The position numbers and the translations under genes are program-made. From Arachidicoccus rhizosphaerae (lineage in GTDB: Bacteria > Bacteroidota > Bacteroidia > Chitinophagales > Chitinophagaceae): a stretch of 64,000 nucleotides of DNA. Location: contig NZ_FNQY01000001.1 in NCBI RefSeq assembly GCF_900107765.1, positions 1 to 64,000 on the forward strand, read 5' to 3'. The notes beneath the pieces are model-generated. The model had not been told where the DNA came from. It saw nothing but the letters and a program-made list of their open reading frames with translations, and did not search any database. Below, piece after piece: positions 1 through 64,000 of the stretch; position 1 is the stretch's first letter, and each line of letters opens with the position of its first letter.

Positions 1-1
1 T

Positions 2-19
2 CAGGGCTGACGCATTAAA
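2..19 (+). repeat. Left terminal inverted repeat of the IS
   Basis: CAGGGCTGACGCATTAAA pairs with the right end at 1264-1281 with one mismatch, at its sixth base (C here, T there). These are the transposase binding and cleavage ends. Confidence 0.85.
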
Positions 20-137
20 ATTATTTTATTGAGTTATCCACATTTGAGGGTTCCTGTGTATTTGGCTCTAATATTAGAGTTTTTATTCACATGAGAGGTT
101 TTGTTAGATTATTTGGTCTTTCATTGTAGGTAAAACC

Positions 138-1268
138 ATGACAAGCGCCCCTTTAACCTATTTTCGTGGTTACAAAGACCACCGGATGAAACGAAAACAA
201 GTACATAAGTTAGACACCATTATTGCAATAACCTTGGCAGCGATTATAAGTGGAGCTGAGAGTTGGTATGACATAGAAGATTTCGGGATAAAGAAACAGC
301 GATGGCTTGGTCAGTTTTTAGATCTCTCGGGAGGCATCCCCTCCCATGATACTTTTAACCGTTTCTTTGCCAAGGCAGATAGTGCAGCCTTAGAGCAATG
401 TTTCAGTGAGTGGGTTTCCTCGATAGCCAGCACCTTGAATGACCGGGTTATCAGCATAGATGGTAAATGCTTGCGTGGCAGCCGTGTAGACAGTGAAGGT
501 AGTTTTATCCACATGGTCAGTGCCTGGTGTAATGAAAGTAATCTGGTTCTGGGTCAACAGAAGGTCTACGAAAAGAGTAATGAAATCACGGCAATTCCAA
601 AGCTGTTGGATGCGCTCTTTATTGACGGGGCTATTATTACGATAGACGCCATGGGGACACAAAAAGAAATCGCCAAAAAGATAATTGCCGGCAAAGGGGA
701 CTACGTATTAGCGGTAAAAGGTAATCAGGAGTTCTTGGAAGATGACATTAAAGATGCATTTAAGGAAGTAAAGGCAGATGATGAATACGAGGCAAAAGTT
801 GAATTGAGTCATGGTCGTATAGAAACACGGACAACTAAAGTAATTCATGATCTTGACTGGGTATGCAGTCGAAAAGAATGGCAGCAATTATATTGTATCA
901 TTATGGTACTAAGTAAACGAATAGATAAAAAATCGGGTAAACAGGAGGACGCAGTGCGCTATTATATCAGCAGTAAGAATGCTAGCGCAGAGCAGTTTAA
1001 CAGTTATATAAGAAGCCACTGGGGCATTGAAAATAAATTGCATTGGACGCTGGATGTTGCATTCAGAGAGGACCAAAGCAAGAAAAGAGAGGGGAATGCT
1101 GCCCAGAACTTCTCATTAATGACCAAAGTAGCTTTAAACCTGATAAAAAACCATAATCCGGGTGAAAAAGACAAGGGAGGTACAAGAATTAGCGCCAGGC
1201 GAAAAAGGAATATGGCCGCCTGGGACAATGATTATCTGCTCGAAATGATAGCAGGGGCTAAAATTTAA
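138..1268 (+). CDS. ISAs1-family DDE transposase
   Basis: This 376-residue protein catalyses movement of the surrounding IS. The ISAs1 pattern is clear: an N-terminal DDE_Tnp_1-associated region, then ISIDGK with D108, TIDAMGTQKEIAKKI with D170, GDYVLAVKGNQ at about 187-197, and HWGIENKLHWTLDVAF carrying E298. The D-D-E triad is complete and the length is normal for the family, so the enzyme is probably active. The start at 138 is the first ATG in frame; a second Met at residue 17 is possible. It is unrelated in function to the neighbouring glycosidases. Confidence 0.93.
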   Translation: MTSAPLTYFRGYKDHRMKRKQVHKLDTIIAITLAAIISGAESWYDIEDFGIKKQRWLGQFLDLSGGIPSHDTFNRFFAKADSAALEQCFSEWVSSIASTLNDRVISIDGKCLRGSRVDSEGSFIHMVSAWCNESNLVLGQQKVYEKSNEITAIPKLLDALFIDGAIITIDAMGTQKEIAKKIIAGKGDYVLAVKGNQEFLEDDIKDAFKEVKADDEYEAKVELSHGRIETRTTKVIHDLDWVCSRKEWQQLYCIIMVLSKRIDKKSGKQEDAVRYYISSKNASAEQFNSYIRSHWGIENKLHWTLDVAFREDQSKKREGNAAQNFSLMTKVALNLIKNHNPGEKDKGGTRISARRKRNMAAWDNDYLLEMIAGAKI

Positions 1269-1281
1269 TGCGTCAACCCTG
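1264..1281 (-). repeat. Right terminal inverted repeat of the IS
   Basis: Read on the minus strand this is CAGGGTTGACGCATTAAA, the partner of the left repeat at 2-19. The transposase stop codon (1266-1268) overlaps it. Confidence 0.85.
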
Positions 1282-1350
1282 AGATTCCGATATGCTGGCT
1301 AATCTGATAAAATATATCCTCTTTTCCAGCATAAAAAACAGTCACCAAAT

Positions 1351-1377
1351 GAAAAATTACCATGTGGTAGATTTTTT
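1351..1377 (-). terminator. Probable terminator of the PUL operon
   Basis: TACCA and TGGTA (1358-1362 and 1365-1369) form a short stem around TG, flanked by A-rich and T-rich runs that extend it. It is the first hairpin downstream of the last minus-strand PUL gene and could work in both directions, also insulating the IS. Confidence 0.5.
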
Positions 1378-1504
1378 CAATTGCAAAATTCAATTACATG
1401 ACTAGGCCTATAGCGAAAGCTGGCTAATTAGCAATCCCATAAAATGACAAACTACAGGAATCCTTAGCTAATTCCTTCCAATAAAGTCGTTCTCCTTTAT
1501 TTCT

Positions 1505-3166
1505 CTACCTATCAACTTTAAAATAATCTATATCTATAAAACCCCCTGTTGCAATAGTTGCGTAATTATATATAGCAAACCTGGTTCCCATAAAAAGCTT
1601 TCTATAATCAAATATCATTTTGTAACCGCCACCTAATTCTTTCCAATTTTTACTATCCAAACTGTAATAAAAATTAGCAGAATCTGTTCCAGACCGAAAA
1701 TCTCCCGTAATTTTTAAATAGATAACATTCCCATTTATATTAATACTTGACTTTACTTTCTCGTCAACACTAAGAACTGCCTTCCTTTTCTCGGACAATT
1801 CAACCACTTCTTCCTTCATCGAAAGCAATTTTTGATTGCCATTCATTTTCACTTCCAATAAACCTGAACTTCCATTAAATGCAGCAAAACCAGCAACATC
1901 TCCGTTTTTCATATGGGTTAAATCAATTTTAACTGCCGCAGTAGATTTTGGTCCAAACATACGTTGAGAAATCGTATTGGGAGCCAAATACAGGTTGTTA
2001 ACTACTCTACTTGTTTTTAATCTTAAAAATCCGGGGCGTTCTTCTAGTGACCAGGCACTCCTAACTGGATTATGATTCCATTGCCAATTTAAACCCAAAT
2101 TCTGCTCTGAGAAATCATCACTCAATAAAAAATTCTGCTTAACAGCATACGGAGGCAGTTTAATAACACCCGCCTCAGGCACTTTGCCATCCTTGGTTCC
2201 CAACATTGGCCAACCATCCTTCCATCGAACTGGCATTAGCAAAGGGACCCTACCAACAGCTCCCCTATCTTGAAAAACAAGTCCATACCAGTTTCCATTA
2301 AAATCATCGACAATGCAGCCTTGGCCCACAAATGAAAACCCACCAAAAGTTGACTCTAAAATGACTTTCTTTTCATATGGGCCTGTAATTTTATCTGCCC
2401 TATAACAGACCTGTCTTCTTTTCCCATCTTTAGGCCATGAAATCATTAAAAGATAATATTTGCCATTATATTTTATCGCCTGACTTCCCTCCAATAAGCC
2501 AGTCTCACTAGAATCCCTTTTAAATATCTGCATATCAACTCCGCCTTCTTTTACATCTTCCAGATCAGACCTTAATTCTCGTAACTGACCCGTTCCATAA
2601 AAAACATATACTTTTCCATCATCGTCAAAAAACAGCGAGTTGTCATGAAAGTGGGGTAACCTAGAGACGAGCGTCCATTTACGTGAAGGATCCGTTGTGG
2701 AAAAAACATAGGACCTAAAAGGCTCATCATTAGGAGAAAATAAATAATAAAATTTTCCGTTATGATACCTTATTGAGGAAGCCCACTGTCCTCTGCCATA
2801 TACAGTACCGTCAACTAAGCTATATTTAGAATTATCAATTAAGCTATCGAAAACGTAATTAATAGTCTGCCAATGGACAAGATCTCTTGATTTCATGATT
2901 GGCGCTCCCGGCATCAAATGCATTGTTGTACTGGTTAAGAAATAATCTTTACCATGGCGTACAATAGACAAGTCAGGGAAGTCCGCCCATATGAGTGGAT
3001 TTTCATAACTGGTGCTCTTTTGCGCCAACACAACATTGCCATCCAAACAATTAAATATAATAAAAAATAAATATGGAAAAATCCAAACAAAACTAATAGA
3101 ATGGCATTTAATTTTTAACCCTGTCCATTTTCCAGCAAAACAATTCATCATTTCTAATTTAAACAT
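1505..3166 (-). CDS. GH43 glycosidase (beta-xylosidase/arabinofuranosidase type)
   Basis: A 553-residue secreted family 43 glycoside hydrolase, probably removing xylose or arabinose from xylan oligosaccharides in the periplasm. An N-terminal hydrophobic stretch (about 26-48) ending VLAQ acts as signal. The five-blade propeller shows the three catalytic acids: base D65 in ADFPDLSIVRHG, pKa modulator D175 in HDNSLFFDDDG and acid E226 in LLEGSQAIKYNGKYY. A C-terminal beta-sandwich (about 350-553) follows, as in the GH43_12-like group. The motif after the base is PDLS rather than the usual SDPD, but the base itself is kept. It is the last gene of the PUL. Met6 or Met7 are alternative starts. Confidence 0.88.
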   Translation of the reverse strand: MFKLEMMNCFAGKWTGLKIKCHSISFVWIFPYLFFIIFNCLDGNVVLAQKSTSYENPLIWADFPDLSIVRHGKDYFLTSTTMHLMPGAPIMKSRDLVHWQTINYVFDSLIDNSKYSLVDGTVYGRGQWASSIRYHNGKFYYLFSPNDEPFRSYVFSTTDPSRKWTLVSRLPHFHDNSLFFDDDGKVYVFYGTGQLRELRSDLEDVKEGGVDMQIFKRDSSETGLLEGSQAIKYNGKYYLLMISWPKDGKRRQVCYRADKITGPYEKKVILESTFGGFSFVGQGCIVDDFNGNWYGLVFQDRGAVGRVPLLMPVRWKDGWPMLGTKDGKVPEAGVIKLPPYAVKQNFLLSDDFSEQNLGLNWQWNHNPVRSAWSLEERPGFLRLKTSRVVNNLYLAPNTISQRMFGPKSTAAVKIDLTHMKNGDVAGFAAFNGSSGLLEVKMNGNQKLLSMKEEVVELSEKRKAVLSVDEKVKSSININGNVIYLKITGDFRSGTDSANFYYSLDSKNWKELGGGYKMIFDYRKLFMGTRFAIYNYATIATGGFIDIDYFKVDR

Positions 3167-3387
3167 GAAATAAATTAATAGTTATTCTTCTTAAGAAGCT
3201 AACTCAATCCAGGTTAATAGACTGTTCAATATATAAATTCTTCATTAATCTTATATTTCGAAGCATTATCAGGAAATCTGTTTGAATAATGATTAGAATA
3301 TAATGTTCAGAAAAATTGTTTAATCAAATATTCAAAACATTTATATCTTAAAAAGGCCTCCTAATTCATTGCCAGGAAATTTAAATA

Positions 3388-5802
3388 TTACCTAAGAAAA
3401 CGAACATCAAATATGTGGCAATTATTTCTCCCAGGACCATTAATAAATTTAACTTCAACAGCCGAATCTTTTGCCAAATCCGGTTTAATTGGATAATCAA
3501 TCCAGAAAAAAGCATCTTGGCTTACTTTTTTATTGATCGGTGGTGAAATCAAATGACCATTGACCTTTATTTGGAGGCCACCAGTGTCATCTTTATTCAG
3601 GTAAGTTACTCTTAGATACCTTACAGTGGAGTCCATTTTCATTTGGTAACTAAAGAAGCCATTTCCTGTAGACCGCCAATGCCTATCACCTATAATGCCA
3701 GTGAGAGAATGTTCAGATTCCATCAAATGATCCGTTTCTGGTTGTTGCTCACCAGCCACAACATAATCAACAGTTCTTGCTCTCAAAGGGAGCAATTTAG
3801 CATCTTCATTATTTAGCTGCTTCCTGCGTTGGGCAAGATGTTCCTTTCTGGCAATAGGCCAATAGACCATATACCGCGCATCTCGCACTTTAAAAAAAGG
3901 TATTAGTTTTAATCTTCGATTTTTTTCATCGGAAATTAAACTAGTAGCATCAAAAGTCAATATCCTAGGATTCAATAACCTAACTTTATCATTTACATGT
4001 GCAGTGTCAATTGATGTGATGCTGTCTGTAACTAGCATCGGTGATTTACTCAATGGGTATAAGGGCCCACTAGCGATATGATCAAAACGACCGCCATCCC
4101 CTTCAAGTCCAACTAAATCCGTCGTATCTGTGACAGCTGCCAGGACAACTGGCCCTCGCATCAGACATCCCCAATTAGAATTATCAGGTAGACCAACTAA
4201 ATTTGTTTTCATAGGCAGGCAGATACTAATTAGGTCTCCCTCCTTCCATTTACGATTAATGGCTACATATCCAGCATCCTCCTTTACATCTTCATTAGCG
4301 TATTCAAATAATTTCCCATTAATCATTATTTGAAATTTTTGTCCTACCCAACTTGGTTTTCTGATGTAAAGCGTAAACGTTTGTGGATGCTTTAAGGTTA
4401 ATTTAATCTGGGATTTTTCTCCAAATGGAAATTGCGTTGTTTGCGTAATGGTTATATTTTTTTGCTTCCAATCTAATGTAGAAGCAATAAATAAATTCAC
4501 ATAAATATCTGAAGCTTTGTGAGAATAAATCATTTCTCCATATTTGCCATGATTTTCCATCCCTGTTCCCACACAACACCAGAAATCCTTTTGTGGATTT
4601 GAGTATACACGATAACTTTCCGGCCGCAATGAACTAAAATAAACAAAACCCCCTTTAGATTCACGTTGAGTTGCCAATATCTGATTATAAAGCGTCCTTT
4701 CATAGTAATCCATATAATTAGACGATGGTCTTGATAAAAATAGTAATTCTGTCAATTTTAGCATATTATAGCTATTGCATGTCTCTGGTCCCTCAACGGA
4801 CTCCATTAAAGAAGAAAAGTCATCAATGGGGTTAAAATGTTCATGCACGCTATTACCTCCTGTTGCGAGAGTGCGATGATTCACTACTGTATTCCAAAAG
4901 AATTGCGCAGCCAAACCATAGTCTCTATTTTCTGTATCAGCTAATGCTATTTTTTCAAAGCCTATAATCTTTGGAATTTGCGTATTTGCATGCAACCCTG
5001 TTAGACTATCCTTACTATTTGACAATTCACTCACAAAAGATTCCTGGCTGAAGCGTTTGGCAAGTTCAAGGTATTTCGAATTGCCCGTTAAAACACTAAT
5101 ATCAACGCAAACAGCATTCATGCCCCCATATTCAGTTCTGAGCATTCTACTTATTTGCTCTTTACTCATTGCATTTAATAAATCATAGGCCCAGTCAGCT
5201 AGCCTAACCAAAACAACTTTGGCTTCCTTATTATGTCCAATAACATAAGCATCCCTTAAACCGGAAAACAGCTTGTGCAAATTATACCATGGCACCCATT
5301 TTTTATCAAATAATTCAAAATTTCCGTTTCGAAGATCATTCCACATTTTACTTCCACCCGGAATACCTCCGACATATCCCAAAGGATTCTTTTTCTGGCA
5401 AATGGCAAGTTCATGAACCATGTAATTAAGTCTTTCTAAACACACTTTATTTCCCGTTGCAGCATACATCTGTGCTAATGCCGTCAAATAATGGCCAGCC
5501 GTATGTCCATCCAATCCCATACTCTCCCAATTACCATAGGATTCCGCTTTAACAGGAATCCCGGATTCTCTTAGAAAAGGAGCCAATAATCGATCTGGGT
5601 CAAGTTTTAAAATATACGCTAAATCAGTTTGTTGTGCATCATAAAATGGTCCATTTAATAACCTAACTTCATCCAACTTAAAACTCTCCATCGAGCTGGA
5701 GGCATTCACATTTTCAATTAGTGTCTGTGCTCCCAACATGCCATAGCAATTAATTAATACGACCAATAAAGCTAACTTGACAAAATTTTTATTAAAAAAC
5801 AT
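3388..5802 (-). CDS. GH127/GH146 beta-L-arabinofuranosidase (DUF1680)
   Basis: An 804-residue secreted enzyme of the DUF1680 superfamily. Known members hydrolyse beta-L-arabinofuranosides with a zinc-bound cysteine nucleophile. The signal peptide is about residues 1-25 (GMLGAQ). The (alpha/alpha)6 barrel holds HEHFNPIDDFS near 320, E340-T-C342 in GPETCNSYNMLKL, and the cysteine pair C409-C410 in DFWCCVGTG, matching the zinc-thiolate site. Two beta-rich domains follow, the last (about 690-804) possibly ligand-binding. Family 127 and family 146 cannot be separated by eye. A 221-base AT-rich gap separates it from the next gene of the PUL; no clear promoter was seen there. Confidence 0.9.
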   Translation of the reverse strand: MFFNKNFVKLALLVVLINCYGMLGAQTLIENVNASSSMESFKLDEVRLLNGPFYDAQQTDLAYILKLDPDRLLAPFLRESGIPVKAESYGNWESMGLDGHTAGHYLTALAQMYAATGNKVCLERLNYMVHELAICQKKNPLGYVGGIPGGSKMWNDLRNGNFELFDKKWVPWYNLHKLFSGLRDAYVIGHNKEAKVVLVRLADWAYDLLNAMSKEQISRMLRTEYGGMNAVCVDISVLTGNSKYLELAKRFSQESFVSELSNSKDSLTGLHANTQIPKIIGFEKIALADTENRDYGLAAQFFWNTVVNHRTLATGGNSVHEHFNPIDDFSSLMESVEGPETCNSYNMLKLTELLFLSRPSSNYMDYYERTLYNQILATQRESKGGFVYFSSLRPESYRVYSNPQKDFWCCVGTGMENHGKYGEMIYSHKASDIYVNLFIASTLDWKQKNITITQTTQFPFGEKSQIKLTLKHPQTFTLYIRKPSWVGQKFQIMINGKLFEYANEDVKEDAGYVAINRKWKEGDLISICLPMKTNLVGLPDNSNWGCLMRGPVVLAAVTDTTDLVGLEGDGGRFDHIASGPLYPLSKSPMLVTDSITSIDTAHVNDKVRLLNPRILTFDATSLISDEKNRRLKLIPFFKVRDARYMVYWPIARKEHLAQRRKQLNNEDAKLLPLRARTVDYVVAGEQQPETDHLMESEHSLTGIIGDRHWRSTGNGFFSYQMKMDSTVRYLRVTYLNKDDTGGLQIKVNGHLISPPINKKVSQDAFFWIDYPIKPDLAKDSAVEVKFINGPGRNNCHIFDVRFLR

Positions 5803-5861
5803 ATTTTAAAATTTAATTAAAATATCCAATTTGTATATTATATTCATATAAGCACCTATTA

Positions 5862-7841
5862 CTAATCAGCCTTTAATTGAATTACTGAAACAGAATATGG
5901 TGGTAAATTTCGATCAAAGCTCTTCGAAACTCCTTTAATTTCTGATTGGACAGGAATAACATCTGTAGGGTTTTTAATGGAATTCGTCTCCAAAGGAGTC
6001 GCAGCATGTAAAACAACCAATTTACCTTTTGCTTGAACCTTTCCTATACCCTCCAATTTTATTTTCACTTTCTGTTCGACTGACTTAGTGTTGACAATTT
6101 TAAGAAATACATTTCCATTTTTTGAATCTCTGGTAGCAACAAAAAACAACGTTGGGAGTGTTCTCGACTTTCTGCCTTCAGCAATCTCTTTTTCATTAAG
6201 CTGTTCCTGCTGAGTTAATACCGTATCTGCATCAATAGGTACAACTTTATTGCCTAAATGGTTACTAAACATTTTTTGGACATAATATGACGGAGATCCA
6301 TAACTGTTTAATACATTATATCCTATTAAATCAGATTCCCATTGCATGGCTCCTTTGTTGACATTTACAAACAGTGGGGCATAACAAGACATCAAAACAA
6401 TATCTGAATTACGTTCTAAACCAGTAAGCCACGCCGCATCTCCCAAAGCTGCATTAAAATTTGGTGTGGGGCTTCCTTCTCTAGTCGCCCACTCTCCAAC
6501 CAATACTTTTGGGCCTTTTCGATCATAGTTGTCATAAAAAGTTGCAGAGGATTCAAAATCAGCTGCATTTCTATAAAAATGGTCATCAATCATATCAGCC
6601 TTGCCTCCTGGGACATCAAAATCTTTTCCAAACGTTGAAATAATAGTTAACTGGGGGTATTTTTCTTTTATGGCATTATAGAATTGAGCAAAGCGTTGTT
6701 TATAACTTCCAGAATGATCAAAGAAATCTTCATTGCCAATTTCAACAAAATGAAGTGGGAATGGTTCAGGATGACCGTCACTTGCGCGTTTGGCGCCCCA
6801 TTTTGAATGAACATCTCCAATAATATATTCTATTTCCTCCAAGGCTTCATCTATAAAAGGCTCAAGTAATGGTCCTTCAAGATGATCACCTTCCAAAGTA
6901 TAACCCGCAAAAACTGCCAATAGTGGCTCGCAATGAATATCTTCACACCATTGCAGATAATCCAATAATCCCATACCATCTGAAGACCTATAGCCCCATG
7001 TTCCCATATGTCCCGGCCTGTCTTCTATCGGTCCCAATGTCTTCTTCCAATCATATCTGGTACTAAACTTTCCTCCTTCTAAAAAGTTACCTCCAGGTAA
7101 CCTTAAAAACGAGGGCTTCATATCAGCTAAAAGTTGCATAATATCTGGACGGTTACCGTTTGGTCGATTATTAAAAGTCGGCGGAAATAGTGAGCATGTA
7201 CTAAAATAGAATGTCCCTGCATTCATGGTTCTAATGATAAATTTGGCGTCCGATGTTTCCCGTACATCATTTCCTGTTTTTAAAGAAAATTCATACTTTT
7301 TCCATCCGGGACCAGATTCAGACACTTTTGTCATAGCATAAACACCTAGATTGGTACTGTCATTTTCAATACTAACCGAAAATAAATGCATCCCTGAATC
7401 GCTTGATTTTGCATAAAAAAATCCTTTATATTCAGTGTTAGGACGAACAGGTATACCCCAATAACCTGAATTAGCAATCCCAGCGCCACTGGAACCGGCT
7501 TTTGTTACAGTAAGTTTTAGTGCCATTTTATTAGCGTCATTTAAAGGCTCTTCTGTCGTTAGGGACATAGTCGCTTGCCCGTCCACTCCAGAATTAAGCG
7601 TCCAATGTTCAGGATATTTATCGTTATCTTTAAAAGACCTATTTCTGATAATTTCTGCATAAATCCCACCATCATAAGCATAATTGATTTCTTCTGTCAT
7701 TAAGCCGTACAACATTGGACTCACATTTCTAGTTGTGTCATCTAAATGCAAAGTAAGTGTTGTAGTCTGTGCGACCAAACTTGAAAACGAGGACACTGCA
7801 ATGAAGCCAGAAACCAACAGTGATAATTTTCTATTTATCAT
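5862..7841 (-). CDS. GH51 alpha-L-arabinofuranosidase
   Basis: A 659-residue secreted alpha-L-arabinofuranosidase that removes arabinose side chains from arabinoxylan or arabinan. Signal peptide about 1-25 (SSLVAQ). After a short N-terminal part of the barrel there is an inserted carbohydrate-binding-like beta domain (about 75-220), then the rest of the TIM barrel. Acid/base E371 lies in VEIGNEDFFD and nucleophile E450 in KVLVGEWATREG. A C-terminal beta-sandwich covers about 520-659. Length and order are normal for Bacteroidota GH51 enzymes. It sits between GH127 and a GH43 in the same direction, with short gaps on both sides. Confidence 0.93.
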   Translation of the reverse strand: MINRKLSLLVSGFIAVSSFSSLVAQTTTLTLHLDDTTRNVSPMLYGLMTEEINYAYDGGIYAEIIRNRSFKDNDKYPEHWTLNSGVDGQATMSLTTEEPLNDANKMALKLTVTKAGSSGAGIANSGYWGIPVRPNTEYKGFFYAKSSDSGMHLFSVSIENDSTNLGVYAMTKVSESGPGWKKYEFSLKTGNDVRETSDAKFIIRTMNAGTFYFSTCSLFPPTFNNRPNGNRPDIMQLLADMKPSFLRLPGGNFLEGGKFSTRYDWKKTLGPIEDRPGHMGTWGYRSSDGMGLLDYLQWCEDIHCEPLLAVFAGYTLEGDHLEGPLLEPFIDEALEEIEYIIGDVHSKWGAKRASDGHPEPFPLHFVEIGNEDFFDHSGSYKQRFAQFYNAIKEKYPQLTIISTFGKDFDVPGGKADMIDDHFYRNAADFESSATFYDNYDRKGPKVLVGEWATREGSPTPNFNAALGDAAWLTGLERNSDIVLMSCYAPLFVNVNKGAMQWESDLIGYNVLNSYGSPSYYVQKMFSNHLGNKVVPIDADTVLTQQEQLNEKEIAEGRKSRTLPTLFFVATRDSKNGNVFLKIVNTKSVEQKVKIKLEGIGKVQAKGKLVVLHAATPLETNSIKNPTDVIPVQSEIKGVSKSFDRNLPPYSVSVIQLKAD

Positions 7842-7938
7842 AAAATAATTTTTATAAGTAATTTTTATTAAAAAGATAATATTTCTAATTAATCCAATGT
7901 TACGGATGTTAAAATTAATAAAACAAAATCCTTAATAT

Positions 7939-10032
7939 TCAATAGCCCTCCACATTCCAGACTAAGACTATTCCATTTTTGCGGTTCGGGGCCGCCCCCG
8001 GCCAATCAGCAGAATATGGCTCTCCGGTTTCAGGGTCTAGTCCAAGGTAGCGATGAGTCTTGAGGGACATCAACATACATTGATTATGCAACATATCCTG
8101 CCACTGAAATAGACAGTCTTCCGATTCTTTCTTTACCAGTCTTACATCGCCGGAAAGTCCTTCTCCTGCAACGGTAAGGAATCCCATACCGTTTTGCGCT
8201 TCTAATACAACCCTTCCCAAACCACGATCCAATACGTTGAATTTCACGCCAGAACTTTTTGCTTCCGGCGAACCCGAATAAGCAAAATGCAACAGACCAT
8301 GAGGGCTTGCATAAGCCAGTAGATTATTTGAAAAATTTCTCAAAGTTATTATCTTACCTAAAGGAGTGTTTTGGGAACGATTAGCCAAAGGTTCTTTCAT
8401 AATAAAGTCGTCAAAATCTGCATATCCCCCTTCTCTACCTTCTGTATTAAATGCAAAAAGTGAATAGCGCACACCTTGAAAAGTCTTCATTTGATAAGCC
8501 AATTGCAGTTTACCTCCTATTGCCTGAAAAGTTTTAAAATTTTCACTATAACTAAAGTTTGCCGTATCTGATTCGTAATTGCCGTAAACGCGCAATGCAA
8601 TTTTGGGAAAATTGAGCGGCTCTTCAAGTGTAGTATTTGTTACTTCATTATAAGAGCGCAAAAAGTATTTATTATTTCTAACAATAATGCCAATCCAATA
8701 ATATGGTACGCTGAGCAATCCAAGACCTGCAATATCGCCCTCTTTCATGCCTGTTGCATCTAATGTTACAGTCGCTTCAGACACCGGGCCAACAACATGT
8801 TGTGTCAAAGTATTTTTAGCTTTGAAAAAATCAGAAGCCGGTAAAGTATGTAGACGTAAAACTCCTTTCTTTTCTGCAAGCGACCATTTTGCATTAACAG
8901 GAATATGATTCCATTGCCAAACAGGTTGAAGTTTAGATGAAGCAAAATCATCACTTCGTTTAAAAACCGAAACAGGTTTTACATTTACTCCTGTATTTGG
9001 CTTTAGCCAAGTTCGCGGGGAACGACCAAGATTACCAGGCAATCCAAAATAAGGCCAGCCGTCTTTCCATGTAACTGGCGACAGAAAAGTCATACGCCCC
9101 AAAGCTTTAGCATCTGCCATGGAAAAGCCCCACCAATCTCCGTTGGGTAAATCGACGATTCCACCTTGGTGCAATGTGTAAGCTGCAAAGTAATTGCCAT
9201 TTCCAGGATCACTTAACTTTATCGTATCTCCCGGAACAGGATTTGCGGACCAGAAACCAAAATTCTGCGTTGTCCATCCTCTTTGAGTTCCCATTGTTTC
9301 CCGGTCGCTGATGACAACAGTCTGATAAGGTCCATCAATGTTATCGGCGCGTGCACACTGCATACGACCAACAGGTGCATAGTCGGCGCTTATTATGTAG
9401 TATTTCCCTTTTATTTTATAAAAATGGTGCCCTTCTCCCATGGCATTTCCCTTCGGAATAATAACCTTATCACTACCTTCAACATAACCGGATAAATCTG
9501 ATTTTATTTCAATCAAGTGAACCTCATCGTAACCATATACAGCATAAATTTTATCACCATCAAACAGAACACCTAAATCATAAATTATACCACCCATATT
9601 TCTATGCGCCCAAGGCCCGGCAGGATTAGTCGATGTATAGACCTGCAACCCATAACCATTCACATTTACAAATATGTAAAACATGCCATTGTGATAGCGA
9701 ATTGCCGGCGCCCAAATGCCATTGCCATAAGCGCCATGATTTCCTTCGAGATGAAACTCCGGTCCCAAGTCAAGCGTATCAAATGCGTAGGTCAATAATT
9801 GCCAATTAACCAAATCCTTAGAATGCAAAACCGGCAAACCGGGCATAACATGCATTGTACTGCCAACCATATAGTAATCATTGCCGACACGTATTATATC
9901 CGGGTCTGAAAAATCTTCGTAAAACAATGGGTTGGTAAATGTTCCGTTTCCATTATCAGCAACCCACGACTGAGATTTAACCTCATGAAAAACGAAAACA
10001 ATTCCCAATAAAATCAAAATAATTTTCTTCAT
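7939..10032 (-). CDS. GH43 glycosidase with extra C-terminal domain
   Basis: A 697-residue secreted GH43 enzyme similar in plan to the one at 1505. Signal peptide about 1-20. Catalytic residues: base D43 in FSDPDIIRVG, pKa modulator D152 in YDLGVLFDGD, acid E200 in MGEGHHFYKIKGKYY. A beta-sandwich (about 355-560) follows the propeller, as in GH43_12-type beta-xylosidases. Residues about 562-697 form an added domain with repeated short patterns (SNNLLAYASPHG, SLKTHRYLGLDP) that suggest a beta-trefoil or AbfB-like sugar-binding module; this last point is inference. Member of the PUL operon. Confidence 0.9.
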   Translation of the reverse strand: MKKIILILLGIVFVFHEVKSQSWVADNGNGTFTNPLFYEDFSDPDIIRVGNDYYMVGSTMHVMPGLPVLHSKDLVNWQLLTYAFDTLDLGPEFHLEGNHGAYGNGIWAPAIRYHNGMFYIFVNVNGYGLQVYTSTNPAGPWAHRNMGGIIYDLGVLFDGDKIYAVYGYDEVHLIEIKSDLSGYVEGSDKVIIPKGNAMGEGHHFYKIKGKYYIISADYAPVGRMQCARADNIDGPYQTVVISDRETMGTQRGWTTQNFGFWSANPVPGDTIKLSDPGNGNYFAAYTLHQGGIVDLPNGDWWGFSMADAKALGRMTFLSPVTWKDGWPYFGLPGNLGRSPRTWLKPNTGVNVKPVSVFKRSDDFASSKLQPVWQWNHIPVNAKWSLAEKKGVLRLHTLPASDFFKAKNTLTQHVVGPVSEATVTLDATGMKEGDIAGLGLLSVPYYWIGIIVRNNKYFLRSYNEVTNTTLEEPLNFPKIALRVYGNYESDTANFSYSENFKTFQAIGGKLQLAYQMKTFQGVRYSLFAFNTEGREGGYADFDDFIMKEPLANRSQNTPLGKIITLRNFSNNLLAYASPHGLLHFAYSGSPEAKSSGVKFNVLDRGLGRVVLEAQNGMGFLTVAGEGLSGDVRLVKKESEDCLFQWQDMLHNQCMLMSLKTHRYLGLDPETGEPYSADWPGAAPNRKNGIVLVWNVEGY

Positions 10033-10131
10033 AATAATTTAGTGCAATAAAAATCTGTTCTCCTTCTGAACTTATAATTCAATGTAATATATCTAAGTTC
10101 GAATACGATTACATTTCTATGAATAAGATCA

Positions 10132-11889
10132 CTATTTTACCATTACTACTTTCTTTCCTGTGCTTACACATTTTTCATCAAAGGCATCAATTGAAAAATA
10201 GTATTGTTCATTGGCGTTTAAACTTCTTATCTCAATCGAAGTAGTATCAAGTACCTGATAATTATGATAAAGTTTATCCGGCGATGAACCGTACCTGATA
10301 TTATATCCTATAGCATCTCCATTTTTCTTCCAGACTATTTTTACTTTAGTCCGATCTTTTTCTGAACGATCAACTTTAAAATCATCAATAGTTCCGGGAG
10401 TACCTGAATAAGCATTACCAAAAACGCGTAAATCAGACAGGGCAAACGTTCCACTTGGTATATGGTAATTTATAACTTTAATATATCTTGCGGTTACGGG
10501 TTTCTTTAATTCAAAATAATTGTGCGTTAAATCGGAAGTCGCATTAGAGCTATCAACAAGTATTTGCCAAGTTTTTCCATCCGTAGAATATTGAAGAACA
10601 TATTGTTCGTTAAGAGAAGGCGAGCGCCCAAAAACATCGGTTTGATTTTCGGCAAAGTTCAACTGGAGGGCGTTTATAGTACATATTTGTTGCAAATCCA
10701 TTGAGAGCCATTCTCCTTTATTACCTGTTTTTGCGCTCCAATAGGTCCTGATATTTTCATCTGTCGCAAAGCTTCCCGGATGGTCAGGCAATTCAGACGA
10801 AACAGCTATATCTTTTTTATAAGAAAGCAACATCCAATTCGCAAACAATTCTTTAGGGTCAGCTATTTTATGCGATGGTATATGATATGGAAAATCTCCA
10901 AAACCTGTATATGCACTCAGCATACCATCTTTATCAAAGAAAGCAGGAAATAGTCCCAACCGTCTTTCAAACATGTGTTTTTGAGAAATAGTCATCGTAG
11001 CAATATGCCAATAATTTCCATACTTATCCATGAACGTGCTGCCATGACCTGCACCTGCAATAAATCCTTCAGGCTTCGATGAATAGGGATTATTACCTTG
11101 TATTACAAAAGGCCCAAGTGGGTTATCCGAAACATACACACCATCAGAATAACTCTTAAATTGTGTTCCTGGAGATGCATATTGCAAGTAATATTTTCCT
11201 TTATATTTATTCATCCATGAACCTTCTATCCAAGGATGTTCTATAATTTCATTGTAATCTCCGGGCCTTTCCCAGCCGTATAAACTGAAATGACAATTAA
11301 ATAATTCTTTAGGTTTCCCAATAGGATTTAAAGATTTTCTGTCCAATTCAATGCCATAAATGGGATTGACATCTGAACATCCATAATATAAATATAGCCG
11401 TCCATCATCATCCAAAAACAGACAAGGATCTACAATAAAACCCAACGGAACTGCGGCATTGGCAACCTGCCACTTCCCTGCTTTTGGATTGCCGCTTTTA
11501 TATATTGCCAAAGTTGGCTTAACAGAACAGGCAGTAAAATATAACGTGTCTCCAATAACGACAACTGTTGGCGCATAGTCTTCCAAGGGTAAATCTTTAG
11601 TTGTAATAAAATCCCAATTTATCAAATTTGACGAATGCCAATATCCTCCCGATTTTGAAGCAAACAAATAGTACTCTCCTTTAAATGTTATCATAGTAGG
11701 ATCTGCCGCTTCGCGCCTTGAAGGAGAATCGAGATAAAAGCGATAACTAAGATTTAAAGGATTGCAAATTGTTGAAGGTTTAGACAATACAGTATTGTCG
11801 GACTGAGCATGGGATAAAGATGCAACGAATAAAAAAGCTGTTGCCATAACCCATCGCACATCATTCTTAAATAAAATAAATCTATACAT
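10132..11889 (-). CDS. GH43 glycosidase with discoidin and FN3 domains
   Basis: A secreted GH43 enzyme of 585 residues. I chose the ATG at 11889 because it gives a signal peptide (MYRFILF...LSHAQ); an in-frame ATG at 11934 only adds 15 unlikely residues. Base D63 lies in AADPTMITF, pKa modulator D154 in IVDPCLFLDDDG, acid E222 in HPWIEGSWMNKYKGKYY. After the propeller comes an F5/8 type C (discoidin/CBM32-like) domain (about 360-490, with WSAKTGNKGEWLSMDL and YIKVINYHIPSG), then a fibronectin type III domain (about 495-585). The attached modules suggest binding to polymeric or branched substrate. Member of the PUL operon. Confidence 0.9.
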   Translation of the reverse strand: MYRFILFKNDVRWVMATAFLFVASLSHAQSDNTVLSKPSTICNPLNLSYRFYLDSPSRREAADPTMITFKGEYYLFASKSGGYWHSSNLINWDFITTKDLPLEDYAPTVVVIGDTLYFTACSVKPTLAIYKSGNPKAGKWQVANAAVPLGFIVDPCLFLDDDGRLYLYYGCSDVNPIYGIELDRKSLNPIGKPKELFNCHFSLYGWERPGDYNEIIEHPWIEGSWMNKYKGKYYLQYASPGTQFKSYSDGVYVSDNPLGPFVIQGNNPYSSKPEGFIAGAGHGSTFMDKYGNYWHIATMTISQKHMFERRLGLFPAFFDKDGMLSAYTGFGDFPYHIPSHKIADPKELFANWMLLSYKKDIAVSSELPDHPGSFATDENIRTYWSAKTGNKGEWLSMDLQQICTINALQLNFAENQTDVFGRSPSLNEQYVLQYSTDGKTWQILVDSSNATSDLTHNYFELKKPVTARYIKVINYHIPSGTFALSDLRVFGNAYSGTPGTIDDFKVDRSEKDRTKVKIVWKKNGDAIGYNIRYGSSPDKLYHNYQVLDTTSIEIRSLNANEQYYFSIDAFDEKCVSTGKKVVMVK

Positions 11890-11957
11890 TCCTAATTGCT
11901 TTAATTGTAAATATTCAGTACTCACGCACCACAAAAAATGTCATAAAACACCCCTTA

Positions 11958-13565
11958 TCATAGTTTATTCAACTTAACAAAATACACATCATTCTGTCGC
12001 ATGGTAAATTCTTTCTCTAACTTGCCATCGGCGGATATATTTATAATTTGCTGCTCCGACGGAGCGCCGCTATTCTGTTGTTTTAATTCAGCAACCTGTT
12101 TTCTGGTAAGCTGCGCCGGAGAACCCATCGACATATAAGAAGTAAAAGGATCATTTACCTTAAAACCGGTTCTGTATATTTCCATTGAATATTTTCCCGG
12201 CTTTAATCCGGTTAATTTAAGTTTTGCAGCAGAAGCCGGTTTTGCAGGAATTACACGATTATAAAACTGTTGGTCATTCGTTGTATCATTGGCATGATCG
12301 ATAGTACAATCCCAAAAAAGAACACGGACATTTCCTGAAGAATCTTTGCAGACATAACTATCAGCATCTGTTGAAGCATACTCCTTATTTCCAAGTTCAT
12401 TCATAAACTTAAACGCATAATAAGCCGGCTTTTTAATATCCTCGTAATTCATTAGTCCGAAACCTCCGTGAAAAGCCTGAAAGCGCGGACCTAATTCTTC
12501 AAAAATATCTGTGAAAGTCCAATAAGACATTGAGTTTACAGAAGAACCTGCCTGTTTGATACTGTTTAAAATAAACGGAGCTTGCTCGTAAGTATCGTGC
12601 ATAAAATCCGTTGGCGTGTAGGAAGAACTCCATTCAGTATAATGCAATCCGAGATGTGGTAATGAAGAATTCAAAATCATCTCTTTCGTTTTCTTCATAT
12701 TATTTGATACAGCATTTTTATTCGGATTAATAATAGTCCCCGATTCTCCGCTCGTATCAACGTGTCCAATCATTACGCCATATTCATGAGCCGTGATAAA
12801 ATCAATTGGCACATGTTCATCTCCGCAAAATTTAAGCATTGCCGGAACCCAGGCATTACCTGCCGAAGCTGGACCGCCAACTCTATATTTTGATGAAACT
12901 TTTTTAATCGTCTCAGCCGTTTCACGATAAAGTTTGAAATAATCATTTTGGTCTCCGGAAAAAAAGTAACCTCTTAAATTCGGTTCATTCCATACTTCAA
13001 AAAACCAGGAAGCAACTTCATCCTCCCCGTAACGCTCTGTCCAATGTGTAACAAGGGCTTTAATAAGGTTGTCCCATTTGTTATAATCCTTTGGAGGTGT
13101 AATATTTCCTTTCCACCAAAAGACAGTCTGGTTGCCGCTCGCTAATGCTTTCGGCATAAAACCAAGCTCAACAAATGGCTTGATATGAATGCTCAATAAA
13201 AAGTCGTATAATTCATCGATATATTGCCAGTTATAAGACGGATTACCATACTTATCTTCTTTGTATACACCCATGTCATCGCTCAATAATCCATGAAACC
13301 TGATGTACCTGAAACCACACTCTTTCTGCACTATACGTAACTGCCTTTGCCAGTCGGCACGCAAGCCTTCGTTGGCACGACCAGCACCTATACATTCATT
13401 AAAACTCATGTTTAAAGGCGTGGGCGTTTGTTTTAGATTAGCTTCGATAATTCGCGCAGAGCCTGATTGTGCCTTACTATTTTTCGGAATAAAAAATAAT
13501 ATCGAGAAAACTGCAACAACAATTATCTTAATCCTAATCTTTAATATTTTCTTCCACATTCTCAA
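11958..13565 (-). CDS. GH39 glycosidase, probable beta-xylosidase
   Basis: A 535-residue secreted GH39 enzyme, most likely releasing xylose from xylo-oligosaccharides with retention. The signal segment is about 10-33 (KNSKAQ). The barrel carries acid/base E194 in FFEVWNEPNLRGYF and nucleophile E311 in LHYTEWSSSY, the two family signatures; IRFHGLLSDDMGVY near 88-101 is also typical. A C-terminal beta domain covers about 400-535. Length fits known beta-xylosidases of the family. It lies between two GH43 genes in the same operon, so action on branched xylan is plausible, although the exact sugar specificity is not shown by the sequence. Confidence 0.88.
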   Translation of the reverse strand: MRMWKKILKIRIKIIVVAVFSILFFIPKNSKAQSGSARIIEANLKQTPTPLNMSFNECIGAGRANEGLRADWQRQLRIVQKECGFRYIRFHGLLSDDMGVYKEDKYGNPSYNWQYIDELYDFLLSIHIKPFVELGFMPKALASGNQTVFWWKGNITPPKDYNKWDNLIKALVTHWTERYGEDEVASWFFEVWNEPNLRGYFFSGDQNDYFKLYRETAETIKKVSSKYRVGGPASAGNAWVPAMLKFCGDEHVPIDFITAHEYGVMIGHVDTSGESGTIINPNKNAVSNNMKKTKEMILNSSLPHLGLHYTEWSSSYTPTDFMHDTYEQAPFILNSIKQAGSSVNSMSYWTFTDIFEELGPRFQAFHGGFGLMNYEDIKKPAYYAFKFMNELGNKEYASTDADSYVCKDSSGNVRVLFWDCTIDHANDTTNDQQFYNRVIPAKPASAAKLKLTGLKPGKYSMEIYRTGFKVNDPFTSYMSMGSPAQLTRKQVAELKQQNSGAPSEQQIINISADGKLEKEFTMRQNDVYFVKLNKL

Positions 13566-13635
13566 ATCGTTTTTATTTAAAAAATTTTTATTGTCTGTAT
13601 AGATAAAATCTCAACTATAATAAATTTCAATAGTA

Positions 13636-15006
13636 TCAATGAAATCTCCACCAATCGAAATTGAATAATTCTCCTTCTCCTCCGGAGAATACTAAGTAAA
13701 GATCATGCTTGCCTTTAGCATCTCTCACTTTACATTTTGCGGTAGTCCAATTAAGCCATCCGCCTGTATTCTGAACATTGCAAATACCGACAAGCTTCCC
13801 GTTTAAGGAATCCAAATGCAATTCTATTTTTCCTCCGTTACCGCCGGAAGCAATTCTTGCTTCAAAAGATTTAGCTCCTTTTCCAAAATCTATATCCCTT
13901 AGTTTTATATAATCTTTGTTATTTATTTCTGTCACATAAACCCCGGTTTGCTTGTCTTCTGCAGTTTCTACACCTTCTTCCCATGCGATTGTTTCCGCTT
14001 CTGTTCGTTGATAAGGGTTCAGATTAATCACCGCACTTTTAACTCCCGCAGTCATATTAATTCTTGGAAATGAGCCATCGGAATTATACGTAAAAGGTTC
14101 TACACAAACAGAACGTGCAAAACCACCACCGCCGGGCAAAGCGCCATTGTGATAAAAGAAATAGGAACTCCCTTTGAAATCTATTACACCACAATGATTG
14201 GTAAAACTCTTCCCCTGAATAGTCATAATTGTATCGCGGTAAGTCCATGGTCCGACAGGATTATTACTTGTAGAATAAGCAATATGTTCCGGTACACCTC
14301 CTGCCGCATACAGCATATAGTACAGATTATTCCTATGATAAAACCAGGGGCCTTCTTCGTATTGCGTGGCGCGCTTAGGATCGTTGTAACGCTTGCCGAA
14401 TGCTTCTGTTGTCAACGGAACTGTTTGAACATCGCCGGAATAAGAAAGCATATCTTTATTTAATTTCACATACCACAATCCGGGATTTCCCCAATACAGA
14501 TAAGCCTGTCCATCGTTGTCAATAAAGACCGTAGGGTCGATATATCCAAAGCCGGGAGCAACCAAAGGTTTACCTAAGGCATCTTTAAAAGGACCGGACG
14601 CGTAATCAGAAACAGCCACGCCAATAGCAAAATTGCCTGTAACTTTTCCCGTAACAGGAACATACCAGTAAAATTTTCCGTTGCGTTCAATACATTGTCC
14701 CGCCCAGGCATTTTCTTTAGCCCATGAAAATGTACTAACGGACAAGGGCGTGCCTCTATTCGTCCAGTTTACCATATCCGTTGAAGAAAATACTTTCCAG
14801 TCTTTCATTTCAAAATACTTCGCACTATTTTCATCATGCCCAGTATAAACAAAAACAGTGTCTTTGTAAACCATTGGGGCAGGGTCGGTGGTATAACAGG
14901 TTTGAACAATTGGATTTTGAGCCCACCCATTCTTCAAAAAAGCAACCATAAATAGTAATATGAGTATAAAAGGCGAGATCATTTTATTTATCCTGCTCAT
15001 TTTCAA
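13636..15006 (-). CDS. GH43 glycosidase with C-terminal CBM6
   Basis: A 456-residue secreted GH43 enzyme with arabinofuranosidase/xylosidase potential. Signal peptide about 1-30 (NGWAQ). Base D41 lies in TTDPAPMVY, pKa modulator D157 in GYIDPTVFIDNDG, acid E218 in QYEEGPWFYHRNNLYY. Residues about 330-456 form a CBM6-type module, starting at QRTEAETIAWEEG and ending FNFDWWRFH, a layout seen in GH43_29-like enzymes. Its relative at 17411 has the same build, suggesting duplication with divergence. Only 14 bases separate it from the upstream GH31 gene, so the two are very likely co-transcribed. Confidence 0.9.
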   Translation of the reverse strand: MKMSRINKMISPFILILLFMVAFLKNGWAQNPIVQTCYTTDPAPMVYKDTVFVYTGHDENSAKYFEMKDWKVFSSTDMVNWTNRGTPLSVSTFSWAKENAWAGQCIERNGKFYWYVPVTGKVTGNFAIGVAVSDYASGPFKDALGKPLVAPGFGYIDPTVFIDNDGQAYLYWGNPGLWYVKLNKDMLSYSGDVQTVPLTTEAFGKRYNDPKRATQYEEGPWFYHRNNLYYMLYAAGGVPEHIAYSTSNNPVGPWTYRDTIMTIQGKSFTNHCGVIDFKGSSYFFYHNGALPGGGGFARSVCVEPFTYNSDGSFPRINMTAGVKSAVINLNPYQRTEAETIAWEEGVETAEDKQTGVYVTEINNKDYIKLRDIDFGKGAKSFEARIASGGNGGKIELHLDSLNGKLVGICNVQNTGGWLNWTTAKCKVRDAKGKHDLYLVFSGGEGELFNFDWWRFH

Positions 15007-15020
15007 TTATTTATTGTTAT

Positions 15021-17366
15021 TTATAATTTAATATTAATAGCCTTCCCCACATATTCGACTTTCCGGGTTACTATTGAAGATAAATCTGGTCCACTGCAGT
15101 TATTTTTATCAACTAGGACTATATCAAAATCTCTTTTATATAACATACCTGGAAAGTTGCCTTTTCTATTGTCAATTCGCAAAGTTTTAGCTTGGTCATT
15201 CCAATGAAAATGGATCTCAGAGTACGCGCCCTTCTCGTAATCATAATTATCATTTTCATCCTCATATAACACAAAATCTGCATCAGATCCGGGATAAACC
15301 CTAATCCTTAAATTTTCCCACCTTTTCTCTGTGGCATATTGTACATCTGGTCCCCATGGCAAAATTGCACCCGCTTTTACATATAACGGCATAATATCAA
15401 GAGGCACTTTCTTTTCAACCCATACCCCACCTTTCAATTGATCACCAGACCAAAAGTCAATCCATGAACTTCCAGAAGGTAGATATACTTTTTGCTTTTG
15501 AATTCCAGGTTTTGTAACGGGTGACACCAATATCGATTTACCAAAAAGAAATTCATTTCCAATTTCTGCCACATTGGGGTCTGCGGCAAAATCTGATTGT
15601 AATGGCCGCATTATTGATGCACCATTTTTAGTTACTTGCCAGGCAGTAGCATACAAATAGGGCAACAATCTATACCTCAATTTAATGTACTTTTCCAGAA
15701 TATTGAAAATACGATCACCCGGTTTGCCAAATTGATAAATTTCTCTAGGAATATCCGTTCCATGGGATCTCATCATAGGCATGAAAGTTCCAAATTGCAA
15801 CCACCTTGTATACAATTCCTGAAAAGCAGGGTTTTGGGCACCTCCGTCTTTAGTAAATTTTCCAGCAAAAAATCCACCAATATCAGTATTCCAATAGGGG
15901 ATTCCCGTTAAGGAAAAATTGAGTCCAGCGGGAATCTGTCTGGCAAAAGTCTCCCAATCAGAAGTCACATCTCCACTCCAGGTGTTAGCACCATATCGCT
16001 GTTGACCCGCAAAAGCTGAACGTGTAAGAATGACTACCCTTTTATCATTTGAGACCTTTCTCTGATGCTTGTATATTCCACCCACATGCTCCAGTGGAAA
16101 TGCATTCCGTACACTACGATAGGTTCCTAAATAAGTTTTCTCGTCAAAATCAGTATCCTTTTCATTTAAATGATCTGGTTCTGAAGAGTCCAGCCACCAT
16201 GCATCTACACCTAAAGAAAATACTCCTTTATTAAGATATGACCAATAGATGTCTCTCGCACTAGGATTATATACGTCATATACGCGTGCTCCTGCATCAG
16301 GAGGCCAAGTATCGAAATGCATTAGCATATTGCTATCCTCAAGTTGTTTATATTGCGGAGTAGAAGGCCCAAAACCTGGCCATGCCACCACAAATAAATG
16401 CGCATTCAATGCGTGAACGCTATCCACCATTCTTTTAGGCCTTGGATACGTAAGAGAATCAAAAGCCATAGCATTCCAATGCACGTTATCACCCCAATAT
16501 TGCCAATCCTGAATAATGCCATCCAAAGGAACTTTAAGTTTACGATATTGCTTTACAACATCCATTAATTCAAATTGCGTCTTATATCGCTCTTTAGATT
16601 GATTGTATCCATAAACCCAAAGCGGTAATAACGGTGCAGAGCCTGTCAAAAACCGCATGTCTGCAACAATATCATCCGTAGAATTCCCCTTCATAAAATA
16701 ATAATCAATTCCCTTTGCAACCTGAGAAGTAAAACTAGTATTCCGGGCTGAATCTTTAAATTGAGTAGGTGAATAATTATCCCAGAATATTCCATAACCA
16801 GCAGTTGATTGAAAAAAAGGAATAGCTACTTTGGTATTTCCTTGTGCCAACCATATTGTTTTTCCTCTCTGATTCAAATTACCATTCTGTTGTTGGCCCA
16901 AGCCATAAATACACTCTTCTGGTTTTAAAGAGAACCCTTGGCTAATAGAAAAATCGCCCTTATCCGCACCTGTACAATCCTTTAATATAGTTGAACCCGG
17001 TAATTCTTCAAAAACCTTTTGCTTGCTGCCAATTTTGTAAAAAGTTAGGTTTCCCAGTTTTAGGCCAATTTCGACAATTAGAGAATCTGTTTGCAAGAAG
17101 ACAGAATGCTTTGTATTTGAAACCTTAAATTTGGGATTTACCTCTGGCACCTGAATTACAGAGAGGCTATTTCTCTTTAATACTTTACCCTTTGGCATCT
17201 TTATCACACGAATAATGGAAGGAGAGTATACCTCAAGCGTTACATCTATTTCCCCAATATTTGCACTGATTCCTGTTTGGGTTTTCTGAAACCTTTGGCC
17301 ATTTGCGTATGGTAATGAACTCATAATCATCCATAAGAAAAAGGCGCTTAAACAAAATAATTTCAT
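15021..17366 (-). CDS. GH31 glycosidase, probable alpha-xylosidase or alpha-glucosidase
   Basis: A 781-residue secreted GH31 enzyme. Signal peptide about 1-23 (SLPYANGQ). The N-terminal beta domain (about 30-235) leads into the TIM barrel (starting near LPLWVYGYNQSKERYKTQ). Nucleophile D393 lies in DAWWLDSSEPDH and acid/base D466 in NTWSGDVTSDWETF. C-terminal beta domains end the protein. GH31 covers alpha-glucosidases and alpha-xylosidases; in this company, alpha-xylosidase activity on xylan or xyloglucan side chains is a reasonable guess but is not proven by a motif. It is followed within 14 bases by the GH43-CBM6 gene and preceded at 44 bases by another GH43. Confidence 0.9.
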   Translation of the reverse strand: MKLFCLSAFFLWMIMSSLPYANGQRFQKTQTGISANIGEIDVTLEVYSPSIIRVIKMPKGKVLKRNSLSVIQVPEVNPKFKVSNTKHSVFLQTDSLIVEIGLKLGNLTFYKIGSKQKVFEELPGSTILKDCTGADKGDFSISQGFSLKPEECIYGLGQQQNGNLNQRGKTIWLAQGNTKVAIPFFQSTAGYGIFWDNYSPTQFKDSARNTSFTSQVAKGIDYYFMKGNSTDDIVADMRFLTGSAPLLPLWVYGYNQSKERYKTQFELMDVVKQYRKLKVPLDGIIQDWQYWGDNVHWNAMAFDSLTYPRPKRMVDSVHALNAHLFVVAWPGFGPSTPQYKQLEDSNMLMHFDTWPPDAGARVYDVYNPSARDIYWSYLNKGVFSLGVDAWWLDSSEPDHLNEKDTDFDEKTYLGTYRSVRNAFPLEHVGGIYKHQRKVSNDKRVVILTRSAFAGQQRYGANTWSGDVTSDWETFARQIPAGLNFSLTGIPYWNTDIGGFFAGKFTKDGGAQNPAFQELYTRWLQFGTFMPMMRSHGTDIPREIYQFGKPGDRIFNILEKYIKLRYRLLPYLYATAWQVTKNGASIMRPLQSDFAADPNVAEIGNEFLFGKSILVSPVTKPGIQKQKVYLPSGSSWIDFWSGDQLKGGVWVEKKVPLDIMPLYVKAGAILPWGPDVQYATEKRWENLRIRVYPGSDADFVLYEDENDNYDYEKGAYSEIHFHWNDQAKTLRIDNRKGNFPGMLYKRDFDIVLVDKNNCSGPDLSSIVTRKVEYVGKAINIKL

Positions 17367-17410
17367 AAGAAAAAATATTAAATTTATTAAAACATTCTAT
17401 GGGCCACATT

Positions 17411-18784
17411 TTATTGAAATAATATCCAGTCAATCTCTACATTCCCTGGTGAATCACTGCCATTTGATAGAATTAAATCACATAAGCCAAAAGCATTGTC
17501 CGAGATTATTGCATTAATGACAACAAAATCATCAGATTTCTTATACTGAATATTTGCAAGCGTTTTGATATTTACATTTTCACCATTTTTAGAAATTGCT
17601 TTTAGCAATAATAGCCCCTCCTGATCTGCCTTAAGGCGCAATTGAACTATTTTGTTCTTTTTTAGACCAAAATCAACGCTGTTATATCTCACCCATGATC
17701 CGGGAGTGCTAAGCTTTAGCGACCATCCTTTAAAATGATGATTAGTATCCAAAAAATAAATACCAGCCCCAGAATCACTTATACTGCTGTATCTGTCTAC
17801 CTGAATAGTATCGGTTACATTTGATATCCCAACACCACGCAAAGTTGGTTTTACTTCCCTTATAGTTCCATCAGCGTTAAAAAATAAGGAATCAATTCTA
17901 GCAGACCGCGCTTTGTCAAACCTAGGAGAATAATCATTTGAATGATAAAAAAGATACCATTGACCCTTAAATTTCACAATGGACTGATGGTTTGTCCAAC
18001 AATTATCAGATGCTTCCATTATCACACCCATTGGTTGAAATGGTCCTAAAGGTTTATCACTGACAGCATACTCCAACCTTTCTGTTTTATCCTCCACGTG
18101 GGGATAGGTTAAATAGTATTTTCCTTTGTTCTTGAACAAAAAAGGACCTTCTTTCAACCCTTTCGCCGGTAAATGTTCTAAAATTTTAACTTTTGAATCC
18201 AGATCAAGCATATTCCTTTTAAGCTTGGCTCCCATTATGTCCCCTTCTGCCCAGAATAAATAGGCCTGCCCGTCATCATCAATAAATACATTAGGATCGA
18301 TGCCTTTAACTCCCGCAATGGGCTCAGACATCACTTTAAATGGACCGCCTGGTCGTTCACCTAGGGCAACACCTATGGAAAATTTTGATTCACCGTCTGA
18401 ACCTTTCATTTTCGTTGGAAAGTAAAAATAATATTTCCCATCTCTCTTTATGCAATCAGGCGCCCACATGCTATAAGAGGTCGTATCAGCCCATGGCACA
18501 TCATTTTGACTCAATAACATTCCCCCATCTCTCCAATGTACTAAATCTGCTGAAGAAAATACATGGTAGTCCTCCATACAGAACCAACCTGGCTGTCCTT
18601 TTCCTTGTTCTGCCAATATATCATGAGAGGGATAAAGATAAATGCTGTCTCCAAATACCCTGGCGGTCGGGTCAGCTGTAAAATGATTATGAATAATTGG
18701 GTTTTGTGAATAGCTCTTTATTATGGCCCCTATTAATAGTATAACCAAAACACACCTGATTAAAACTGTAGCCCTTATTTTCAT
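17411..18784 (-). CDS. GH43 glycosidase with CBM6-like domain
   Basis: A secreted GH43 enzyme of 457 residues. I place the start at the ATG at 18784 because MKIRATVLIRCVLVILL begins a good signal peptide ending SYSQ; an in-frame ATG at 18850 would add 22 residues that spoil it. Base D38 lies in FTADPTARVFG, pKa modulator D163 in GIDPNVFIDDDG, acid E212 in LKEGPFLFKNKGKYY. The last 130 residues form a CBM6-like beta-sandwich ending GNVEIDWILFQ. It is the first glycosidase after susCD and is separated from susD by a hairpin. Confidence 0.88.
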   Translation of the reverse strand: MKIRATVLIRCVLVILLIGAIIKSYSQNPIIHNHFTADPTARVFGDSIYLYPSHDILAEQGKGQPGWFCMEDYHVFSSADLVHWRDGGMLLSQNDVPWADTTSYSMWAPDCIKRDGKYYFYFPTKMKGSDGESKFSIGVALGERPGGPFKVMSEPIAGVKGIDPNVFIDDDGQAYLFWAEGDIMGAKLKRNMLDLDSKVKILEHLPAKGLKEGPFLFKNKGKYYLTYPHVEDKTERLEYAVSDKPLGPFQPMGVIMEASDNCWTNHQSIVKFKGQWYLFYHSNDYSPRFDKARSARIDSLFFNADGTIREVKPTLRGVGISNVTDTIQVDRYSSISDSGAGIYFLDTNHHFKGWSLKLSTPGSWVRYNSVDFGLKKNKIVQLRLKADQEGLLLLKAISKNGENVNIKTLANIQYKKSDDFVVINAIISDNAFGLCDLILSNGSDSPGNVEIDWILFQ

Positions 18785-18893
18785 AATACATAAATATTTA
18801 GATAAAACTAATATGGTTCTAACATTGCCTCCAATAACCACTGGAAGCAACTTTCTATATTTAATCTTTTAATACAGTTTTAGAATTCTATCA

Positions 18894-18959
18894 GGTAGAA
18901 GAGGCCAGTTTCTTTCAATCCCCCTTATTTCTTAATTAAAAAGACCCTGGCCATCTACC
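18894..18959 (-). promoter_or_regulatory. Intercistronic hairpin after susD
   Basis: GGTAGA and GGCCAG (18894-18899, 18903-18908) pair with CTGGCC and TCTACC (18947-18952, 18954-18959), giving a bulged 12-bp stem with a 38-base loop. It lies between susD and the first glycosidase. There is no long T-run, so it more likely acts as a partial terminator or a 3' stabiliser that keeps susCD mRNA more abundant than the downstream enzymes. The stem is seen; the role is inferred. Confidence 0.5.
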
Positions 18960-18978
18960 CTATTCAATTATTCCCCTA

Positions 18979-20586
18979 CTAATGGTTCATTGAATTACCT
19001 TCCAGATTTGGATTATTATCTAATTCAACCTGTGGGAATGGATAATACATCGCTCGTTCAGTCCAACCAATTTCTTTTAAAGGTTCTAACCATTTAGAAT
19101 CTGCCATCCCCCAGCGAAGCAAATCAAAATAACGAACATATTCTCCGCAAAGTTCTACATACCTTTCATGTTCTATTATATTTTTAATACTGTTCATTTT
19201 AATACCATTAATGGTAATATTCTCCGCCAACAGACCATCTACATCGGGAATAGTTCCTTTTGAACTATGGTACCAAAGTTGTGACTGCTCTGTGGGCACA
19301 ATGTCATTTGCTCTAGTACGCACCATATTTATATAGTTTTTTGCCTCTTCAGGTTTACCATTCTCATTCAGGCATTCCGCATACATCAATAGCACATCCG
19401 CATAACGCATAAGTCGATCATTAATACCGTCATCAAAATCAGCAACTTGGACGTCTGGACAATACTTTCTGGTACCATATAAATCCTTATTAGTTGCTAA
19501 GTGTGCCATCCAATAATCATAATCAGTAACTGTACCATCCACTTGCGTATATTTAGCACCGCCATCACACCATAGAGTCATGTATTTCCTTGGATCACCA
19601 TTTTCAAACTCATTGTACGTTTTCTTATTTGGTGCCAGATTCCACCAAGCTCCTCCTGTCCCATCATACATTCCTATTTCCTGCCAGCGCCATGAATCAG
19701 ACATATCGTCTCCCAACCATCCTGGGCCATTATGCATTTGGATTTCAAATACAGATTCTGCATTATTTTCGTGTTCTTCATCAAAATTATCTCGGAAATA
19801 AGGCATAAGACTGTATTCTTTGCTGTCGATAACCTTTTTTAATTCGACCTCTGCCTTATCAAATTCAGCTTTTTGGCCCAATTCAAGAATTGGACGGTAC
19901 ATGTACGCTTTTGCCAAATATGCCTGAGCAGCACCTTTGGTGGCCCTTCCAATATGTGCAGCATCCGCATTCATTACACTCTTCACTGGCAACAATTCAG
20001 CTGCCTTTTGAAAGTCACTGATAATCAACGCATATACTTCACCAGCCTTACTGTTAGTTGGATAATAGTCCTCATTAGAAAGGGTTGGATGATCTATTAA
20101 AGGGACTGTTTCTCCAAATAGCTCAACTACATGCATATAAAGTAACCCCCGCAGGAAATAAGCTTCTCCAAGGAGCCGATTCTTTTGATCATCTGATATT
20201 TCTCCTGTAAAATTGGTAATGGCCGATATGGCGGTATTTGCAGCAAAGATTCCATTCCACATGTCCTTCCATGACCCTGCGATCAAACCATCACTTGCGG
20301 GTGTATTATAGGTATCCTGATACATTGGCTCCCACTTAAAAGTGTGATTAAAATCATCCCCAGGAGCTAACAAATTATAATAAAAAGCTCTGGCATATCC
20401 ACCTTGTACCTTGCCTATCAAAGCCTGATAAGCCGGAATAACAGATGCCTCCAATTCTGAAGCGGTCTTATAATAAGTCGATTTGGAAACTTCCTGTGGA
20501 TTTATCAAATCTAGATTTGGTTTACATCCTGATAATGCACCAGCTACTAATACAAGTGCACCAATTATATATCGATTCTTTTTCAT
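18979..20586 (-). CDS. susD: SusD/RagB-family glycan-binding lipoprotein
   Basis: A 535-residue outer-membrane lipoprotein that caps the SusC channel and binds oligosaccharides at the cell surface. The lipobox is ALSGC with C21. An N-terminal SusD-like TPR region (about 75-225, with YFLRGLLYMHVVELFG) is followed by the RagB/SusD C-terminal region with the typical MRYADVLLMYAECLNENG and a closing YPFPQVELDNNPNLEGN. Length is normal. It lies 22 bases downstream of susC. No surface glycan-binding protein (SusE/F-like) follows it, which is common in smaller PULs. Confidence 0.95.
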   Translation of the reverse strand: MKKNRYIIGALVLVAGALSGCKPNLDLINPQEVSKSTYYKTASELEASVIPAYQALIGKVQGGYARAFYYNLLAPGDDFNHTFKWEPMYQDTYNTPASDGLIAGSWKDMWNGIFAANTAISAITNFTGEISDDQKNRLLGEAYFLRGLLYMHVVELFGETVPLIDHPTLSNEDYYPTNSKAGEVYALIISDFQKAAELLPVKSVMNADAAHIGRATKGAAQAYLAKAYMYRPILELGQKAEFDKAEVELKKVIDSKEYSLMPYFRDNFDEEHENNAESVFEIQMHNGPGWLGDDMSDSWRWQEIGMYDGTGGAWWNLAPNKKTYNEFENGDPRKYMTLWCDGGAKYTQVDGTVTDYDYWMAHLATNKDLYGTRKYCPDVQVADFDDGINDRLMRYADVLLMYAECLNENGKPEEAKNYINMVRTRANDIVPTEQSQLWYHSSKGTIPDVDGLLAENITINGIKMNSIKNIIEHERYVELCGEYVRYFDLLRWGMADSKWLEPLKEIGWTERAMYYPFPQVELDNNPNLEGNSMNH

Positions 20587-20608
20587 TTCAATCTATTTAA
20601 TTTTTAAA

Positions 20609-23600
20609 CTAAAAAGTTAATTGCGCTCCAAAGAACAATTCTTTATTATTAGGGAAAGTCAATCCCCATGGGGTTAACTCATCTATACCTCTATAGAGGT
20701 TATAACTTGTATTATCCGCACCAACTTCTGGATCATAACCTGTGTACTTCGTAAATGTCAGCAGGTTTTTACCTCCAATATAGAATCTCAAGCTATTGAT
20801 TTTCAATTTTTTTGTAACCTTTTCTGGCAACTGATACCCAATGGTCAGCGATTTAAGTCGCAAATATGAACCGTCTTCGATAAATCGATCAGAAGCACGA
20901 AGATTATGATTTGGATCACCCAAAATAGCTCTTGGAATATTAGTGTTTACATTCTTTGGATAAATTGTTGTCACCCCCGAAACAGGATTCACAAAAGTGA
21001 TCTCTTCTGCACGGTATCTATTGAGAACGGTAGCATAGTCATTATAATAATGGTACATACCTTCACCCCAATATTTACCATTATTGTAGATCTCATTGCC
21101 TTGGGTTCCTTGCCACATTGTGGACAGATCAAAAGACCCGAAATTAGTATTATAGGAAAGGCTTAAATTAAACCCATAACTAAAATCAGGTATAGGACTT
21201 CCAATAAAGGCTTTGTCTTCTTCATTCAATACGCCATCTTTATTTAGATCCTTAAAACGAACGTCCCCTAAAGCAGCATTTGGCGCAAATGCCTTATCTG
21301 CAGTCAGCTGATCGTCTGATTTATATAGGCCATCCGTAACATATCCCCAAAACTCTCCAATGGATGATCCGACTGCTGTTCTTGTAACATTTTCGCCACC
21401 AGGGCTTACTGTTCCAGCAAGGATCTCATTATTGTTTCCCAATGCTAAAACTTTATTCTTCACTGTTGAAAGGTTAGCTGATACAGAATAATTAAGATTG
21501 CCTACTGAATTTTTATAAGTCACTAAAAATTCAAACCCTTTGTTCCTTATGCTGCCTGAATTTAACGTGGGGAATTTATCAAGATAACCAGCAGTATAAG
21601 ATATGGGGACATTTACCAACATATCTTCAGTTTTCTTATTATAATAATCAATAGTCATTTCTAGGCTGTTATTGAACATAGACAAATCAAGGCCTAAATC
21701 TGTGGAATATTGAGATTCCCATTTGACATCCGGATTAGAAGGGTTTGTCGGTAAGGCTCCTGTAACCTTTACGCCATTAAGATAATACCAAACATGATCA
21801 AACGTTACAGTATTTTGGTATTGATACTGTGGAATATCGGAGTTACCCAAAACACCGTAGCTTCCACGTATCTTCATGTCATTTATAAATGAAAGTTTTT
21901 TCATGAACTTTTCTTGTCCAATTCTCCAACCCGCAGAAACGGATGGGAAATTTCCATATCGGTTGTTTTCACTAAAATTGCCAGAACCGTCCCTTCTGAA
22001 GTTTAAAGTAAGCAAATACCTACTATCGTAATTATAGTTAATTCTGCCCAGCATGGAGTACATCGCAAACTGACTTATTGAGGACCCCACAACCTTTGAA
22101 CTAGCATCCTGTGTTAGACCCAGAATCAACAAATCCGAACTCGGCAATGCCCTAACGCCTCCATTTAGCCCTTTTGAATTTGATTCTTCTGAGGTAATAC
22201 CCGCTACAGCACTGATATCATGCTTTCCATAACGATGATCATAGGAAAGCGTATGTTCATATAAAACTCGATTACTCTGACTCATTGAAATATTTAACTC
22301 ATCCGGATCATGATTTTGGTATTGCCCGACTGAATACGCAGATATATAGCCTTGGTTTCTGCCTCTGTAAACATCTACGCCCAGATTAAATTTATATTTC
22401 AACCCAGGAATAAATTCATAGGTTAGCCATACATTACCATTAACACCAAAATCTTCGGATTCATTAGCATTCAAATAGGCATTCGCCAAAGCACTTGCGA
22501 CATCTGTACCATTTCCAGCACCTGCAAAACCTGTTGGATTACTGGAATCATACAATGGCAAAGTAGAGGACCATTTTTGTGCGTCAATTAAATTCTTATT
22601 ACTCCAGTTTCTTGAATTATAACTGATCTTAAAATTTTCGCCGACTTGTAAATTTCCAAGGGTGAAATCGGAAAGAAACTGTAAACTATAATCCTTCGAT
22701 TTGTCTTTGATGATTATTGGATTATCATTTCCAAAGGTTCCGTTTAACCTGAAATGAGCCATTTGTGAACCACCGCTGATAGATAACGCATGGTGCTGAT
22801 AACTTCCAGTACGCAATAAAGCATCTTGCATGTTATAACCTTCACCAATTTCGGGTGGATTTGAGAGGGCTTTCAAATAATCCGTTCTCGTCGGATCCTG
22901 ATTATACATTTCCTCATTGATCAACTCGGCCAACTGTTGACCATTTAACATCTTTATATTGTGTGAAATTTTCTTAACGCCCGCATAACCATTGTATTCA
23001 ATTCTAGTAGGTCCGGATACACCTTTTTTTGTTGTAATAAGTACGACTCCATTCGCGCCTCTTGACCCATAAATGGCACAAGATGCGGCATCCTTTAGAA
23101 TTTGTATACTGGCAATATTATTTTCATCAGGCATTGCTCCTCCTATCATTCCGTCTACTACAAACAGTGGATCCGTATTATTAATAGATCCTACACCTCT
23201 GATACGGATCCGGCCATCATTTATCTGTACGCCTGGTGCATCACTTTGTAATACAGCTGAAAACCCTCCAGGAACCTTTGTCATCTTTTTGGGGTCAACG
23301 GTAGTAATTGCAGATGTCAGGTCTACTTTTTTTTGTTTTCCATAACCGATCACAACCACCTGTTCCATTGTATTGGTCTCTGTTGGAACTAATTTAACAG
23401 AAAGGTCCTTACTATTATTCACTGCAACTTCCTGGCTGACAAATCCCAATGAATTTATGCCCAAGGTGTCCCCTTTATGCACTAACAAAGAGAATTTCCC
23501 ATTTTCATCCGACACAACACCATGGTTTGTCCCTTTAACTAAAACAGAGACACCTGGTACTGTTATATCGCTTTCATTATATATAGTTCCAGATATTTTA

Positions 23601-23707
23601 AAAGGTTGATCCTGCGAATAGACGGGATTTCTTAATAATCCCAATTGGAGAACAATCAGCATCACAACAAAGCTTATTCCCCTAAAGCTTCTTAAATAAT
23701 TCATCAT
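20609..23707 (-). CDS. susC: SusC/RagA-family TonB-dependent transporter
   Basis: A 1032-residue outer-membrane porin that imports oligosaccharides with TonB energy, together with SusD. Signal peptide about 1-32. A carboxypeptidase-D regulatory-like domain (about 37-112: ISGTIYNESDITVPGVSVLV) is followed by the SusC signature MEQVVVIGYGKQKKVDLTSA, the plug (about 115-235, with GRIRIRGVGSINNTDPLFVV and ASCAIYGSRGANGVVLITTK) and a long beta-barrel ending in FFGAQLTF. There is no N-terminal STN domain, so no sign of signalling through an anti-sigma factor. First gene of the PUL, with an operator and a phylum-type -7 box upstream. Confidence 0.96.
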   Translation of the reverse strand: MMNYLRSFRGISFVVMLIVLQLGLLRNPVYSQDQPFKISGTIYNESDITVPGVSVLVKGTNHGVVSDENGKFSLLVHKGDTLGINSLGFVSQEVAVNNSKDLSVKLVPTETNTMEQVVVIGYGKQKKVDLTSAITTVDPKKMTKVPGGFSAVLQSDAPGVQINDGRIRIRGVGSINNTDPLFVVDGMIGGAMPDENNIASIQILKDAASCAIYGSRGANGVVLITTKKGVSGPTRIEYNGYAGVKKISHNIKMLNGQQLAELINEEMYNQDPTRTDYLKALSNPPEIGEGYNMQDALLRTGSYQHHALSISGGSQMAHFRLNGTFGNDNPIIIKDKSKDYSLQFLSDFTLGNLQVGENFKISYNSRNWSNKNLIDAQKWSSTLPLYDSSNPTGFAGAGNGTDVASALANAYLNANESEDFGVNGNVWLTYEFIPGLKYKFNLGVDVYRGRNQGYISAYSVGQYQNHDPDELNISMSQSNRVLYEHTLSYDHRYGKHDISAVAGITSEESNSKGLNGGVRALPSSDLLILGLTQDASSKVVGSSISQFAMYSMLGRINYNYDSRYLLTLNFRRDGSGNFSENNRYGNFPSVSAGWRIGQEKFMKKLSFINDMKIRGSYGVLGNSDIPQYQYQNTVTFDHVWYYLNGVKVTGALPTNPSNPDVKWESQYSTDLGLDLSMFNNSLEMTIDYYNKKTEDMLVNVPISYTAGYLDKFPTLNSGSIRNKGFEFLVTYKNSVGNLNYSVSANLSTVKNKVLALGNNNEILAGTVSPGGENVTRTAVGSSIGEFWGYVTDGLYKSDDQLTADKAFAPNAALGDVRFKDLNKDGVLNEEDKAFIGSPIPDFSYGFNLSLSYNTNFGSFDLSTMWQGTQGNEIYNNGKYWGEGMYHYYNDYATVLNRYRAEEITFVNPVSGVTTIYPKNVNTNIPRAILGDPNHNLRASDRFIEDGSYLRLKSLTIGYQLPEKVTKKLKINSLRFYIGGKNLLTFTKYTGYDPEVGADNTSYNLYRGIDELTPWGLTFPNNKELFFGAQLTF

Positions 23708-23864
23708 TTGATTTTGTTTTTAATACCCTTTAATAATTTGAAAATCATTTAACCCTGTAAAATCATTTTTTGTGATAAGTTCTAAGATGTGTTCTTTTCA
23801 AAAGGTTCCATTGTGATGTAATTTTATAGTTTATAATGAGGGGATTTTCTGTTAAAACACAATG

Positions 23865-23887
23865 TAAATTGTAAATTATACAATTTA
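23865..23887. promoter_or_regulatory. Perfect inverted repeat at the susC transcription start
   Basis: TAAATTGTA (23865-23873) and TACAATTTA (23879-23887) are perfect 9-base arms around AATTA. On the minus strand it begins about 9 bases after the predicted -7 box, so it would form the very 5' end of the susC mRNA or an operator over the start site. Confidence 0.45.
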
Positions 23888-23895
23888 ACCGTAAA

Positions 23896-23903
23896 CAAAT
23901 GTA
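23896..23903 (-). promoter_or_regulatory. Predicted -7 promoter element of susC
   Basis: On the minus strand this reads TACATTTG, a full match to the Bacteroidota -7 consensus TAnnTTTG. It would start transcription near 23889, giving a leader of about 180 bases before susC. No clear -33 TTTG is present; the LacI-like operator occupies that place. Confidence 0.6.
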
Positions 23904-23917
23904 ATGTTAATTAATTA

Positions 23918-23939
23918 AAATTGCATTCGATTGCACAAT
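23918..23939. promoter_or_regulatory. LacI-type operator upstream of susC
   Basis: TTGCATTCGATTGCA (23921-23935) is a near copy of the perfect palindrome between xylB and lacI: over the 22-base frame 18 bases agree. It lies 14 bases upstream of the susC -7 box, over the -33 region, where a bound repressor would block RNA polymerase. A further palindrome GAAATCGATTTC lies at 23971-23982. Confidence 0.65.
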
Positions 23940-23970
23940 TTTTTTTGAAAAAATTTTTATCTTTATTTAA

Positions 23971-23982
23971 GAAATCGATTTC
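23971..23982. promoter_or_regulatory. Second palindrome upstream of susC
   Basis: GAAATCGATTTC is a perfect 12-base palindrome sharing the ATCGAT centre of the operator, with centres 48 bases apart. It could be an auxiliary operator site. The rest of the 523-base gap (23708-24230) holds no gene that I can support. Confidence 0.3.
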
Positions 23983-24161
23983 ATAATTGTCGATAAGACA
24001 CAATTATTATTAATAGACTAAATTAAACATTAACAGGCTTAGCAATCAAAATGTGTTAATTACAATTTATATACTTAATTCATATGTTACACAAAAATTG
24101 CCAGAAAATGAAGTAATATCTCAACAGCCGAAGAATTTATTATAATTCCTCGCGTAATAGA

Positions 24162-24207
24162 AACCCCTTTAGAATACTTTTATAAATAAAAGTATTCTAA
24201 AGGGGTT
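24162..24207 (-). terminator. Strong terminator after the GH2 gene
   Basis: AACCCCTTTAGAATACTTTT (24162-24181) and its perfect 20-base complement (24188-24207) surround a 6-base loop. It lies 24 bases after the GH2 stop codon and separates the GC-richer xylose region from the AT-rich PUL. Confidence 0.85.
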
Positions 24208-24230
24208 ATACGGTGTATGGAATTAAATAA

Positions 24231-27110
24231 TTACTGATTTATATAAATCGGAAGCCGGGCACTTTTAAGCCCCTCACATTCAGCATCGATATAAATAATC
24301 GCTCTTTCTACTTTATATGAATCTCTATCATTCGCTAATTTATTTTCTTTATTTGTGGATGATGGTCCGACAATACAAAGCGCCTTGCCACTAAAAGCTT
24401 TCCGGTTATCGGAGGCGAAGCAGTGAAGGTCAGCCGGATCGCCGTTATCCGTCGCCCATATCTTGACCTGGCGTGCATTTGCATCAGTGTCTGCCTCCAC
24501 TGCCCGAATGGTAAAGTGAATACTATTTTGCGCATCCGGCACCAGGTTTCCTTTATCATCGATGACTTCTGCCTTGATAAAAGCCAGGGATCTTTCTGCC
24601 AGATGAATCGTATCGGTATTTGCTGTAAGCCGGATGGCCGCCGGAGCGCCTGCCGTATTTAATGACTCGGTGGCCCATAATTTTCCATTTTTATAGGTGA
24701 CCACTTTAATATTCCCCGGCTCATATACAGCACTGTCCCATCTGAACCTGTAGGTATAAGGCGTTTTATATCGTTTACCCTGGGATATACCGTTTATAAA
24801 CAGTTCAGCTTCATCCCCTGAACTAAATACATGGACAGGCGTGACTATTCCTTCTCTTCCGGGCAGGGTCCAGCTGGGCAGTATATGTGCCATGGGATAA
24901 TCAGGACGCCATCTGGCCTGGTATAAATAATAACGGTCCTTTTTAAATCCGGCCAGATCAATGATGCCTGAATAGGATCCTTTTGCCGCGTAATACGGCG
25001 TGGGTTCTCCCAGGTAATCAAAACCCGACCAGACAAATTCACCGGCTACAAAAGGATGCTGATCCTGAGCGGCAAAGACTTTATCGGGAGAAGCCCCAAA
25101 GGCCGCCGTATACAACCCGTAATCACTCACCCATAAATTCCTGGGATCTCCGCCTGAAGTGTCACTGGCGGGTGCACTGTTATATTTTGTTACCGGGAAT
25201 ACATAGGTGCCTCTCGTGCTTAAGGTGGAGGCAGATTCACTGCTGATGATCATCTTATCCGCAAACTGGTGATGAAAGCTGTCATATAAGGGTGAGGTAT
25301 GAATACCCTGCAGCCCTGCATAGGCAGGCGCATCTCTGATACCCTCTCCCTGATAATTTAGATTCAGCACATCCATGACCCGGCCAAAAGGCATGAGCGG
25401 TCTGGCATAGTTCATCGAGGCGGAAGCAGGTCTTGTCGGATCTTCTTCATGGACAATATCATGAAGCCTTTTAGCCAGCGCCGCTCCGGCGCTGTCCGTA
25501 TACTGTTCCCCTACCTCATTGCCAAAACTCCACTGCATAATGGACGGATGATTGCGGTCTCTGCGCACAAAGGATCTAAGGAGGGCTTCATACCAGTCGT
25601 CAAAAATCAGATGAAAATCCAGTGGGTTCTTCCCTTTTTGCCAACAGTCATTGATCTCATCGATAACCAGCAGTCCCATGCTATCTGTAAGGTCCAGCAG
25701 CTGCGGATCGGGAGGATTATGAGAGAACCGGATGGCGTTGCAGCCCATTTCCTTTAAGATCTCCAGTTGCCTGAGTGCGGCTGACCGGTTAAAAGCTGCG
25801 CCAAGCGCTCCGAGATCATGATGTTGATTTACCCCCTGAATCCTTACTTTATGGCCGTTAACAATAAGCCCTCTGTTTGCGTCATATTGAATATCCCGGA
25901 TGCCGAACTTTGTCTGGTATTCATCGAGCAGCTGCCCCTTCTGATTATATACAAGGGAGCGTATCTCGTAGCGGCTGGCCTGATACCGGTTGATATCTTT
26001 TGTAAAACCGACCGGCTGCCAGAGCCTGGGGTTATTCAGCTGAGCGGTCGCCAGGGCGGTCGCCGCCTTGCCCTTTGCCAGCCGGAGCTCCACAGGCGTA
26101 AATCCGGCCAGAGGCTCGCCTGTTACGTTGCCTTTTTCATCCAGGGCGTAAACAGAGGAGACAACACGCAGGTCCGCCGTATTGCCGGACTGGTTATTTA
26201 GCTTCACTTCCAGACGGACCAGGGCTTTGTTAGCGGAGACCTCCTGAGTGGTAACATATGTTCCGTACTGATCGATATGGACCGGGTTTACTTTTACCAG
26301 CCAGACATTTCTGTAAATACCGGCGCCGGGATACCACCTGGAACTACTTGCCGGATTATCGAGCCGGATCGCCAGCTGATTCATGCCGCCCGGATGTACA
26401 AAAGCAGTCAGATCTAATCTGAATGAGCTGTATCCGTAAGGCCAGCCACCTACCAGATGCCCGTTAAGCCACACTTCGGCGTAACTCATGGCGCCATCCA
26501 TGTCTAAAAAAATACGTTTGCCTTTATCCGCAGCGGGAATGTTCAGCTTTTTTCTGTACCAGGCCACGCCCTGTACCGGCAGCCGGCCCATGCCGCCGCC
26601 TACCGGCACCGGATCTCCCTTATAAAATTCCTTGTCTATGGCCCAGTCATGAGGCAGATTCACCTTTTGCCAATGGCCGTCATTAAAATCTGCCTGCACG
26701 AAAGCAAAGTCCTGACCGGGACTTTTACCCACCGGGTGGGGGTACCAATCAGCAGTATCTTTAATAAATTTGTTGGCCGTAGGAAGTATCCAGGATTTAA
26801 CCCCGCCAACGCCGCCGGTTTTTCCGGTAATATCTGCTCTTGTATCGGCTACTTTCTGATCATTATGATCGGTTACCTGAGGACGCTTATCATAATAAAG
26901 GGAATCCGGCTCCTGATCCTGCCCCAAACTGTCCTGACCGGGATAGCGCATGAAACGCCAGCCCTGATCGATTAATATTCTTTGTCTGGGGCTTTGACCC
27001 GGATCATTTTGTGCGTGCGCCGCTGCCGATAAAAGGCAGAGTAATAAAGCACAGACCATCCGTCTAAAAAAAAGCGGTGGATAAAAGTTGCTTTTAACAT
27101 CAGTATCCAT
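24231..27110 (-). CDS. GH2 glycosidase (beta-galactosidase-like, DUF4982)
   Basis: A secreted GH2 enzyme of about 959 residues from the ATG at 27110 (an in-frame ATG at 27167 adds 19 residues; the signal peptide MVCALLLCLLSAAAHAQ fits the later start better). Order: sugar-binding jelly roll with VNLPHDWAIDKEFYKG and AWYRKKL, immunoglobulin-like domain, TIM barrel with GVNQHHDLGALG and IRFSHNPPDP, acid/base Glu in MQWSFGNEVGEQ, nucleophile Glu in IISSESASTLSTRG, then a DUF4982-type domain and a C-terminal domain. Family activities include beta-galactosidase, glucuronidase and others; the substrate cannot be fixed. It follows xylE but a terminator lies between. Confidence 0.88.
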   Translation of the reverse strand: MDTDVKSNFYPPLFFRRMVCALLLCLLSAAAHAQNDPGQSPRQRILIDQGWRFMRYPGQDSLGQDQEPDSLYYDKRPQVTDHNDQKVADTRADITGKTGGVGGVKSWILPTANKFIKDTADWYPHPVGKSPGQDFAFVQADFNDGHWQKVNLPHDWAIDKEFYKGDPVPVGGGMGRLPVQGVAWYRKKLNIPAADKGKRIFLDMDGAMSYAEVWLNGHLVGGWPYGYSSFRLDLTAFVHPGGMNQLAIRLDNPASSSRWYPGAGIYRNVWLVKVNPVHIDQYGTYVTTQEVSANKALVRLEVKLNNQSGNTADLRVVSSVYALDEKGNVTGEPLAGFTPVELRLAKGKAATALATAQLNNPRLWQPVGFTKDINRYQASRYEIRSLVYNQKGQLLDEYQTKFGIRDIQYDANRGLIVNGHKVRIQGVNQHHDLGALGAAFNRSAALRQLEILKEMGCNAIRFSHNPPDPQLLDLTDSMGLLVIDEINDCWQKGKNPLDFHLIFDDWYEALLRSFVRRDRNHPSIMQWSFGNEVGEQYTDSAGAALAKRLHDIVHEEDPTRPASASMNYARPLMPFGRVMDVLNLNYQGEGIRDAPAYAGLQGIHTSPLYDSFHHQFADKMIISSESASTLSTRGTYVFPVTKYNSAPASDTSGGDPRNLWVSDYGLYTAAFGASPDKVFAAQDQHPFVAGEFVWSGFDYLGEPTPYYAAKGSYSGIIDLAGFKKDRYYLYQARWRPDYPMAHILPSWTLPGREGIVTPVHVFSSGDEAELFINGISQGKRYKTPYTYRFRWDSAVYEPGNIKVVTYKNGKLWATESLNTAGAPAAIRLTANTDTIHLAERSLAFIKAEVIDDKGNLVPDAQNSIHFTIRAVEADTDANARQVKIWATDNGDPADLHCFASDNRKAFSGKALCIVGPSSTNKENKLANDRDSYKVERAIIYIDAECEGLKSARLPIYINQ

Positions 27111-27203
27111 TGCAGTCTGCATAACCTGGCGCGCTATATGGATGGATGGACATTTTGGGGTTATCATACGTCAAAGTCTCCTAATTAAAATATGTGGTCA
27201 AAA

Positions 27204-27268
27204 AAAGGCTTGCAGGCCGGCTATACCCAACTGTTCTGACAGTTCGTTTAACCTGGCCGCAAGCCTTT
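27204..27268 (-). terminator. Terminator of the xylBAE operon
   Basis: AAAGGCTTGCAGGCC (27204-27218) pairs with GGCCGCAAGCCTTT (27255-27268) with one bulged base. Inside, AACTGT and ACAGTT (27229-27244) form a second stem. On the minus strand the outer stem is followed by a T-run, so this is an intrinsic terminator 67 bases after xylE. Confidence 0.8.
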
Positions 27269-27335
27269 ATAAGTAAGTATGGATAGATTTTATCCGGATG
27301 GACTTATCCGGATGCGGATAAGTCCGTTCAGTACC

Positions 27336-28994
27336 TTAATGTTTCTTTTTCCAGAACAGTTCAATTTCTTCCAGACTGCGTCCTTTGGTTTCCGGAACCA
27401 GTCGCCAGATAAAGATGGCGGATAAAACAGACATGATGCCATATACCCAATAGGCAAAGCCATGGTGAAATTTATCTACTAAGGCGATATTATCGTTCAT
27501 CATGGGGAAGGTAAAGGACACCACCCAGTTAGCAATCCACTGTACTGCTACTGCTATAGACATCGCTCCTCTGATTGAATTAGGGAATATCTCTGCCAGC
27601 AGTACCCAGCATACCGGACCCCAGCTCATGGCAAAGGCGGCGGTATAGATCAGCATAAAAATCAAGGCCCCCACGCCCACGCTGTCAAAATAAAAAGAAA
27701 GCCCCAGGGCAATCATACTGACAGCCATGCCCAAGGATCCGATAATCATCAGCGGCTTACGCCCGAATTTATCCACCGTGAATATGGCCAGTACCGTAAA
27801 CAGCAGATTGACGATCCCTACGATAATGGTTTGAAGTAAAGAAGCGTCGGTGGAAGCGCCCATATTTCTGAAGATATTACCCGCATAGTAAAGCACCACG
27901 TTAATGCCCACAAACTGCTGGAATACGGATAGCAGGATACCGATTACAATAATCAGCGATCCGTAAGAAAGCCAGGGACGGCTATGATCTTTTAAAGTTC
28001 CCTTTATCGCTTCCAGCACACCCGGCGCCTCTGACTTACCGCCAATTTTTTCCAGGACTTTTAAAGCCTCTTGCTCTTTGCCTTTTAATGCCAGAAAACG
28101 CGGTGTTTCCGGGATAAAAAACAGCAGGATAAAAAACAGGCCGGCAGGCACGACTCCGGACAAAAACATCCAACGCCAGCCGATTTCCTTCAGCCAGGCT
28201 TCATCTCCCTGGGCAGCGATCCTGTAATTGACAAAATAAATCACCAGCATACCGAAGATAATGGCAAACTGGTTAAAAGAAACCAGTTTACCTCTGGTCC
28301 TAGCCGGGGCAATCTCTGCGATATACATCGGAGAAATCATGGAAGCCAGTCCCACGCCGATTCCTCCGATAATTCTGTATATCACAAAAGAGAATACATC
28401 CAGGGTGCCAAAGACATTGAACAACTCAGGCCTCCAGGCACCGATAGCCGAGAGGATAAAACAAATGGCCGATATAAACAGGCCGTTTTTCCGTCCCAGA
28501 CTTTTGGATACCACGCCTGCTAAAGCGCCGCCTACAATACATCCCACCAGCGCACTGGCAATCACAAAACCTTTAATCGTGTCTCCCATTCCCTGGACAG
28601 CGACGCTGTCCGCAGGTACCGCTTCCCCGATAAAAGACCAGCTCCAGACCCCCCAAAGGATTAAAACAATGGCAGTAAACAGTCCGCCTTTTTTACGGCC
28701 CAGCAGTTTAAGCATCTGGAAGGAGATGATAACGGCTACCACCAAAAGGACCACCACCATCAGTATCCGGTACTGCGTAATGATGGGACGAGTCAGCGTC
28801 TGGTAATGAGCAGGATCCAGCATGGGTGTAATATAAAAATCCACCAGGGATTTTTCTGCCCCGTTCACCACTGCGGTATCATACCCGAATAAGAGCCCCC
28901 CAAAAGTGGCTACCAGGGTTAAAAGCACTAAGTATAACTTGTTGCCCTGTTGTAATCCTGTATCGGCGGATCCGCCGGTATTTATAAAAGCCAT
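27336..28994 (-). CDS. xylE: XylE-like D-xylose:H+ symporter (MFS sugar porter) with insertion
   Basis: A 552-residue inner-membrane sugar porter, very like E. coli XylE in FGGLLFGYDTAV, FVIYRIIGGIGVGLASM, RGKLVSFNQFAIIFG, FQQFVGINVVLYYAGN, AFAMSWGPVCWVLLAEIFPN and the ending PETKGRSLEEIE. It should bring xylose into the cytoplasm for XylA. Between TM1 and TM2, where E. coli XylE has a short loop, there is an insertion of roughly 75 residues (about 57-135) with two hydrophobic stretches (about 76-97 and 104-123), probably two extra helices. Last gene of xylB-xylA-xylE, 61 bases after xylA. Confidence 0.93.
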   Translation of the reverse strand: MAFINTGGSADTGLQQGNKLYLVLLTLVATFGGLLFGYDTAVVNGAEKSLVDFYITPMLDPAHYQTLTRPIITQYRILMVVVLLVVAVIISFQMLKLLGRKKGGLFTAIVLILWGVWSWSFIGEAVPADSVAVQGMGDTIKGFVIASALVGCIVGGALAGVVSKSLGRKNGLFISAICFILSAIGAWRPELFNVFGTLDVFSFVIYRIIGGIGVGLASMISPMYIAEIAPARTRGKLVSFNQFAIIFGMLVIYFVNYRIAAQGDEAWLKEIGWRWMFLSGVVPAGLFFILLFFIPETPRFLALKGKEQEALKVLEKIGGKSEAPGVLEAIKGTLKDHSRPWLSYGSLIIVIGILLSVFQQFVGINVVLYYAGNIFRNMGASTDASLLQTIIVGIVNLLFTVLAIFTVDKFGRKPLMIIGSLGMAVSMIALGLSFYFDSVGVGALIFMLIYTAAFAMSWGPVCWVLLAEIFPNSIRGAMSIAVAVQWIANWVVSFTFPMMNDNIALVDKFHHGFAYWVYGIMSVLSAIFIWRLVPETKGRSLEEIELFWKKKH

Positions 28995-29055
28995 ATGTGA
29001 TGGTTTTAGCGTTTGGTTGTAGGATGATTAAAGCGAAGCTTTTAGCAATCCCGGA

Positions 29056-30384
29056 TTAGATATATTGATTAATGATGTTCTCGTATAATTCCTGTTTGCC
29101 GCTGATCATGGCCGGTTCACCATTGGCTACCGCATAATCTCGCAGGGCCACCAGATCCAGTTTGCCTGCTTCAAAATCCGCGCCCGCACCACTGTCAAAG
29201 GACTGATAGCGCTGCTGACGAAGTTTTTTGTAATCAGACTGCTGTAAAACTGCGTCGGCCACAATAAGCGCTCTGGCAAAAGTGTCCATGCCACCGATAT
29301 GCGCATAGAACAGATCCTCGGGATCCGTAGAGTTTCTTCTGATTTTTGCGTCAAAGTTGATTCCGCCTTTATTAAGACCACCGGCTTCCAGTAAGATCAG
29401 CATGGTTTCTGCCAGCTCATTGACACTGGTCGGGAACTGATCGGTATCCCAGCCGTTTTGATAATCTCCTCTGTTGGCGTCCATGGAACCTAATAATCCC
29501 GCCTGTGCGGCCACCTGCACTTCATGCTGGAACGTATGGCCGGCAAGTGTGGCATGGTTCACTTCCAGATTCAGCTTAAAGTCATTTTGCAGACCAAAAT
29601 GCTCTAAGAAGCCAATAACGGTGGCTGCGTCATAATCATATTGATGTTTGGTAGGTTCACAGGGTTTTGGTTCGATTAAGAAAGTGCCGGTGAAGCCCTG
29701 GGCTCTGCCGTAGTCCTTAGCGACATGCAGGAACTTCGCCAGATGTTCCTGTTCTCTTTTCATATCGGTATTTAAAAGACTCATGTACCCTTCTCTGCCG
29801 CCCCAGAATACATAGTTGGAACCGCCCAGCTTAATGGTAGCGTCCAAGGCCGCTTTCACCTGTGCAGCGCCGTGCGTCAGCACGTGAAAATCAGGATTGG
29901 TCGCTGCCCCGTTCATGTAACGTACATGAGAGAACAGATTAGCCGTACCCCAGAGCAGTTCAATGCCGCTGGCAGCCTGTTTTTGTTTGGCATAGTCCGT
30001 AATGAAACTCATGCGTTTCTCATTTTCCTGAATATCATTCGTATGTTCAATCAGGTCCACATCGTGAAAACAGTAAAACGGCAGGTTGATCTTTGTCATA
30101 AATTCAAAGGCCGCGTCCATTTTATCCTTAGCCCGCTGCAAGGGGTCTGCGCTCTGATCCCATGGGAAAAAATGGGTTCTGCCGCCAAAAGGATCGGAAC
30201 CGTCTCCGTTAAAAGAGTGCCAGTAAGCACAGGCAAAACGTAACCAGTCTTTCATGGGTTTGCCTGCTACCACTCTGTCTGCTTCATACCATCTGAATGC
30301 CAGTGGATTTTTTGATTCGCGGCCTTCGAACTGAACCTGGCCGATACCTTTAAAGAACGCTTTGTCCCCGGTAATAATTGACAT
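29056..30384 (-). CDS. xylA: Xylose isomerase
   Basis: A 442-residue cytoplasmic enzyme converting D-xylose to D-xylulose with two divalent metals. Seen: catalytic H107 in FCFHDVDL-like [22 protein letters not shown], metal-binding Glu in [35 protein letters not shown], and [20 protein letters not shown]. All active-site blocks are present and the length is that of the class II isomerases. It lies 17 bases after xylB and before xylE, so one transcript is expected, controlled by the operator upstream of xylB. Confidence 0.97.
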
Positions 30385-30401
30385 ATCTACTTTGATTTTT
30401 T

Positions 30402-31910
30402 TTATGAATGAATAATGTTGTTTTTTTCAAGTTTGTTGTCCAGCAGGCTCTTCCACTGTTGATAAATGGTTTCATATTGAGCCACTAATGCCGGATCGGG
30501 TTCTATTACGGCCAGTTTTTCCAACGCCTCAAAGGCAGTGGCCGGTTTGTCATAATACCCCTGTCCGATACCGGCGCCCAGTGCGGCGCCGATGCTGCCA
30601 TCCGTATTATAGAGTTCAAGGGTAAGTCCTGTTACATTTACAAAAGCCTGGATAAAGGTCTGGTTTAAGAACATATTGGCTTTGCCGGCCTTTACCACCC
30701 GGGCCTGGGTACCCCCTTCTTTCATGATATCCAGTCCATACCTGAAAGAAAAAGCAATCCCTTCATGTACTGCCCTGTATAAATGAGCGCGGTCATGGGT
30801 ATTAAAATCAATATTTTCCAGATGGGCCCCCAGATAATGATTACATAATATTCTTTCTGCTCCGTTCCCGAAAGGCAAAAACAGTAACCCATCCGCTCCG
30901 ACGGCTGTAGCCAGCGCCTTTTGGTCCATCTGCCCGTAGGAAAGGCCCGGATCCGTCATCTGTTTAATCCAACGGTTGCTGATACCGGTACCATTAATAC
31001 ATAATAATATACCCAGCCTGCGATGATCTTTTGCATGGTTAACATGAGCAAAAGTGTTTACGCGGCTCAGGGGATCAAAATAACGCTGGTCAGTGACCGC
31101 ATAGATAACACCGCTGGTACCTGCCGTAGTCGCTATTTCTCCAGGTTCCAGCACCCCCAGCGATAATGCATTATTAGGCTGATCGCCGGCCTTATAGGTA
31201 ATCGGGATGCCCGGCTTTAAGCCCAGCGCTTCCCCGGTTGCCTCATTAAGCCTGCCGTGATCGGAGAAAACAGGTTGAACGGCCGGCAGTAAATCCCTGT
31301 CCAGTTCCATTGCTTCCAATAAGGCTTCTGATATATCTTCTTTTTTAAAATCCCAGAAAACACCTTCAGAAAGCATGGAAGGGCTGGCCGTAATCTTACC
31401 CGACAGCTTAAAGGCAATAAAATCGCCCGGCAGCATCATTTTATAACTCTGATGATAGATTTCCGGTTCATGTGCTTTAACCCAGCCTAATTTAGAGGCG
31501 GTAAAGTTTCCGGGAAAATTGAGCATATTAGTCAGTAAATAACTGTCACTCAGTTTTTTTCTTGCCTGACCGCCTACTTCTGTCGCTCTGCCGTCACACC
31601 AGATGATAGAGGGGCGCAGTACCTTGCCTGCTTTATCCACCAGGACCAGTCCGTGCATCTGATAAGTAATCCCGATGGCCGCAATGGATAAGGGATCAAA
31701 CCCGCCCCCGTCGATTACCGCTTTAATCCCATTTTGAACATCACTCCACCAGAGCTCCGGATCCTGTTCCGCCCACCCGTGGCGCGGCGACTGGATCTCA
31801 CGTTCTGTATCAGAAGGATAGGAAGTGGCAGCTACCACCTTTCGGGTATCGGCATCTACCACGGAGACTTTTATAGAAGAAGTCCCTAAATCAATTCCCA
31901 GTAAAAGCAT
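30402..31910 (-). CDS. xylB: Xylulokinase
   Basis: A 502-residue FGGY-family sugar kinase that phosphorylates D-xylulose to xylulose-5-phosphate, the entry to the pentose phosphate pathway. Seen: the phosphate loop [12 protein letters not shown] (5-16), substrate residues in TYQMHGLV (QMHG 84-87), catalytic D243 in [14 protein letters not shown], and the C-terminal ATP site [16 protein letters not shown]. First gene of xylB-xylA-xylE; the divergent lacI gene lies 161 bases away with the shared operator between them. Confidence 0.96.
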
Positions 31911-31992
31911 ACACTATATTAGATGATTAAAAAATAACTTCCCCAGCAAACCACTCCTGTCAACTTTCTTCATTTTTGGGAAGTTGTCACAG

Positions 31993-32000
31993 CTAAAGTA
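31993..32000 (-). promoter_or_regulatory. Predicted -7 element of xylB
   Basis: On the minus strand this reads TACTTTAG, seven of eight bases of TAnnTTTG. The LacI palindrome begins 15 bases upstream of it, almost the same spacing as at susC (14). Confidence 0.45.
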
Positions 32001-32015
32001 GTATTATTTTTTTAT

Positions 32016-32037
32016 AAATTGCAATCGATTGCAATTT
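32016..32037. promoter_or_regulatory. Perfect LacI-type operator between xylB and lacI
   Basis: A perfect 22-base palindrome whose 16-base centre is TTGCAATCGATTGCAA (32019-32034). It lies between the divergent xylB and lacI promoters and overlaps the -33 regions of both, which fits repression of xylBAE and autoregulation. LacI-family operators with a central CG are well known. Weaker copies occur at 23918-23939 and 43534-43555. Confidence 0.85.
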
Positions 32038-32055
32038 TTTTTTAAAATTTTCCGA

Positions 32056-32063
32056 TAAATTTG
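32056..32063 (+). promoter_or_regulatory. Predicted -7 element of lacI
   Basis: TAAATTTG matches TAnnTTTG in full and ends only 8 bases before the ATG at 32072, so the mRNA would have almost no leader. Confidence 0.55.
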
Positions 32064-32071
32064 TAAGAACT

Positions 32072-33109
32072 ATGCAAAAAGAAATAACCATTTATGATAT
32101 CGCAGAGCGCCTGGGCGTCTCTGCTACCACTGTCAGCAGGGCTTTAAATGACAATCCCAGAATAAATAAAAAGACCAGAGAAAAGGTCCACCAGCTTGCC
32201 AAAGAACTGGGCTATCGACATAACACCTTGGCTGCCAACTTAAGAAAGCAACAAACAAAGACCATAGGTGTTATCCTGCACGAGGTCAACAGTTATTTTG
32301 CCACCTCCGTCCTTGCTGGTATTGAAAAAGTGACCACCCCGGAAAATTTCGATATTCTGATTACCCACTCTGCAGAAACCGCTGAGCGGGAAAAAGCGAA
32401 TGTGAAGAATCTGATTAATAAAAGAGTGGATGGCATTATTGTATCGCTGGCCATGCACTCTCACGACATCGAGCATTTTGCCCCCGTGTTCGACCGGGAA
32501 GTTCCCCTGGTCTTCTTTGACCGTGTTTTACAGGGAGCGGAATGCACAAAAGTCGTCATCGATAATTTCCAGGGCGGTTATGACGCAACCAACCATTTAA
32601 TCGGCCAGGGTTGTAAGAAAATTGCCCATATCACCGGAGATCTGGATCTGAACGTATATATGGATCGCTATAAAGGTTACCAGAAGGCCTTAAAGGACCA
32701 TAAAATTAAATTAAATAAGGAGCTGGTCAAGGTCTGCGGCCTGAACAAGGCTGAAACGACCCAGGCCGTTACAGAAATGCTGGAACATCAGCCGGATGCT
32801 TTTTTTATCCCCAGCGACTTTGCCGCAGCGGTCTGTATGGAAATCCTGCATAATAAAGGGCTCAGGATCCCGGAAGATATTGCCGTTTTTGGCTTTAATA
32901 ACGATATGCTGAGTGATCTGATAACGCCTAAGCTCTCTACCATTGATTATCCGGGGTTTTTAATGGGAGAAATGGCGGCCAAGACCTTAATTGAACAAAT
33001 CAAATTACGTCGTAAGAATAAAAACGTTAAAGACCATACCATCGTGATTCCGACAGAAATTATCCTAAGAGAATCTTCTGTCAGAAAAACAGCAAAACCC
33101 AAACGGTGA
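32072..33109 (+). CDS. LacI-family transcriptional regulator, probable xylan/xylose regulon repressor
   Basis: A 345-residue LacI/GalR protein. The N-terminal helix-turn-helix and hinge helix (about 4-58) read ITIYDIAERLGVSATTVSRA then TLAANLRKQQTKTIGVILHE. The periplasmic-binding-like sensor domain (about 62-335) includes VDGIIVSLAMHSHD, PLVFFDRV and IAVFGFNNDMLSDLITPKLS, ending IILRESSVRK. It is divergent from xylBAE and shares their perfect operator. Copies of that operator before susC and GH3 suggest it also controls both xylan operons. The inducer is probably a xylan-derived sugar, which is inferred, not seen. Confidence 0.92.
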   Translation: MQKEITIYDIAERLGVSATTVSRALNDNPRINKKTREKVHQLAKELGYRHNTLAANLRKQQTKTIGVILHEVNSYFATSVLAGIEKVTTPENFDILITHSAETAEREKANVKNLINKRVDGIIVSLAMHSHDIEHFAPVFDREVPLVFFDRVLQGAECTKVVIDNFQGGYDATNHLIGQGCKKIAHITGDLDLNVYMDRYKGYQKALKDHKIKLNKELVKVCGLNKAETTQAVTEMLEHQPDAFFIPSDFAAAVCMEILHNKGLRIPEDIAVFGFNNDMLSDLITPKLSTIDYPGFLMGEMAAKTLIEQIKLRRKNKNVKDHTIVIPTEIILRESSVRKTAKPKR

Positions 33110-33148
33110 TAGAAAACATAGGGCAGGACTCAATCATACACAAAATCC

Positions 33149-33182
33149 GGGGTCGCCTGCAATAACGGCTGTCCCCTTTTTT
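33149..33182 (+). terminator. Terminator after lacI
   Basis: GGGG (33149-33152) and CCCC (33073-type partner at 33173-33176) close an imperfect stem that also pairs GCC with GGC, followed by six Ts. It lies 40 bases after the lacI stop codon. Confidence 0.7.
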
Positions 33183-33428
33183 CAAGTCGCATTACATGGA
33201 TAAAAAAGATGGGTACCGGAAAGATCTTTAGGCAGCGATAACAGCATCATGGACCCAAAAGTGGAAACACAATTTTGATTTCTGAGATTTAAAGTTTGCC
33301 TGGAAATAATCAAATAAATAAAATGCTGCCATTTTATCAATATCAGTTCATGAGGTACCCGCCCATGATGTCAGCAGTAGTGATGCGTTTTTCCTGAATA
33401 ACCGGAGGAGTGATTATTCATTAATAAT
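33183..33428. other. Non-coding stretch with no recognised content
   Basis: This is part of the 421-base gap between lacI and the AAA ATPase. I see no gene, RNA or clear repeat in it; it may be the remains of older insertions. Confidence 0.4.
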
Positions 33429-33460
33429 AAATAAGAAAAATTGATCAATTTTTCTTATTT
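33429..33460. repeat. Perfect 32-base palindrome upstream of the AAA ATPase
   Basis: The two arms AAATAAGAAAAATTGA (33429-33444) and its complement (33445-33460) meet without spacer around TTGATCAA. It ends 70 bases before the ATPase start and could be a regulatory site or a terminator shielding the gene. Confidence 0.6.
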
Positions 33461-33467
33461 TTGATAT

Positions 33468-33509
33468 AAATATAAAATAAGGCAACTAAATTTCACTTAT
33501 TTTATATTT
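33468..33509. repeat. 14-base inverted repeat upstream of the AAA ATPase
   Basis: AAATATAAAATAAG (33468-33481) and its complement CTTATTTTATATTT (33496-33509) flank 14 bases. It lies directly downstream of the 32-base palindrome and 21 bases before the ATPase start, in a very AT-rich stretch that probably holds the promoter. Confidence 0.5.
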
Positions 33510-33530
33510 AAATATAAATTAAAGAATATC

Positions 33531-34940
33531 ATGCCTTATTCAAACACTATTCCTACAGAAAAAATAATCCAGCGCTTACAATTTGAGAATCCCTGGTGGC
33601 AGACATCTGCAATCGATGAGCAGTTGCAAAGACTGCCTAAAAGATTATATTTCAAGCAGTTTATGCCAATAATTCAAAATATTGACCTAAAAAGGGCCAT
33701 TGTTTTAATGGGTCCGCGCCGGGTTGGGAAGACGGTTTTAATGTATCAGGCAATCGGAGATTTGCTCAGCCAGGGAACACCCGCTAAAAATATTCTATTT
33801 GTTGGCATAGACAATCCTATTTACACCACCACTCGTCTGGACGATTTATTTCAATTGGCAAAGAAAGCCGGAGGCCTTCAAAACGGTCAGGTATATGTTT
33901 TTTTTGATGAGATACAATACCTTAAGGACTGGGAAAGGCATCTTAAAACGATGGTGGACAGTTATCCCCAGGTAAAATTTATCGTATCCGGTTCAGCTGC
34001 TGCTGCATTAAAAATTAAGAGTACCGAAAGCGGCGCTGGAAGGTTCACGGAATTTATGCTTCCCCCTCTAACCTTCCAGGAATTTTTAGCCCTTCGAAAA
34101 AAAGAAGATCTGATCAGTTTTCAAAATGGCCTGTTCAAAGTGACAAATTTTAAAGCCCTCAATCATCAATTTCTAGACTATATCAATTATGGAGGCTACC
34201 CGGAAGTTATTTTTTCCAGCTCCGTCAGGGAAAATATGGCTAAATATGTCAAAGGAGATATTATTGACAAAGTATTACTCAGAGATCTGCCCAGTTTATA
34301 TGGCATTAAAGACGTCCAGGAGATGAACCGGTTTTTTGCCTATATAGCCTTCAACACGGGCAAGGAATTTTCCCTTGAAAGAATTGCCCAGGAAAGTGGC
34401 ATTGAAAAAAATACAATCAAAAAATATATAGAATATCTCCAGGCGGCATTTTTGATTAAAGTCATTCATAAGGTGGATGAAAAGGCAGCCAGGTTTAAAA
34501 GAATCACCTACTTCAAAATATACCTGACCAATACCTCCATACGAAGTGCTCTACTGTCTCCGATAGATTATCTGGACGAAGAAATGGGCCTAATGGTAGA
34601 AACGGCGTTGTTCGCTCAATGGATGCATGAATCGACTCAGGATTTAAGGTATGCACGCTGGAAAATAGGTTCTTCGGAAGGCGAAGTAGACCTGGTCCGG
34701 CTGGATCCCCTTAGGCAGAAAGCCCGGTCCTGTCTGGAAATTAAATGGTCTAATCGGTATACAACCAGAGTAGTTGAACTAAAAAGCCTGCTTTATTTTT
34801 GTGAACTTAATAAAATAACTACGGCCACCGTCACTACGATTGACCAAGAACTCACGGTGCATTACAATAACTTGCAGCTTAACTTTATACCTGCAGCCCT
34901 TTATGCTTACCAGATTGGCTACCAGTCCCTGTCAAAATAA
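33531..34940 (+). CDS. AAA-family ATPase with DUF4143 domain
   Basis: A 469-residue protein of the AAA_14/DUF4143 group, widespread as scattered single genes; its cellular role is not established. Walker A is GPRRVGKT (61-68), Walker B is VYVFFDEIQYL with D126-E127, and FIVSGSAAAALK and GRFTEFMLPPLTFQEFL follow. DUF4143 covers about 250-460 and contains a restriction-endonuclease-like core hint, GSSEGEVDLVRLDP followed by CLEIKWS. It is the only plus-strand gene between lacI and pirin, is more AT-rich than its neighbours, and stops 3 bases from the convergent esterase gene. It is unlikely to belong to xylan metabolism and may have been inserted. Confidence 0.88.
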   Translation: MPYSNTIPTEKIIQRLQFENPWWQTSAIDEQLQRLPKRLYFKQFMPIIQNIDLKRAIVLMGPRRVGKTVLMYQAIGDLLSQGTPAKNILFVGIDNPIYTTTRLDDLFQLAKKAGGLQNGQVYVFFDEIQYLKDWERHLKTMVDSYPQVKFIVSGSAAAALKIKSTESGAGRFTEFMLPPLTFQEFLALRKKEDLISFQNGLFKVTNFKALNHQFLDYINYGGYPEVIFSSSVRENMAKYVKGDIIDKVLLRDLPSLYGIKDVQEMNRFFAYIAFNTGKEFSLERIAQESGIEKNTIKKYIEYLQAAFLIKVIHKVDEKAARFKRITYFKIYLTNTSIRSALLSPIDYLDEEMGLMVETALFAQWMHESTQDLRYARWKIGSSEGEVDLVRLDPLRQKARSCLEIKWSNRYTTRVVELKSLLYFCELNKITTATVTTIDQELTVHYNNLQLNFIPAALYAYQIGYQSLSK

Positions 34941-34943
34941 GAT

Positions 34944-36908
34944 TTATTCTTTAACCGTTAGTTCAAAAGGTGCAGCCGGTAGTCCTGCCATATTTTCCAG
35001 GTTTGCCCTGAGCGGATTATCACTCCAGCCATAACGAACGGACCTGGGAACTTTTACCTGTGGGCTATGGACCCAAACCTGATCCCCTTTAATTTCAGCG
35101 TGGGCCCAGTAGTATTTTCCGTCAGCGCCGGCCAGGGCAAAATGATCCAGGCTGCTGTCCCCCGGTCTTATGCGCAGGGGCTGGGGCGATCTGAAGTGGA
35201 TAACCACGCTATCTCCCAAAAGCTGTGCGTCCCTGGCCACCGGGCTATGATGAAGGGGTACGAAGCTAGCGCCGTTTAACCCGGCGCCGCTATAACACAT
35301 ATCTTTGGCCAGTAAAAACAGACGCTCCCCGACCGGCTTTTTATTATACGGATGTACATCATTCCACTCTCCAAGCCCGAGTGTAACGGCTACATCCGTA
35401 CGGGGCTGGGAGAGAATACTTAGTTGCGCCTGACGTAAGGCCGCCCAGGCGCTGCTGGCCCCGGCGTCCCAACTCTCCGTCATAAAATTGGGTAGTTGCA
35501 CGACTAAAAAAGGTAAACTTTCACTATGCCATCCGGCCCTGAGGGCAGCTAATAAATCCTTTAATTTAAGCGCATATTCCGGGGCATTATCGGTATTGGA
35601 TTCGCCCTGATACCAGATAACGCCTTTCACCCCATAGCTGAAAGCGGGCGCCATCATGGCGTTATATAAACCGCCGGGCTTCCACCGGACAAAAGTCTGG
35701 CCGGGTGCAGGAGCCCGGGCGGCTCCTACCTTTATCTTCCAGCGTCCGGCAAGGCTTACCGTATCCTGATCCAGCACCAGCGCATAAGGTTTATCCGGCA
35801 CAAGGCCCCCCTTATCCGCCTGACTTACCAGACGGATGGTCACCGTATTTATGCCCTCATGCAGCACATCTGCATTAAAATCATACCGTCTTCTGGGATA
35901 CTGATAAGTCGTACTTCCGACATAAACGCCGTTTACAAACACAGAGTCCGCATCCACTATTCTGCCAAGCATGAGTCTGGCTTTTTTTGCGGTCAGGGGA
36001 TGGCGGAGTAAAACAGATTTTTTCAGCCATACCACGCCGTTTACCTGACCCAGGCCCTGATCCGCCCAGTAGCCTGGCACACTCATGGAGAACCAGCCGT
36101 TCACTTCCGCACTATGAATATCCAGCCTTTGCCAGCCCTGATGCTCTCCTTTATCCTGACGGTTTAATCCGGCCGCCCACGCAGCCGCTTTTTTTTGATC
36201 ACCCTGTTCAACCGCTGCAATCAGGCTGTCGTTTTTAAAACGCAGCAGTTCTGCTTCATCTTCAGGGTATTTTTTAAGGGCAGATTCAGGCAGCCAGGCC
36301 TCTATTGGTGAGCCGCCGAGAGAAATATTAATAATCCCCACCGGCTGATGGGTATCGTGGTAGAGCTGCTGGGCAAAGAAAAATCCTACCGCCGTAAATG
36401 CACCGATCTTTTCATGGGTGGCAGCGGTCCAGCTGCCTGCCGGATAATCCTTTTGCTCCTGCTTAAAATTATAAGTACCCGGCACCTTGAACTGCCTGAT
36501 CGCCTCATAGGAGCTATCGGCTAATAAGGACGGATATTTTTCTACCACACTATTCAGATCATGCTCCATATTGGACTGGCCGCTCAAGACCCAGACCTGT
36601 CCTACCAGGATATCTCTTATGAGAATCTTTTGTTTGCCGGAAGCAATGAGCATCTGGTCCGGCCCGCCGGATGATAAAGCAGGTAAGCTGACCCGCCACC
36701 TGCCGTCTGCGCCCGCCCTGGCGTGATACTGCTTCCCCCTGAAACTTACATGCACCGTACTGCCTTTCTCTGCCCAGCCCCAGACAGGCACCGGTTGGCT
36801 GCTCTGCAAAACCATACCATCGCTACAGAGCCTGGGCAGTTTTAACTGGGCACCCGCCCAGAAGCCAGACATTAAAAACAGACAACTTCCTAGAATTTTT
36901 TTAAACAT
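34944..36908 (-). CDS. Sialate O-acetylesterase-type carbohydrate esterase (SGNH)
   Basis: A 654-residue secreted SGNH/SASA esterase. In xylan loci such enzymes remove acetyl groups from xylan or xyloglucan (CE20-type); the annotation name of the family comes from sialic acid work. Signal peptide about 1-20. Catalytic S112 lies in VLSGQSNMEHDL, the second block is GVIWYQGESNTDN, and the Asp-His pair is in WNDVHPYNKKP. A GH2-like jelly-roll domain (about 255-395) is inserted in the catalytic domain, a layout seen in this group. Last gene of the GH3-GH10-GH115-esterase operon, 67 bases after GH115. Confidence 0.87.
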   Translation of the reverse strand: MFKKILGSCLFLMSGFWAGAQLKLPRLCSDGMVLQSSQPVPVWGWAEKGSTVHVSFRGKQYHARAGADGRWRVSLPALSSGGPDQMLIASGKQKILIRDILVGQVWVLSGQSNMEHDLNSVVEKYPSLLADSSYEAIRQFKVPGTYNFKQEQKDYPAGSWTAATHEKIGAFTAVGFFFAQQLYHDTHQPVGIINISLGGSPIEAWLPESALKKYPEDEAELLRFKNDSLIAAVEQGDQKKAAAWAAGLNRQDKGEHQGWQRLDIHSAEVNGWFSMSVPGYWADQGLGQVNGVVWLKKSVLLRHPLTAKKARLMLGRIVDADSVFVNGVYVGSTTYQYPRRRYDFNADVLHEGINTVTIRLVSQADKGGLVPDKPYALVLDQDTVSLAGRWKIKVGAARAPAPGQTFVRWKPGGLYNAMMAPAFSYGVKGVIWYQGESNTDNAPEYALKLKDLLAALRAGWHSESLPFLVVQLPNFMTESWDAGASSAWAALRQAQLSILSQPRTDVAVTLGLGEWNDVHPYNKKPVGERLFLLAKDMCYSGAGLNGASFVPLHHSPVARDAQLLGDSVVIHFRSPQPLRIRPGDSSLDHFALAGADGKYYWAHAEIKGDQVWVHSPQVKVPRSVRYGWSDNPLRANLENMAGLPAAPFELTVKE

Positions 36909-36975
36909 GAGCTGAATAAATAAAGATAGGTTCTGGAATACATTTTCTGCTGCCGCTGCAGCTACTCAATATCTT

Positions 36976-39963
36976 TTAAGGATGAAAATAAGACGCCGGC
37001 GCCCCGAGAAAACTAGGTCTTTCTTTGCCAAAGTTCAGTTCCATTTTCTCCAGCACCACGCCTGGAGAAATCGCCCATATTTTAAGCGTGTGCAGACCTG
37101 AACGGCTCAGATCCACCTTTTCGGTGATGATCCTGATGGTGGCGGCCACTTCTTTTCTCCAGGCCTGTTCTGACTGAACGCCCTGATTCATATTGATGGT
37201 AACCGGGCTGCCATCATCTATGGCGTAGGCAAACTCAAGGCCTTCCGTATGCCAGAGATTGAGCGTGGGCGCCAGATAAAACTTCAGGCTGGCCTTGCCT
37301 TTATCCGTCGTATAGAACCGGTAACTGATACTCGGGTTTTGCGGGCTGAAAGGCATGGGCGTAAAGTTGACCGGCATGGGCGTCACGGCGCCGGCCGTTT
37401 TCCCAAAACCGGGCAGCGCCGTCCAGCGCACACCCTGGCTGAATTTTACGGAGTCCCCCGTAAAACCAAGTGCGTCCATACTCACCAAATGATCCGATTC
37501 GATATAGGCCTTATGCGGCCAGTTACCGGCAGCTCCATCATGTAACTGCAGGACTATTTTTTTATAAGCACCCCCGCTACCCGAAATCTCCATAGAGGTC
37601 GTTCTCAGCTGGCCAGCTGAATGGTCGCCTCCCAGCTGATCCCAGTTGACCTGAAAGGAGATATCCACCCCTGCCTGCGCGAGGTCCAGCTGACTTTTTT
37701 TATTTTCTATTATGATCACCGCCGGATCAGCCGTTTTAATCTGATAGCTGACCGGAGTAGCGGACTTAGCAAATACGCTGATCTTCCCCGCCAGCTCTTT
37801 TTCTGCGGTCCATCTGTCCAGGTATAAAGTATCAGGTGCTGCAATGCCCAGCAGCGGTTTTTCTGGTAAGCTAATATTTTTTACTTCCGGCAGGCTGTTA
37901 TGCTCCGGCTGTTGCCAGTATGTATAGCCAATATGTGTCTGATCCATAAAATGGTTCCACTTGCCACCCGCATTTACCTTATTATAACGATAACTCAGCA
38001 GGCTGTCCTGCAGATAATAAAACCTGACACTGTCTGCATATCTGCCGGTGGCGGATCTGCCCTGACGGGCATACAGGTGATTGAGCGCCTGGGCCCGGTA
38101 CAGCTGGTATAAATTGGCGCTTGCCGCCACCTGATAGCCTACCAGTTCAAAATAAGCCGGCCTGTACGCTTCAGGCAGCGCCTGATAGACGGCCTCACTT
38201 CTTTTAGCAAGGCTGGTGTAATCCGTCACCACCCGGTTCCACTCCTCAAAGTGCTCCAGACTATAGGTATTTCTATCCAGCAGCTCCGGTTTTACCCGGG
38301 CATTGTATTTGGTAAATAAATGAATAATATCCGCGATCTCAGCCGGGTAGTGACCGCCGAACTGCCGGGCGGCCCAGCTTTTGGTATAGGCCGGCAGATC
38401 CTCATAGGATATCTTATCCGGGTTATAGGCATAATCCAGAAAAAAGGAAATAGGGAACTCCATGGGCTTTAAATCTCCGACGTTTACAATCCATATTTTA
38501 TCCACTCCGTAACTGTATGCCAGATGCATCTGCTCCCAGGTTCGTTCAATCGTATTGGTATTAATCCATTTATAGTTTCTGGGGTCTCCCACATAATCAA
38601 AATGATAGTAGATACCATAGCCTCCCGGCCGGTACGGCGCGTCCAGCTTCGGCAGTTTTCTAAGATTGCCCCAGTTGTCATCACAGAGCAGCAGGGTAAT
38701 ATCATCCGGCACCCGCATGCCTTTGTCGTAGTACTCCTGTACCTCTTTATATAGCGCCCAGAGCTGCGGCGTCTCGCTGGCCGGTTTACCGGTCACCCTG
38801 GACAAAATGCTTCTTTGGTCCTTTATGATTTTTTCCAGTAAGGCGATATTGCTGCCTTCGGTCATCGGCATATCTCCATCACCCCGCATGCCGACCGTTA
38901 CGATGCTCTCATGCGTACCCATATGCTCAATGCCTTTTTCCCAGAAATCATCCAGCACCTTTTGGTTGGTCTGATAGTTCCACTCGCCTTTGCCATATCT
39001 TTTCCACTCCTGTTGAGCGCGCAGCATCGGTTCATGATGGGAGGTCCCCATTACGATTCCATACTGATCTGCCAGCCGGGGATTGAGCGTATCATCGTCA
39101 TTAAAAGCATTGCCCCACATGGCCGGCCACAGGTAATTGGCTTTCAGTCTGAGCAGCAGTTCAAATACTTTCGTATAGAACTGATGATTAAAGCCGCCAA
39201 ACTTTTCATGGACCCAGCCGGAGAGCGCCGGTGCTTCATCATTTAAGAATATGCCCCGGTATTTTACTTTGGGAGAGGCCAGCACTGTTCTTTGGTTCAG
39301 GCAATAAATCTGATCCCGGTGCCGGGTCGGCACATCCCCCCAGTAATACCAGGCAGAGACCCCTATTTGTCTGGAGATCTCATAAATGCCGTAGATGGTG
39401 CCTCTTTTATCACTGCCGGCTATGACCAGCGCCCTTTTAACGCCGGGCACCGGATTATCCACCACCTGCATCAGCGTGGATTCCCACTTTCCGGCTACCT
39501 CATCCACCTGTATCTTTCCCTTTTGAATTAAAGCGTCAATAAGCGCATTATGACCTATCGTACCGGCCAGGATGGCCATGTCAAGGGGCTGCGTCGCAGT
39601 CGCACCGTCCGGTATTACCCTTGCCGCCGTTCCTGTCACCCGCTTAAAATCAGCCGAGAGATTACCGGCTGCAATGGCCACGCCTTTATAATCGTCACCT
39701 GAAATCAAAATAGTCGCCGCCCGGTCCCTGGCGGCCAGTAGATAAGACGCAGTATCCTGCTTCTGGTCTGCCTGCGTACCAGTTTTTAAAGCACTCGCCG
39801 CAGCGCCCGGTGCAAAACCGATTATCTGCGTCTGCGCCTGTAAAGGCGCCGCCGTCAAACAAAAACCGCCTGCAAAAATGATCATTACTGCCAGTAATTG
39901 CCCTGCAAGGCTGTCCCTAAGGACGCTGCCGGAAGTCCATAACCGCCTGAACGCTGCTCTCAT
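36976..39963 (-). CDS. GH115 xylan alpha-1,2-glucuronidase
   Basis: A 995-residue secreted enzyme that removes (4-O-methyl)glucuronic acid side chains from glucuronoxylan. The signal sequence runs to about residue 44 (LQAQ). After an N-terminal domain with a deacylase-like IAGSDKRGTIYGIYEIS, the barrel shows KVKYRGIFLNDEAPALSGW, LRLKANYLWPAMWGNAFN, MGTSHHEPMLRAQQEW, TVGMRGDGDMPM and LLCDDNWGN, all family blocks. A C-terminal beta domain (about 845-995) completes the usual length. An AAACGTTT palindrome at 39967-39974 lies just upstream of its start. It lies 142 bases after GH10 in the same direction. Confidence 0.94.
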   Translation of the reverse strand: MRAAFRRLWTSGSVLRDSLAGQLLAVMIIFAGGFCLTAAPLQAQTQIIGFAPGAAASALKTGTQADQKQDTASYLLAARDRAATILISGDDYKGVAIAAGNLSADFKRVTGTAARVIPDGATATQPLDMAILAGTIGHNALIDALIQKGKIQVDEVAGKWESTLMQVVDNPVPGVKRALVIAGSDKRGTIYGIYEISRQIGVSAWYYWGDVPTRHRDQIYCLNQRTVLASPKVKYRGIFLNDEAPALSGWVHEKFGGFNHQFYTKVFELLLRLKANYLWPAMWGNAFNDDDTLNPRLADQYGIVMGTSHHEPMLRAQQEWKRYGKGEWNYQTNQKVLDDFWEKGIEHMGTHESIVTVGMRGDGDMPMTEGSNIALLEKIIKDQRSILSRVTGKPASETPQLWALYKEVQEYYDKGMRVPDDITLLLCDDNWGNLRKLPKLDAPYRPGGYGIYYHFDYVGDPRNYKWINTNTIERTWEQMHLAYSYGVDKIWIVNVGDLKPMEFPISFFLDYAYNPDKISYEDLPAYTKSWAARQFGGHYPAEIADIIHLFTKYNARVKPELLDRNTYSLEHFEEWNRVVTDYTSLAKRSEAVYQALPEAYRPAYFELVGYQVAASANLYQLYRAQALNHLYARQGRSATGRYADSVRFYYLQDSLLSYRYNKVNAGGKWNHFMDQTHIGYTYWQQPEHNSLPEVKNISLPEKPLLGIAAPDTLYLDRWTAEKELAGKISVFAKSATPVSYQIKTADPAVIIIENKKSQLDLAQAGVDISFQVNWDQLGGDHSAGQLRTTSMEISGSGGAYKKIVLQLHDGAAGNWPHKAYIESDHLVSMDALGFTGDSVKFSQGVRWTALPGFGKTAGAVTPMPVNFTPMPFSPQNPSISYRFYTTDKGKASLKFYLAPTLNLWHTEGLEFAYAIDDGSPVTINMNQGVQSEQAWRKEVAATIRIITEKVDLSRSGLHTLKIWAISPGVVLEKMELNFGKERPSFLGAPASYFHP

Positions 39964-40105
39964 AATAAACGTTTGACTTTACAATAATTTTAGAATAAAT
40001 TATGCCACCGGTCCTGTTCCTACCGGACTGCATGCCCGGATGTGGAGCGCGGATGCGGACCCCGGGCCCGTAACAAGGCCGGAATACTATTAAAATTTCT
40101 CTTTT

Positions 40106-41266
40106 TTAGGGAGCGGTTGCCCCGGCCCCCTTAAAATCCGTTACCGCCTGATAGGCGGGTTTTCTCTTTAGCGCACTGTCAAATAATAAGGGATAGTTTT
40201 TACGGCCTTCTACCGGATAATAATTCAGCCAGGTATCCCTATCCGATACGTTCCAGAAAGTAACCCCTGAAATCACCCCTTTATAGTCCCTGAAGACTTT
40301 AAAAATCATTTTATAAAAAGCCGTCTGCCGGTCTTCCACCTGACCCTGGTAGCGGATCTGATCTTTGGGCAGGAGCGCTCTTTTATTTTTCTCCCATGGG
40401 AATACAGAAACGTCCAGTTCCGTAATCTGAATTTTCAGCCCCAGGCTTTTAAACAGATCCAGTGTGGAGCGCAGCTGCTGCTCTGTTGGCTGGTAGACCG
40501 ACCAGTGCGCCTGGATACCGATGCCGGTAATAGGCACGCCTCTTTGCTTTAAGCCTTTGAGCAGGGTATAGATCCTTTTGGCTTTCTCCGGAAAAACGAC
40601 ATTATAGTCGTTATAATAAAGCTCCGCTTTGGGGTCCGCCCGGTGGGCATACCAGAAGGCACTGTCTATAAAGGAAGGTCCGATAATTTTAAGCCAGGGG
40701 CTTTTTCTGAGCAGCTCCGTGGAGTCATCGCTGATCGCTTCGTTGACAACGTCCCAGCAGTATACATCCTTCTTATAACGGCTAACCACGGTCCGGATAT
40801 GATCCCTTAATCTGGAAAGCAGGACGCTTTTAGCGACCTCGCCGCCTCCGGCATCCTTAAAAAGCCAGTCCGGCGTCTGTTCATGCCAGCAGAGATTATG
40901 TCCTCTTACCTTTAAACCGTGCCTGCGGGCAAAGGCAACGATGCTATCCACAGGGGCAAAATTATACTGATCTGCTGCGGGGTGTACCGGCCCCATTTTC
41001 ATGTCATTTTCCGGGGTAACGCTGTTATATTCCTTTAATATAAGTGCGGCCTCGGGGCCTTTAATATTACGGCTGTTAACGGCGACGCCGACCGGAAAAT
41101 AATCCTTGTAATAATCCTTTAGTCCCGGCTGCGGCGCTGCCAGCCCGGAACCGGACAGCCCGCTGTCCTGACGCCCCTTACCGCTTTGAGCACTCCCGCC
41201 GCAGCTGGCAAGGCCAAGCACCAGGCTTATCCCCGTAGCCATTATAACCCTTGCTGATAGATGCAT
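40106..41266 (-). CDS. GH10 endo-beta-1,4-xylanase lipoprotein
   Basis: A 386-residue retaining xylanase that cuts the xylan backbone. It carries a lipobox, LGLASC with C22, so it is membrane-anchored and probably surface-exposed. A Gly/Ser-rich linker (23-48) precedes the catalytic domain. Acid/base E176 lies in WDVVNEAISD and nucleophile E283 in QITELDVSVFPW; NSVTPENDMKMGPVHP and RGHNLCWHEQTPDWL are further family blocks. It is the only clear endo-acting enzyme in the window. Between GH3 (40 bases) and GH115. Confidence 0.96.
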   Translation of the reverse strand: MHLSARVIMATGISLVLGLASCGGSAQSGKGRQDSGLSGSGLAAPQPGLKDYYKDYFPVGVAVNSRNIKGPEAALILKEYNSVTPENDMKMGPVHPAADQYNFAPVDSIVAFARRHGLKVRGHNLCWHEQTPDWLFKDAGGGEVAKSVLLSRLRDHIRTVVSRYKKDVYCWDVVNEAISDDSTELLRKSPWLKIIGPSFIDSAFWYAHRADPKAELYYNDYNVVFPEKAKRIYTLLKGLKQRGVPITGIGIQAHWSVYQPTEQQLRSTLDLFKSLGLKIQITELDVSVFPWEKNKRALLPKDQIRYQGQVEDRQTAFYKMIFKVFRDYKGVISGVTFWNVSDRDTWLNYYPVEGRKNYPLLFDSALKRKPAYQAVTDFKGAGATAP

Positions 41267-41306
41267 GTTTATGGATTGATTTCTTTTTTGTTACTGTTGA
41301 CCGGCC

Positions 41307-43493
41307 TTAACGCACTTCAATATTTAAGACGGCCATCTCAGGCGCACCCAGCTGCCGGCTGCGCTCCAGGGGAGAGCTGCCGCCTACATATACTTTATAA
41401 GTGCCTTTGGGCAATACCCGTTTACCTGCCCCGTCATAGACCTCCAGATCCCTTGCTGTCAGACTAAAATCCAGCTTTTCATCGCCGCCTGCTGCCAGAT
41501 GCACTCTTTTAAAACTTTTAAGCGCATATTTAGGCGTCTGATAAGACTGCTGCGGTACGGATACATATAACTGCACCACTTCGTCACCGGCCACCTTACT
41601 GCTATTTTTAAGATCCACGCTTACTTTAATCCGGTCCTGGTTATTTTTAAGGGTGCCATGATCGGCCTTGATCCCCTGATAGGAAAAATCCGCATAGCTT
41701 AATCCGAATCCAAAAGGGAACATCGGTGTTTTATCCATATACCGGTAGGTGCGGCCGGTCATGCTATAATCCTCATAGGCAGGCAGATCATCTAAAGACA
41801 TCGGGAAAGTCACCGGCAGTTTGCCGGAAGGAGAGACTTTTCCAAAGATGATATCCGCCACTGCATTGCCGCCTTCTTCTCCCGGGTACCAGACCATCAA
41901 AAGGGCGTCAGAGAGGGAATCCACCTGCTTTAAATTCATGGGGCTGCCACCGGTTACAATCGTTACAATCTTACCTTTATATCCTTTTCTGAGCTTCTGT
42001 AAAAAATCCACCTGGTTTTGAGGAATGTTATAATCCAGACGGTCTCCAAAATGTTTGGAGGCGATGGCCTCCCCTTCTTCCCCTTCCAGGGTACCGTCTA
42101 TGCCCAGGACCACAAAGATAGCCTCTGCCTGCTGCGCATCGGAGGTGGTCCAGTCAATCGGGTTATCATTGGGACGGTCCAGCAGGATGCCTTTTCTGTA
42201 TTGCAGCTGACTGCCTTTGGCTATCTGACCGGCAATCCCTTCCAGGATGGTGCTCATCTGATTATTGACCCCGTAATAGTTACCCATCAGCGCTTCCATA
42301 TTCGTCGCGTTGGGTCCGGTGATATAATATTTCTTAAGGTTATTTTTAAGCGGCAGGGCCTGGTCTTTGTTTTTTAATAAGACAACGGATTCAACGGCTG
42401 CCTGACGTGCCAGCTGACGGTGCTGATCGCTGTTCAGCTCATCCGGTCCGATTTTATCATAAGGGTTGCTGCCGGCAGGATCCAGTAAACCCAGTTTAAT
42501 TCTTGTTCTGGTAACGGAGGCCAGGGCGCTGTCTACCTTAGCCTCTGAAGTCAGTCCTTGTTTAATCGCATCCACTAAGGCAAAATAAGTCGATCCGCAG
42601 TTCAGGTCCAGCCCTTTATTGATGGCCAGCGCCGCCGCCTCGGCAGCGGTTTTTACCAGTTTATGACCGGTATAAATATCCTCTACGGCGTCACAGTCAG
42701 AAACGATATGTCCCTTAAAGCCCCACCAGCCCCTAAGGACGGTATCTATTAAAAAATCGCTGGCGCTGCAGGCCTCCCCGTTGACGCGGTTATAAGCGGA
42801 CATAAAGGATTCCACGCCCGCTCTGGCCAGCGCATGAAAGGCCGGAAAATAAGTCTGCTGCATATCCTGCAAACTGACCTTGGCGTCAAATTCATGACGC
42901 AGTTTTTCAGGGCCGCTGTGCACCGCATAATGTTTGGCACAGGCAGCTGCCAACAGATGGGTCGGATCACTGCCCTGCAGCCCTTCTACAAAGGCTACGC
43001 CCATCTGGGAGGTTAAATAAGGGTCCTCCCCATAGGTCTCCTGTCCCCGTCCCCATCTGGGATCTCTGAATATATTAATATTAGGGGTCCAGAAAGAAAG
43101 ACCTCCGTAATGAATCTCATAGCCGTTTTTACGGTCAATATTAAACTGGGCACGCGCCTCCTTGCCGATGGCCCCGGAAATCTTTTTTAACAGGACGGGA
43201 TCAAAGGTAGCGGCCTCACCAATCGCCTGAGGAAAAACGGTCGCCACACTGGAACGGCCCAGGCCGTGCAGCGCCTCATTCCACCAGTTATAAGCCGGTA
43301 CACCCAGTCTTGGAATAGCCGGTGTACTGTTCATCAACTGATCCACTTTTTCCTTTAAGGTGAGTCTGGAAATAAAATCATTCACCCGCTCATTGACAGA
43401 TTTGGTGGGATCCTTAAATACCTGAGCATTCGCAGCGCCTGCCATAATGACCATGGTGCATAGTGCGCTAAGTTTAACGGAGATTCGCTTCAT
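41307..43493 (-). CDS. GH3 glycosidase, probable beta-xylosidase
   Basis: A 728-residue secreted GH3 enzyme. Signal peptide about 1-23 (GAANAQ). Domains: TIM barrel (about 35-330) with nucleophile D266 in GHIVSDCDAVEDI, alpha/beta sandwich (about 370-590), FN3-like C-terminal domain (about 630-720). The KHYAVHSGPEKLRHEFDA segment and the IPRLGVPAYNWWNEALHGLG block resemble beta-xylosidase members of the family. First gene of the second xylan operon; a near copy of the LacI operator lies 41 bases upstream, which ties it to xylose control. Confidence 0.93.
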   Translation of the reverse strand: MKRISVKLSALCTMVIMAGAANAQVFKDPTKSVNERVNDFISRLTLKEKVDQLMNSTPAIPRLGVPAYNWWNEALHGLGRSSVATVFPQAIGEAATFDPVLLKKISGAIGKEARAQFNIDRKNGYEIHYGGLSFWTPNINIFRDPRWGRGQETYGEDPYLTSQMGVAFVEGLQGSDPTHLLAAACAKHYAVHSGPEKLRHEFDAKVSLQDMQQTYFPAFHALARAGVESFMSAYNRVNGEACSASDFLIDTVLRGWWGFKGHIVSDCDAVEDIYTGHKLVKTAAEAAALAINKGLDLNCGSTYFALVDAIKQGLTSEAKVDSALASVTRTRIKLGLLDPAGSNPYDKIGPDELNSDQHRQLARQAAVESVVLLKNKDQALPLKNNLKKYYITGPNATNMEALMGNYYGVNNQMSTILEGIAGQIAKGSQLQYRKGILLDRPNDNPIDWTTSDAQQAEAIFVVLGIDGTLEGEEGEAIASKHFGDRLDYNIPQNQVDFLQKLRKGYKGKIVTIVTGGSPMNLKQVDSLSDALLMVWYPGEEGGNAVADIIFGKVSPSGKLPVTFPMSLDDLPAYEDYSMTGRTYRYMDKTPMFPFGFGLSYADFSYQGIKADHGTLKNNQDRIKVSVDLKNSSKVAGDEVVQLYVSVPQQSYQTPKYALKSFKRVHLAAGGDEKLDFSLTARDLEVYDGAGKRVLPKGTYKVYVGGSSPLERSRQLGAPEMAVLNIEVR

Positions 43494-43533
43494 GAGAGTT
43501 CTGTAATTTTAAGGGAAGGTAGTAAATAATTTG

Positions 43534-43555
43534 AAATTGCAATCGATTGTATTAT
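43534..43555. promoter_or_regulatory. LacI-type operator upstream of the GH3 operon
   Basis: TTGCAATCGATTG (43537-43549) agrees with the xylB-lacI palindrome over its whole left half and centre; 19 of 22 bases match. It lies 41 bases before the GH3 ATG. A weak -7-like TACCTTCC occurs on the minus strand at 43514-43521, 12 bases inside, similar in layout to susC and xylB. Confidence 0.7.
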
Positions 43556-43702
43556 ATTTTATTAATCACAATATATCAGCGTAAACGTTTGTATACGCCT
43601 ATAATCAACCCTTTACAGCGGTATTGATTTTTATCTGCCACCGGAATTATTTTTAAAAACGGGCGGTCCCACTTATCAGCCTGTTAAGTTTCCTAGCCGC
43701 GC

Positions 43703-43727
43703 TTGCAACCATTGCAATTAGTTGTAA
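43703..43727 (+). repeat. Three phased direct repeats upstream of pirin
   Basis: TTGCAA (43703-43708), TTGCAA (43712-43717) and TTGTAA (43722-43727) are spaced 9 and 10 bases, about one helical turn, and end 85 bases before the pirin start. Together the last two also resemble the LacI operator at 12 of 16 core bases. The remaining part of the 319-base gap holds no gene. Confidence 0.4.
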
Positions 43728-43812
43728 ATTTATGACTTGGACGCTGCCTGAACGTAACAGTTAAGCGCAGCCGCCTGAATACGCATCCATCAACACAACA
43801 CAAAATACAGCG

Positions 43813-44700
43813 ATGTCAAATATTGATTTAATCCTGACAGAGAAAGCCGCCGATATCGGCAACTTTTTAGTGGGCAGGCTGCTGCCCTTCCGGCAAAAAC
43901 GAAGTGTGGGGCCTTTTGTTTTCATCGACCATATGGGTCCCGCAAGACTCTCTGATCACGAGAATGTGGACGTCCCGCCACATCCCCATATCGGACTCTC
44001 TACCCTGACCTATTTATTTGAAGGAGCCATTACCCATAAAGATTCTATGGGTAATGACCTGGAGATCCTGCCGGGCGACGTCAACTGGATGACGGCAGGC
44101 AGGGGTGTCACCCACTCGGAACGCACCCCCTTGAGGCTTCGTCAGACGGATAAGCGCTTACACGGTCTGCAGATCTGGATTGCCCTGCCCAAAGAGTTGG
44201 AACAGATCGACCCTGATTTTGCGCATATTGAAGGTAAAACTTTGCCCGTGTGGCAGCAGGCCGGCGCAGCATTCCGGCTGATTGCAGGCACCCTGCATGG
44301 CCACCGGTCACCCGTACCGGTGTATAGCCCTTTATATATGCTGGAGATTAAAGCAGCCGCTACCACCACCATTGATTTAAAAGATATACTGTATGGAGAG
44401 AGCGGCTTATATGTAGTGGAAGGCAGCATAGAAAATCAGGGCAACAGCTTTGGACCCAAGCAGCTGCTGATTACCAAGGAGGCGCACTTATGCAACTTTA
44501 CCATTACAGGTGGCAGTCATGTCTTTTTATTTGGCGGCACCCCTTTTGAAGAGGAGCATTTTATCTACTGGAATTTTGTCTCCAGCGATAAAGCCCGTAT
44601 TGAAGCGGCCAAAGCGCGCTGGGCAGCCCATCAGTTCCCGGAAGTGCCGGGAGATGACGGCTATGTTCCCCTGCCGGGTCCTAAACCTTCCGGTTCTTAG
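43813..44700 (+). CDS. Pirin-family cupin protein
   Basis: A 295-residue bicupin of the pirin family. Members bind iron and some act as quercetin 2,3-dioxygenases. The N-terminal cupin keeps the metal ligands: H57 and H59 in DVPPHPHIGLSTLTYLFEG, H101 and E103 in TAGRGVTHSERTP. The C-terminal pirin domain covers about 175-280 (YSPLYMLEIKAAATT, FLFGGTPFEEEHFIYWNFV). It lies 115 bases upstream of the dioxygenase cluster, which has its own promoter, so a shared role in aromatic or quinone stress is plausible but not shown. Confidence 0.9.
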   Translation: MSNIDLILTEKAADIGNFLVGRLLPFRQKRSVGPFVFIDHMGPARLSDHENVDVPPHPHIGLSTLTYLFEGAITHKDSMGNDLEILPGDVNWMTAGRGVTHSERTPLRLRQTDKRLHGLQIWIALPKELEQIDPDFAHIEGKTLPVWQQAGAAFRLIAGTLHGHRSPVPVYSPLYMLEIKAAATTTIDLKDILYGESGLYVVEGSIENQGNSFGPKQLLITKEAHLCNFTITGGSHVFLFGGTPFEEEHFIYWNFVSSDKARIEAAKARWAAHQFPEVPGDDGYVPLPGPKPSGS

Positions 44701-44763
44701 GCGTGTGGCCGGGATAACTTAACCTGGATTAAGTCCCTGGGTGCGGTGGCTTAACCTAGGTTA

Positions 44764-44794
44764 TTGCCCGCGCTTGTGATGGGCGGTAACTTTG
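44764..44794 (+). promoter_or_regulatory. Promoter of the dioxygenase-hydrolase cluster
   Basis: TTG at 44764-44766, a 20-base spacer and TAACTTTG at 44787-44794 form a complete Bacteroidota promoter. The box ends 21 bases before the ATG at 44816. Confidence 0.65.
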
Positions 44795-44815
44795 TGGAAC
44801 AAAAACAAAATAGTT

Positions 44816-45748
44816 ATGAACACCAATCACGTAATAGGGTTACACCATATAACCGCCATCGCCAGTCATGCAAAAGAAAACCTTGATTTTTACACCAAAG
44901 TCCTGGGGCTCCGGCTGGTTAAAAAGACCGTCAATTTTGATGATCCCAGCACCTATCATTTTTATTACGGCAATAAGTCCGGTGAGCCCGGCACGATCCT
45001 TACCTTTTTTCCCTGGGAGGGCATCAGTCAGGGACGTAACGGAACCGGGCTGGCGACACATATCGGGTACAGCGTTGCCAAAGGGGCACTGGAATTCTGG
45101 AAGCAAAGACTGACGCAGTTTAATATCCCTTTTGAAACAGCGGAAAAATTTGGAGAGCCCTACCTCAGCTTTACGGACCCGGACGGGCTGCAGCTGCAAT
45201 TAATTGAGCCCACAGACCCAGACCCCAGAACAGGCTGGCTAACCGACGGGATAGACGCCCATCCCGCGCTGAAGGGATTTTATAGCGTGACGCTTACCCT
45301 GGATCAGGCGACCCCCACCGCCAGGGTATTAACGGATATCCTGGACTATCAGCAGCAGGGGCAGCAAGGGCAGACCCTGCGCTTTAAAAATCAGCATATA
45401 GCAACCGCCGGTACGATAGACATCCTGGAAGACCCCAAAGGGAAAGGCGGTTATAATGCAGCGGGCACCAATCACCATATTGCCTTTCGGGTCAAAAACG
45501 AAGATATCCTGATGCAGTACCGGGAAAAAGTGCTGGCCGCCGGTCTTAAGATCACGCCTAAAATAGACAGAGATTATTTTTTCTCTTTATATTTCAGGGA
45601 GCCGGGCGGCGTATTATTTGAGCTGGCGACCGATAATCCCGGTTTTACCACAGACGAGCCCCTGGATGCTCTAGGCAGCCAGTTAAAACTCCCTAAACAA
45701 TATGAAGGGTTCCGGGCGCAGATAGAGGAGGCTTTACCCAGGCTGTAA
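44816..45748 (+). CDS. Ring-cleaving dioxygenase, VOC superfamily (MhqO-like)
   Basis: A 310-residue glyoxalase/bleomycin-resistance (VOC) protein of the LinE/MhqO type, which opens hydroquinone- or catechol-like rings using iron. The start at 44816 gives MNTNHVIGLHHITAIASHA; an upstream in-frame ATG at 44792 overlaps the promoter and is rejected. Metal ligand candidates lie in GLHHITA, in GTNHHIAFRV and in GGVLFELATDNPGF. It is a paralogue of the protein at 46129 (shared FRMVKKTVNFDDP-like LVKKTVNFDDPSTYHFYYG). First gene of a four-gene cluster that ends with an MhqD-like hydrolase. Confidence 0.9.
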   Translation: MNTNHVIGLHHITAIASHAKENLDFYTKVLGLRLVKKTVNFDDPSTYHFYYGNKSGEPGTILTFFPWEGISQGRNGTGLATHIGYSVAKGALEFWKQRLTQFNIPFETAEKFGEPYLSFTDPDGLQLQLIEPTDPDPRTGWLTDGIDAHPALKGFYSVTLTLDQATPTARVLTDILDYQQQGQQGQTLRFKNQHIATAGTIDILEDPKGKGGYNAAGTNHHIAFRVKNEDILMQYREKVLAAGLKITPKIDRDYFFSLYFREPGGVLFELATDNPGFTTDEPLDALGSQLKLPKQYEGFRAQIEEALPRL

Positions 45749-45799
45749 AAATAAAGCAGCTTATAGCGACACAGTCATCATACCATACAATAAATACCC

Positions 45800-46102
45800 A
45801 TGGAAAAAACAGCAGTAGTGTTACAGGATAACGGAAGCGGTCAGATCAGCCTTTACTCAGATGAGCAAAAAGCAGGTTTTATGGAGATCTCAGTAGATCT
45901 CGATCAACACCTTTTGACCGTCTATCACACCGAAGTTGAAGAGCAGTACAACGGCCGGGGTTTTGGCAAGCTGCTATTAGAAGCGCTGGTTCAGTACAGC
46001 CGCAATAACCAGCTCAGGGTCCGCCCGCTTTGCCCTTTTGTCCACGCACAGTTTAAGCGGCATGAAGAGAAGTATCAGGATATCTGGTATAAAGAACATT
46101 AA
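45800..46102 (+). CDS. Small GNAT-type N-acetyltransferase (YjdJ/COG2388-like)
   Basis: A 100-residue single-domain acetyltransferase of the small GNAT group. The acetyl-CoA loop is YNGRGFGKLLLEALV and the typical C-terminal block is RPLCPFVHAQFKRHEEKYQDIW. The substrate is unknown. It sits between the two dioxygenase genes (51 and 26 bases), so it is probably part of the operon. Confidence 0.85.
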   Translation: MEKTAVVLQDNGSGQISLYSDEQKAGFMEISVDLDQHLLTVYHTEVEEQYNGRGFGKLLLEALVQYSRNNQLRVRPLCPFVHAQFKRHEEKYQDIWYKEH

Positions 46103-46128
46103 AAAATTTAAGCAAAAGGAAGGAAAAT

Positions 46129-47100
46129 ATGTCTACACTCATAACAGGCATCCACCACGTTACGGCCGTATCCGGAGATACACAGGCAACCATTGATTTT
46201 TACCAGGGCATACTCGGGTTCAGGATGGTTAAAAAGACGGTCAATTTTGATGACCCGAACGTTTACCACTTTTATTTTGGCGGTGATCTGAAAGGGGAAG
46301 TGCCGGGACCGGGCAGCATCTTTACCAGTTTCCCTTATGGGAAGCAGTTAAAGGATGGCCGCCACGGAAAAGGAAAGATCAATACCACCGCTTTTTCTTT
46401 ACCGCAGACGAGCCTGGATTACTGGGTGCAGCGCCTGGATCAGTACCATATTGCCTATAAATCGCCGCAGCAAAGATTTGCGGATGAAGTATTTATTTAT
46501 CTGGAGGACCCGGACGGGCTGGGGCTGGAGCTGGTCTTTGACAGCAAGGAAAACAGGCCTGCAGCGGGCCTGAACCCCAACATACCGGCAGCGCACAGCA
46601 TCAGGGGGATCCATCACGTAGAGCTCTGGCTGGATCATTTTGAAAAAACAGCGGCCCTGCTCACCACGGTTATGAACCACCGGCTCCTGCAGGAGAGCGC
46701 CGGCCGGTTCAGATACGCGGTAGATGACCTGCCGGGTAAATACATCGATATTCTCTGGGACATCAATGCTTTAAAAGGTCTCAGTGGCAGAGGCATGGTG
46801 CACCATGTGGCTTTTGCCACACCGGACACTAAGACCCAGCGGAAAATCACGGAACAGCTGAGCGCCTTCGGTCTGGAACCCACGCAAGTGAAGGACCGAA
46901 AATATTTCAGTTCCGTATATTTTACGGAACCGGGCGGCGTCATCTTTGAAATCGCTACCAGCGGACCTGGATTTACCATAGACGAAAGCCCTGAGGCCCT
47001 TGGCCGGGGATTGATGTTACCGGATCTTTTTGAATGGAACCGGGATTATCTTACTGCCACGCTACCGGCCTTTGATTATGAACCGGGCCGGTTCCGATAG
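46129..47100 (+). CDS. Second ring-cleaving dioxygenase, VOC superfamily (MhqO-like)
   Basis: A 323-residue paralogue of the dioxygenase at 44816, with two VOC halves. Candidate metal ligands: ITGIHHVTAVSG, RGMVHHVAFATPD and GGVIFEIATSGPGFTIDE. Shared blocks such as MVKKTVNFDDPNVYHFYFGG show that the two genes arose by duplication, yet they differ enough to suggest distinct substrates. The upstream AAAGGAAGG before the ATG is a plausible ribosome site. It is followed by the hydrolase gene. Confidence 0.9.
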   Translation: MSTLITGIHHVTAVSGDTQATIDFYQGILGFRMVKKTVNFDDPNVYHFYFGGDLKGEVPGPGSIFTSFPYGKQLKDGRHGKGKINTTAFSLPQTSLDYWVQRLDQYHIAYKSPQQRFADEVFIYLEDPDGLGLELVFDSKENRPAAGLNPNIPAAHSIRGIHHVELWLDHFEKTAALLTTVMNHRLLQESAGRFRYAVDDLPGKYIDILWDINALKGLSGRGMVHHVAFATPDTKTQRKITEQLSAFGLEPTQVKDRKYFSSVYFTEPGGVIFEIATSGPGFTIDESPEALGRGLMLPDLFEWNRDYLTATLPAFDYEPGRFR

Positions 47101-47162
47101 TGTATCCAATCAAAGCCACCCTAAAAACATCATCATATATAAATCATTATAAGGAGCAAATC

Positions 47163-47816
47163 ATGACATCTTCCAATCATAACAGGCCTACCACTTTTCT
47201 TAAGACCAGCCCTGAGCACTTAGCGTTAGAGGAGGCCAAAAAAGCACTGGTCATGGTGCACGGCAGGGGCGGCAGCGCTACGGATATGCTGCAGTTCAGC
47301 CGGTATTTTAAGTTACAGGACTTTGCCGTCCTGGCCCCGGAAGCTACGGGCCATAGCTGGTATCCGCTTTCTTTTATGGCAGATGAAAGCAGTAATGAGC
47401 CGCAGCTCAGCCAGTCCCTTGACACCCTGGATCAAACAGTGGCCATGATCAACAAAGCTGGCATCGGGGCAGAAAATATCTATTTTTTCGGGTTCTCTCA
47501 GGGCGCCTGCCTGAGTCTGGAATATACCGCCCGTCATGCCAAACGCTATGGCGGCGTAGCCGCTATTATCGGAGGCGTAATCGGCCAGAAAGTCCATCCC
47601 GAGCGTTATAGCGGTGACTTTGCCGGCACGCCTGTTTTTATAGGCACCAGTAATCCGGATTTCCATGTGCCGATTACCCGGGTCTATGCCACGGTCAACA
47701 TCCTAAGAGACCTGAATGCAGCGGTCACGTTAAAAGAATATCCGGGCCTTGGTCACACCATTAACCAGGACCAGATTGAACTCACAAACAGGCTTATCTT
47801 TGACAGGCAGCCTTAA
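47163..47816 (+). CDS. MhqD-like phospholipase/carboxylesterase family hydrolase
   Basis: A 217-residue alpha/beta hydrolase. The start at 47163 is preceded by AAGGAG at good spacing; an in-frame ATG-like start at 47100 overlaps the previous stop and is less likely. Nucleophile S112 lies in FFGFSQGACLSLEYTARH, oxyanion region in MVHGRGGSATDML, and the catalytic His in PGLGHTINQDQ. In Bacillus subtilis, mhqO-type dioxygenase and mhqD-type hydrolase genes are partners in the response to hydroquinones, and the same pairing is seen here. Confidence 0.88.
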   Translation: MTSSNHNRPTTFLKTSPEHLALEEAKKALVMVHGRGGSATDMLQFSRYFKLQDFAVLAPEATGHSWYPLSFMADESSNEPQLSQSLDTLDQTVAMINKAGIGAENIYFFGFSQGACLSLEYTARHAKRYGGVAAIIGGVIGQKVHPERYSGDFAGTPVFIGTSNPDFHVPITRVYATVNILRDLNAAVTLKEYPGLGHTINQDQIELTNRLIFDRQP

Positions 47817-47863
47817 ACAGCGCTTCGGGCACCTGGAATGCGTAGGATAACTATAACTACGGC

Positions 47864-47904
47864 AGTTACTAGAAAAGGGGCCCGGGGCCCCTTTTCTAGT
47901 AACT
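47864..47904. terminator. Strong bidirectional terminator
   Basis: A perfect 19-bp stem (arms 47864-47882 and 47886-47904, with GAAAAGGGGCC paired to GGCCCCTTTTC) and a 3-base loop, between the convergent hydrolase and feoB genes. A-rich and T-rich arms suit both directions. Confidence 0.9.
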
Positions 47905-47918
47905 TTCTTTCGATTTAT

Positions 47919-50063
47919 TTATTTGAGCAGTTCAAAGGTAATCCAGCTACAGACATAGGCCAGCGCCGTCATATATACTAGCTGTATCACCGGCCATTTC
48001 CAGGACTTGGTCTCTCTTTTAACGACAGCCAGGGTACTCATACACTGCATGGCCAGCACATAAAAGATAATCAGCGACATGGCCGTAGCCAGGGTATAGA
48101 CTTTGGAGCCGTCCGGCCTTTTAGCGTTTTCCATTTTCTGCTGAAGGGTCGAGGTATTGTTTTCATCCACACTGTACAGCGTGGCCATTGTACCCACAAA
48201 GACCTCTCTTGCGGCAAAAGAGGTAATTAAGGCAATGCCGATTTTCCAGTCATAACCCAGCGGCTTGATAACAGGTTCAATGGATTTACCCAGCAGGCCT
48301 GCATAGGAATTTTCCAGTTTTTCCGTGCCGTACTCTCTGTCCAGTGCTTCCAGGGCCTCTGTATTATCCGGCCCGGCCTGGGTGAGTTCCGTCTTGGTCT
48401 TTTCATATCTCTGGGTAACAGCATCCATTTTTTTGGATGGCCCGTAGGAGCTTAAAAACCAGATCAGCAGACTGATCACCATAATAACCTTTCCCGCTTC
48501 CAGGACAAAGATTTTGGCTTTTTCCACCATGGTCACCCCGACATTTTTCCATCTGGGGGCTCTGTATACCGGTAGTTCCAATATAAAAAAGCTCTTTTCC
48601 TTGATTTTGACGATCCATTTAAGCACAAGACTTACGATGAGCGCCATCACCACGCCAAGCAGATACATAAACATCATGATCAGACCCCGGGCGGAGAAAA
48701 TACCCAGGTAATAGGTATCCGGCACCACCAGGCCAATAAGTATGGTATACACCGGCAAACGGGCACTGCAGCTCATCAGCGGTGTAATCATGATCGTTAA
48801 AAGCCTTTCTTTTTTATTTTCGATATTGCGCGTACTCATGATGCCCGGAATCGCGCAGGCGAAGCCGCTGATCATCGGCATCACACTCTTGCCGTTCAGG
48901 CCTACCTTGCGCATCAGCTTATCCATTAAAAAACTGATACGGGCCATATAGCCGGAGTCTTCCAGCAGGGTTATCAGACCAAATAAAATCATGATCTGCG
49001 GGACAAAAATCACGATGCCGCCAAGTCCGGCCAGCAGTCCGTTACAAAGCAGATCGCTCCACCAGGTATCCGGCAGCACAGAGGCGGCCCAGCCGGTCAG
49101 CTCAGAAAAGCCCCAGTCAATGGCATCCATGGGATAGGAAGCCAGCCAGAAAATGCTTTGAAATAAAACAAACAACACCACCAGCAAGATGACATAGCCC
49201 CAGACCCGGTGCAGCAGTAAATTGTCCAGTTTGTCGGTAAAGATCTTTTTTTGCAAAGGATCCGGTTCCACCACAAACTGCTGCATGATCTTGCGGATAC
49301 GGGTATAACGCTGTAAAATCTCCTCTGCCTGTACTTTATTGGGAGAGAAATTATTTTTAGTCTCTACTGCTGCAATTTGCGCCTTCAGGGGCGCGTCAAA
49401 AGCCAGGTTCTTGTAATTGGCCAGATAATGCACGGCTAAATAGTCGTTGACTTCCGGCATAATAGCCTGCAGGTCTTCAATGGCCTGGGGAGCCAGGGCT
49501 TTATTATCTATAAAATCCGGAGCCGGTGCGCTGACACTTTGTGCAAGCACATGGCTGATGACTTTTTTTAACTCCGGGATCCCTTTATTGGTTCTGGGAT
49601 TGACTGGCACCACCGGGATACTTAATTCTCTGGACAGTTCATCCACATCAATACGGATGCCTTTTTTCTGTGCCAGGTCATTCATGGTAAGGGCTACCAC
49701 GACCGGACACTTAAGGTCTACCAACTGGGAGCAAAACAAAAGGTTACGCTTCAGGTTGCTGGCATCCATAACCAGCAACAGCAGATCCAGGTCCTGCTGT
49801 TTTTCCACATCCATCATCACCCGGTAGGCGACCCATTCATCTTCTCTTCTGGGATACAGGCTATAAGTACCCGGCAGATCTATAATTTTAGCGGGTCCGT
49901 GTCCTGAGATCTGCGTGACACCCACTTTCTTATCTACAGTGACCCCTGGAAAATTGCCCACTTTCTGGTTCAGGCCCGTTAAGGCATTAAACAAAGAGGT
50001 CTTTCCGCTATTGGGGTTACCCGTCAGCGCGATCTGAATTGTCTTTTTTCCGGTTCTTAACAT
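47919..50063 (-). CDS. feoB: Ferrous iron transporter FeoB
   Basis: A 714-residue inner-membrane Fe2+ transporter. The N-terminal G domain carries G1 GNPNSGKT (15-22), G3 DLPGTYSL and G4-like TMNDLAQKKG. The membrane part (about 285-714) has both Gate regions, including MISGFACAIPGIMSTRN, TPLMSCSARLPVYTILIGL and SFAAREVFVGTMATLYS. Length is normal. No feoA lies beside it, and no Fur-box-like palindrome was seen. A -7 box only 7 bases before the ATG predicts a leaderless mRNA. Confidence 0.96.
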   Translation of the reverse strand: MLRTGKKTIQIALTGNPNSGKTSLFNALTGLNQKVGNFPGVTVDKKVGVTQISGHGPAKIIDLPGTYSLYPRREDEWVAYRVMMDVEKQQDLDLLLLVMDASNLKRNLLFCSQLVDLKCPVVVALTMNDLAQKKGIRIDVDELSRELSIPVVPVNPRTNKGIPELKKVISHVLAQSVSAPAPDFIDNKALAPQAIEDLQAIMPEVNDYLAVHYLANYKNLAFDAPLKAQIAAVETKNNFSPNKVQAEEILQRYTRIRKIMQQFVVEPDPLQKKIFTDKLDNLLLHRVWGYVILLVVLFVLFQSIFWLASYPMDAIDWGFSELTGWAASVLPDTWWSDLLCNGLLAGLGGIVIFVPQIMILFGLITLLEDSGYMARISFLMDKLMRKVGLNGKSVMPMISGFACAIPGIMSTRNIENKKERLLTIMITPLMSCSARLPVYTILIGLVVPDTYYLGIFSARGLIMMFMYLLGVVMALIVSLVLKWIVKIKEKSFFILELPVYRAPRWKNVGVTMVEKAKIFVLEAGKVIMVISLLIWFLSSYGPSKKMDAVTQRYEKTKTELTQAGPDNTEALEALDREYGTEKLENSYAGLLGKSIEPVIKPLGYDWKIGIALITSFAAREVFVGTMATLYSVDENNTSTLQQKMENAKRPDGSKVYTLATAMSLIIFYVLAMQCMSTLAVVKRETKSWKWPVIQLVYMTALAYVCSWITFELLK

Positions 50064-50070
50064 TGCGTGG

Positions 50071-50078
50071 CAAAATTA
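50071..50078 (-). promoter_or_regulatory. Predicted -7 element of feoB
   Basis: The minus strand reads TAATTTTG, a full TAnnTTTG match, 7 bases upstream of the feoB ATG. No good -33 element was found. Confidence 0.5.
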
Positions 50079-50149
50079 CCATTCTTCGCCGTCATTTGGT
50101 TTACGATTTTGGGAAACCTTGATTTTTCCCGGATTCTTTTAGCTTTCTG

Positions 50150-50179
50150 TTGGCCTTTTTACCGGAAACCTTAACTTTG
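50150..50179 (+). promoter_or_regulatory. Promoter of the IPExxxVDY-family gene
   Basis: TTG (50150-50152), a 19-base spacer and TAACTTTG (50172-50179). The box ends 4 bases before the ATG, so transcription should begin at or inside the start codon. Confidence 0.65.
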
Positions 50180-50183
50180 AGTC

Positions 50184-50630
50184 ATGAAACCCGGCAAAAG
50201 CTTCTTACTGGACACCACCGACTCCTATGACGAGTTTTTCGAAGACTGCTGTCTGATCGGGCTGGTCACTTCTGTTAAAAGCTATAAATTTTGCCTGAAA
50301 GTCAACAAGCTGCTCAATTTTGATTTCAGGTTGAATACCGATATTGAGATTCTGCTGAATAAAAAAAACCGCAATTATTATTTTCCGGTCTATCAGTCCA
50401 ATGTAAAGCACAGTTTTACAAAACACTATCTGTACAGCAACCGCAATGATGGAGAGGTCCTGCTTCCGGAATTCAAGCATATAGATTTTGTCTGGCTGAT
50501 TAAAGGCCAGGTGGGTCCGGGCGATGAATTCGGGCAGATGCTGTCTTTGGTTAAATCCATTCAGGATGTTCAGCTGGCCACAGAAATCGATTATATGCTG
50601 CTGGAACATAAAGAGCACCTGATTTTCTGA
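50184..50630 (+). CDS. IPExxxVDY-family protein
   Basis: A 148-residue cytoplasmic protein of unknown function, of a family found in Bacteroidota and named after a C-terminal motif. The motif appears here as LPEFKHIDFVWLIKG. N-terminal region with LIGLVTSVKSYKFCLKVNKLLNFDF matches the usual family pattern. Divergent from feoB, with a nearly leaderless promoter. No partner is suggested by context. Confidence 0.75.
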   Translation: MKPGKSFLLDTTDSYDEFFEDCCLIGLVTSVKSYKFCLKVNKLLNFDFRLNTDIEILLNKKNRNYYFPVYQSNVKHSFTKHYLYSNRNDGEVLLPEFKHIDFVWLIKGQVGPGDEFGQMLSLVKSIQDVQLATEIDYMLLEHKEHLIF

Positions 50631-50829
50631 TGACAGATCCCTCGGGCACACCGGCCGGCACTTCGGGCGTCCCCATACCTGTTTTGCCCCTGCTTTGCCG
50701 CAGAACGCTATCCAAACAATAGATAATTAATTAGTTACAAAACTAACATTTATTAGGATATTAACAGCAGCAGCCTTTATTTTCTTTAAAAAAGCCCTAT
50801 ATTGCGCCCCTAGCAAACCTCCTGTTTTT

Positions 50830-52353
50830 ATGAACCCAAATGTAGACATTCACGTTGAAACGGAAATCGGCCAATTAAAAAAACTGATCATACACAGCCC
50901 GGATGGCGGCATCGGCAAGATTGTGCCGGCAAAGTTTAAAGAGTGGTTGTATGACGACACCGTGCATCTGTCCGAGATGCGAAGAGAATACAATCAGTAC
51001 GTCAAACTCCTGCTGCATTTTACCGACCCGGAAAAAGCAGCTTATGTCATGGATTATGAAAAATCGACTACCGGTATGCAGCAGCCGGATTGTTATAAGC
51101 CGGATAACAAGGCTTACTTTAACAGCAAAACGGTCCTGGATACCCAGTTTTTACTTTCAGAACTCTTAAACAGTGACAGTCTCAGACAAAGACTGATTTC
51201 TGCCGTTTGCGGCTGGGAAGGCAGCAGCTCCAGAACAGAGAATAAACTCATGGCCATGGACAGGTCCGAAGACCTGGCCAAAGCCCTGATTACCGGCATT
51301 ATCAAAGAAGGTAGTGAGGATACCGGAGAGTTTATCTTCGCCCCCCTGCCTAATTTTATCTTTACCCGGGATATCGCTATTACCGTCAATGACCACCTGC
51401 TGCTCAGCAATGCCGCCAGCCCGGCCAGAGAAAGAGAATCTTTACTCATGAAATTTATCGCCCAGTACGCGCTGTTTAAAAACCAGCCGGAAAAGCTCAT
51501 TGAGATTACCGAGCCCAGCAATTACTTTTTACTCAGTGAACAGGAACAGGCCATGCAGAAAACCAGTCTGGAAGGCGGGGACGTCATGATGATTGCGCCC
51601 AACCACCTGCTGATCGGCTGTAGTGAACGCACGACGCCAGCCGGTATCAATGAAGCCATCCACAATATATTTGCCGATGCCACGACCGGGATCGAAAAAA
51701 TATCGGTTATAAAAATACCGCAGCACCGGGCCATGATGCATATAGATACGGTTTTTACCCAGGTAAGAAAAGATACCTGGGTCTTATTTGGTGCTTTTTC
51801 TGAGAAAATCATGCAACTGGATAAAAGGCGTCAGTACAGTTATATTAAAAGACTACATTCTGACCGCCACAAGGAAACCGGCTTTAAGATAGAGATCCTG
51901 CGTTTCCAGAAGCCGCTCCAGGAAAGCTATGTTCCCTTTAAAAATTATGAAGTCAGCATCCAGCCGCATATAAGCGGGCTGGAATCCCTGCTGCGGGACA
52001 TCAGCATTCACGATTTTGGGGTCGATCCGGATAAAGTACAGATCATCTACAGCGGCAATAATACGTTCCCTTATGATGAAAGGGAACAGTGGACAGATGC
52101 CTGTAATCTGCTGGCCTTAAAAGACGGCGTGGTCGTAGGATACGACCGCAATGAACGCACCATCGGTACTTTTAAAAAAATGGGCTTCTCCGTTAAAAAT
52201 GCCGCCGCCCTTAACGAAGAGCTGGGTAGAGGTCTCATATTGCCTGATGAGATAGAAAATACACTGATTTTACTGCCTTCGGCAGAGCTCTCCCGGGCCA
52301 GGGGCGGTTCTCATTGTATGAGTCAGCCCCTGCTCAGAGAAAAACTGCCTTAA
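50830..52353 (+). CDS. Arginine deiminase-family protein
   Basis: A 507-residue member of the guanidino-modifying superfamily, probably hydrolysing arginine to citrulline and ammonia. Arginine-deiminase blocks are present: QLKKLIIHSPDGGI near the start, NFIFTRDIAITV, SLEGGDVMMIAPNHLLIG, MMHIDTVFTQV, and catalytic C496 in RARGGSHCMSQPLLRE. It is longer than the classical enzyme of about 410 residues; the extra length lies mostly in the first 160 and the 330-400 stretch. It precedes ctlX. A TTAGTT/AACTAA inverted repeat at 50731-50746 and a weak -7-like TATATTGC at 50798-50805 lie upstream. Confidence 0.85.
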   Translation: MNPNVDIHVETEIGQLKKLIIHSPDGGIGKIVPAKFKEWLYDDTVHLSEMRREYNQYVKLLLHFTDPEKAAYVMDYEKSTTGMQQPDCYKPDNKAYFNSKTVLDTQFLLSELLNSDSLRQRLISAVCGWEGSSSRTENKLMAMDRSEDLAKALITGIIKEGSEDTGEFIFAPLPNFIFTRDIAITVNDHLLLSNAASPARERESLLMKFIAQYALFKNQPEKLIEITEPSNYFLLSEQEQAMQKTSLEGGDVMMIAPNHLLIGCSERTTPAGINEAIHNIFADATTGIEKISVIKIPQHRAMMHIDTVFTQVRKDTWVLFGAFSEKIMQLDKRRQYSYIKRLHSDRHKETGFKIEILRFQKPLQESYVPFKNYEVSIQPHISGLESLLRDISIHDFGVDPDKVQIIYSGNNTFPYDEREQWTDACNLLALKDGVVVGYDRNERTIGTFKKMGFSVKNAAALNEELGRGLILPDEIENTLILLPSAELSRARGGSHCMSQPLLREKLP

Positions 52354-52472
52354 GCGTTACCTCCATTAAGTTTTCTTAAATCCTGCGGTCCGTCCTTAAA
52401 ATAAGGCCAGGGTTTTGTACCTTGTACATTCAAGGCGACCGGCAACCCTTGTATATGCATACGAATAATTAT

Positions 52473-53438
52473 ATGACACAACCTAATTCAGATAATAAGC
52501 AACTATCTTCCCATGATCCCCAGCTGGCCTCAACCGTGTTAATGGTCCGGCCGGCCAGTTTTGGGTTCAACCCAGAGACCGCCCTTAGCAATGCCTACCA
52601 GAAAGCGCCTGACTTTACAGATGGTGCGTATGCCAACCAAAAAGCCCTGCAGGAATTTGACGGCTATGTGGCTGCGCTGCGGGCTAGGGGCATTGAAGTA
52701 ATCGTTATCCAGGACAGTAAAGAGCCCGTAAAACCGGATGCGGTTTTTCCCAATAACTGGTTTTGCACCCTGCCTTACGGCCAGGTAATTGTTTTTCCGA
52801 TGCTGGCCGAAAACCGCAGGGAAGAAAAACGTGACGAGATCCTGGAACAGATAAAAGAACAGTACCAGGTCCTGGACGTGGAAGACTGGAGTGAATATGA
52901 AGCAGAGAATTTCTTTTTAGAAGGGACGGGTTCCATGATCTTTGACCATCCCAATAAAACCGTATACGCCTGTCTTTCAGACCGGACGCATAAACCTTTG
53001 CTGGAGACCTTTGCCAGAGCGCACGGTTACCGCCCGGTTTATTTTGTAGCTACTGACGGCAATGGCAAAGCCATCTATCATACCAATGTAATGATGCACA
53101 TCGGAGCGACCTACGCCGTCATTTGCCTGGAGTCCATTAAAAATCAGGCGGAGAGAATCAGAATAGCCCAGGAACTCACTTCCGGCGGCCATGAAATCAT
53201 AGACATCACTTTGGAACAGGTGCAAGCTTTTGCCGGCAATATGCTGCAGGTTCAAAACAGCGAGGGCACCCCTTATACCCTGATGAGTGAGACGGCCTAT
53301 GACTGCCTTACCGCGGAACAAAAGCGGATTTTAGGGATTCACAGCAGCCCGCTGCCTGTTGCTATTCCAACCATTGAGTCCATTGGCGGCGGAAGTGCCC
53401 GCTGCATGATAGCTGAGATATTTCTGGCAAAAAAATAA
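52473..53438 (+). CDS. ctlX: CtlX-type amidinotransferase/citrulline hydrolase-like protein
   Basis: A 321-residue protein of the same guanidino-modifying fold, resembling citrulline-utilisation hydrolase CtlX. The start at 52473 is chosen because conserved sequence begins soon after (STVLMVRPASFGFN); upstream ATGs at 52422 and 52455 are possible. Active-site blocks are VKPDAVFPNNWFCTLP, FLEGTGSMIFDH, YHTNVMMHIGATYAVICLES and C311 in GGGSARCMIAEIF. It follows the arginine deiminase-like gene, so the pair probably acts in sequence on arginine/citrulline. The ctl name rests on similarity only. Confidence 0.82.
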   Translation: MTQPNSDNKQLSSHDPQLASTVLMVRPASFGFNPETALSNAYQKAPDFTDGAYANQKALQEFDGYVAALRARGIEVIVIQDSKEPVKPDAVFPNNWFCTLPYGQVIVFPMLAENRREEKRDEILEQIKEQYQVLDVEDWSEYEAENFFLEGTGSMIFDHPNKTVYACLSDRTHKPLLETFARAHGYRPVYFVATDGNGKAIYHTNVMMHIGATYAVICLESIKNQAERIRIAQELTSGGHEIIDITLEQVQAFAGNMLQVQNSEGTPYTLMSETAYDCLTAEQKRILGIHSSPLPVAIPTIESIGGGSARCMIAEIFLAKK

Positions 53439-53470
53439 CCGCCTTACCACCACCGTAAAACATGCACAGG

Positions 53471-54187
53471 ATGAAAAACACTTCTGACAACTTCCCTCAA
53501 AAAACCGCCTGCTGGCCTATAGGACTGCTGCTGATCAGTATTCTGGTCATCACCGGCTGCAAATGCAACCAGGGAGATCAGACCCGGCAACAGGTAGACT
53601 CCCTGGCTGGGCTATCAGCCGACTCTGCCAGTCAGGAAATCAGAAACCGTAGTCATCAGTTCACTTTTGACAGTCTTACCACCGGCTGGCTTTCTGCCAC
53701 CATGGGCGGCCGAAAAGTAGACACCGCAGCTTTTACCAGCGGCCATGCGCCCGGCTTCGACCCGGACAGCACGGCGGCCGGCTCTCAGGACGCCGCCACC
53801 AGCCAGTTCCCGGAAGCTGTAAATTTTCAGCCGGACCAGCAGTATTATAAGGACTATGCAAGTGTGCTTCGGTTTTCACCAGACAGCAGCTATATTTTGG
53901 ATTTTGGCTCCTATGGCAGCATCCCGGTGAAAGGCAAATCCGGCAGGACTACCCTGGAAGGCGGCGAGCCTGATACAAAAATCATGGTAGGCATTCCCGG
54001 GCAGCATAAAGAATGGCAGGTGATGTTTGCCGGCCCCGGCACCGCCATCCTGGATGCCACCTGGAAAAATGACCACCAGTTTATGGTTTTATATGCCAGC
54101 CAGCAGGAGGGCAGCCGCATTGACACCACGCTTATTATGGGGGATATGCACACCCAGACGCTCCACTGGTTCCAGTTAAGTAAATAA
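53471..54187 (+). CDS. Predicted lipoprotein of unknown function
   Basis: A 238-residue lipoprotein with lipobox VITGC (C30) after a hydrophobic stretch. The mature part begins with Ser/Gln-rich linker, then a domain with LRFSPDSSYILDFGSYG and the closing DTTLIMGDMHTQTLHWFQLSK, suggesting a beta-rich fold. An upstream in-frame ATG at 53462 is possible. It lies 32 bases after ctlX and may be co-transcribed. Family not recognised. Confidence 0.7.
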   Translation: MKNTSDNFPQKTACWPIGLLLISILVITGCKCNQGDQTRQQVDSLAGLSADSASQEIRNRSHQFTFDSLTTGWLSATMGGRKVDTAAFTSGHAPGFDPDSTAAGSQDAATSQFPEAVNFQPDQQYYKDYASVLRFSPDSSYILDFGSYGSIPVKGKSGRTTLEGGEPDTKIMVGIPGQHKEWQVMFAGPGTAILDATWKNDHQFMVLYASQQEGSRIDTTLIMGDMHTQTLHWFQLSK

Positions 54188-54238
54188 CTTTAGCAAACAA
54201 GGATTCGTTTTTTTGGAAAAATCACCTATTTTTAACAG

Positions 54239-54742
54239 GTGAAAAATGGATGTAAAAATGTGTGGCGCGTGGGACGTGCAGGCTGGGCTATCTGTATAAT
54301 CATACTGATAATCAGCTCCTGCAGCCTGACCAAACCCCTGATGCAGGACACCCAGGTAGCGGGCACCTATAGCGCTGTCACTGATTTTTCCAGGGATGTC
54401 CAAAACATGAACGGGGCCAAAGAGACCATGGTTTATAAAAAAGGCCGGGAAGAGAAGCTCAAGTTTCTGCCCAATCATAAATTTATTAAAACCATACATT
54501 ACTCCAGCGACCGGGTAGCCGACCAGATCGTCATGGGCACCTGGGAACTTTCTGAAAACCAGTACATACATGCCTTCGGCAGTGAGGGCACCGGCTCCTT
54601 TTCTGAATTCTATCAATTAGAAGCAGCAGGCGGTAACCTGATTCGTCTGGATGAACACAAACAGAAACTAGCCCCTGAATATGCACCTTATTATACGTAT
54701 TACCGCCAGGATGCGCCTAAATTAACCGGGCAGACAAAATAA
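54239..54742 (+). CDS. Small predicted lipoprotein, GTG start
   Basis: A 167-residue lipoprotein with lipobox LIISSC (C28). It starts with GTG at 54239, since no suitable ATG precedes the signal sequence. The mature domain (about 35-160) carries GTYSAVTDFSRDVQNMNG, a possible small beta-barrel. A weak -7-like TAACTTTA lies at 54185-54192. Function unknown. Confidence 0.65.
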   Translation: MKNGCKNVWRVGRAGWAICIIILIISSCSLTKPLMQDTQVAGTYSAVTDFSRDVQNMNGAKETMVYKKGREEKLKFLPNHKFIKTIHYSSDRVADQIVMGTWELSENQYIHAFGSEGTGSFSEFYQLEAAGGNLIRLDEHKQKLAPEYAPYYTYYRQDAPKLTGQTK

Positions 54743-54743
54743 T

Positions 54744-54775
54744 TTTGTTGATTGTTTGTTTTATTACTACCTTTG
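54744..54775 (+). promoter_or_regulatory. Promoter of rplS
   Basis: TTTG (54744-54747), a 20-base spacer and TACCTTTG (54768-54775) match the Bacteroidota consensus exactly. The leader is about 17 bases. Confidence 0.8.
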
Positions 54776-54797
54776 CAGTCCTTAAAATTTTTAAGCT

Positions 54798-55157
54798 ATG
54801 AACGCAGCAGTGAACTATGTACACGAGCAATTGACACAGGTCAAAGAATTTCCGAAGTTTAAAGCTGGTGACAATGTTACCGTAAACTATAAAATTGTGG
54901 AAGGTGGTAAAGAAAGAATCCAGAGCTTCCGTGGCGATGTATTGAAAATCCAGGGCAACGGTGCTACTGCTACTTTCACGGTCCGCAAAATTTCAAACAG
55001 CGTTGGTGTTGAAAGAACATTCCCTTTCTCTTCTCCAAACGTTGACTCTATCGTTTTAAACAAAGTGGGTAAAGTGCGTCGCGCAAAACTTTACTTCCTG
55101 CGTGAAAGAAGCGGTAAAAGTGCAAGAATTAAAGAAAAACGCTTCTCTAACCTCTAG
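54798..55157 (+). CDS. rplS: 50S ribosomal protein L19
   Basis: A 119-residue ribosomal protein at the 30S-50S interface. Family blocks are [56 protein letters not shown] and the C-terminal [20 protein letters not shown]. Unusually isolated from rpsP-rimM-trmD. It has a consensus promoter, and its transcript probably runs a further 210 bases to the terminator at 55368. Confidence 0.97.
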
Positions 55158-55195
55158 TAGCAGCTTCGGCTTATACTGGGTGAGATATGCTGTAA

Positions 55196-55213
55196 TCCGA
55201 AGGGTCCGAAGGG
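55196..55213 (+). repeat. Tandem 9-base repeat in the rplS 3' region
   Basis: TCCGAAGGG occurs twice in a row (55196-55204, 55205-55213) between rplS and its terminator. It is part of an unexplained transcribed stretch with other possible pairings, such as ATACTGG (55173-55179) with CCAGTAT (55281-55287). Confidence 0.5.
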
Positions 55214-55254
55214 CCTGACAAGGTACAAATATTTTCAAAAGGGAGGTGATGCTG

Positions 55255-55326
55255 ATGATAAGGTCAACCGTCAAAGTTAACCAGTATCCCCTGCCAGACA
55301 TTTCAAATGATCTGACCCTACTGTAA
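55255..55326 (+). CDS. Possible 23-codon small ORF with strong Shine-Dalgarno
   Basis: ATG at 55255 opens a 23-residue frame starting MIRSTVKVNQYP and ending in TAA. It is preceded 8 bases earlier by GGGAGG (55241-55246) within a GGGAGGTGAT block that closely complements the 16S 3' end. This phylum rarely depends on such sites, so the match is notable. The peptide resembles nothing I know, and the region may instead be a structured RNA. Confidence 0.25.
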   Translation: MIRSTVKVNQYPLPDISNDLTLL

Positions 55327-55367
55327 AAGATTAGTCCCGAAAAAGCATTCAAGCGTTTTACCATATT

Positions 55368-55403
55368 AAAAGACCGGCCTGAACTGTATCAGGTCGGTCT
55401 TTT
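55368..55403 (+). terminator. Terminator of the rplS transcript
   Basis: AAAGACCGGCCTGA and TCAGGTCGGTCTTT form a 14-bp stem with one G-T pair and a short loop, followed by Ts. It lies 210 bases after the rplS stop. Confidence 0.85.
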
Positions 55404-55451
55404 TGTTGCTTAATCTGAGGGTAAGGTGCATCAGCATCCCTTTTATAAAGA

Positions 55452-55964
55452 CTACTGCTTTTGCAATACCAGGTTGCCGTCATCTTTTTTGTTCACCACC
55501 AGAATTAATAAGGGATGAATGGTAAAACCCAGCTGTTCTCCTACCGTCTGTTTATAACTCAGTACGATATTACCGTCTTTTTTAATTAATCCGAGCGGAA
55601 TCAGTTCTATTTTCTGAGCCGTGGTCGGATGATTGAGCACAATGACATACTGCTCATTAAAATCTATTGGCGTAGGCTCTCCGCCGGCGCCCATAGTGGC
55701 CGCCATCCCAAAATACTGATCAAAAGTCGCCTTATCGGTAATCTTTGCCGGAATAGAATCCTTGACAGAATTATTGACAAAATAGTTCTCTGCTATTTTA
55801 TAGGGCACGGAGTCCTGCTCACTGCCTGCCAGCTGTTCGGTTTGAGCCGCCTGGCTGCCCGTACTGTCCTTATCCTTACTATCTGCCGCCGTTCCGTTAC
55901 AGGCGGCTATACTCATATACATGGCGCTCAGTGCAATGGCCATTGGTAAAATATTTCTTCTCAT
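55452..55964 (-). CDS. Predicted lipoprotein of unknown function
   Basis: A 170-residue lipoprotein with lipobox SIAAC (C22) and an acidic, Ser/Gln-rich linker (about 25-50). The mature domain contains KIAENYFVNNSVKDSIPAKI, DQYFGMAATM and FNEQYVIVLNHPTT, and ends with PLLILVVNKKDDG. Patterns are conserved-looking but the family was not recognised. Flanked by the rplS terminator and a perfect hairpin, so it is a single-gene unit. Confidence 0.7.
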   Translation of the reverse strand: MRRNILPMAIALSAMYMSIAACNGTAADSKDKDSTGSQAAQTEQLAGSEQDSVPYKIAENYFVNNSVKDSIPAKITDKATFDQYFGMAATMGAGGEPTPIDFNEQYVIVLNHPTTAQKIELIPLGLIKKDGNIVLSYKQTVGEQLGFTIHPLLILVVNKKDDGNLVLQKQ

Positions 55965-56170
55965 TTATGCGCTGCTTTAAAAAATAATCGATGCCTTTAA
56001 AACAGTAAATCAACCTTTGCAGGTTGATTTTGACTGATGATGCATCATACAAAGTATGTAAGTTACTTAAAAAATTAACCCAACTGCCTAACTGCGGACA
56101 ATACCACGATTTTTTAACGCAGGCAATCTTTTTCTACCGATGCCCTACCTGGTCTGTTTAAGGATAAAAA

Positions 56171-56222
56171 AAATTAGCTGACTGATTATTAAGTAGTTAC
56201 TTAATAATCAGTCAGCTAATTT
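56171..56222 (-). terminator. Perfect 25-bp hairpin, terminator after gcvH
   Basis: The arms 56171-56195 and 56198-56222 pair without mismatch around two bases (GT). Flanking A- and T-runs allow termination in either direction; it lies 68 bases after the gcvH stop. Confidence 0.75.
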
Positions 56223-56290
56223 AATATACGGTTCCGGTTTATTATGTACATGCAACCAGCCCGAAGGACGTTTTTTGTTGTCCGGACTTG

Positions 56291-56671
56291 CTAGGAGACC
56301 AGGTTCTGATAGGCGGCGCTGTCCAGCAGCCCTTCCAAATCAGCCGGGTTTTCCAGTTCAATTTTTACCATCCAGCCTTTTTCATAAGGATCAGTATTCA
56401 CCAGTTCAGGCTGATTTTCCAACTCAGGGTTCACTTCCAGCACTTTACCATTAACCGGTATAAATAAATCACTGACAGTTTTCACCGCTTCCACTGTTCC
56501 GAATACCTCATCCGCTTTCAGGCTATCCCCTACAGAATTAATATCTACAAATACTATATCACCTAGTTCGCTCTGGGCAAATTCAGTAATACCTACCAGC
56601 GCCTGATTACCTTCCAGGGCTTTAATCCATTCATGGTCTTTTGTGTACTTTAATTCAGATGGAAAATTCAT
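56291..56671 (-). CDS. gcvH: Glycine cleavage system H protein
   Basis: A 126-residue lipoyl carrier that moves the aminomethyl group between the P, T and L proteins of glycine cleavage. The lipoylation site is K64 in [32 protein letters not shown] and [15 protein letters not shown] are family blocks. Length normal. The other gcv genes are not in the window. A -7 box lies 21 bases upstream. Confidence 0.97.
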
Positions 56672-56692
56672 AATAATTGATTTTTAATTGCA

Positions 56693-56700
56693 CAAACGTA
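56693..56700 (-). promoter_or_regulatory. Predicted -7 element of gcvH
   Basis: The minus strand reads TACGTTTG, a full match to TAnnTTTG, giving a leader of about 15 bases. Confidence 0.55.
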
Positions 56701-56769
56701 CAGGAAATTTAAAAATAATGTAGCGGGTCCCCTAAAAATTATTTTGTACGGCCCGGCTGCAGGTTTTAA

Positions 56770-57960
56770 TTATTTAAGTTTCGCTAACGCGTCTTTGATC
56801 CGGGCCCAGCCTTTTTCAATATTTTCAATACTGTTGGCAAAGGAGAAGCGAACACAATCGGGCTCTCCAAAGGCTGCCCCCATTACGGAGGACACATGCG
56901 CGGTATTTAGTAAATACATGGAAAAATCAGCAGAATCCTTGATCGTTACCTGGCCGTCGGATTTACCATAGAACGCATGGACATCCGGGAAGATATAAAA
57001 AGCACCCTCAGGCTCTGAACAGCTCAGCCCCGGGATTTCACCAACCAGCTCCAGGACACGTTTTTTACGACGGGTAAATTCTGCAGCCATATCTTTAGAT
57101 GGCTGTAAATCACCTGTTAAAGCGGCAATGGCAGCCCGCTGTGTAATAGAGCAGGTTCCGGAGGTGGTCTGTCCCTGGATTTTCTCCATGGCTTTGGCAA
57201 CGGTGGTATTAGAGGCCGTATACCCCAGACGCCAGCCAGTCATGGCAAAGCCTTTACTTAAGCCGTTGACGATAATCACACGGTCCTTTAAATCATCGAA
57301 CTGCGCGATGCTCTGATGCTCACCGACATAATTAATATACTCATATATCTCATCGGAGATAATAAAGATATCCGGATGCTGACGAAATACTTCAGCCAGC
57401 GCCGTTAACTCTTCTTTGCTGTATACAGCCCCGGAAGGATTACAGGGAGAAGAGAATAAAAAGGCTTTTGTTTTTGGCGTAATGGCTGCCTTTAACTGCT
57501 CAGCAGAAATTTTAAATCCGCTTTCAGGAGAAGTGCGCACTTCCACCACTTTGCCTCTGGCGAACTTCACCAGTTCGGAGTAGGTAACCCAGTAAGGTGT
57601 GGGAATAATGACTTCATCATTATCATCAGTAATGGCTAAAATAGCATTGGCCAGACTTTGTTTGGCTCCGGTAGAAGCAACAATCTGCGTCGGTTCATAA
57701 CTCAGATTATTATCTCTTTTTAATTTAGTCACCACGGCTTCTCTTAAGTCCAGAAAACCCGGTACCGGCGTATAATGGCTCCAGTTATCCTGGATGGCTT
57801 TAATAGCCGCCTCTTTAACATGTGCAGGCGTGTCAAAATCCGGCTCTCCAAGACTCAGATCAATGACATCGATTCCCTGCGCCCTGAGTTCGCGACCCAG
57901 TTTGGCCATTTTTAGGGTTTCCGGCTCTGCAAACCGGTCCAGTAAAGAAGAAAGTTGCAT
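56770..57960 (-). CDS. Class I aminotransferase (aspartate aminotransferase type)
   Basis: A 396-residue PLP enzyme of fold type I, subgroup I-beta/gamma, probably transferring amino groups between aspartate and 2-oxoglutarate or a related pair. Seen: SLGEPDFDTPAHVKEAA, VASTGAKQSLANA, SSPCNPSGAVYSKEEL, ISDEIYEYINY, and PLP-binding K236 in VNGLSKGFAMTGWRLGY. Length normal. It may work together with the nearby glycine and serine genes, but each has its own promoter. Confidence 0.92.
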   Translation of the reverse strand: MQLSSLLDRFAEPETLKMAKLGRELRAQGIDVIDLSLGEPDFDTPAHVKEAAIKAIQDNWSHYTPVPGFLDLREAVVTKLKRDNNLSYEPTQIVASTGAKQSLANAILAITDDNDEVIIPTPYWVTYSELVKFARGKVVEVRTSPESGFKISAEQLKAAITPKTKAFLFSSPCNPSGAVYSKEELTALAEVFRQHPDIFIISDEIYEYINYVGEHQSIAQFDDLKDRVIIVNGLSKGFAMTGWRLGYTASNTTVAKAMEKIQGQTTSGTCSITQRAAIAALTGDLQPSKDMAAEFTRRKKRVLELVGEIPGLSCSEPEGAFYIFPDVHAFYGKSDGQVTIKDSADFSMYLLNTAHVSSVMGAAFGEPDCVRFSFANSIENIEKGWARIKDALAKLK

Positions 57961-57990
57961 AGTTTTTTATTTGCTTATTGATGATTGGTG

Positions 57991-57998
57991 CAAAGATA
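57991..57998 (-). promoter_or_regulatory. Predicted -7 element of the aminotransferase gene
   Basis: The minus strand reads TATCTTTG, full TAnnTTTG match, 30 bases upstream of the ATG. Confidence 0.6.
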
Positions 57999-58069
57999 TA
58001 CATTATTTACGCTTCCGGGCCGCCAATCTTTGTCAGAAATCAGACAAAACCGGAGGCTGCTGACGGTCT

Positions 58070-58819
58070 TTATTGTTCAGAAACAATCACGACCGGCTTA
58101 CGCATATAGTCTCCGGTATTCAGGCTGTCATAGCCTTCATAATAACAGGTATAGAACTTACCTTTCTCCACAGGCATGGAAAAGGAGTCAATAATCACGC
58201 CCGGGTCGTTGGTCTTTAAAAATAAAAACAAATACTCCGCCTGGAAAGGATCTGTATAGATGGATTTATATTGCCCCAGCGTACTGTTCAGGCTATTATC
58301 CAGATAGGTCCTGCCAATACCCAGATAGGGGAAAATGGTATCATAACTGGTGGAGATACCCTTTCTTTTCAGACGCACAACGGACACGGACGTCGTATCG
58401 GGGGCAAAATTAAAAAAGCGGAACTTGGCAGAGTCATATAAAGGCGCGGTTTCATTATCGGTAACCACCGAGAGCTTTACGCCATCTACCCGGTTACTGC
58501 TATCCGGAATTAAAAACAGGGAATATTTTTCTCCCGCCTGCAGATACTGATTGCCATTGATCAGCGTATCCGTACTGCCGTTTTCATGGATTAGTAATTT
58601 ATAAAAACCGGCAGGTCCGTTTAAAAACGGTGTCGCGGAATCATAGGGGATATTATCCTGCAGGGTCTCGCTGTTTAACACCAGGTCAAAACTTTTGGCC
58701 GGCATGGCATTAATCAGCCTGATCCTGGTCGGGGACTGGTTGCCCGTTACGGATGATTTCGTACAGGCCCATAGTGTGAGCCCGATAAAAACAATAAGTA
58801 ATAAATAGATGCGTCTCAT
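58070..58819 (-). CDS. DUF4397-domain lipoprotein
   Basis: A 249-residue lipoprotein from the ATG at 58819, chosen because it gives a compact signal with lipobox LWAC (C19); the ATG at 58840 adds seven residues. DUF4397 features are RIRLINAMPAKSFDLVLN, GPAGFYKLLIHENG, SAKFRFFNFAPDTTSVSVV and the closing GKFYTCYYEGYDS. Domains of this kind occur in exported or surface lipoproteins of Bacteroidota; the ligand is unknown. A -7 box overlapping an inverted repeat lies upstream. Confidence 0.82.
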   Translation of the reverse strand: MRRIYLLLIVFIGLTLWACTKSSVTGNQSPTRIRLINAMPAKSFDLVLNSETLQDNIPYDSATPFLNGPAGFYKLLIHENGSTDTLINGNQYLQAGEKYSLFLIPDSSNRVDGVKLSVVTDNETAPLYDSAKFRFFNFAPDTTSVSVVRLKRKGISTSYDTIFPYLGIGRTYLDNSLNSTLGQYKSIYTDPFQAEYLFLFLKTNDPGVIIDSFSMPVEKGKFYTCYYEGYDSLNTGDYMRKPVVIVSEQ

Positions 58820-58840
58820 CGCTGGATTTAAGAGAATCAA

Positions 58841-58859
58841 TATTTGCCTAGCAAATATA
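58841..58859 (-). promoter_or_regulatory. -7 element and palindrome upstream of the DUF4397 gene
   Basis: CAAATATA (58852-58859) reads TATATTTG on the minus strand, a full -7 match. It overlaps the inverted repeat TATTTGC-CTA-GCAAATA (58841-58857), which could be an operator over the start site. Confidence 0.45.
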
Positions 58860-58882
58860 AGGCAGAAAACACCGACTATCCG

Positions 58883-60313
58883 CTAACATTCACTTAAACC
58901 TAAGGGAATATGCACGGCCAGCCCGCCGTCGGAGGTCTCTTTATACTTGCTGTTCATATCCAGCGCCGTATCCCACATGGTTTTTACGACCTTGTCCAGG
59001 GAAACTTTCGCATAATCCGGGCCGCTCTGCAGTGCCAGCTGGCTGGCCGTGATGGCTTTGATGGCACCCATGGTATTTCTTTCAATGCAGGGGATCTGCA
59101 CCAGCCCGCCGATAGGGTCGCAGGTGAGTCCCAGATGATGTTCCATGGCGATTTCTGCTGCCATCATACTTTGTTTCTGCGTTCCGCCCAGCGCTTCGGC
59201 AAGCGCCGCCGCTGCCATGGCTGAAGAGACGCCTATCTCTGCCTGACAGCCGCCCATCGCCGCAGAGATGGTGGCGCCCTTTTTAAAGATGCTGCCGATT
59301 TCTGAAGCGGTGAGTAAAAACTGAATGATCTTTTCGTCGTCCACATCCTCGCAAAAAGCGATATAATAGCATAAAACGGCAGGGATAACCCCGGCTGCGC
59401 CGTTGGTAGGCGCCGTTACGACGCGGCCGAAAGCCGCATTTTCTTCATTCACCGCCAGGGCAAAACAACTGAGCCAGTCCAGGATCTCATTAAAATTTCC
59501 TTTTGATTGCCTGACAATGGCCAGCCACTGGTCAAAGCCCTCATAGGTTTGTTTTTTGGTCAGCCTTTTATTGAGTTCGAAAGCTCTTCGTTTAACGTTC
59601 AGGCCTCCGGGCAGCACGCCCTGGTGATGACAACCTCTGTATATACAGGCTTTCATGGTCTCCCAGATATGCAGTACGCCGGCCTTGGTTTCTTCTTCCG
59701 GGCGCCAGGCGGATTCATTTTCCAGTACCACGTCGTGAATGGACATACCGGTTTTCATGCACCAGAATACCAGGTCTTTGGCATCCTGAATCGGGAAAGG
59801 AAGCTCCACCAGCTGACTGGCATCCGGGCCTTTTTGTCCCTCTTTGACCACAAAACCGCCCCCGATGGAATACCAGGTTTCACTGATGGCCTCTGCCGTT
59901 TCAAACTGAATCAAAAAGGTGAGCGCGTTGGGATGAAAGGGTAAAGATTCACTGAATAAAAAGGAAATATCCGTTTTAGGATCAAAATCAATATAATGAC
60001 TGCCTGCGAGTGCCAGCTTTTTCTCCCGGGCCAGCTGGTCCATTTTCTCTGTGATCAGACCTACATCCGTGGTCTCGGGATCTTCTCCCAGCAGGCCCAT
60101 TTTGACAGCGATATCCGTACCATGTCCATGCCCGGTTTTGGCAAGTGACCCATATAAAAGCACTTCAATATGCGTTACCTGACCGGTCAGGTCCTGCTCT
60201 TTTAAATCTTCCAGCACCTTTAAGGCAGCCTTCCAGGGGCCTAATGTATGGGAACTGGATGGCCCTACCCCAATCTTAAACATATCAAAAACCGATATCG
60301 CCTCGTTTGCCAT
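58883..60313 (-). CDS. sdaA: L-serine ammonia-lyase, single-chain iron-sulfur type
   Basis: A 476-residue enzyme that converts L-serine to pyruvate and ammonia with a 4Fe-4S cluster. The beta (ACT-like) and alpha parts are fused: N-terminal [20 protein letters not shown] and later [57 protein letters not shown]-type segment, and [18 protein letters not shown] with the cluster cysteines. Length is normal for the one-chain form. Promoter with TAGTTTTG about 77 bases upstream. Confidence 0.95.
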
Positions 60314-60389
60314 ATATAAATGACTGATTATTTATAGTTAGTATATTATTGAACCTGAAGCAGGTCTGTCCTGACAGAGAATGCCTGCA

Positions 60390-60418
60390 CAAAACTAACT
60401 ATTGTTTTTGTATTTCAA
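60390..60418 (-). promoter_or_regulatory. Promoter of sdaA
   Basis: On the minus strand TTG (60418-60416), an 18-base spacer and TAGTTTTG (60397-60390) fit the phylum consensus. The leader would be about 70 bases. Confidence 0.5.
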
Positions 60419-60501
60419 CCAGCGGGCTGCGTTAAATTAAAGATTTAGCCCCTTAAAGACCGGGAGCTGTAATTTTTAACTGGATTTCTCTGCTGTATTG
60501 A

Positions 60502-61728
60502 TCAGCGGTCTATATCTGAAAGGAATTGTAAAAGTCTTGGCCTATCCACATGATCCATCACAACGATCTTAAACCAGTCCGCCGGGCCGGTATGCTGATC
60601 CGGGACCAGGTAATATTTCTCAGCGGTGCGGGGATCCAGGTCCTCACTGTTTATCGTAACAATATTCATGTCCGGATGCCGGTAAAACCGGATCTGCCTA
60701 CGGGTCAGCTCCTGACAGAGCCAGTTTGTTCTGTCCAGCAGCATTTTTATCTTTTCCTGCCAGCCGTAATAGCCATAGGTTTTTAAAATCATCCAGACAG
60801 CCACGGCATTCGCGCCGGAGCGGCTGCCGGACAGCGTCAAATCCATCCCGTTTACATAGGCTGCCTGTTCAGTATAAACATACCCCATCAGGTTTTTTCT
60901 GACTAAAAAAACGCCGGTGCCATAAGGCGCCTGTAACATCTTATGGGCATCAAGGGTAATGGAACTGATATCGGGGTTAGAAAAATCCAGCTGACTTTGA
61001 CTGGCCGTCATGGGATAGATAAATCCGCCGAAGGCGGCGTCCACATGCAGTTTAAAGGGCAGGCCTGCCGCCTGAAGGCGCCTGGTATATACCCCCGGGT
61101 CATCTATACTGCCAAACATGGTAGTGGCCATATTGGCCACCACAATAAAGTAACGGATGCCTGCCTCAGATGCTTTTTCAATCATCTTTTCCAGGGCAGA
61201 CTCATCTATGAGCCGCGTCTGAAAATCCACCGGAACGCTGTAGTACGTAAGCCCGAAGATCCCGGCTCCCTTTACCATGGAATAATGTGCGTCAGCTGAT
61301 GAGATCACGGCGATCTGGGCGCAGTCGGCACCATATTCCTTTTGAAAGTAATTACGGTAAATCCAGATGGCCTGCAAGTTAGCCTCCGTCCCTCCGGCCG
61401 CAATATACCCATCCGTGCTGTCCGCTGCCGCTGCTAATAAATCTTCGCTGAGTAAACGGATGACTTCCGTTTCCAGGGCCTGGGTTCCTTTAAAGAAAGG
61501 CTCTGAATCACCCAGGGTATGACAACCGATATGATTGGGGTTTTGGACATAGAGCCTCAGCCAGGGCGAATCCTTTAAAAAACTGGCCTGACCATAGAAG
61601 ACCTTATCATCGAGTACCGAGGCAGGAACACCCAGAGAGCCTCCGTCCTGATAATTGACATTCTGCCTGAGCGCTTCTGTTATAATGAGATCCTGCTGGG
61701 CGCTGGAAAGTTTATTCCAATATTTCAT
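60502..61728 (-). CDS. Pyridoxal-phosphate-dependent amino acid decarboxylase
   Basis: A 408-residue group II decarboxylase-like enzyme of PLP fold type I. Seen: AAGGTEANLQAIWIYRNYF, SSADAHYSMVKGAG, KLHVDAAFGGFIYP (228-241) and PLP lysine K263 in ITLDAHKMLQAPYGTG. The substrate (aspartate, glutamate, tyrosine or another) cannot be read from the sequence. A 7-of-8 -7 box (TACTTTTA, minus strand, 61775-61782) within CCCTA-AAAG-TAGGG lies upstream. The gap 61729-62049 (321 bases) otherwise holds nothing recognisable. Confidence 0.87.
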   Translation of the reverse strand: MKYWNKLSSAQQDLIITEALRQNVNYQDGGSLGVPASVLDDKVFYGQASFLKDSPWLRLYVQNPNHIGCHTLGDSEPFFKGTQALETEVIRLLSEDLLAAAADSTDGYIAAGGTEANLQAIWIYRNYFQKEYGADCAQIAVISSADAHYSMVKGAGIFGLTYYSVPVDFQTRLIDESALEKMIEKASEAGIRYFIVVANMATTMFGSIDDPGVYTRRLQAAGLPFKLHVDAAFGGFIYPMTASQSQLDFSNPDISSITLDAHKMLQAPYGTGVFLVRKNLMGYVYTEQAAYVNGMDLTLSGSRSGANAVAVWMILKTYGYYGWQEKIKMLLDRTNWLCQELTRRQIRFYRHPDMNIVTINSEDLDPRTAEKYYLVPDQHTGPADWFKIVVMDHVDRPRLLQFLSDIDR

Positions 61729-62049
61729 GGGAAGAACCTGTTTTTCTTTTCTTAGTTAATACGCTTGCTGACCCTAAAAGTAGGGAAAAAAATAATGTGC
61801 GTGCTTACAAATCCTCCCTGGTTTTACCGTGGCCATTCCCTCCGCTTACGTTTCAAATCCGGCGGTTGCAGTTGGCGGCTGAACCAGGAACTGTTTACAA
61901 ATAAAAACGGTGTTCAGTGTACTTAATTATTGCTATGTCCATACTGCACTTTTTTGGGTGTACCCGTAAATAAATAATTAAATGAATGGCTTTGTTTTTC
62001 AATATTACCGCTGCCAGCCGCTTTTTTCAACGCCTGTCAGCGTTTACGC
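61729..62049. other. Intergenic gap, no gene found
   Basis: It contains the probable promoter of the decarboxylase near 61775 and an inverted repeat CCCTA/TAGGG (61772-61776, 61781-61785). No coding sequence or RNA was recognised in the rest. Confidence 0.4.
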
Positions 62050-62952
62050 TTACACCAGATAGGTAACGCCTTCCTGGCTCAGATCGGTATAGGGAAAGAC
62101 TTCTCTGGCCTCGGCCTCAAACGCCTCCACATATTTAAACTTACTGCTGAAATGACCCAGCAGCAGATGTCCGGCACTAGCCTTCTCTGCAATCATGGCC
62201 GCCTGTCTGGCAGTGGAATGAAACCGGTCTTTTGCCTGCAGTTCAAAATCATCCAGGTAAGTAGACTCATGATAGAGCAAATCCACATTCTGAATATATG
62301 GTAAAAAGCTGTCCGTGTATAAGGTATCGGCGCAGTAGGCATAACTGGCATTGTTTTTACCGGGCAGCGTCAGCATCTCATTAGTTAGCAGCCTTCCATC
62401 CTTGGTCTGATAGTCAGCTCCCCATTGCAGTTTTTCAAAGTAAGCATGCGGGATCTCATATTCTCTGGTTTTCTGAGGATCGATCTTCCGGGGTGCATGG
62501 TTTTCTCTGATCAGAAAACCATAGCATTCTATTCTGTGTTCTACCGGGAAAACCTCTACTTTGTATTTAGCCGTCGTAACCAGCGTTTCTGCTCCACTCA
62601 GCGGATGAAAAATAAGTTCATAAGGTAAAACACTGTCGGAGATACTGAGCTGCAGATCGATCAGCTCCTTTAAGGGCGCAGGGGCATACAAATGCAATGG
62701 CGTAGCGCGGTTGATCAGGGCCATGGAACTGATCAGGCCTATCAGGCCAAAATAATGATCTCCGTGTAAATGGGAGATAAAGATGCGGGTAATCCGGCTA
62801 CGTTTGACAAAGTAGTTTTTAATCTGCAGCTGTGTTCCCTCCCCGCAATCCAGCAGTAAGACTTCACCCGCAATGGTAACAGCCTGTGCGGTCGGGTGCC
62901 GGTCATGGGCCGGTACAGCAGAATTGTTTCCTAATATCGTTACGCCAAACAT
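62050..62952 (-). CDS. rnz: Ribonuclease Z
   Basis: A 300-residue metallo-beta-lactamase-fold endonuclease that matures tRNA 3' ends. The zinc motif is FISHLHGDHYFGL (H61, H63, D65, H66), with GEGTQLQIK, YCADTLYTDSFLPY, LLYHESTYLDDF and LLGHFSSKFKY as further blocks. Length normal for the short bacterial form. Between the decarboxylase and obgE, transcribed the same way. Confidence 0.96.
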   Translation of the reverse strand: MFGVTILGNNSAVPAHDRHPTAQAVTIAGEVLLLDCGEGTQLQIKNYFVKRSRITRIFISHLHGDHYFGLIGLISSMALINRATPLHLYAPAPLKELIDLQLSISDSVLPYELIFHPLSGAETLVTTAKYKVEVFPVEHRIECYGFLIRENHAPRKIDPQKTREYEIPHAYFEKLQWGADYQTKDGRLLTNEMLTLPGKNNASYAYCADTLYTDSFLPYIQNVDLLYHESTYLDDFELQAKDRFHSTARQAAMIAEKASAGHLLLGHFSSKFKYVEAFEAEAREVFPYTDLSQEGVTYLV

Positions 62953-63064
62953 AGTTATTACTTAAATGTTTTTACCCCCCTGGACCTGTAGTACCAAAGA
63001 AAAGTAAACTGATCAGCGGCGGCACCCGGGTTATGGCAAATAGCTCCCTGGTTCGTCCCTGCTA

Positions 63065-64000
63065 TTATTTCTCCGTTTGGTTCAGCTTGGCCCAAAGCTG
63101 ATCTTTCAGCTGCAGGATGCCCTGGCCGGTAACTGAAGAGATAAAGATATGCGGCAGATCTGTCGGAAGCTCTGCTGCAATCTCCGTTTTCAGTTCCTCA
63201 TCCAGCATGTCGGATTTACTGATGGCAATCAGCATGTCTTTTTGCAGGAGTTCCGGATTATACTCTTCCAGTTCATTATACAATACTTTAAACTCTTTGC
63301 CGTGATCCTCACTGTCGGCAGGTATTAAAAACAGCAGGACCGCATTGCGTTCAATATGTCTTAAAAACCGGTGTCCCAGCCCCTTGCCTTCAGATGCGCC
63401 TTCGATGATACCGGGTAAATCTGCCATGCAAAAAGATTTGCCGTCCCGGTACTCCACCATCCCCAGGTTGGGTATTAAAGTGGTAAAGGCATAATTGGCG
63501 ATTTTGGGTTTAGCCGCACTGACAACGGACAGCAAGGTTGATTTTCCCGCATTGGGAAAGCCAACGAGTCCGACGTCAGCCAGGACCTTTAACTCCAATA
63601 GCTTATAGCCTTCCACCCCTTCCTCTCCGGGCTGGGAGTGCTCAGGTACCTGATTGGTAGGTGTGGCAAAATGCTGGTTACCCAGACCGCCACGGCCTCC
63701 TTTCAGCCAGATAATCTCCTGGCCGTCTTCTAAAATCTCTGCTTCGATTTCTCCGGTCAGCTCATCTCTGGCAATCGTGCCCAAAGGCACTTCAATAATC
63801 ACATCTTTCCCAAATTTACCGGTACAGTTATTTTTCATCCCGTTTTCACCATCCTCGGCGACTACGTTTTTAAAATACCGCAGGTGTAAAAGGGTCCATA
63901 ACTGTTTGTTGCCTTTTAGAATTACATGACCTCCCCGGCCTCCGTCACCACCATCAGGGCCCGCCTTGGCATTAAATTTTGTCCGCATAAAATGCGTTAT
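63065..64000 (-). CDS. obgE: GTPase Obg (5' end cut by the window)
   Basis: A ribosome-associated GTPase needed for late 50S assembly. The frame stays open to base 64000 (ITHFMRTKF), matching the family's N-terminal Obg fold, so the true start is outside the window; the ATG at 63988 is internal. Seen: Gly-rich [32 protein letters not shown]1 [13 protein letters not shown]3 [10 protein letters not shown]4-like AISKSDML. The C-terminal extension found in many homologues is absent, as is common in Bacteroidota. Confidence 0.96.

Follow-up and report, generated by a model that had tools for sequence, protein, structure and literature searches.

Introduction

A functional precedent for the joint control of xylan and xylose genes is XylR of Xanthomonas and Caulobacter, a LacI-type regulator reported to repress genes for xylan degradation and xylose use and to be released by xylose (PMC10380989, citing older work). 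SuxR of Xanthomonas, a LacI/GalR repressor, is described as acting on a TonB-dependent sucrose locus; it resembles the system analysed here in placing a TonB-dependent transporter and catabolism under a LacI repressor, and differs from it in the sugar, in the phylum and in being restricted to one local locus (PMC1790865). More generally, LacI or hybrid two-component system (HTCS) regulators are given for known β-1,4-xylan systems (PMC12125979). Xylose control in Bacteroidota is likewise described for XylR of Bacteroides (BT0791), but this protein belongs to the NrtR family and is given for xylose catabolism, not for xylan loci (PMC3878776). Polysaccharide loci in Bacteroides are described as being controlled by HTCS (PMC3878776, PMC10766802). 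A similar gene content in the same phylum is reported for the xylan polysaccharide utilization loci (PULs) of Gramella flava, which contain xylA, xylB, xylE and an annotated lacI; the PULs and the xylose genes are induced by xylan, and the lacI appears in that account without an assigned operator or regulon (PMC5306329).

What is known about the regulation of Bacteroidota xylan loci comes mostly from gut Bacteroides, in which membrane sensors act on the polymer locus and a separate regulator serves the sugar. Our search of the openly accessible literature, which covered titles, abstract openings and passages, returned no described LacI operator for a Bacteroidota xylan PUL. Here, we analysed a window of 64,000 nucleotides of Arachidicoccus rhizosphaerae (C27:1-64000; contig NZ_FNQY01000001.1) from a 4.87-Mb genome (G000) in 54 contigs. 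A palindrome found in this window is likely to be the operator of the adjacent LacI, which would repress the uptake and breakdown of xylan together with the use of xylose and would respond to a sugar inducer, most likely xylose. As in Xanthomonas and Caulobacter, the predicted regulator is of the LacI family, and operators of one class lie at both xylan and xylose genes. The xyl-box of XylR has 14 bp (TGGTAGCGCTAACA); unlike the XylR systems, the present one is found in another phylum, includes susCD systems, and has a different operator, which overlaps the −33 region of TAnnTTTG promoters. A LacI regulon of a known kind is well supported here, in a phylum better known for another design.

Results

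A probable palindromic operator at three loci of the window

Operator 1 (AAATTGCAATCGATTGCAATTT, 32016..32037, core 32019-32034) is a 22-bp sequence identical to its own reverse complement. It is common to the divergent xylB and lacI promoters and ends 37 bp 5' of the lacI start. A palindromic operator with a central CG near its own lacI is a trait of the LacI/GalR family, and operator 1 has it. Operator 2 (23918..23939) lies upstream of susC and matches operator 1 at 18 of 22 bases, and operator 3 (43534..43555), upstream of GH3, matches it at 19 of 22. Both have two mismatches in the 16-bp core of the operator (TTGCAATCGATTGCAA) and are less symmetrical than the xylB site. A sequence-only reading of the window had reported the perfect palindrome and both counts, and these agree with our check of the letters at 32016-32037 and our recount.

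When the window was scanned with the 16-bp core at up to three mismatches, operators 1-3 were the only matches. In 100 dinucleotide shuffles, the mean was 0.51, and three matches were reached in two of them. All three operators lie within two mismatches. At this level, simulating the window 60 times with a first-order Markov model gave a mean of 0.017 matches and a maximum of one. An Rfam scan of the window returned nothing at the gathering score.

Gene content was assigned with Pfam for 30 window genes (up to 54187) and with NCBIfam for six. The operators head three co-directional runs on the reverse strand, and operator 1 also fronts lacI in the opposite direction. The first run, the xylose unit, begins with xylB (xylulokinase, 30402..31910; PF00370/PF02782; TIGR01312 at 302.6 bits, under the cut-off of 380.25) and continues with xylA (xylose isomerase, 29056..30384; TIGR02630 at 670 bits, above cut-off) and an XylE-type xylose transporter (27336..28994; NF007484 at 697 bits, above cut-off); a GH2 enzyme identified by Pfam (24231..27167) is probably its last gene. 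The second run comprises the SusC outer-membrane transporter (20609..23707; TIGR04056 at 783 bits), SusD (18979..20586; PF07980, PF14322) and downstream genes for five GH43 enzymes, GH31, GH39, a GH51-like α-L-arabinofuranosidase and GH127 (1505..18850). The third consists of GH3, a GH10 xylanase, a GH115 glucuronidase and a SASA-type esterase (34944..43493). Gene order suggests that each of the three runs is an operon. Between the xylose unit and susC, after the GH2 stop codon, lies a hairpin with perfect 22-bp arms and a 2-nt loop (24162-24207), which is probably a terminator. At the left end of the window, a DDE transposase gene (138-1268) adjoins the xylan cluster. At 50830-53438, a gene of the arginine deiminase family precedes one of the DDAH family.

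Sites across the genome and the genus

The core was found with up to two mismatches at ten places in the whole 4.87-Mb genome, and the reversed pattern at none. Three of the ten lie in the window, so that seven comparable sites exist outside it; the earlier remark that no comparable copy occurs elsewhere holds within the window (up to three core mismatches) but not genome-wide. The seven sites lie mostly at carbohydrate genes (susCD or GH). A second susC-susD-GH43 locus has two of them upstream (C24:433, which is perfect, and C24:630). The site at C24:131825, whose 16-mer is identical to that of the susC operator, precedes a GH43 gene, and the site at C9:83951 separates susC from a GH5-family gene. 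At C9:52894, the site falls within a Melibiase_2 (alpha-galactosidase) frame, 46 bases past its called start. The last two precede the gene of a paralogous LacI (C27:383717) and an additional susCD pair (C27:522562). At up to three mismatches there are 38 places against 11 for the reversed control, and 28 of the 38 have exactly three; single sites with three mismatches are partly background.

In six Arachidicoccus genomes (G000 and G001-G005), 51 places with up to two mismatches were found, and none for the reversed pattern. The number within 60 kb of a lacI orthologue is 26, compared with 1.35 expected, the places being partly orthologous, so that a Poisson value overstates their independence. 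A perfect core lies upstream of xylB in all six genomes, and a site precedes GH3 in four, including G001, G002 and G005. Like the window's susC, its orthologue in G005 is preceded by a two-mismatch site. Genes of the susC-b type have sites in five of the six genomes, with two or more in four of those, and in three species one site overlaps the called susC start. Several other two-mismatch sites of the congeners lie within genes and look like chance occurrences. Immediately upstream of the LacI orthologue, the best match carries five mismatches in G003 and four in G004.

The operator lies at a fixed distance from a candidate −7 box

The σABfr promoter consensus is described as TAnnTTTG at −7 and TTTG near −33, and for Flavobacterium the −33 motif is given as not identified (PMC7366714). 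We measured offsets from the first base of the operator to the start of a TAnnTT[TA]G box in 9-bp bins, using a set of oriented sites that omits duplicates, deep-intragenic sites and sites without a downstream gene start. In the genus, boxes start 15-23 bp past the operator (offset 31-39) at 17 of the 51 oriented sites, while the other bins hold 0-4; in the family set described below, the same bin is occupied at 11 of 91 sites and the others hold two at most. The box is missing from this bin at 34 of 51 genus and 80 of 91 family sites. The boxed genus sites fall into five promoter classes, namely xylB (5/6), lacI (4/5), susC-A (2/2), the outer site of susC-b (4/5) and paralogous lacI (2/2 species shown), which are partly orthologous, so that the 17 do not represent 17 independent events.

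The candidate −7 box of xylB in the window is TACTTTAG (31993..32000, reverse strand, offset 34); the same sequence occurs at offset 32-34 in five of six species, and TACTTTTA in the sixth. For lacI, the candidate is TAAATTTG (32056..32063, forward strand, offset 37), and TAnnTTTG is found at offset 37-39 in the four species whose xylB/lacI gap has the site; the tandem lacI of G003 has no TAnnTTTG box. The candidate for susC is TACATTTG (23896..23903, reverse strand, offset 33), with the same box and offset in G005, and GH3 has a weak candidate with four of six fixed bases, TACCTTCC (43514..43521, reverse strand, offset 31). If the centre of the box is placed at −7, the operator extends from about −48 to −28. 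It would thus cover the −33 region because the box begins 15-23 bp beyond it, and such a placement appears suited to blocking RNA polymerase. It should be added that the lacI start codon follows 9 nt after the end of its candidate box (32056-32072), with identical spacing in G001 and G005, and the lacI mRNA would be almost leaderless.

The LacI protein and its paralogues

The putative reader of the operator is a LacI-family regulator of 345 aa (32072..33109, forward strand). It has an N-terminal helix-turn-helix (PF00356, 59.7 bits against a cut-off of 27) and a C-terminal ligand domain resembling periplasmic binding proteins (PF13377, 107.5 bits; PF00532, 82.9 bits). The solved chains that match it best are CcpA and PurR, and the LacI of A. 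ginsenosidivorans is 92% identical. All 12 Pfam families matching it at E ≤0.001 are helix-turn-helix, periplasmic-binding or IF2_N families, with no Nudix/NrtR model among them.

The genome encodes 13 LacI-domain proteins, and a core-like site (up to three mismatches) lies upstream of three of their genes: the xylan lacI, a paralogue at a rhamnosidase locus (C27:382654-383661, 40% identical to the xylan LacI) and one other. Within about 350 bp upstream, the best core match has no mismatch for the xylan lacI, two for the paralogue, three for the LacI gene at C16:36042 and four for that on C25. In a FastTree tree of 104 LacI proteins, a single clade (local support 1.0) unites the xylan LacI and its paralogue with the other proteins fetched from the genus and the family, two excepted. 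The remaining 11 LacI proteins of this genome fall outside this operator-sharing clade; the splits within it, between xylan LacI, paralogue and tandem partners, are poorly supported.

A variant site of the TTGYTATCGATTGCAA type was found at the susC-c/GH5 locus of three species (L031:5952, L138:4846, L144:4595); the TAnnTTTG box there has an offset of 85. This type of site resembles the site before the LacI gene at C16:36042, and the susC-c/GH5 sites possibly belong to the regulon of another LacI.

The operator in the wider family and phylum

Relatives of LacI at E ≤ 1e-85 were found in 113 of 294 family genomes searched. From the stronger matches, 60 Chitinophagaceae regions were hand-picked, one per genome, by LacI similarity and not by operator. 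A LacI frame was called in 59 of them; 46 of these regions also have relatives of xylA/xylB or GH10/GH115, and 30 have xylA or xylB. We scored the operator as present when a site with up to two mismatches to TTGCAAYCGRTTGCAA lay between 350 bp upstream of a start and 60 bp inside it. By this measure it precedes lacI in 45 of 82 cases (37 of the 82 genes have none), susC-b type genes in 13 of 26, xylB in 6 of 24, GH3 in 3 of 14 and the esterase in 2 of 17. It is scarce or absent at xylA (1/28), GH115 (1/28), GH43 (1/24), GH10 (0/27), susD (0/23) and unclassified genes (5/350). The reversed control gave zero for all listed gene classes.

In a phylum sample of 395 genomes, a LacI relative at E ≤ 1e-80 occurs in 19, family members included. 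Of 14 LacI loci examined next, 13 being from beyond the family, four have an upstream site with up to two mismatches. Judged from these sequences, the operator looks like an old property of the LacI clade rather than an invention for xylan only.

Tandem lacI pairs of the operator-sharing clade were found in 16 of the 59 family regions (L157, L158, L160, L161, L165, L166, L167, L169, L172, L173, L176, L178, L179, L184, L186 and L205). Fifteen of these regions lie beside relatives of xylA/xylB or GH10/GH115, and in 11 of the 16 each copy is preceded by a site with up to two mismatches. The asymmetric family operator TTGCAACCGATTGCAA was considered as a sign of LacI heterodimers in genomes with such pairs; this was rejected, as equal asymmetry occurs at single-lacI loci (for example L154, L188, L194 and L204).

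Discussion

The sites, their conservation, the genes that they precede and the fixed distance to the −7 box are direct observations. From them, we infer a repression mechanism in which, without inducer, a LacI dimer would sit on TTGCAATCGATTGCAA, across the −33 promoter region of xylB, lacI, susC and probably GH3, and block RNA polymerase. LacI would be released by an intracellular sugar that derives from xylan; the likeliest candidate is xylose, ahead of xylobiose or other products. Uptake through susCD, xylose transport and catabolism by isomerase and kinase would then be induced jointly with debranching and backbone cleavage by the GH43 enzymes, GH127, GH3, GH10, GH115 and the esterase. With one palindrome serving both divergent promoters, operator 1 would control xylB and also allow lacI to repress itself. 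For the paired susC-b sites, DNA looping is not favoured, because the protein, which ends eight residues past the part aligned with LacI, presumably lacks the tetramerisation helix.

The sequence-only reading had placed uptake, breakdown and xylose catabolism under one LacI. Comparative genomics supports this, with more sites than the three originally named; a single LacI is likely but not exclusive, because the operator could also be read by the 40% identical paralogue, whose own gene has a similar site. We regard it as possible, though not the favoured reading, that this paralogue reads the operators too, or instead, in an overlapping two-repressor network. It belongs to the clade of the xylan LacI, and its own upstream site (GTACAATCGATTGCAA) is followed by a −7 box (TAGATTTG) at the same offset; the tandem pairs in the family, often with a site before both copies, point in the same direction. 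The genus sites, however, cluster near the xylan lacI, the recognition helices differ (SATTVSR versus APSTISR in the comparison of xylan LacI and paralogue), and the sites of the paralogue are TACAATCG rather than TGCAATCG in three of three species. Cross-binding would be the main rival to the xylan LacI as sole reader, most of all at GH3, because the GH3 core on its coding strand (ATACAATCGATTGCAA) is one base from the paralogue's site and two from the xylB core.

A different role for LacI, as an activator or as repressor and activator depending on the promoter, seems unlikely. The box at offset 85 in the three susC-c/GH5 loci, where the variant site lies well upstream of the promoter, would suit it, but that variant may lie outside the regulon of this LacI, and at xylB, lacI, susC-A, susC-b and paralogous lacI the −33 region is overlapped by the operator. 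It is similarly improbable that an HTCS runs susCD as in Bacteroides while LacI merely tunes xylose catabolism. This is the usual design described for Bacteroides (PMC3878776, PMC10766802), and a large Reg_prop reading frame of HTCS-regulator size (1466 aa open frame) is found immediately beyond the right edge of the window, with matches from C27:64367. That is the nearest one, however: among the 32 matches listed for Reg_prop, none falls in C27:1-64000, and the susC promoter has a LacI site at a repressor position, conserved in G005. That the three sites arose by chance, or are an element of an unrelated factor, is hardly credible. Matches with exactly three mismatches are indeed common in the genome (28 places, with 11 for the reversed control), and several two-mismatch sites of the congeners fall in genes, but the statistics at two mismatches (0.017 expected against three in the window; 51 against none in the genus), the conservation at orthologous promoters and the association with lacI contradict chance, which we reject at this level.

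Repression by the xylan LacI would give Chitinophagaceae a simpler, one-repressor design for which a specific operator, promoter position and gene list are predicted. More speculatively, and rather doubtfully, a single-tier LacI switch might govern xylan loci, uptake and pentose catabolism across the family in place of the HTCS-plus-XylR arrangement of Bacteroides, and tandem LacIs sharing one operator class could act as homodimers or heterodimers that integrate two glucuronoxylan signals (such as xylose plus a uronic acid or xylo-oligosaccharide) at a single promoter. In these organisms, the operator could also be put to use as a genetic part that responds to xylan or xylose. Among the family regions, a GH67 glucuronidase is present in all three loci whose frame was tested.
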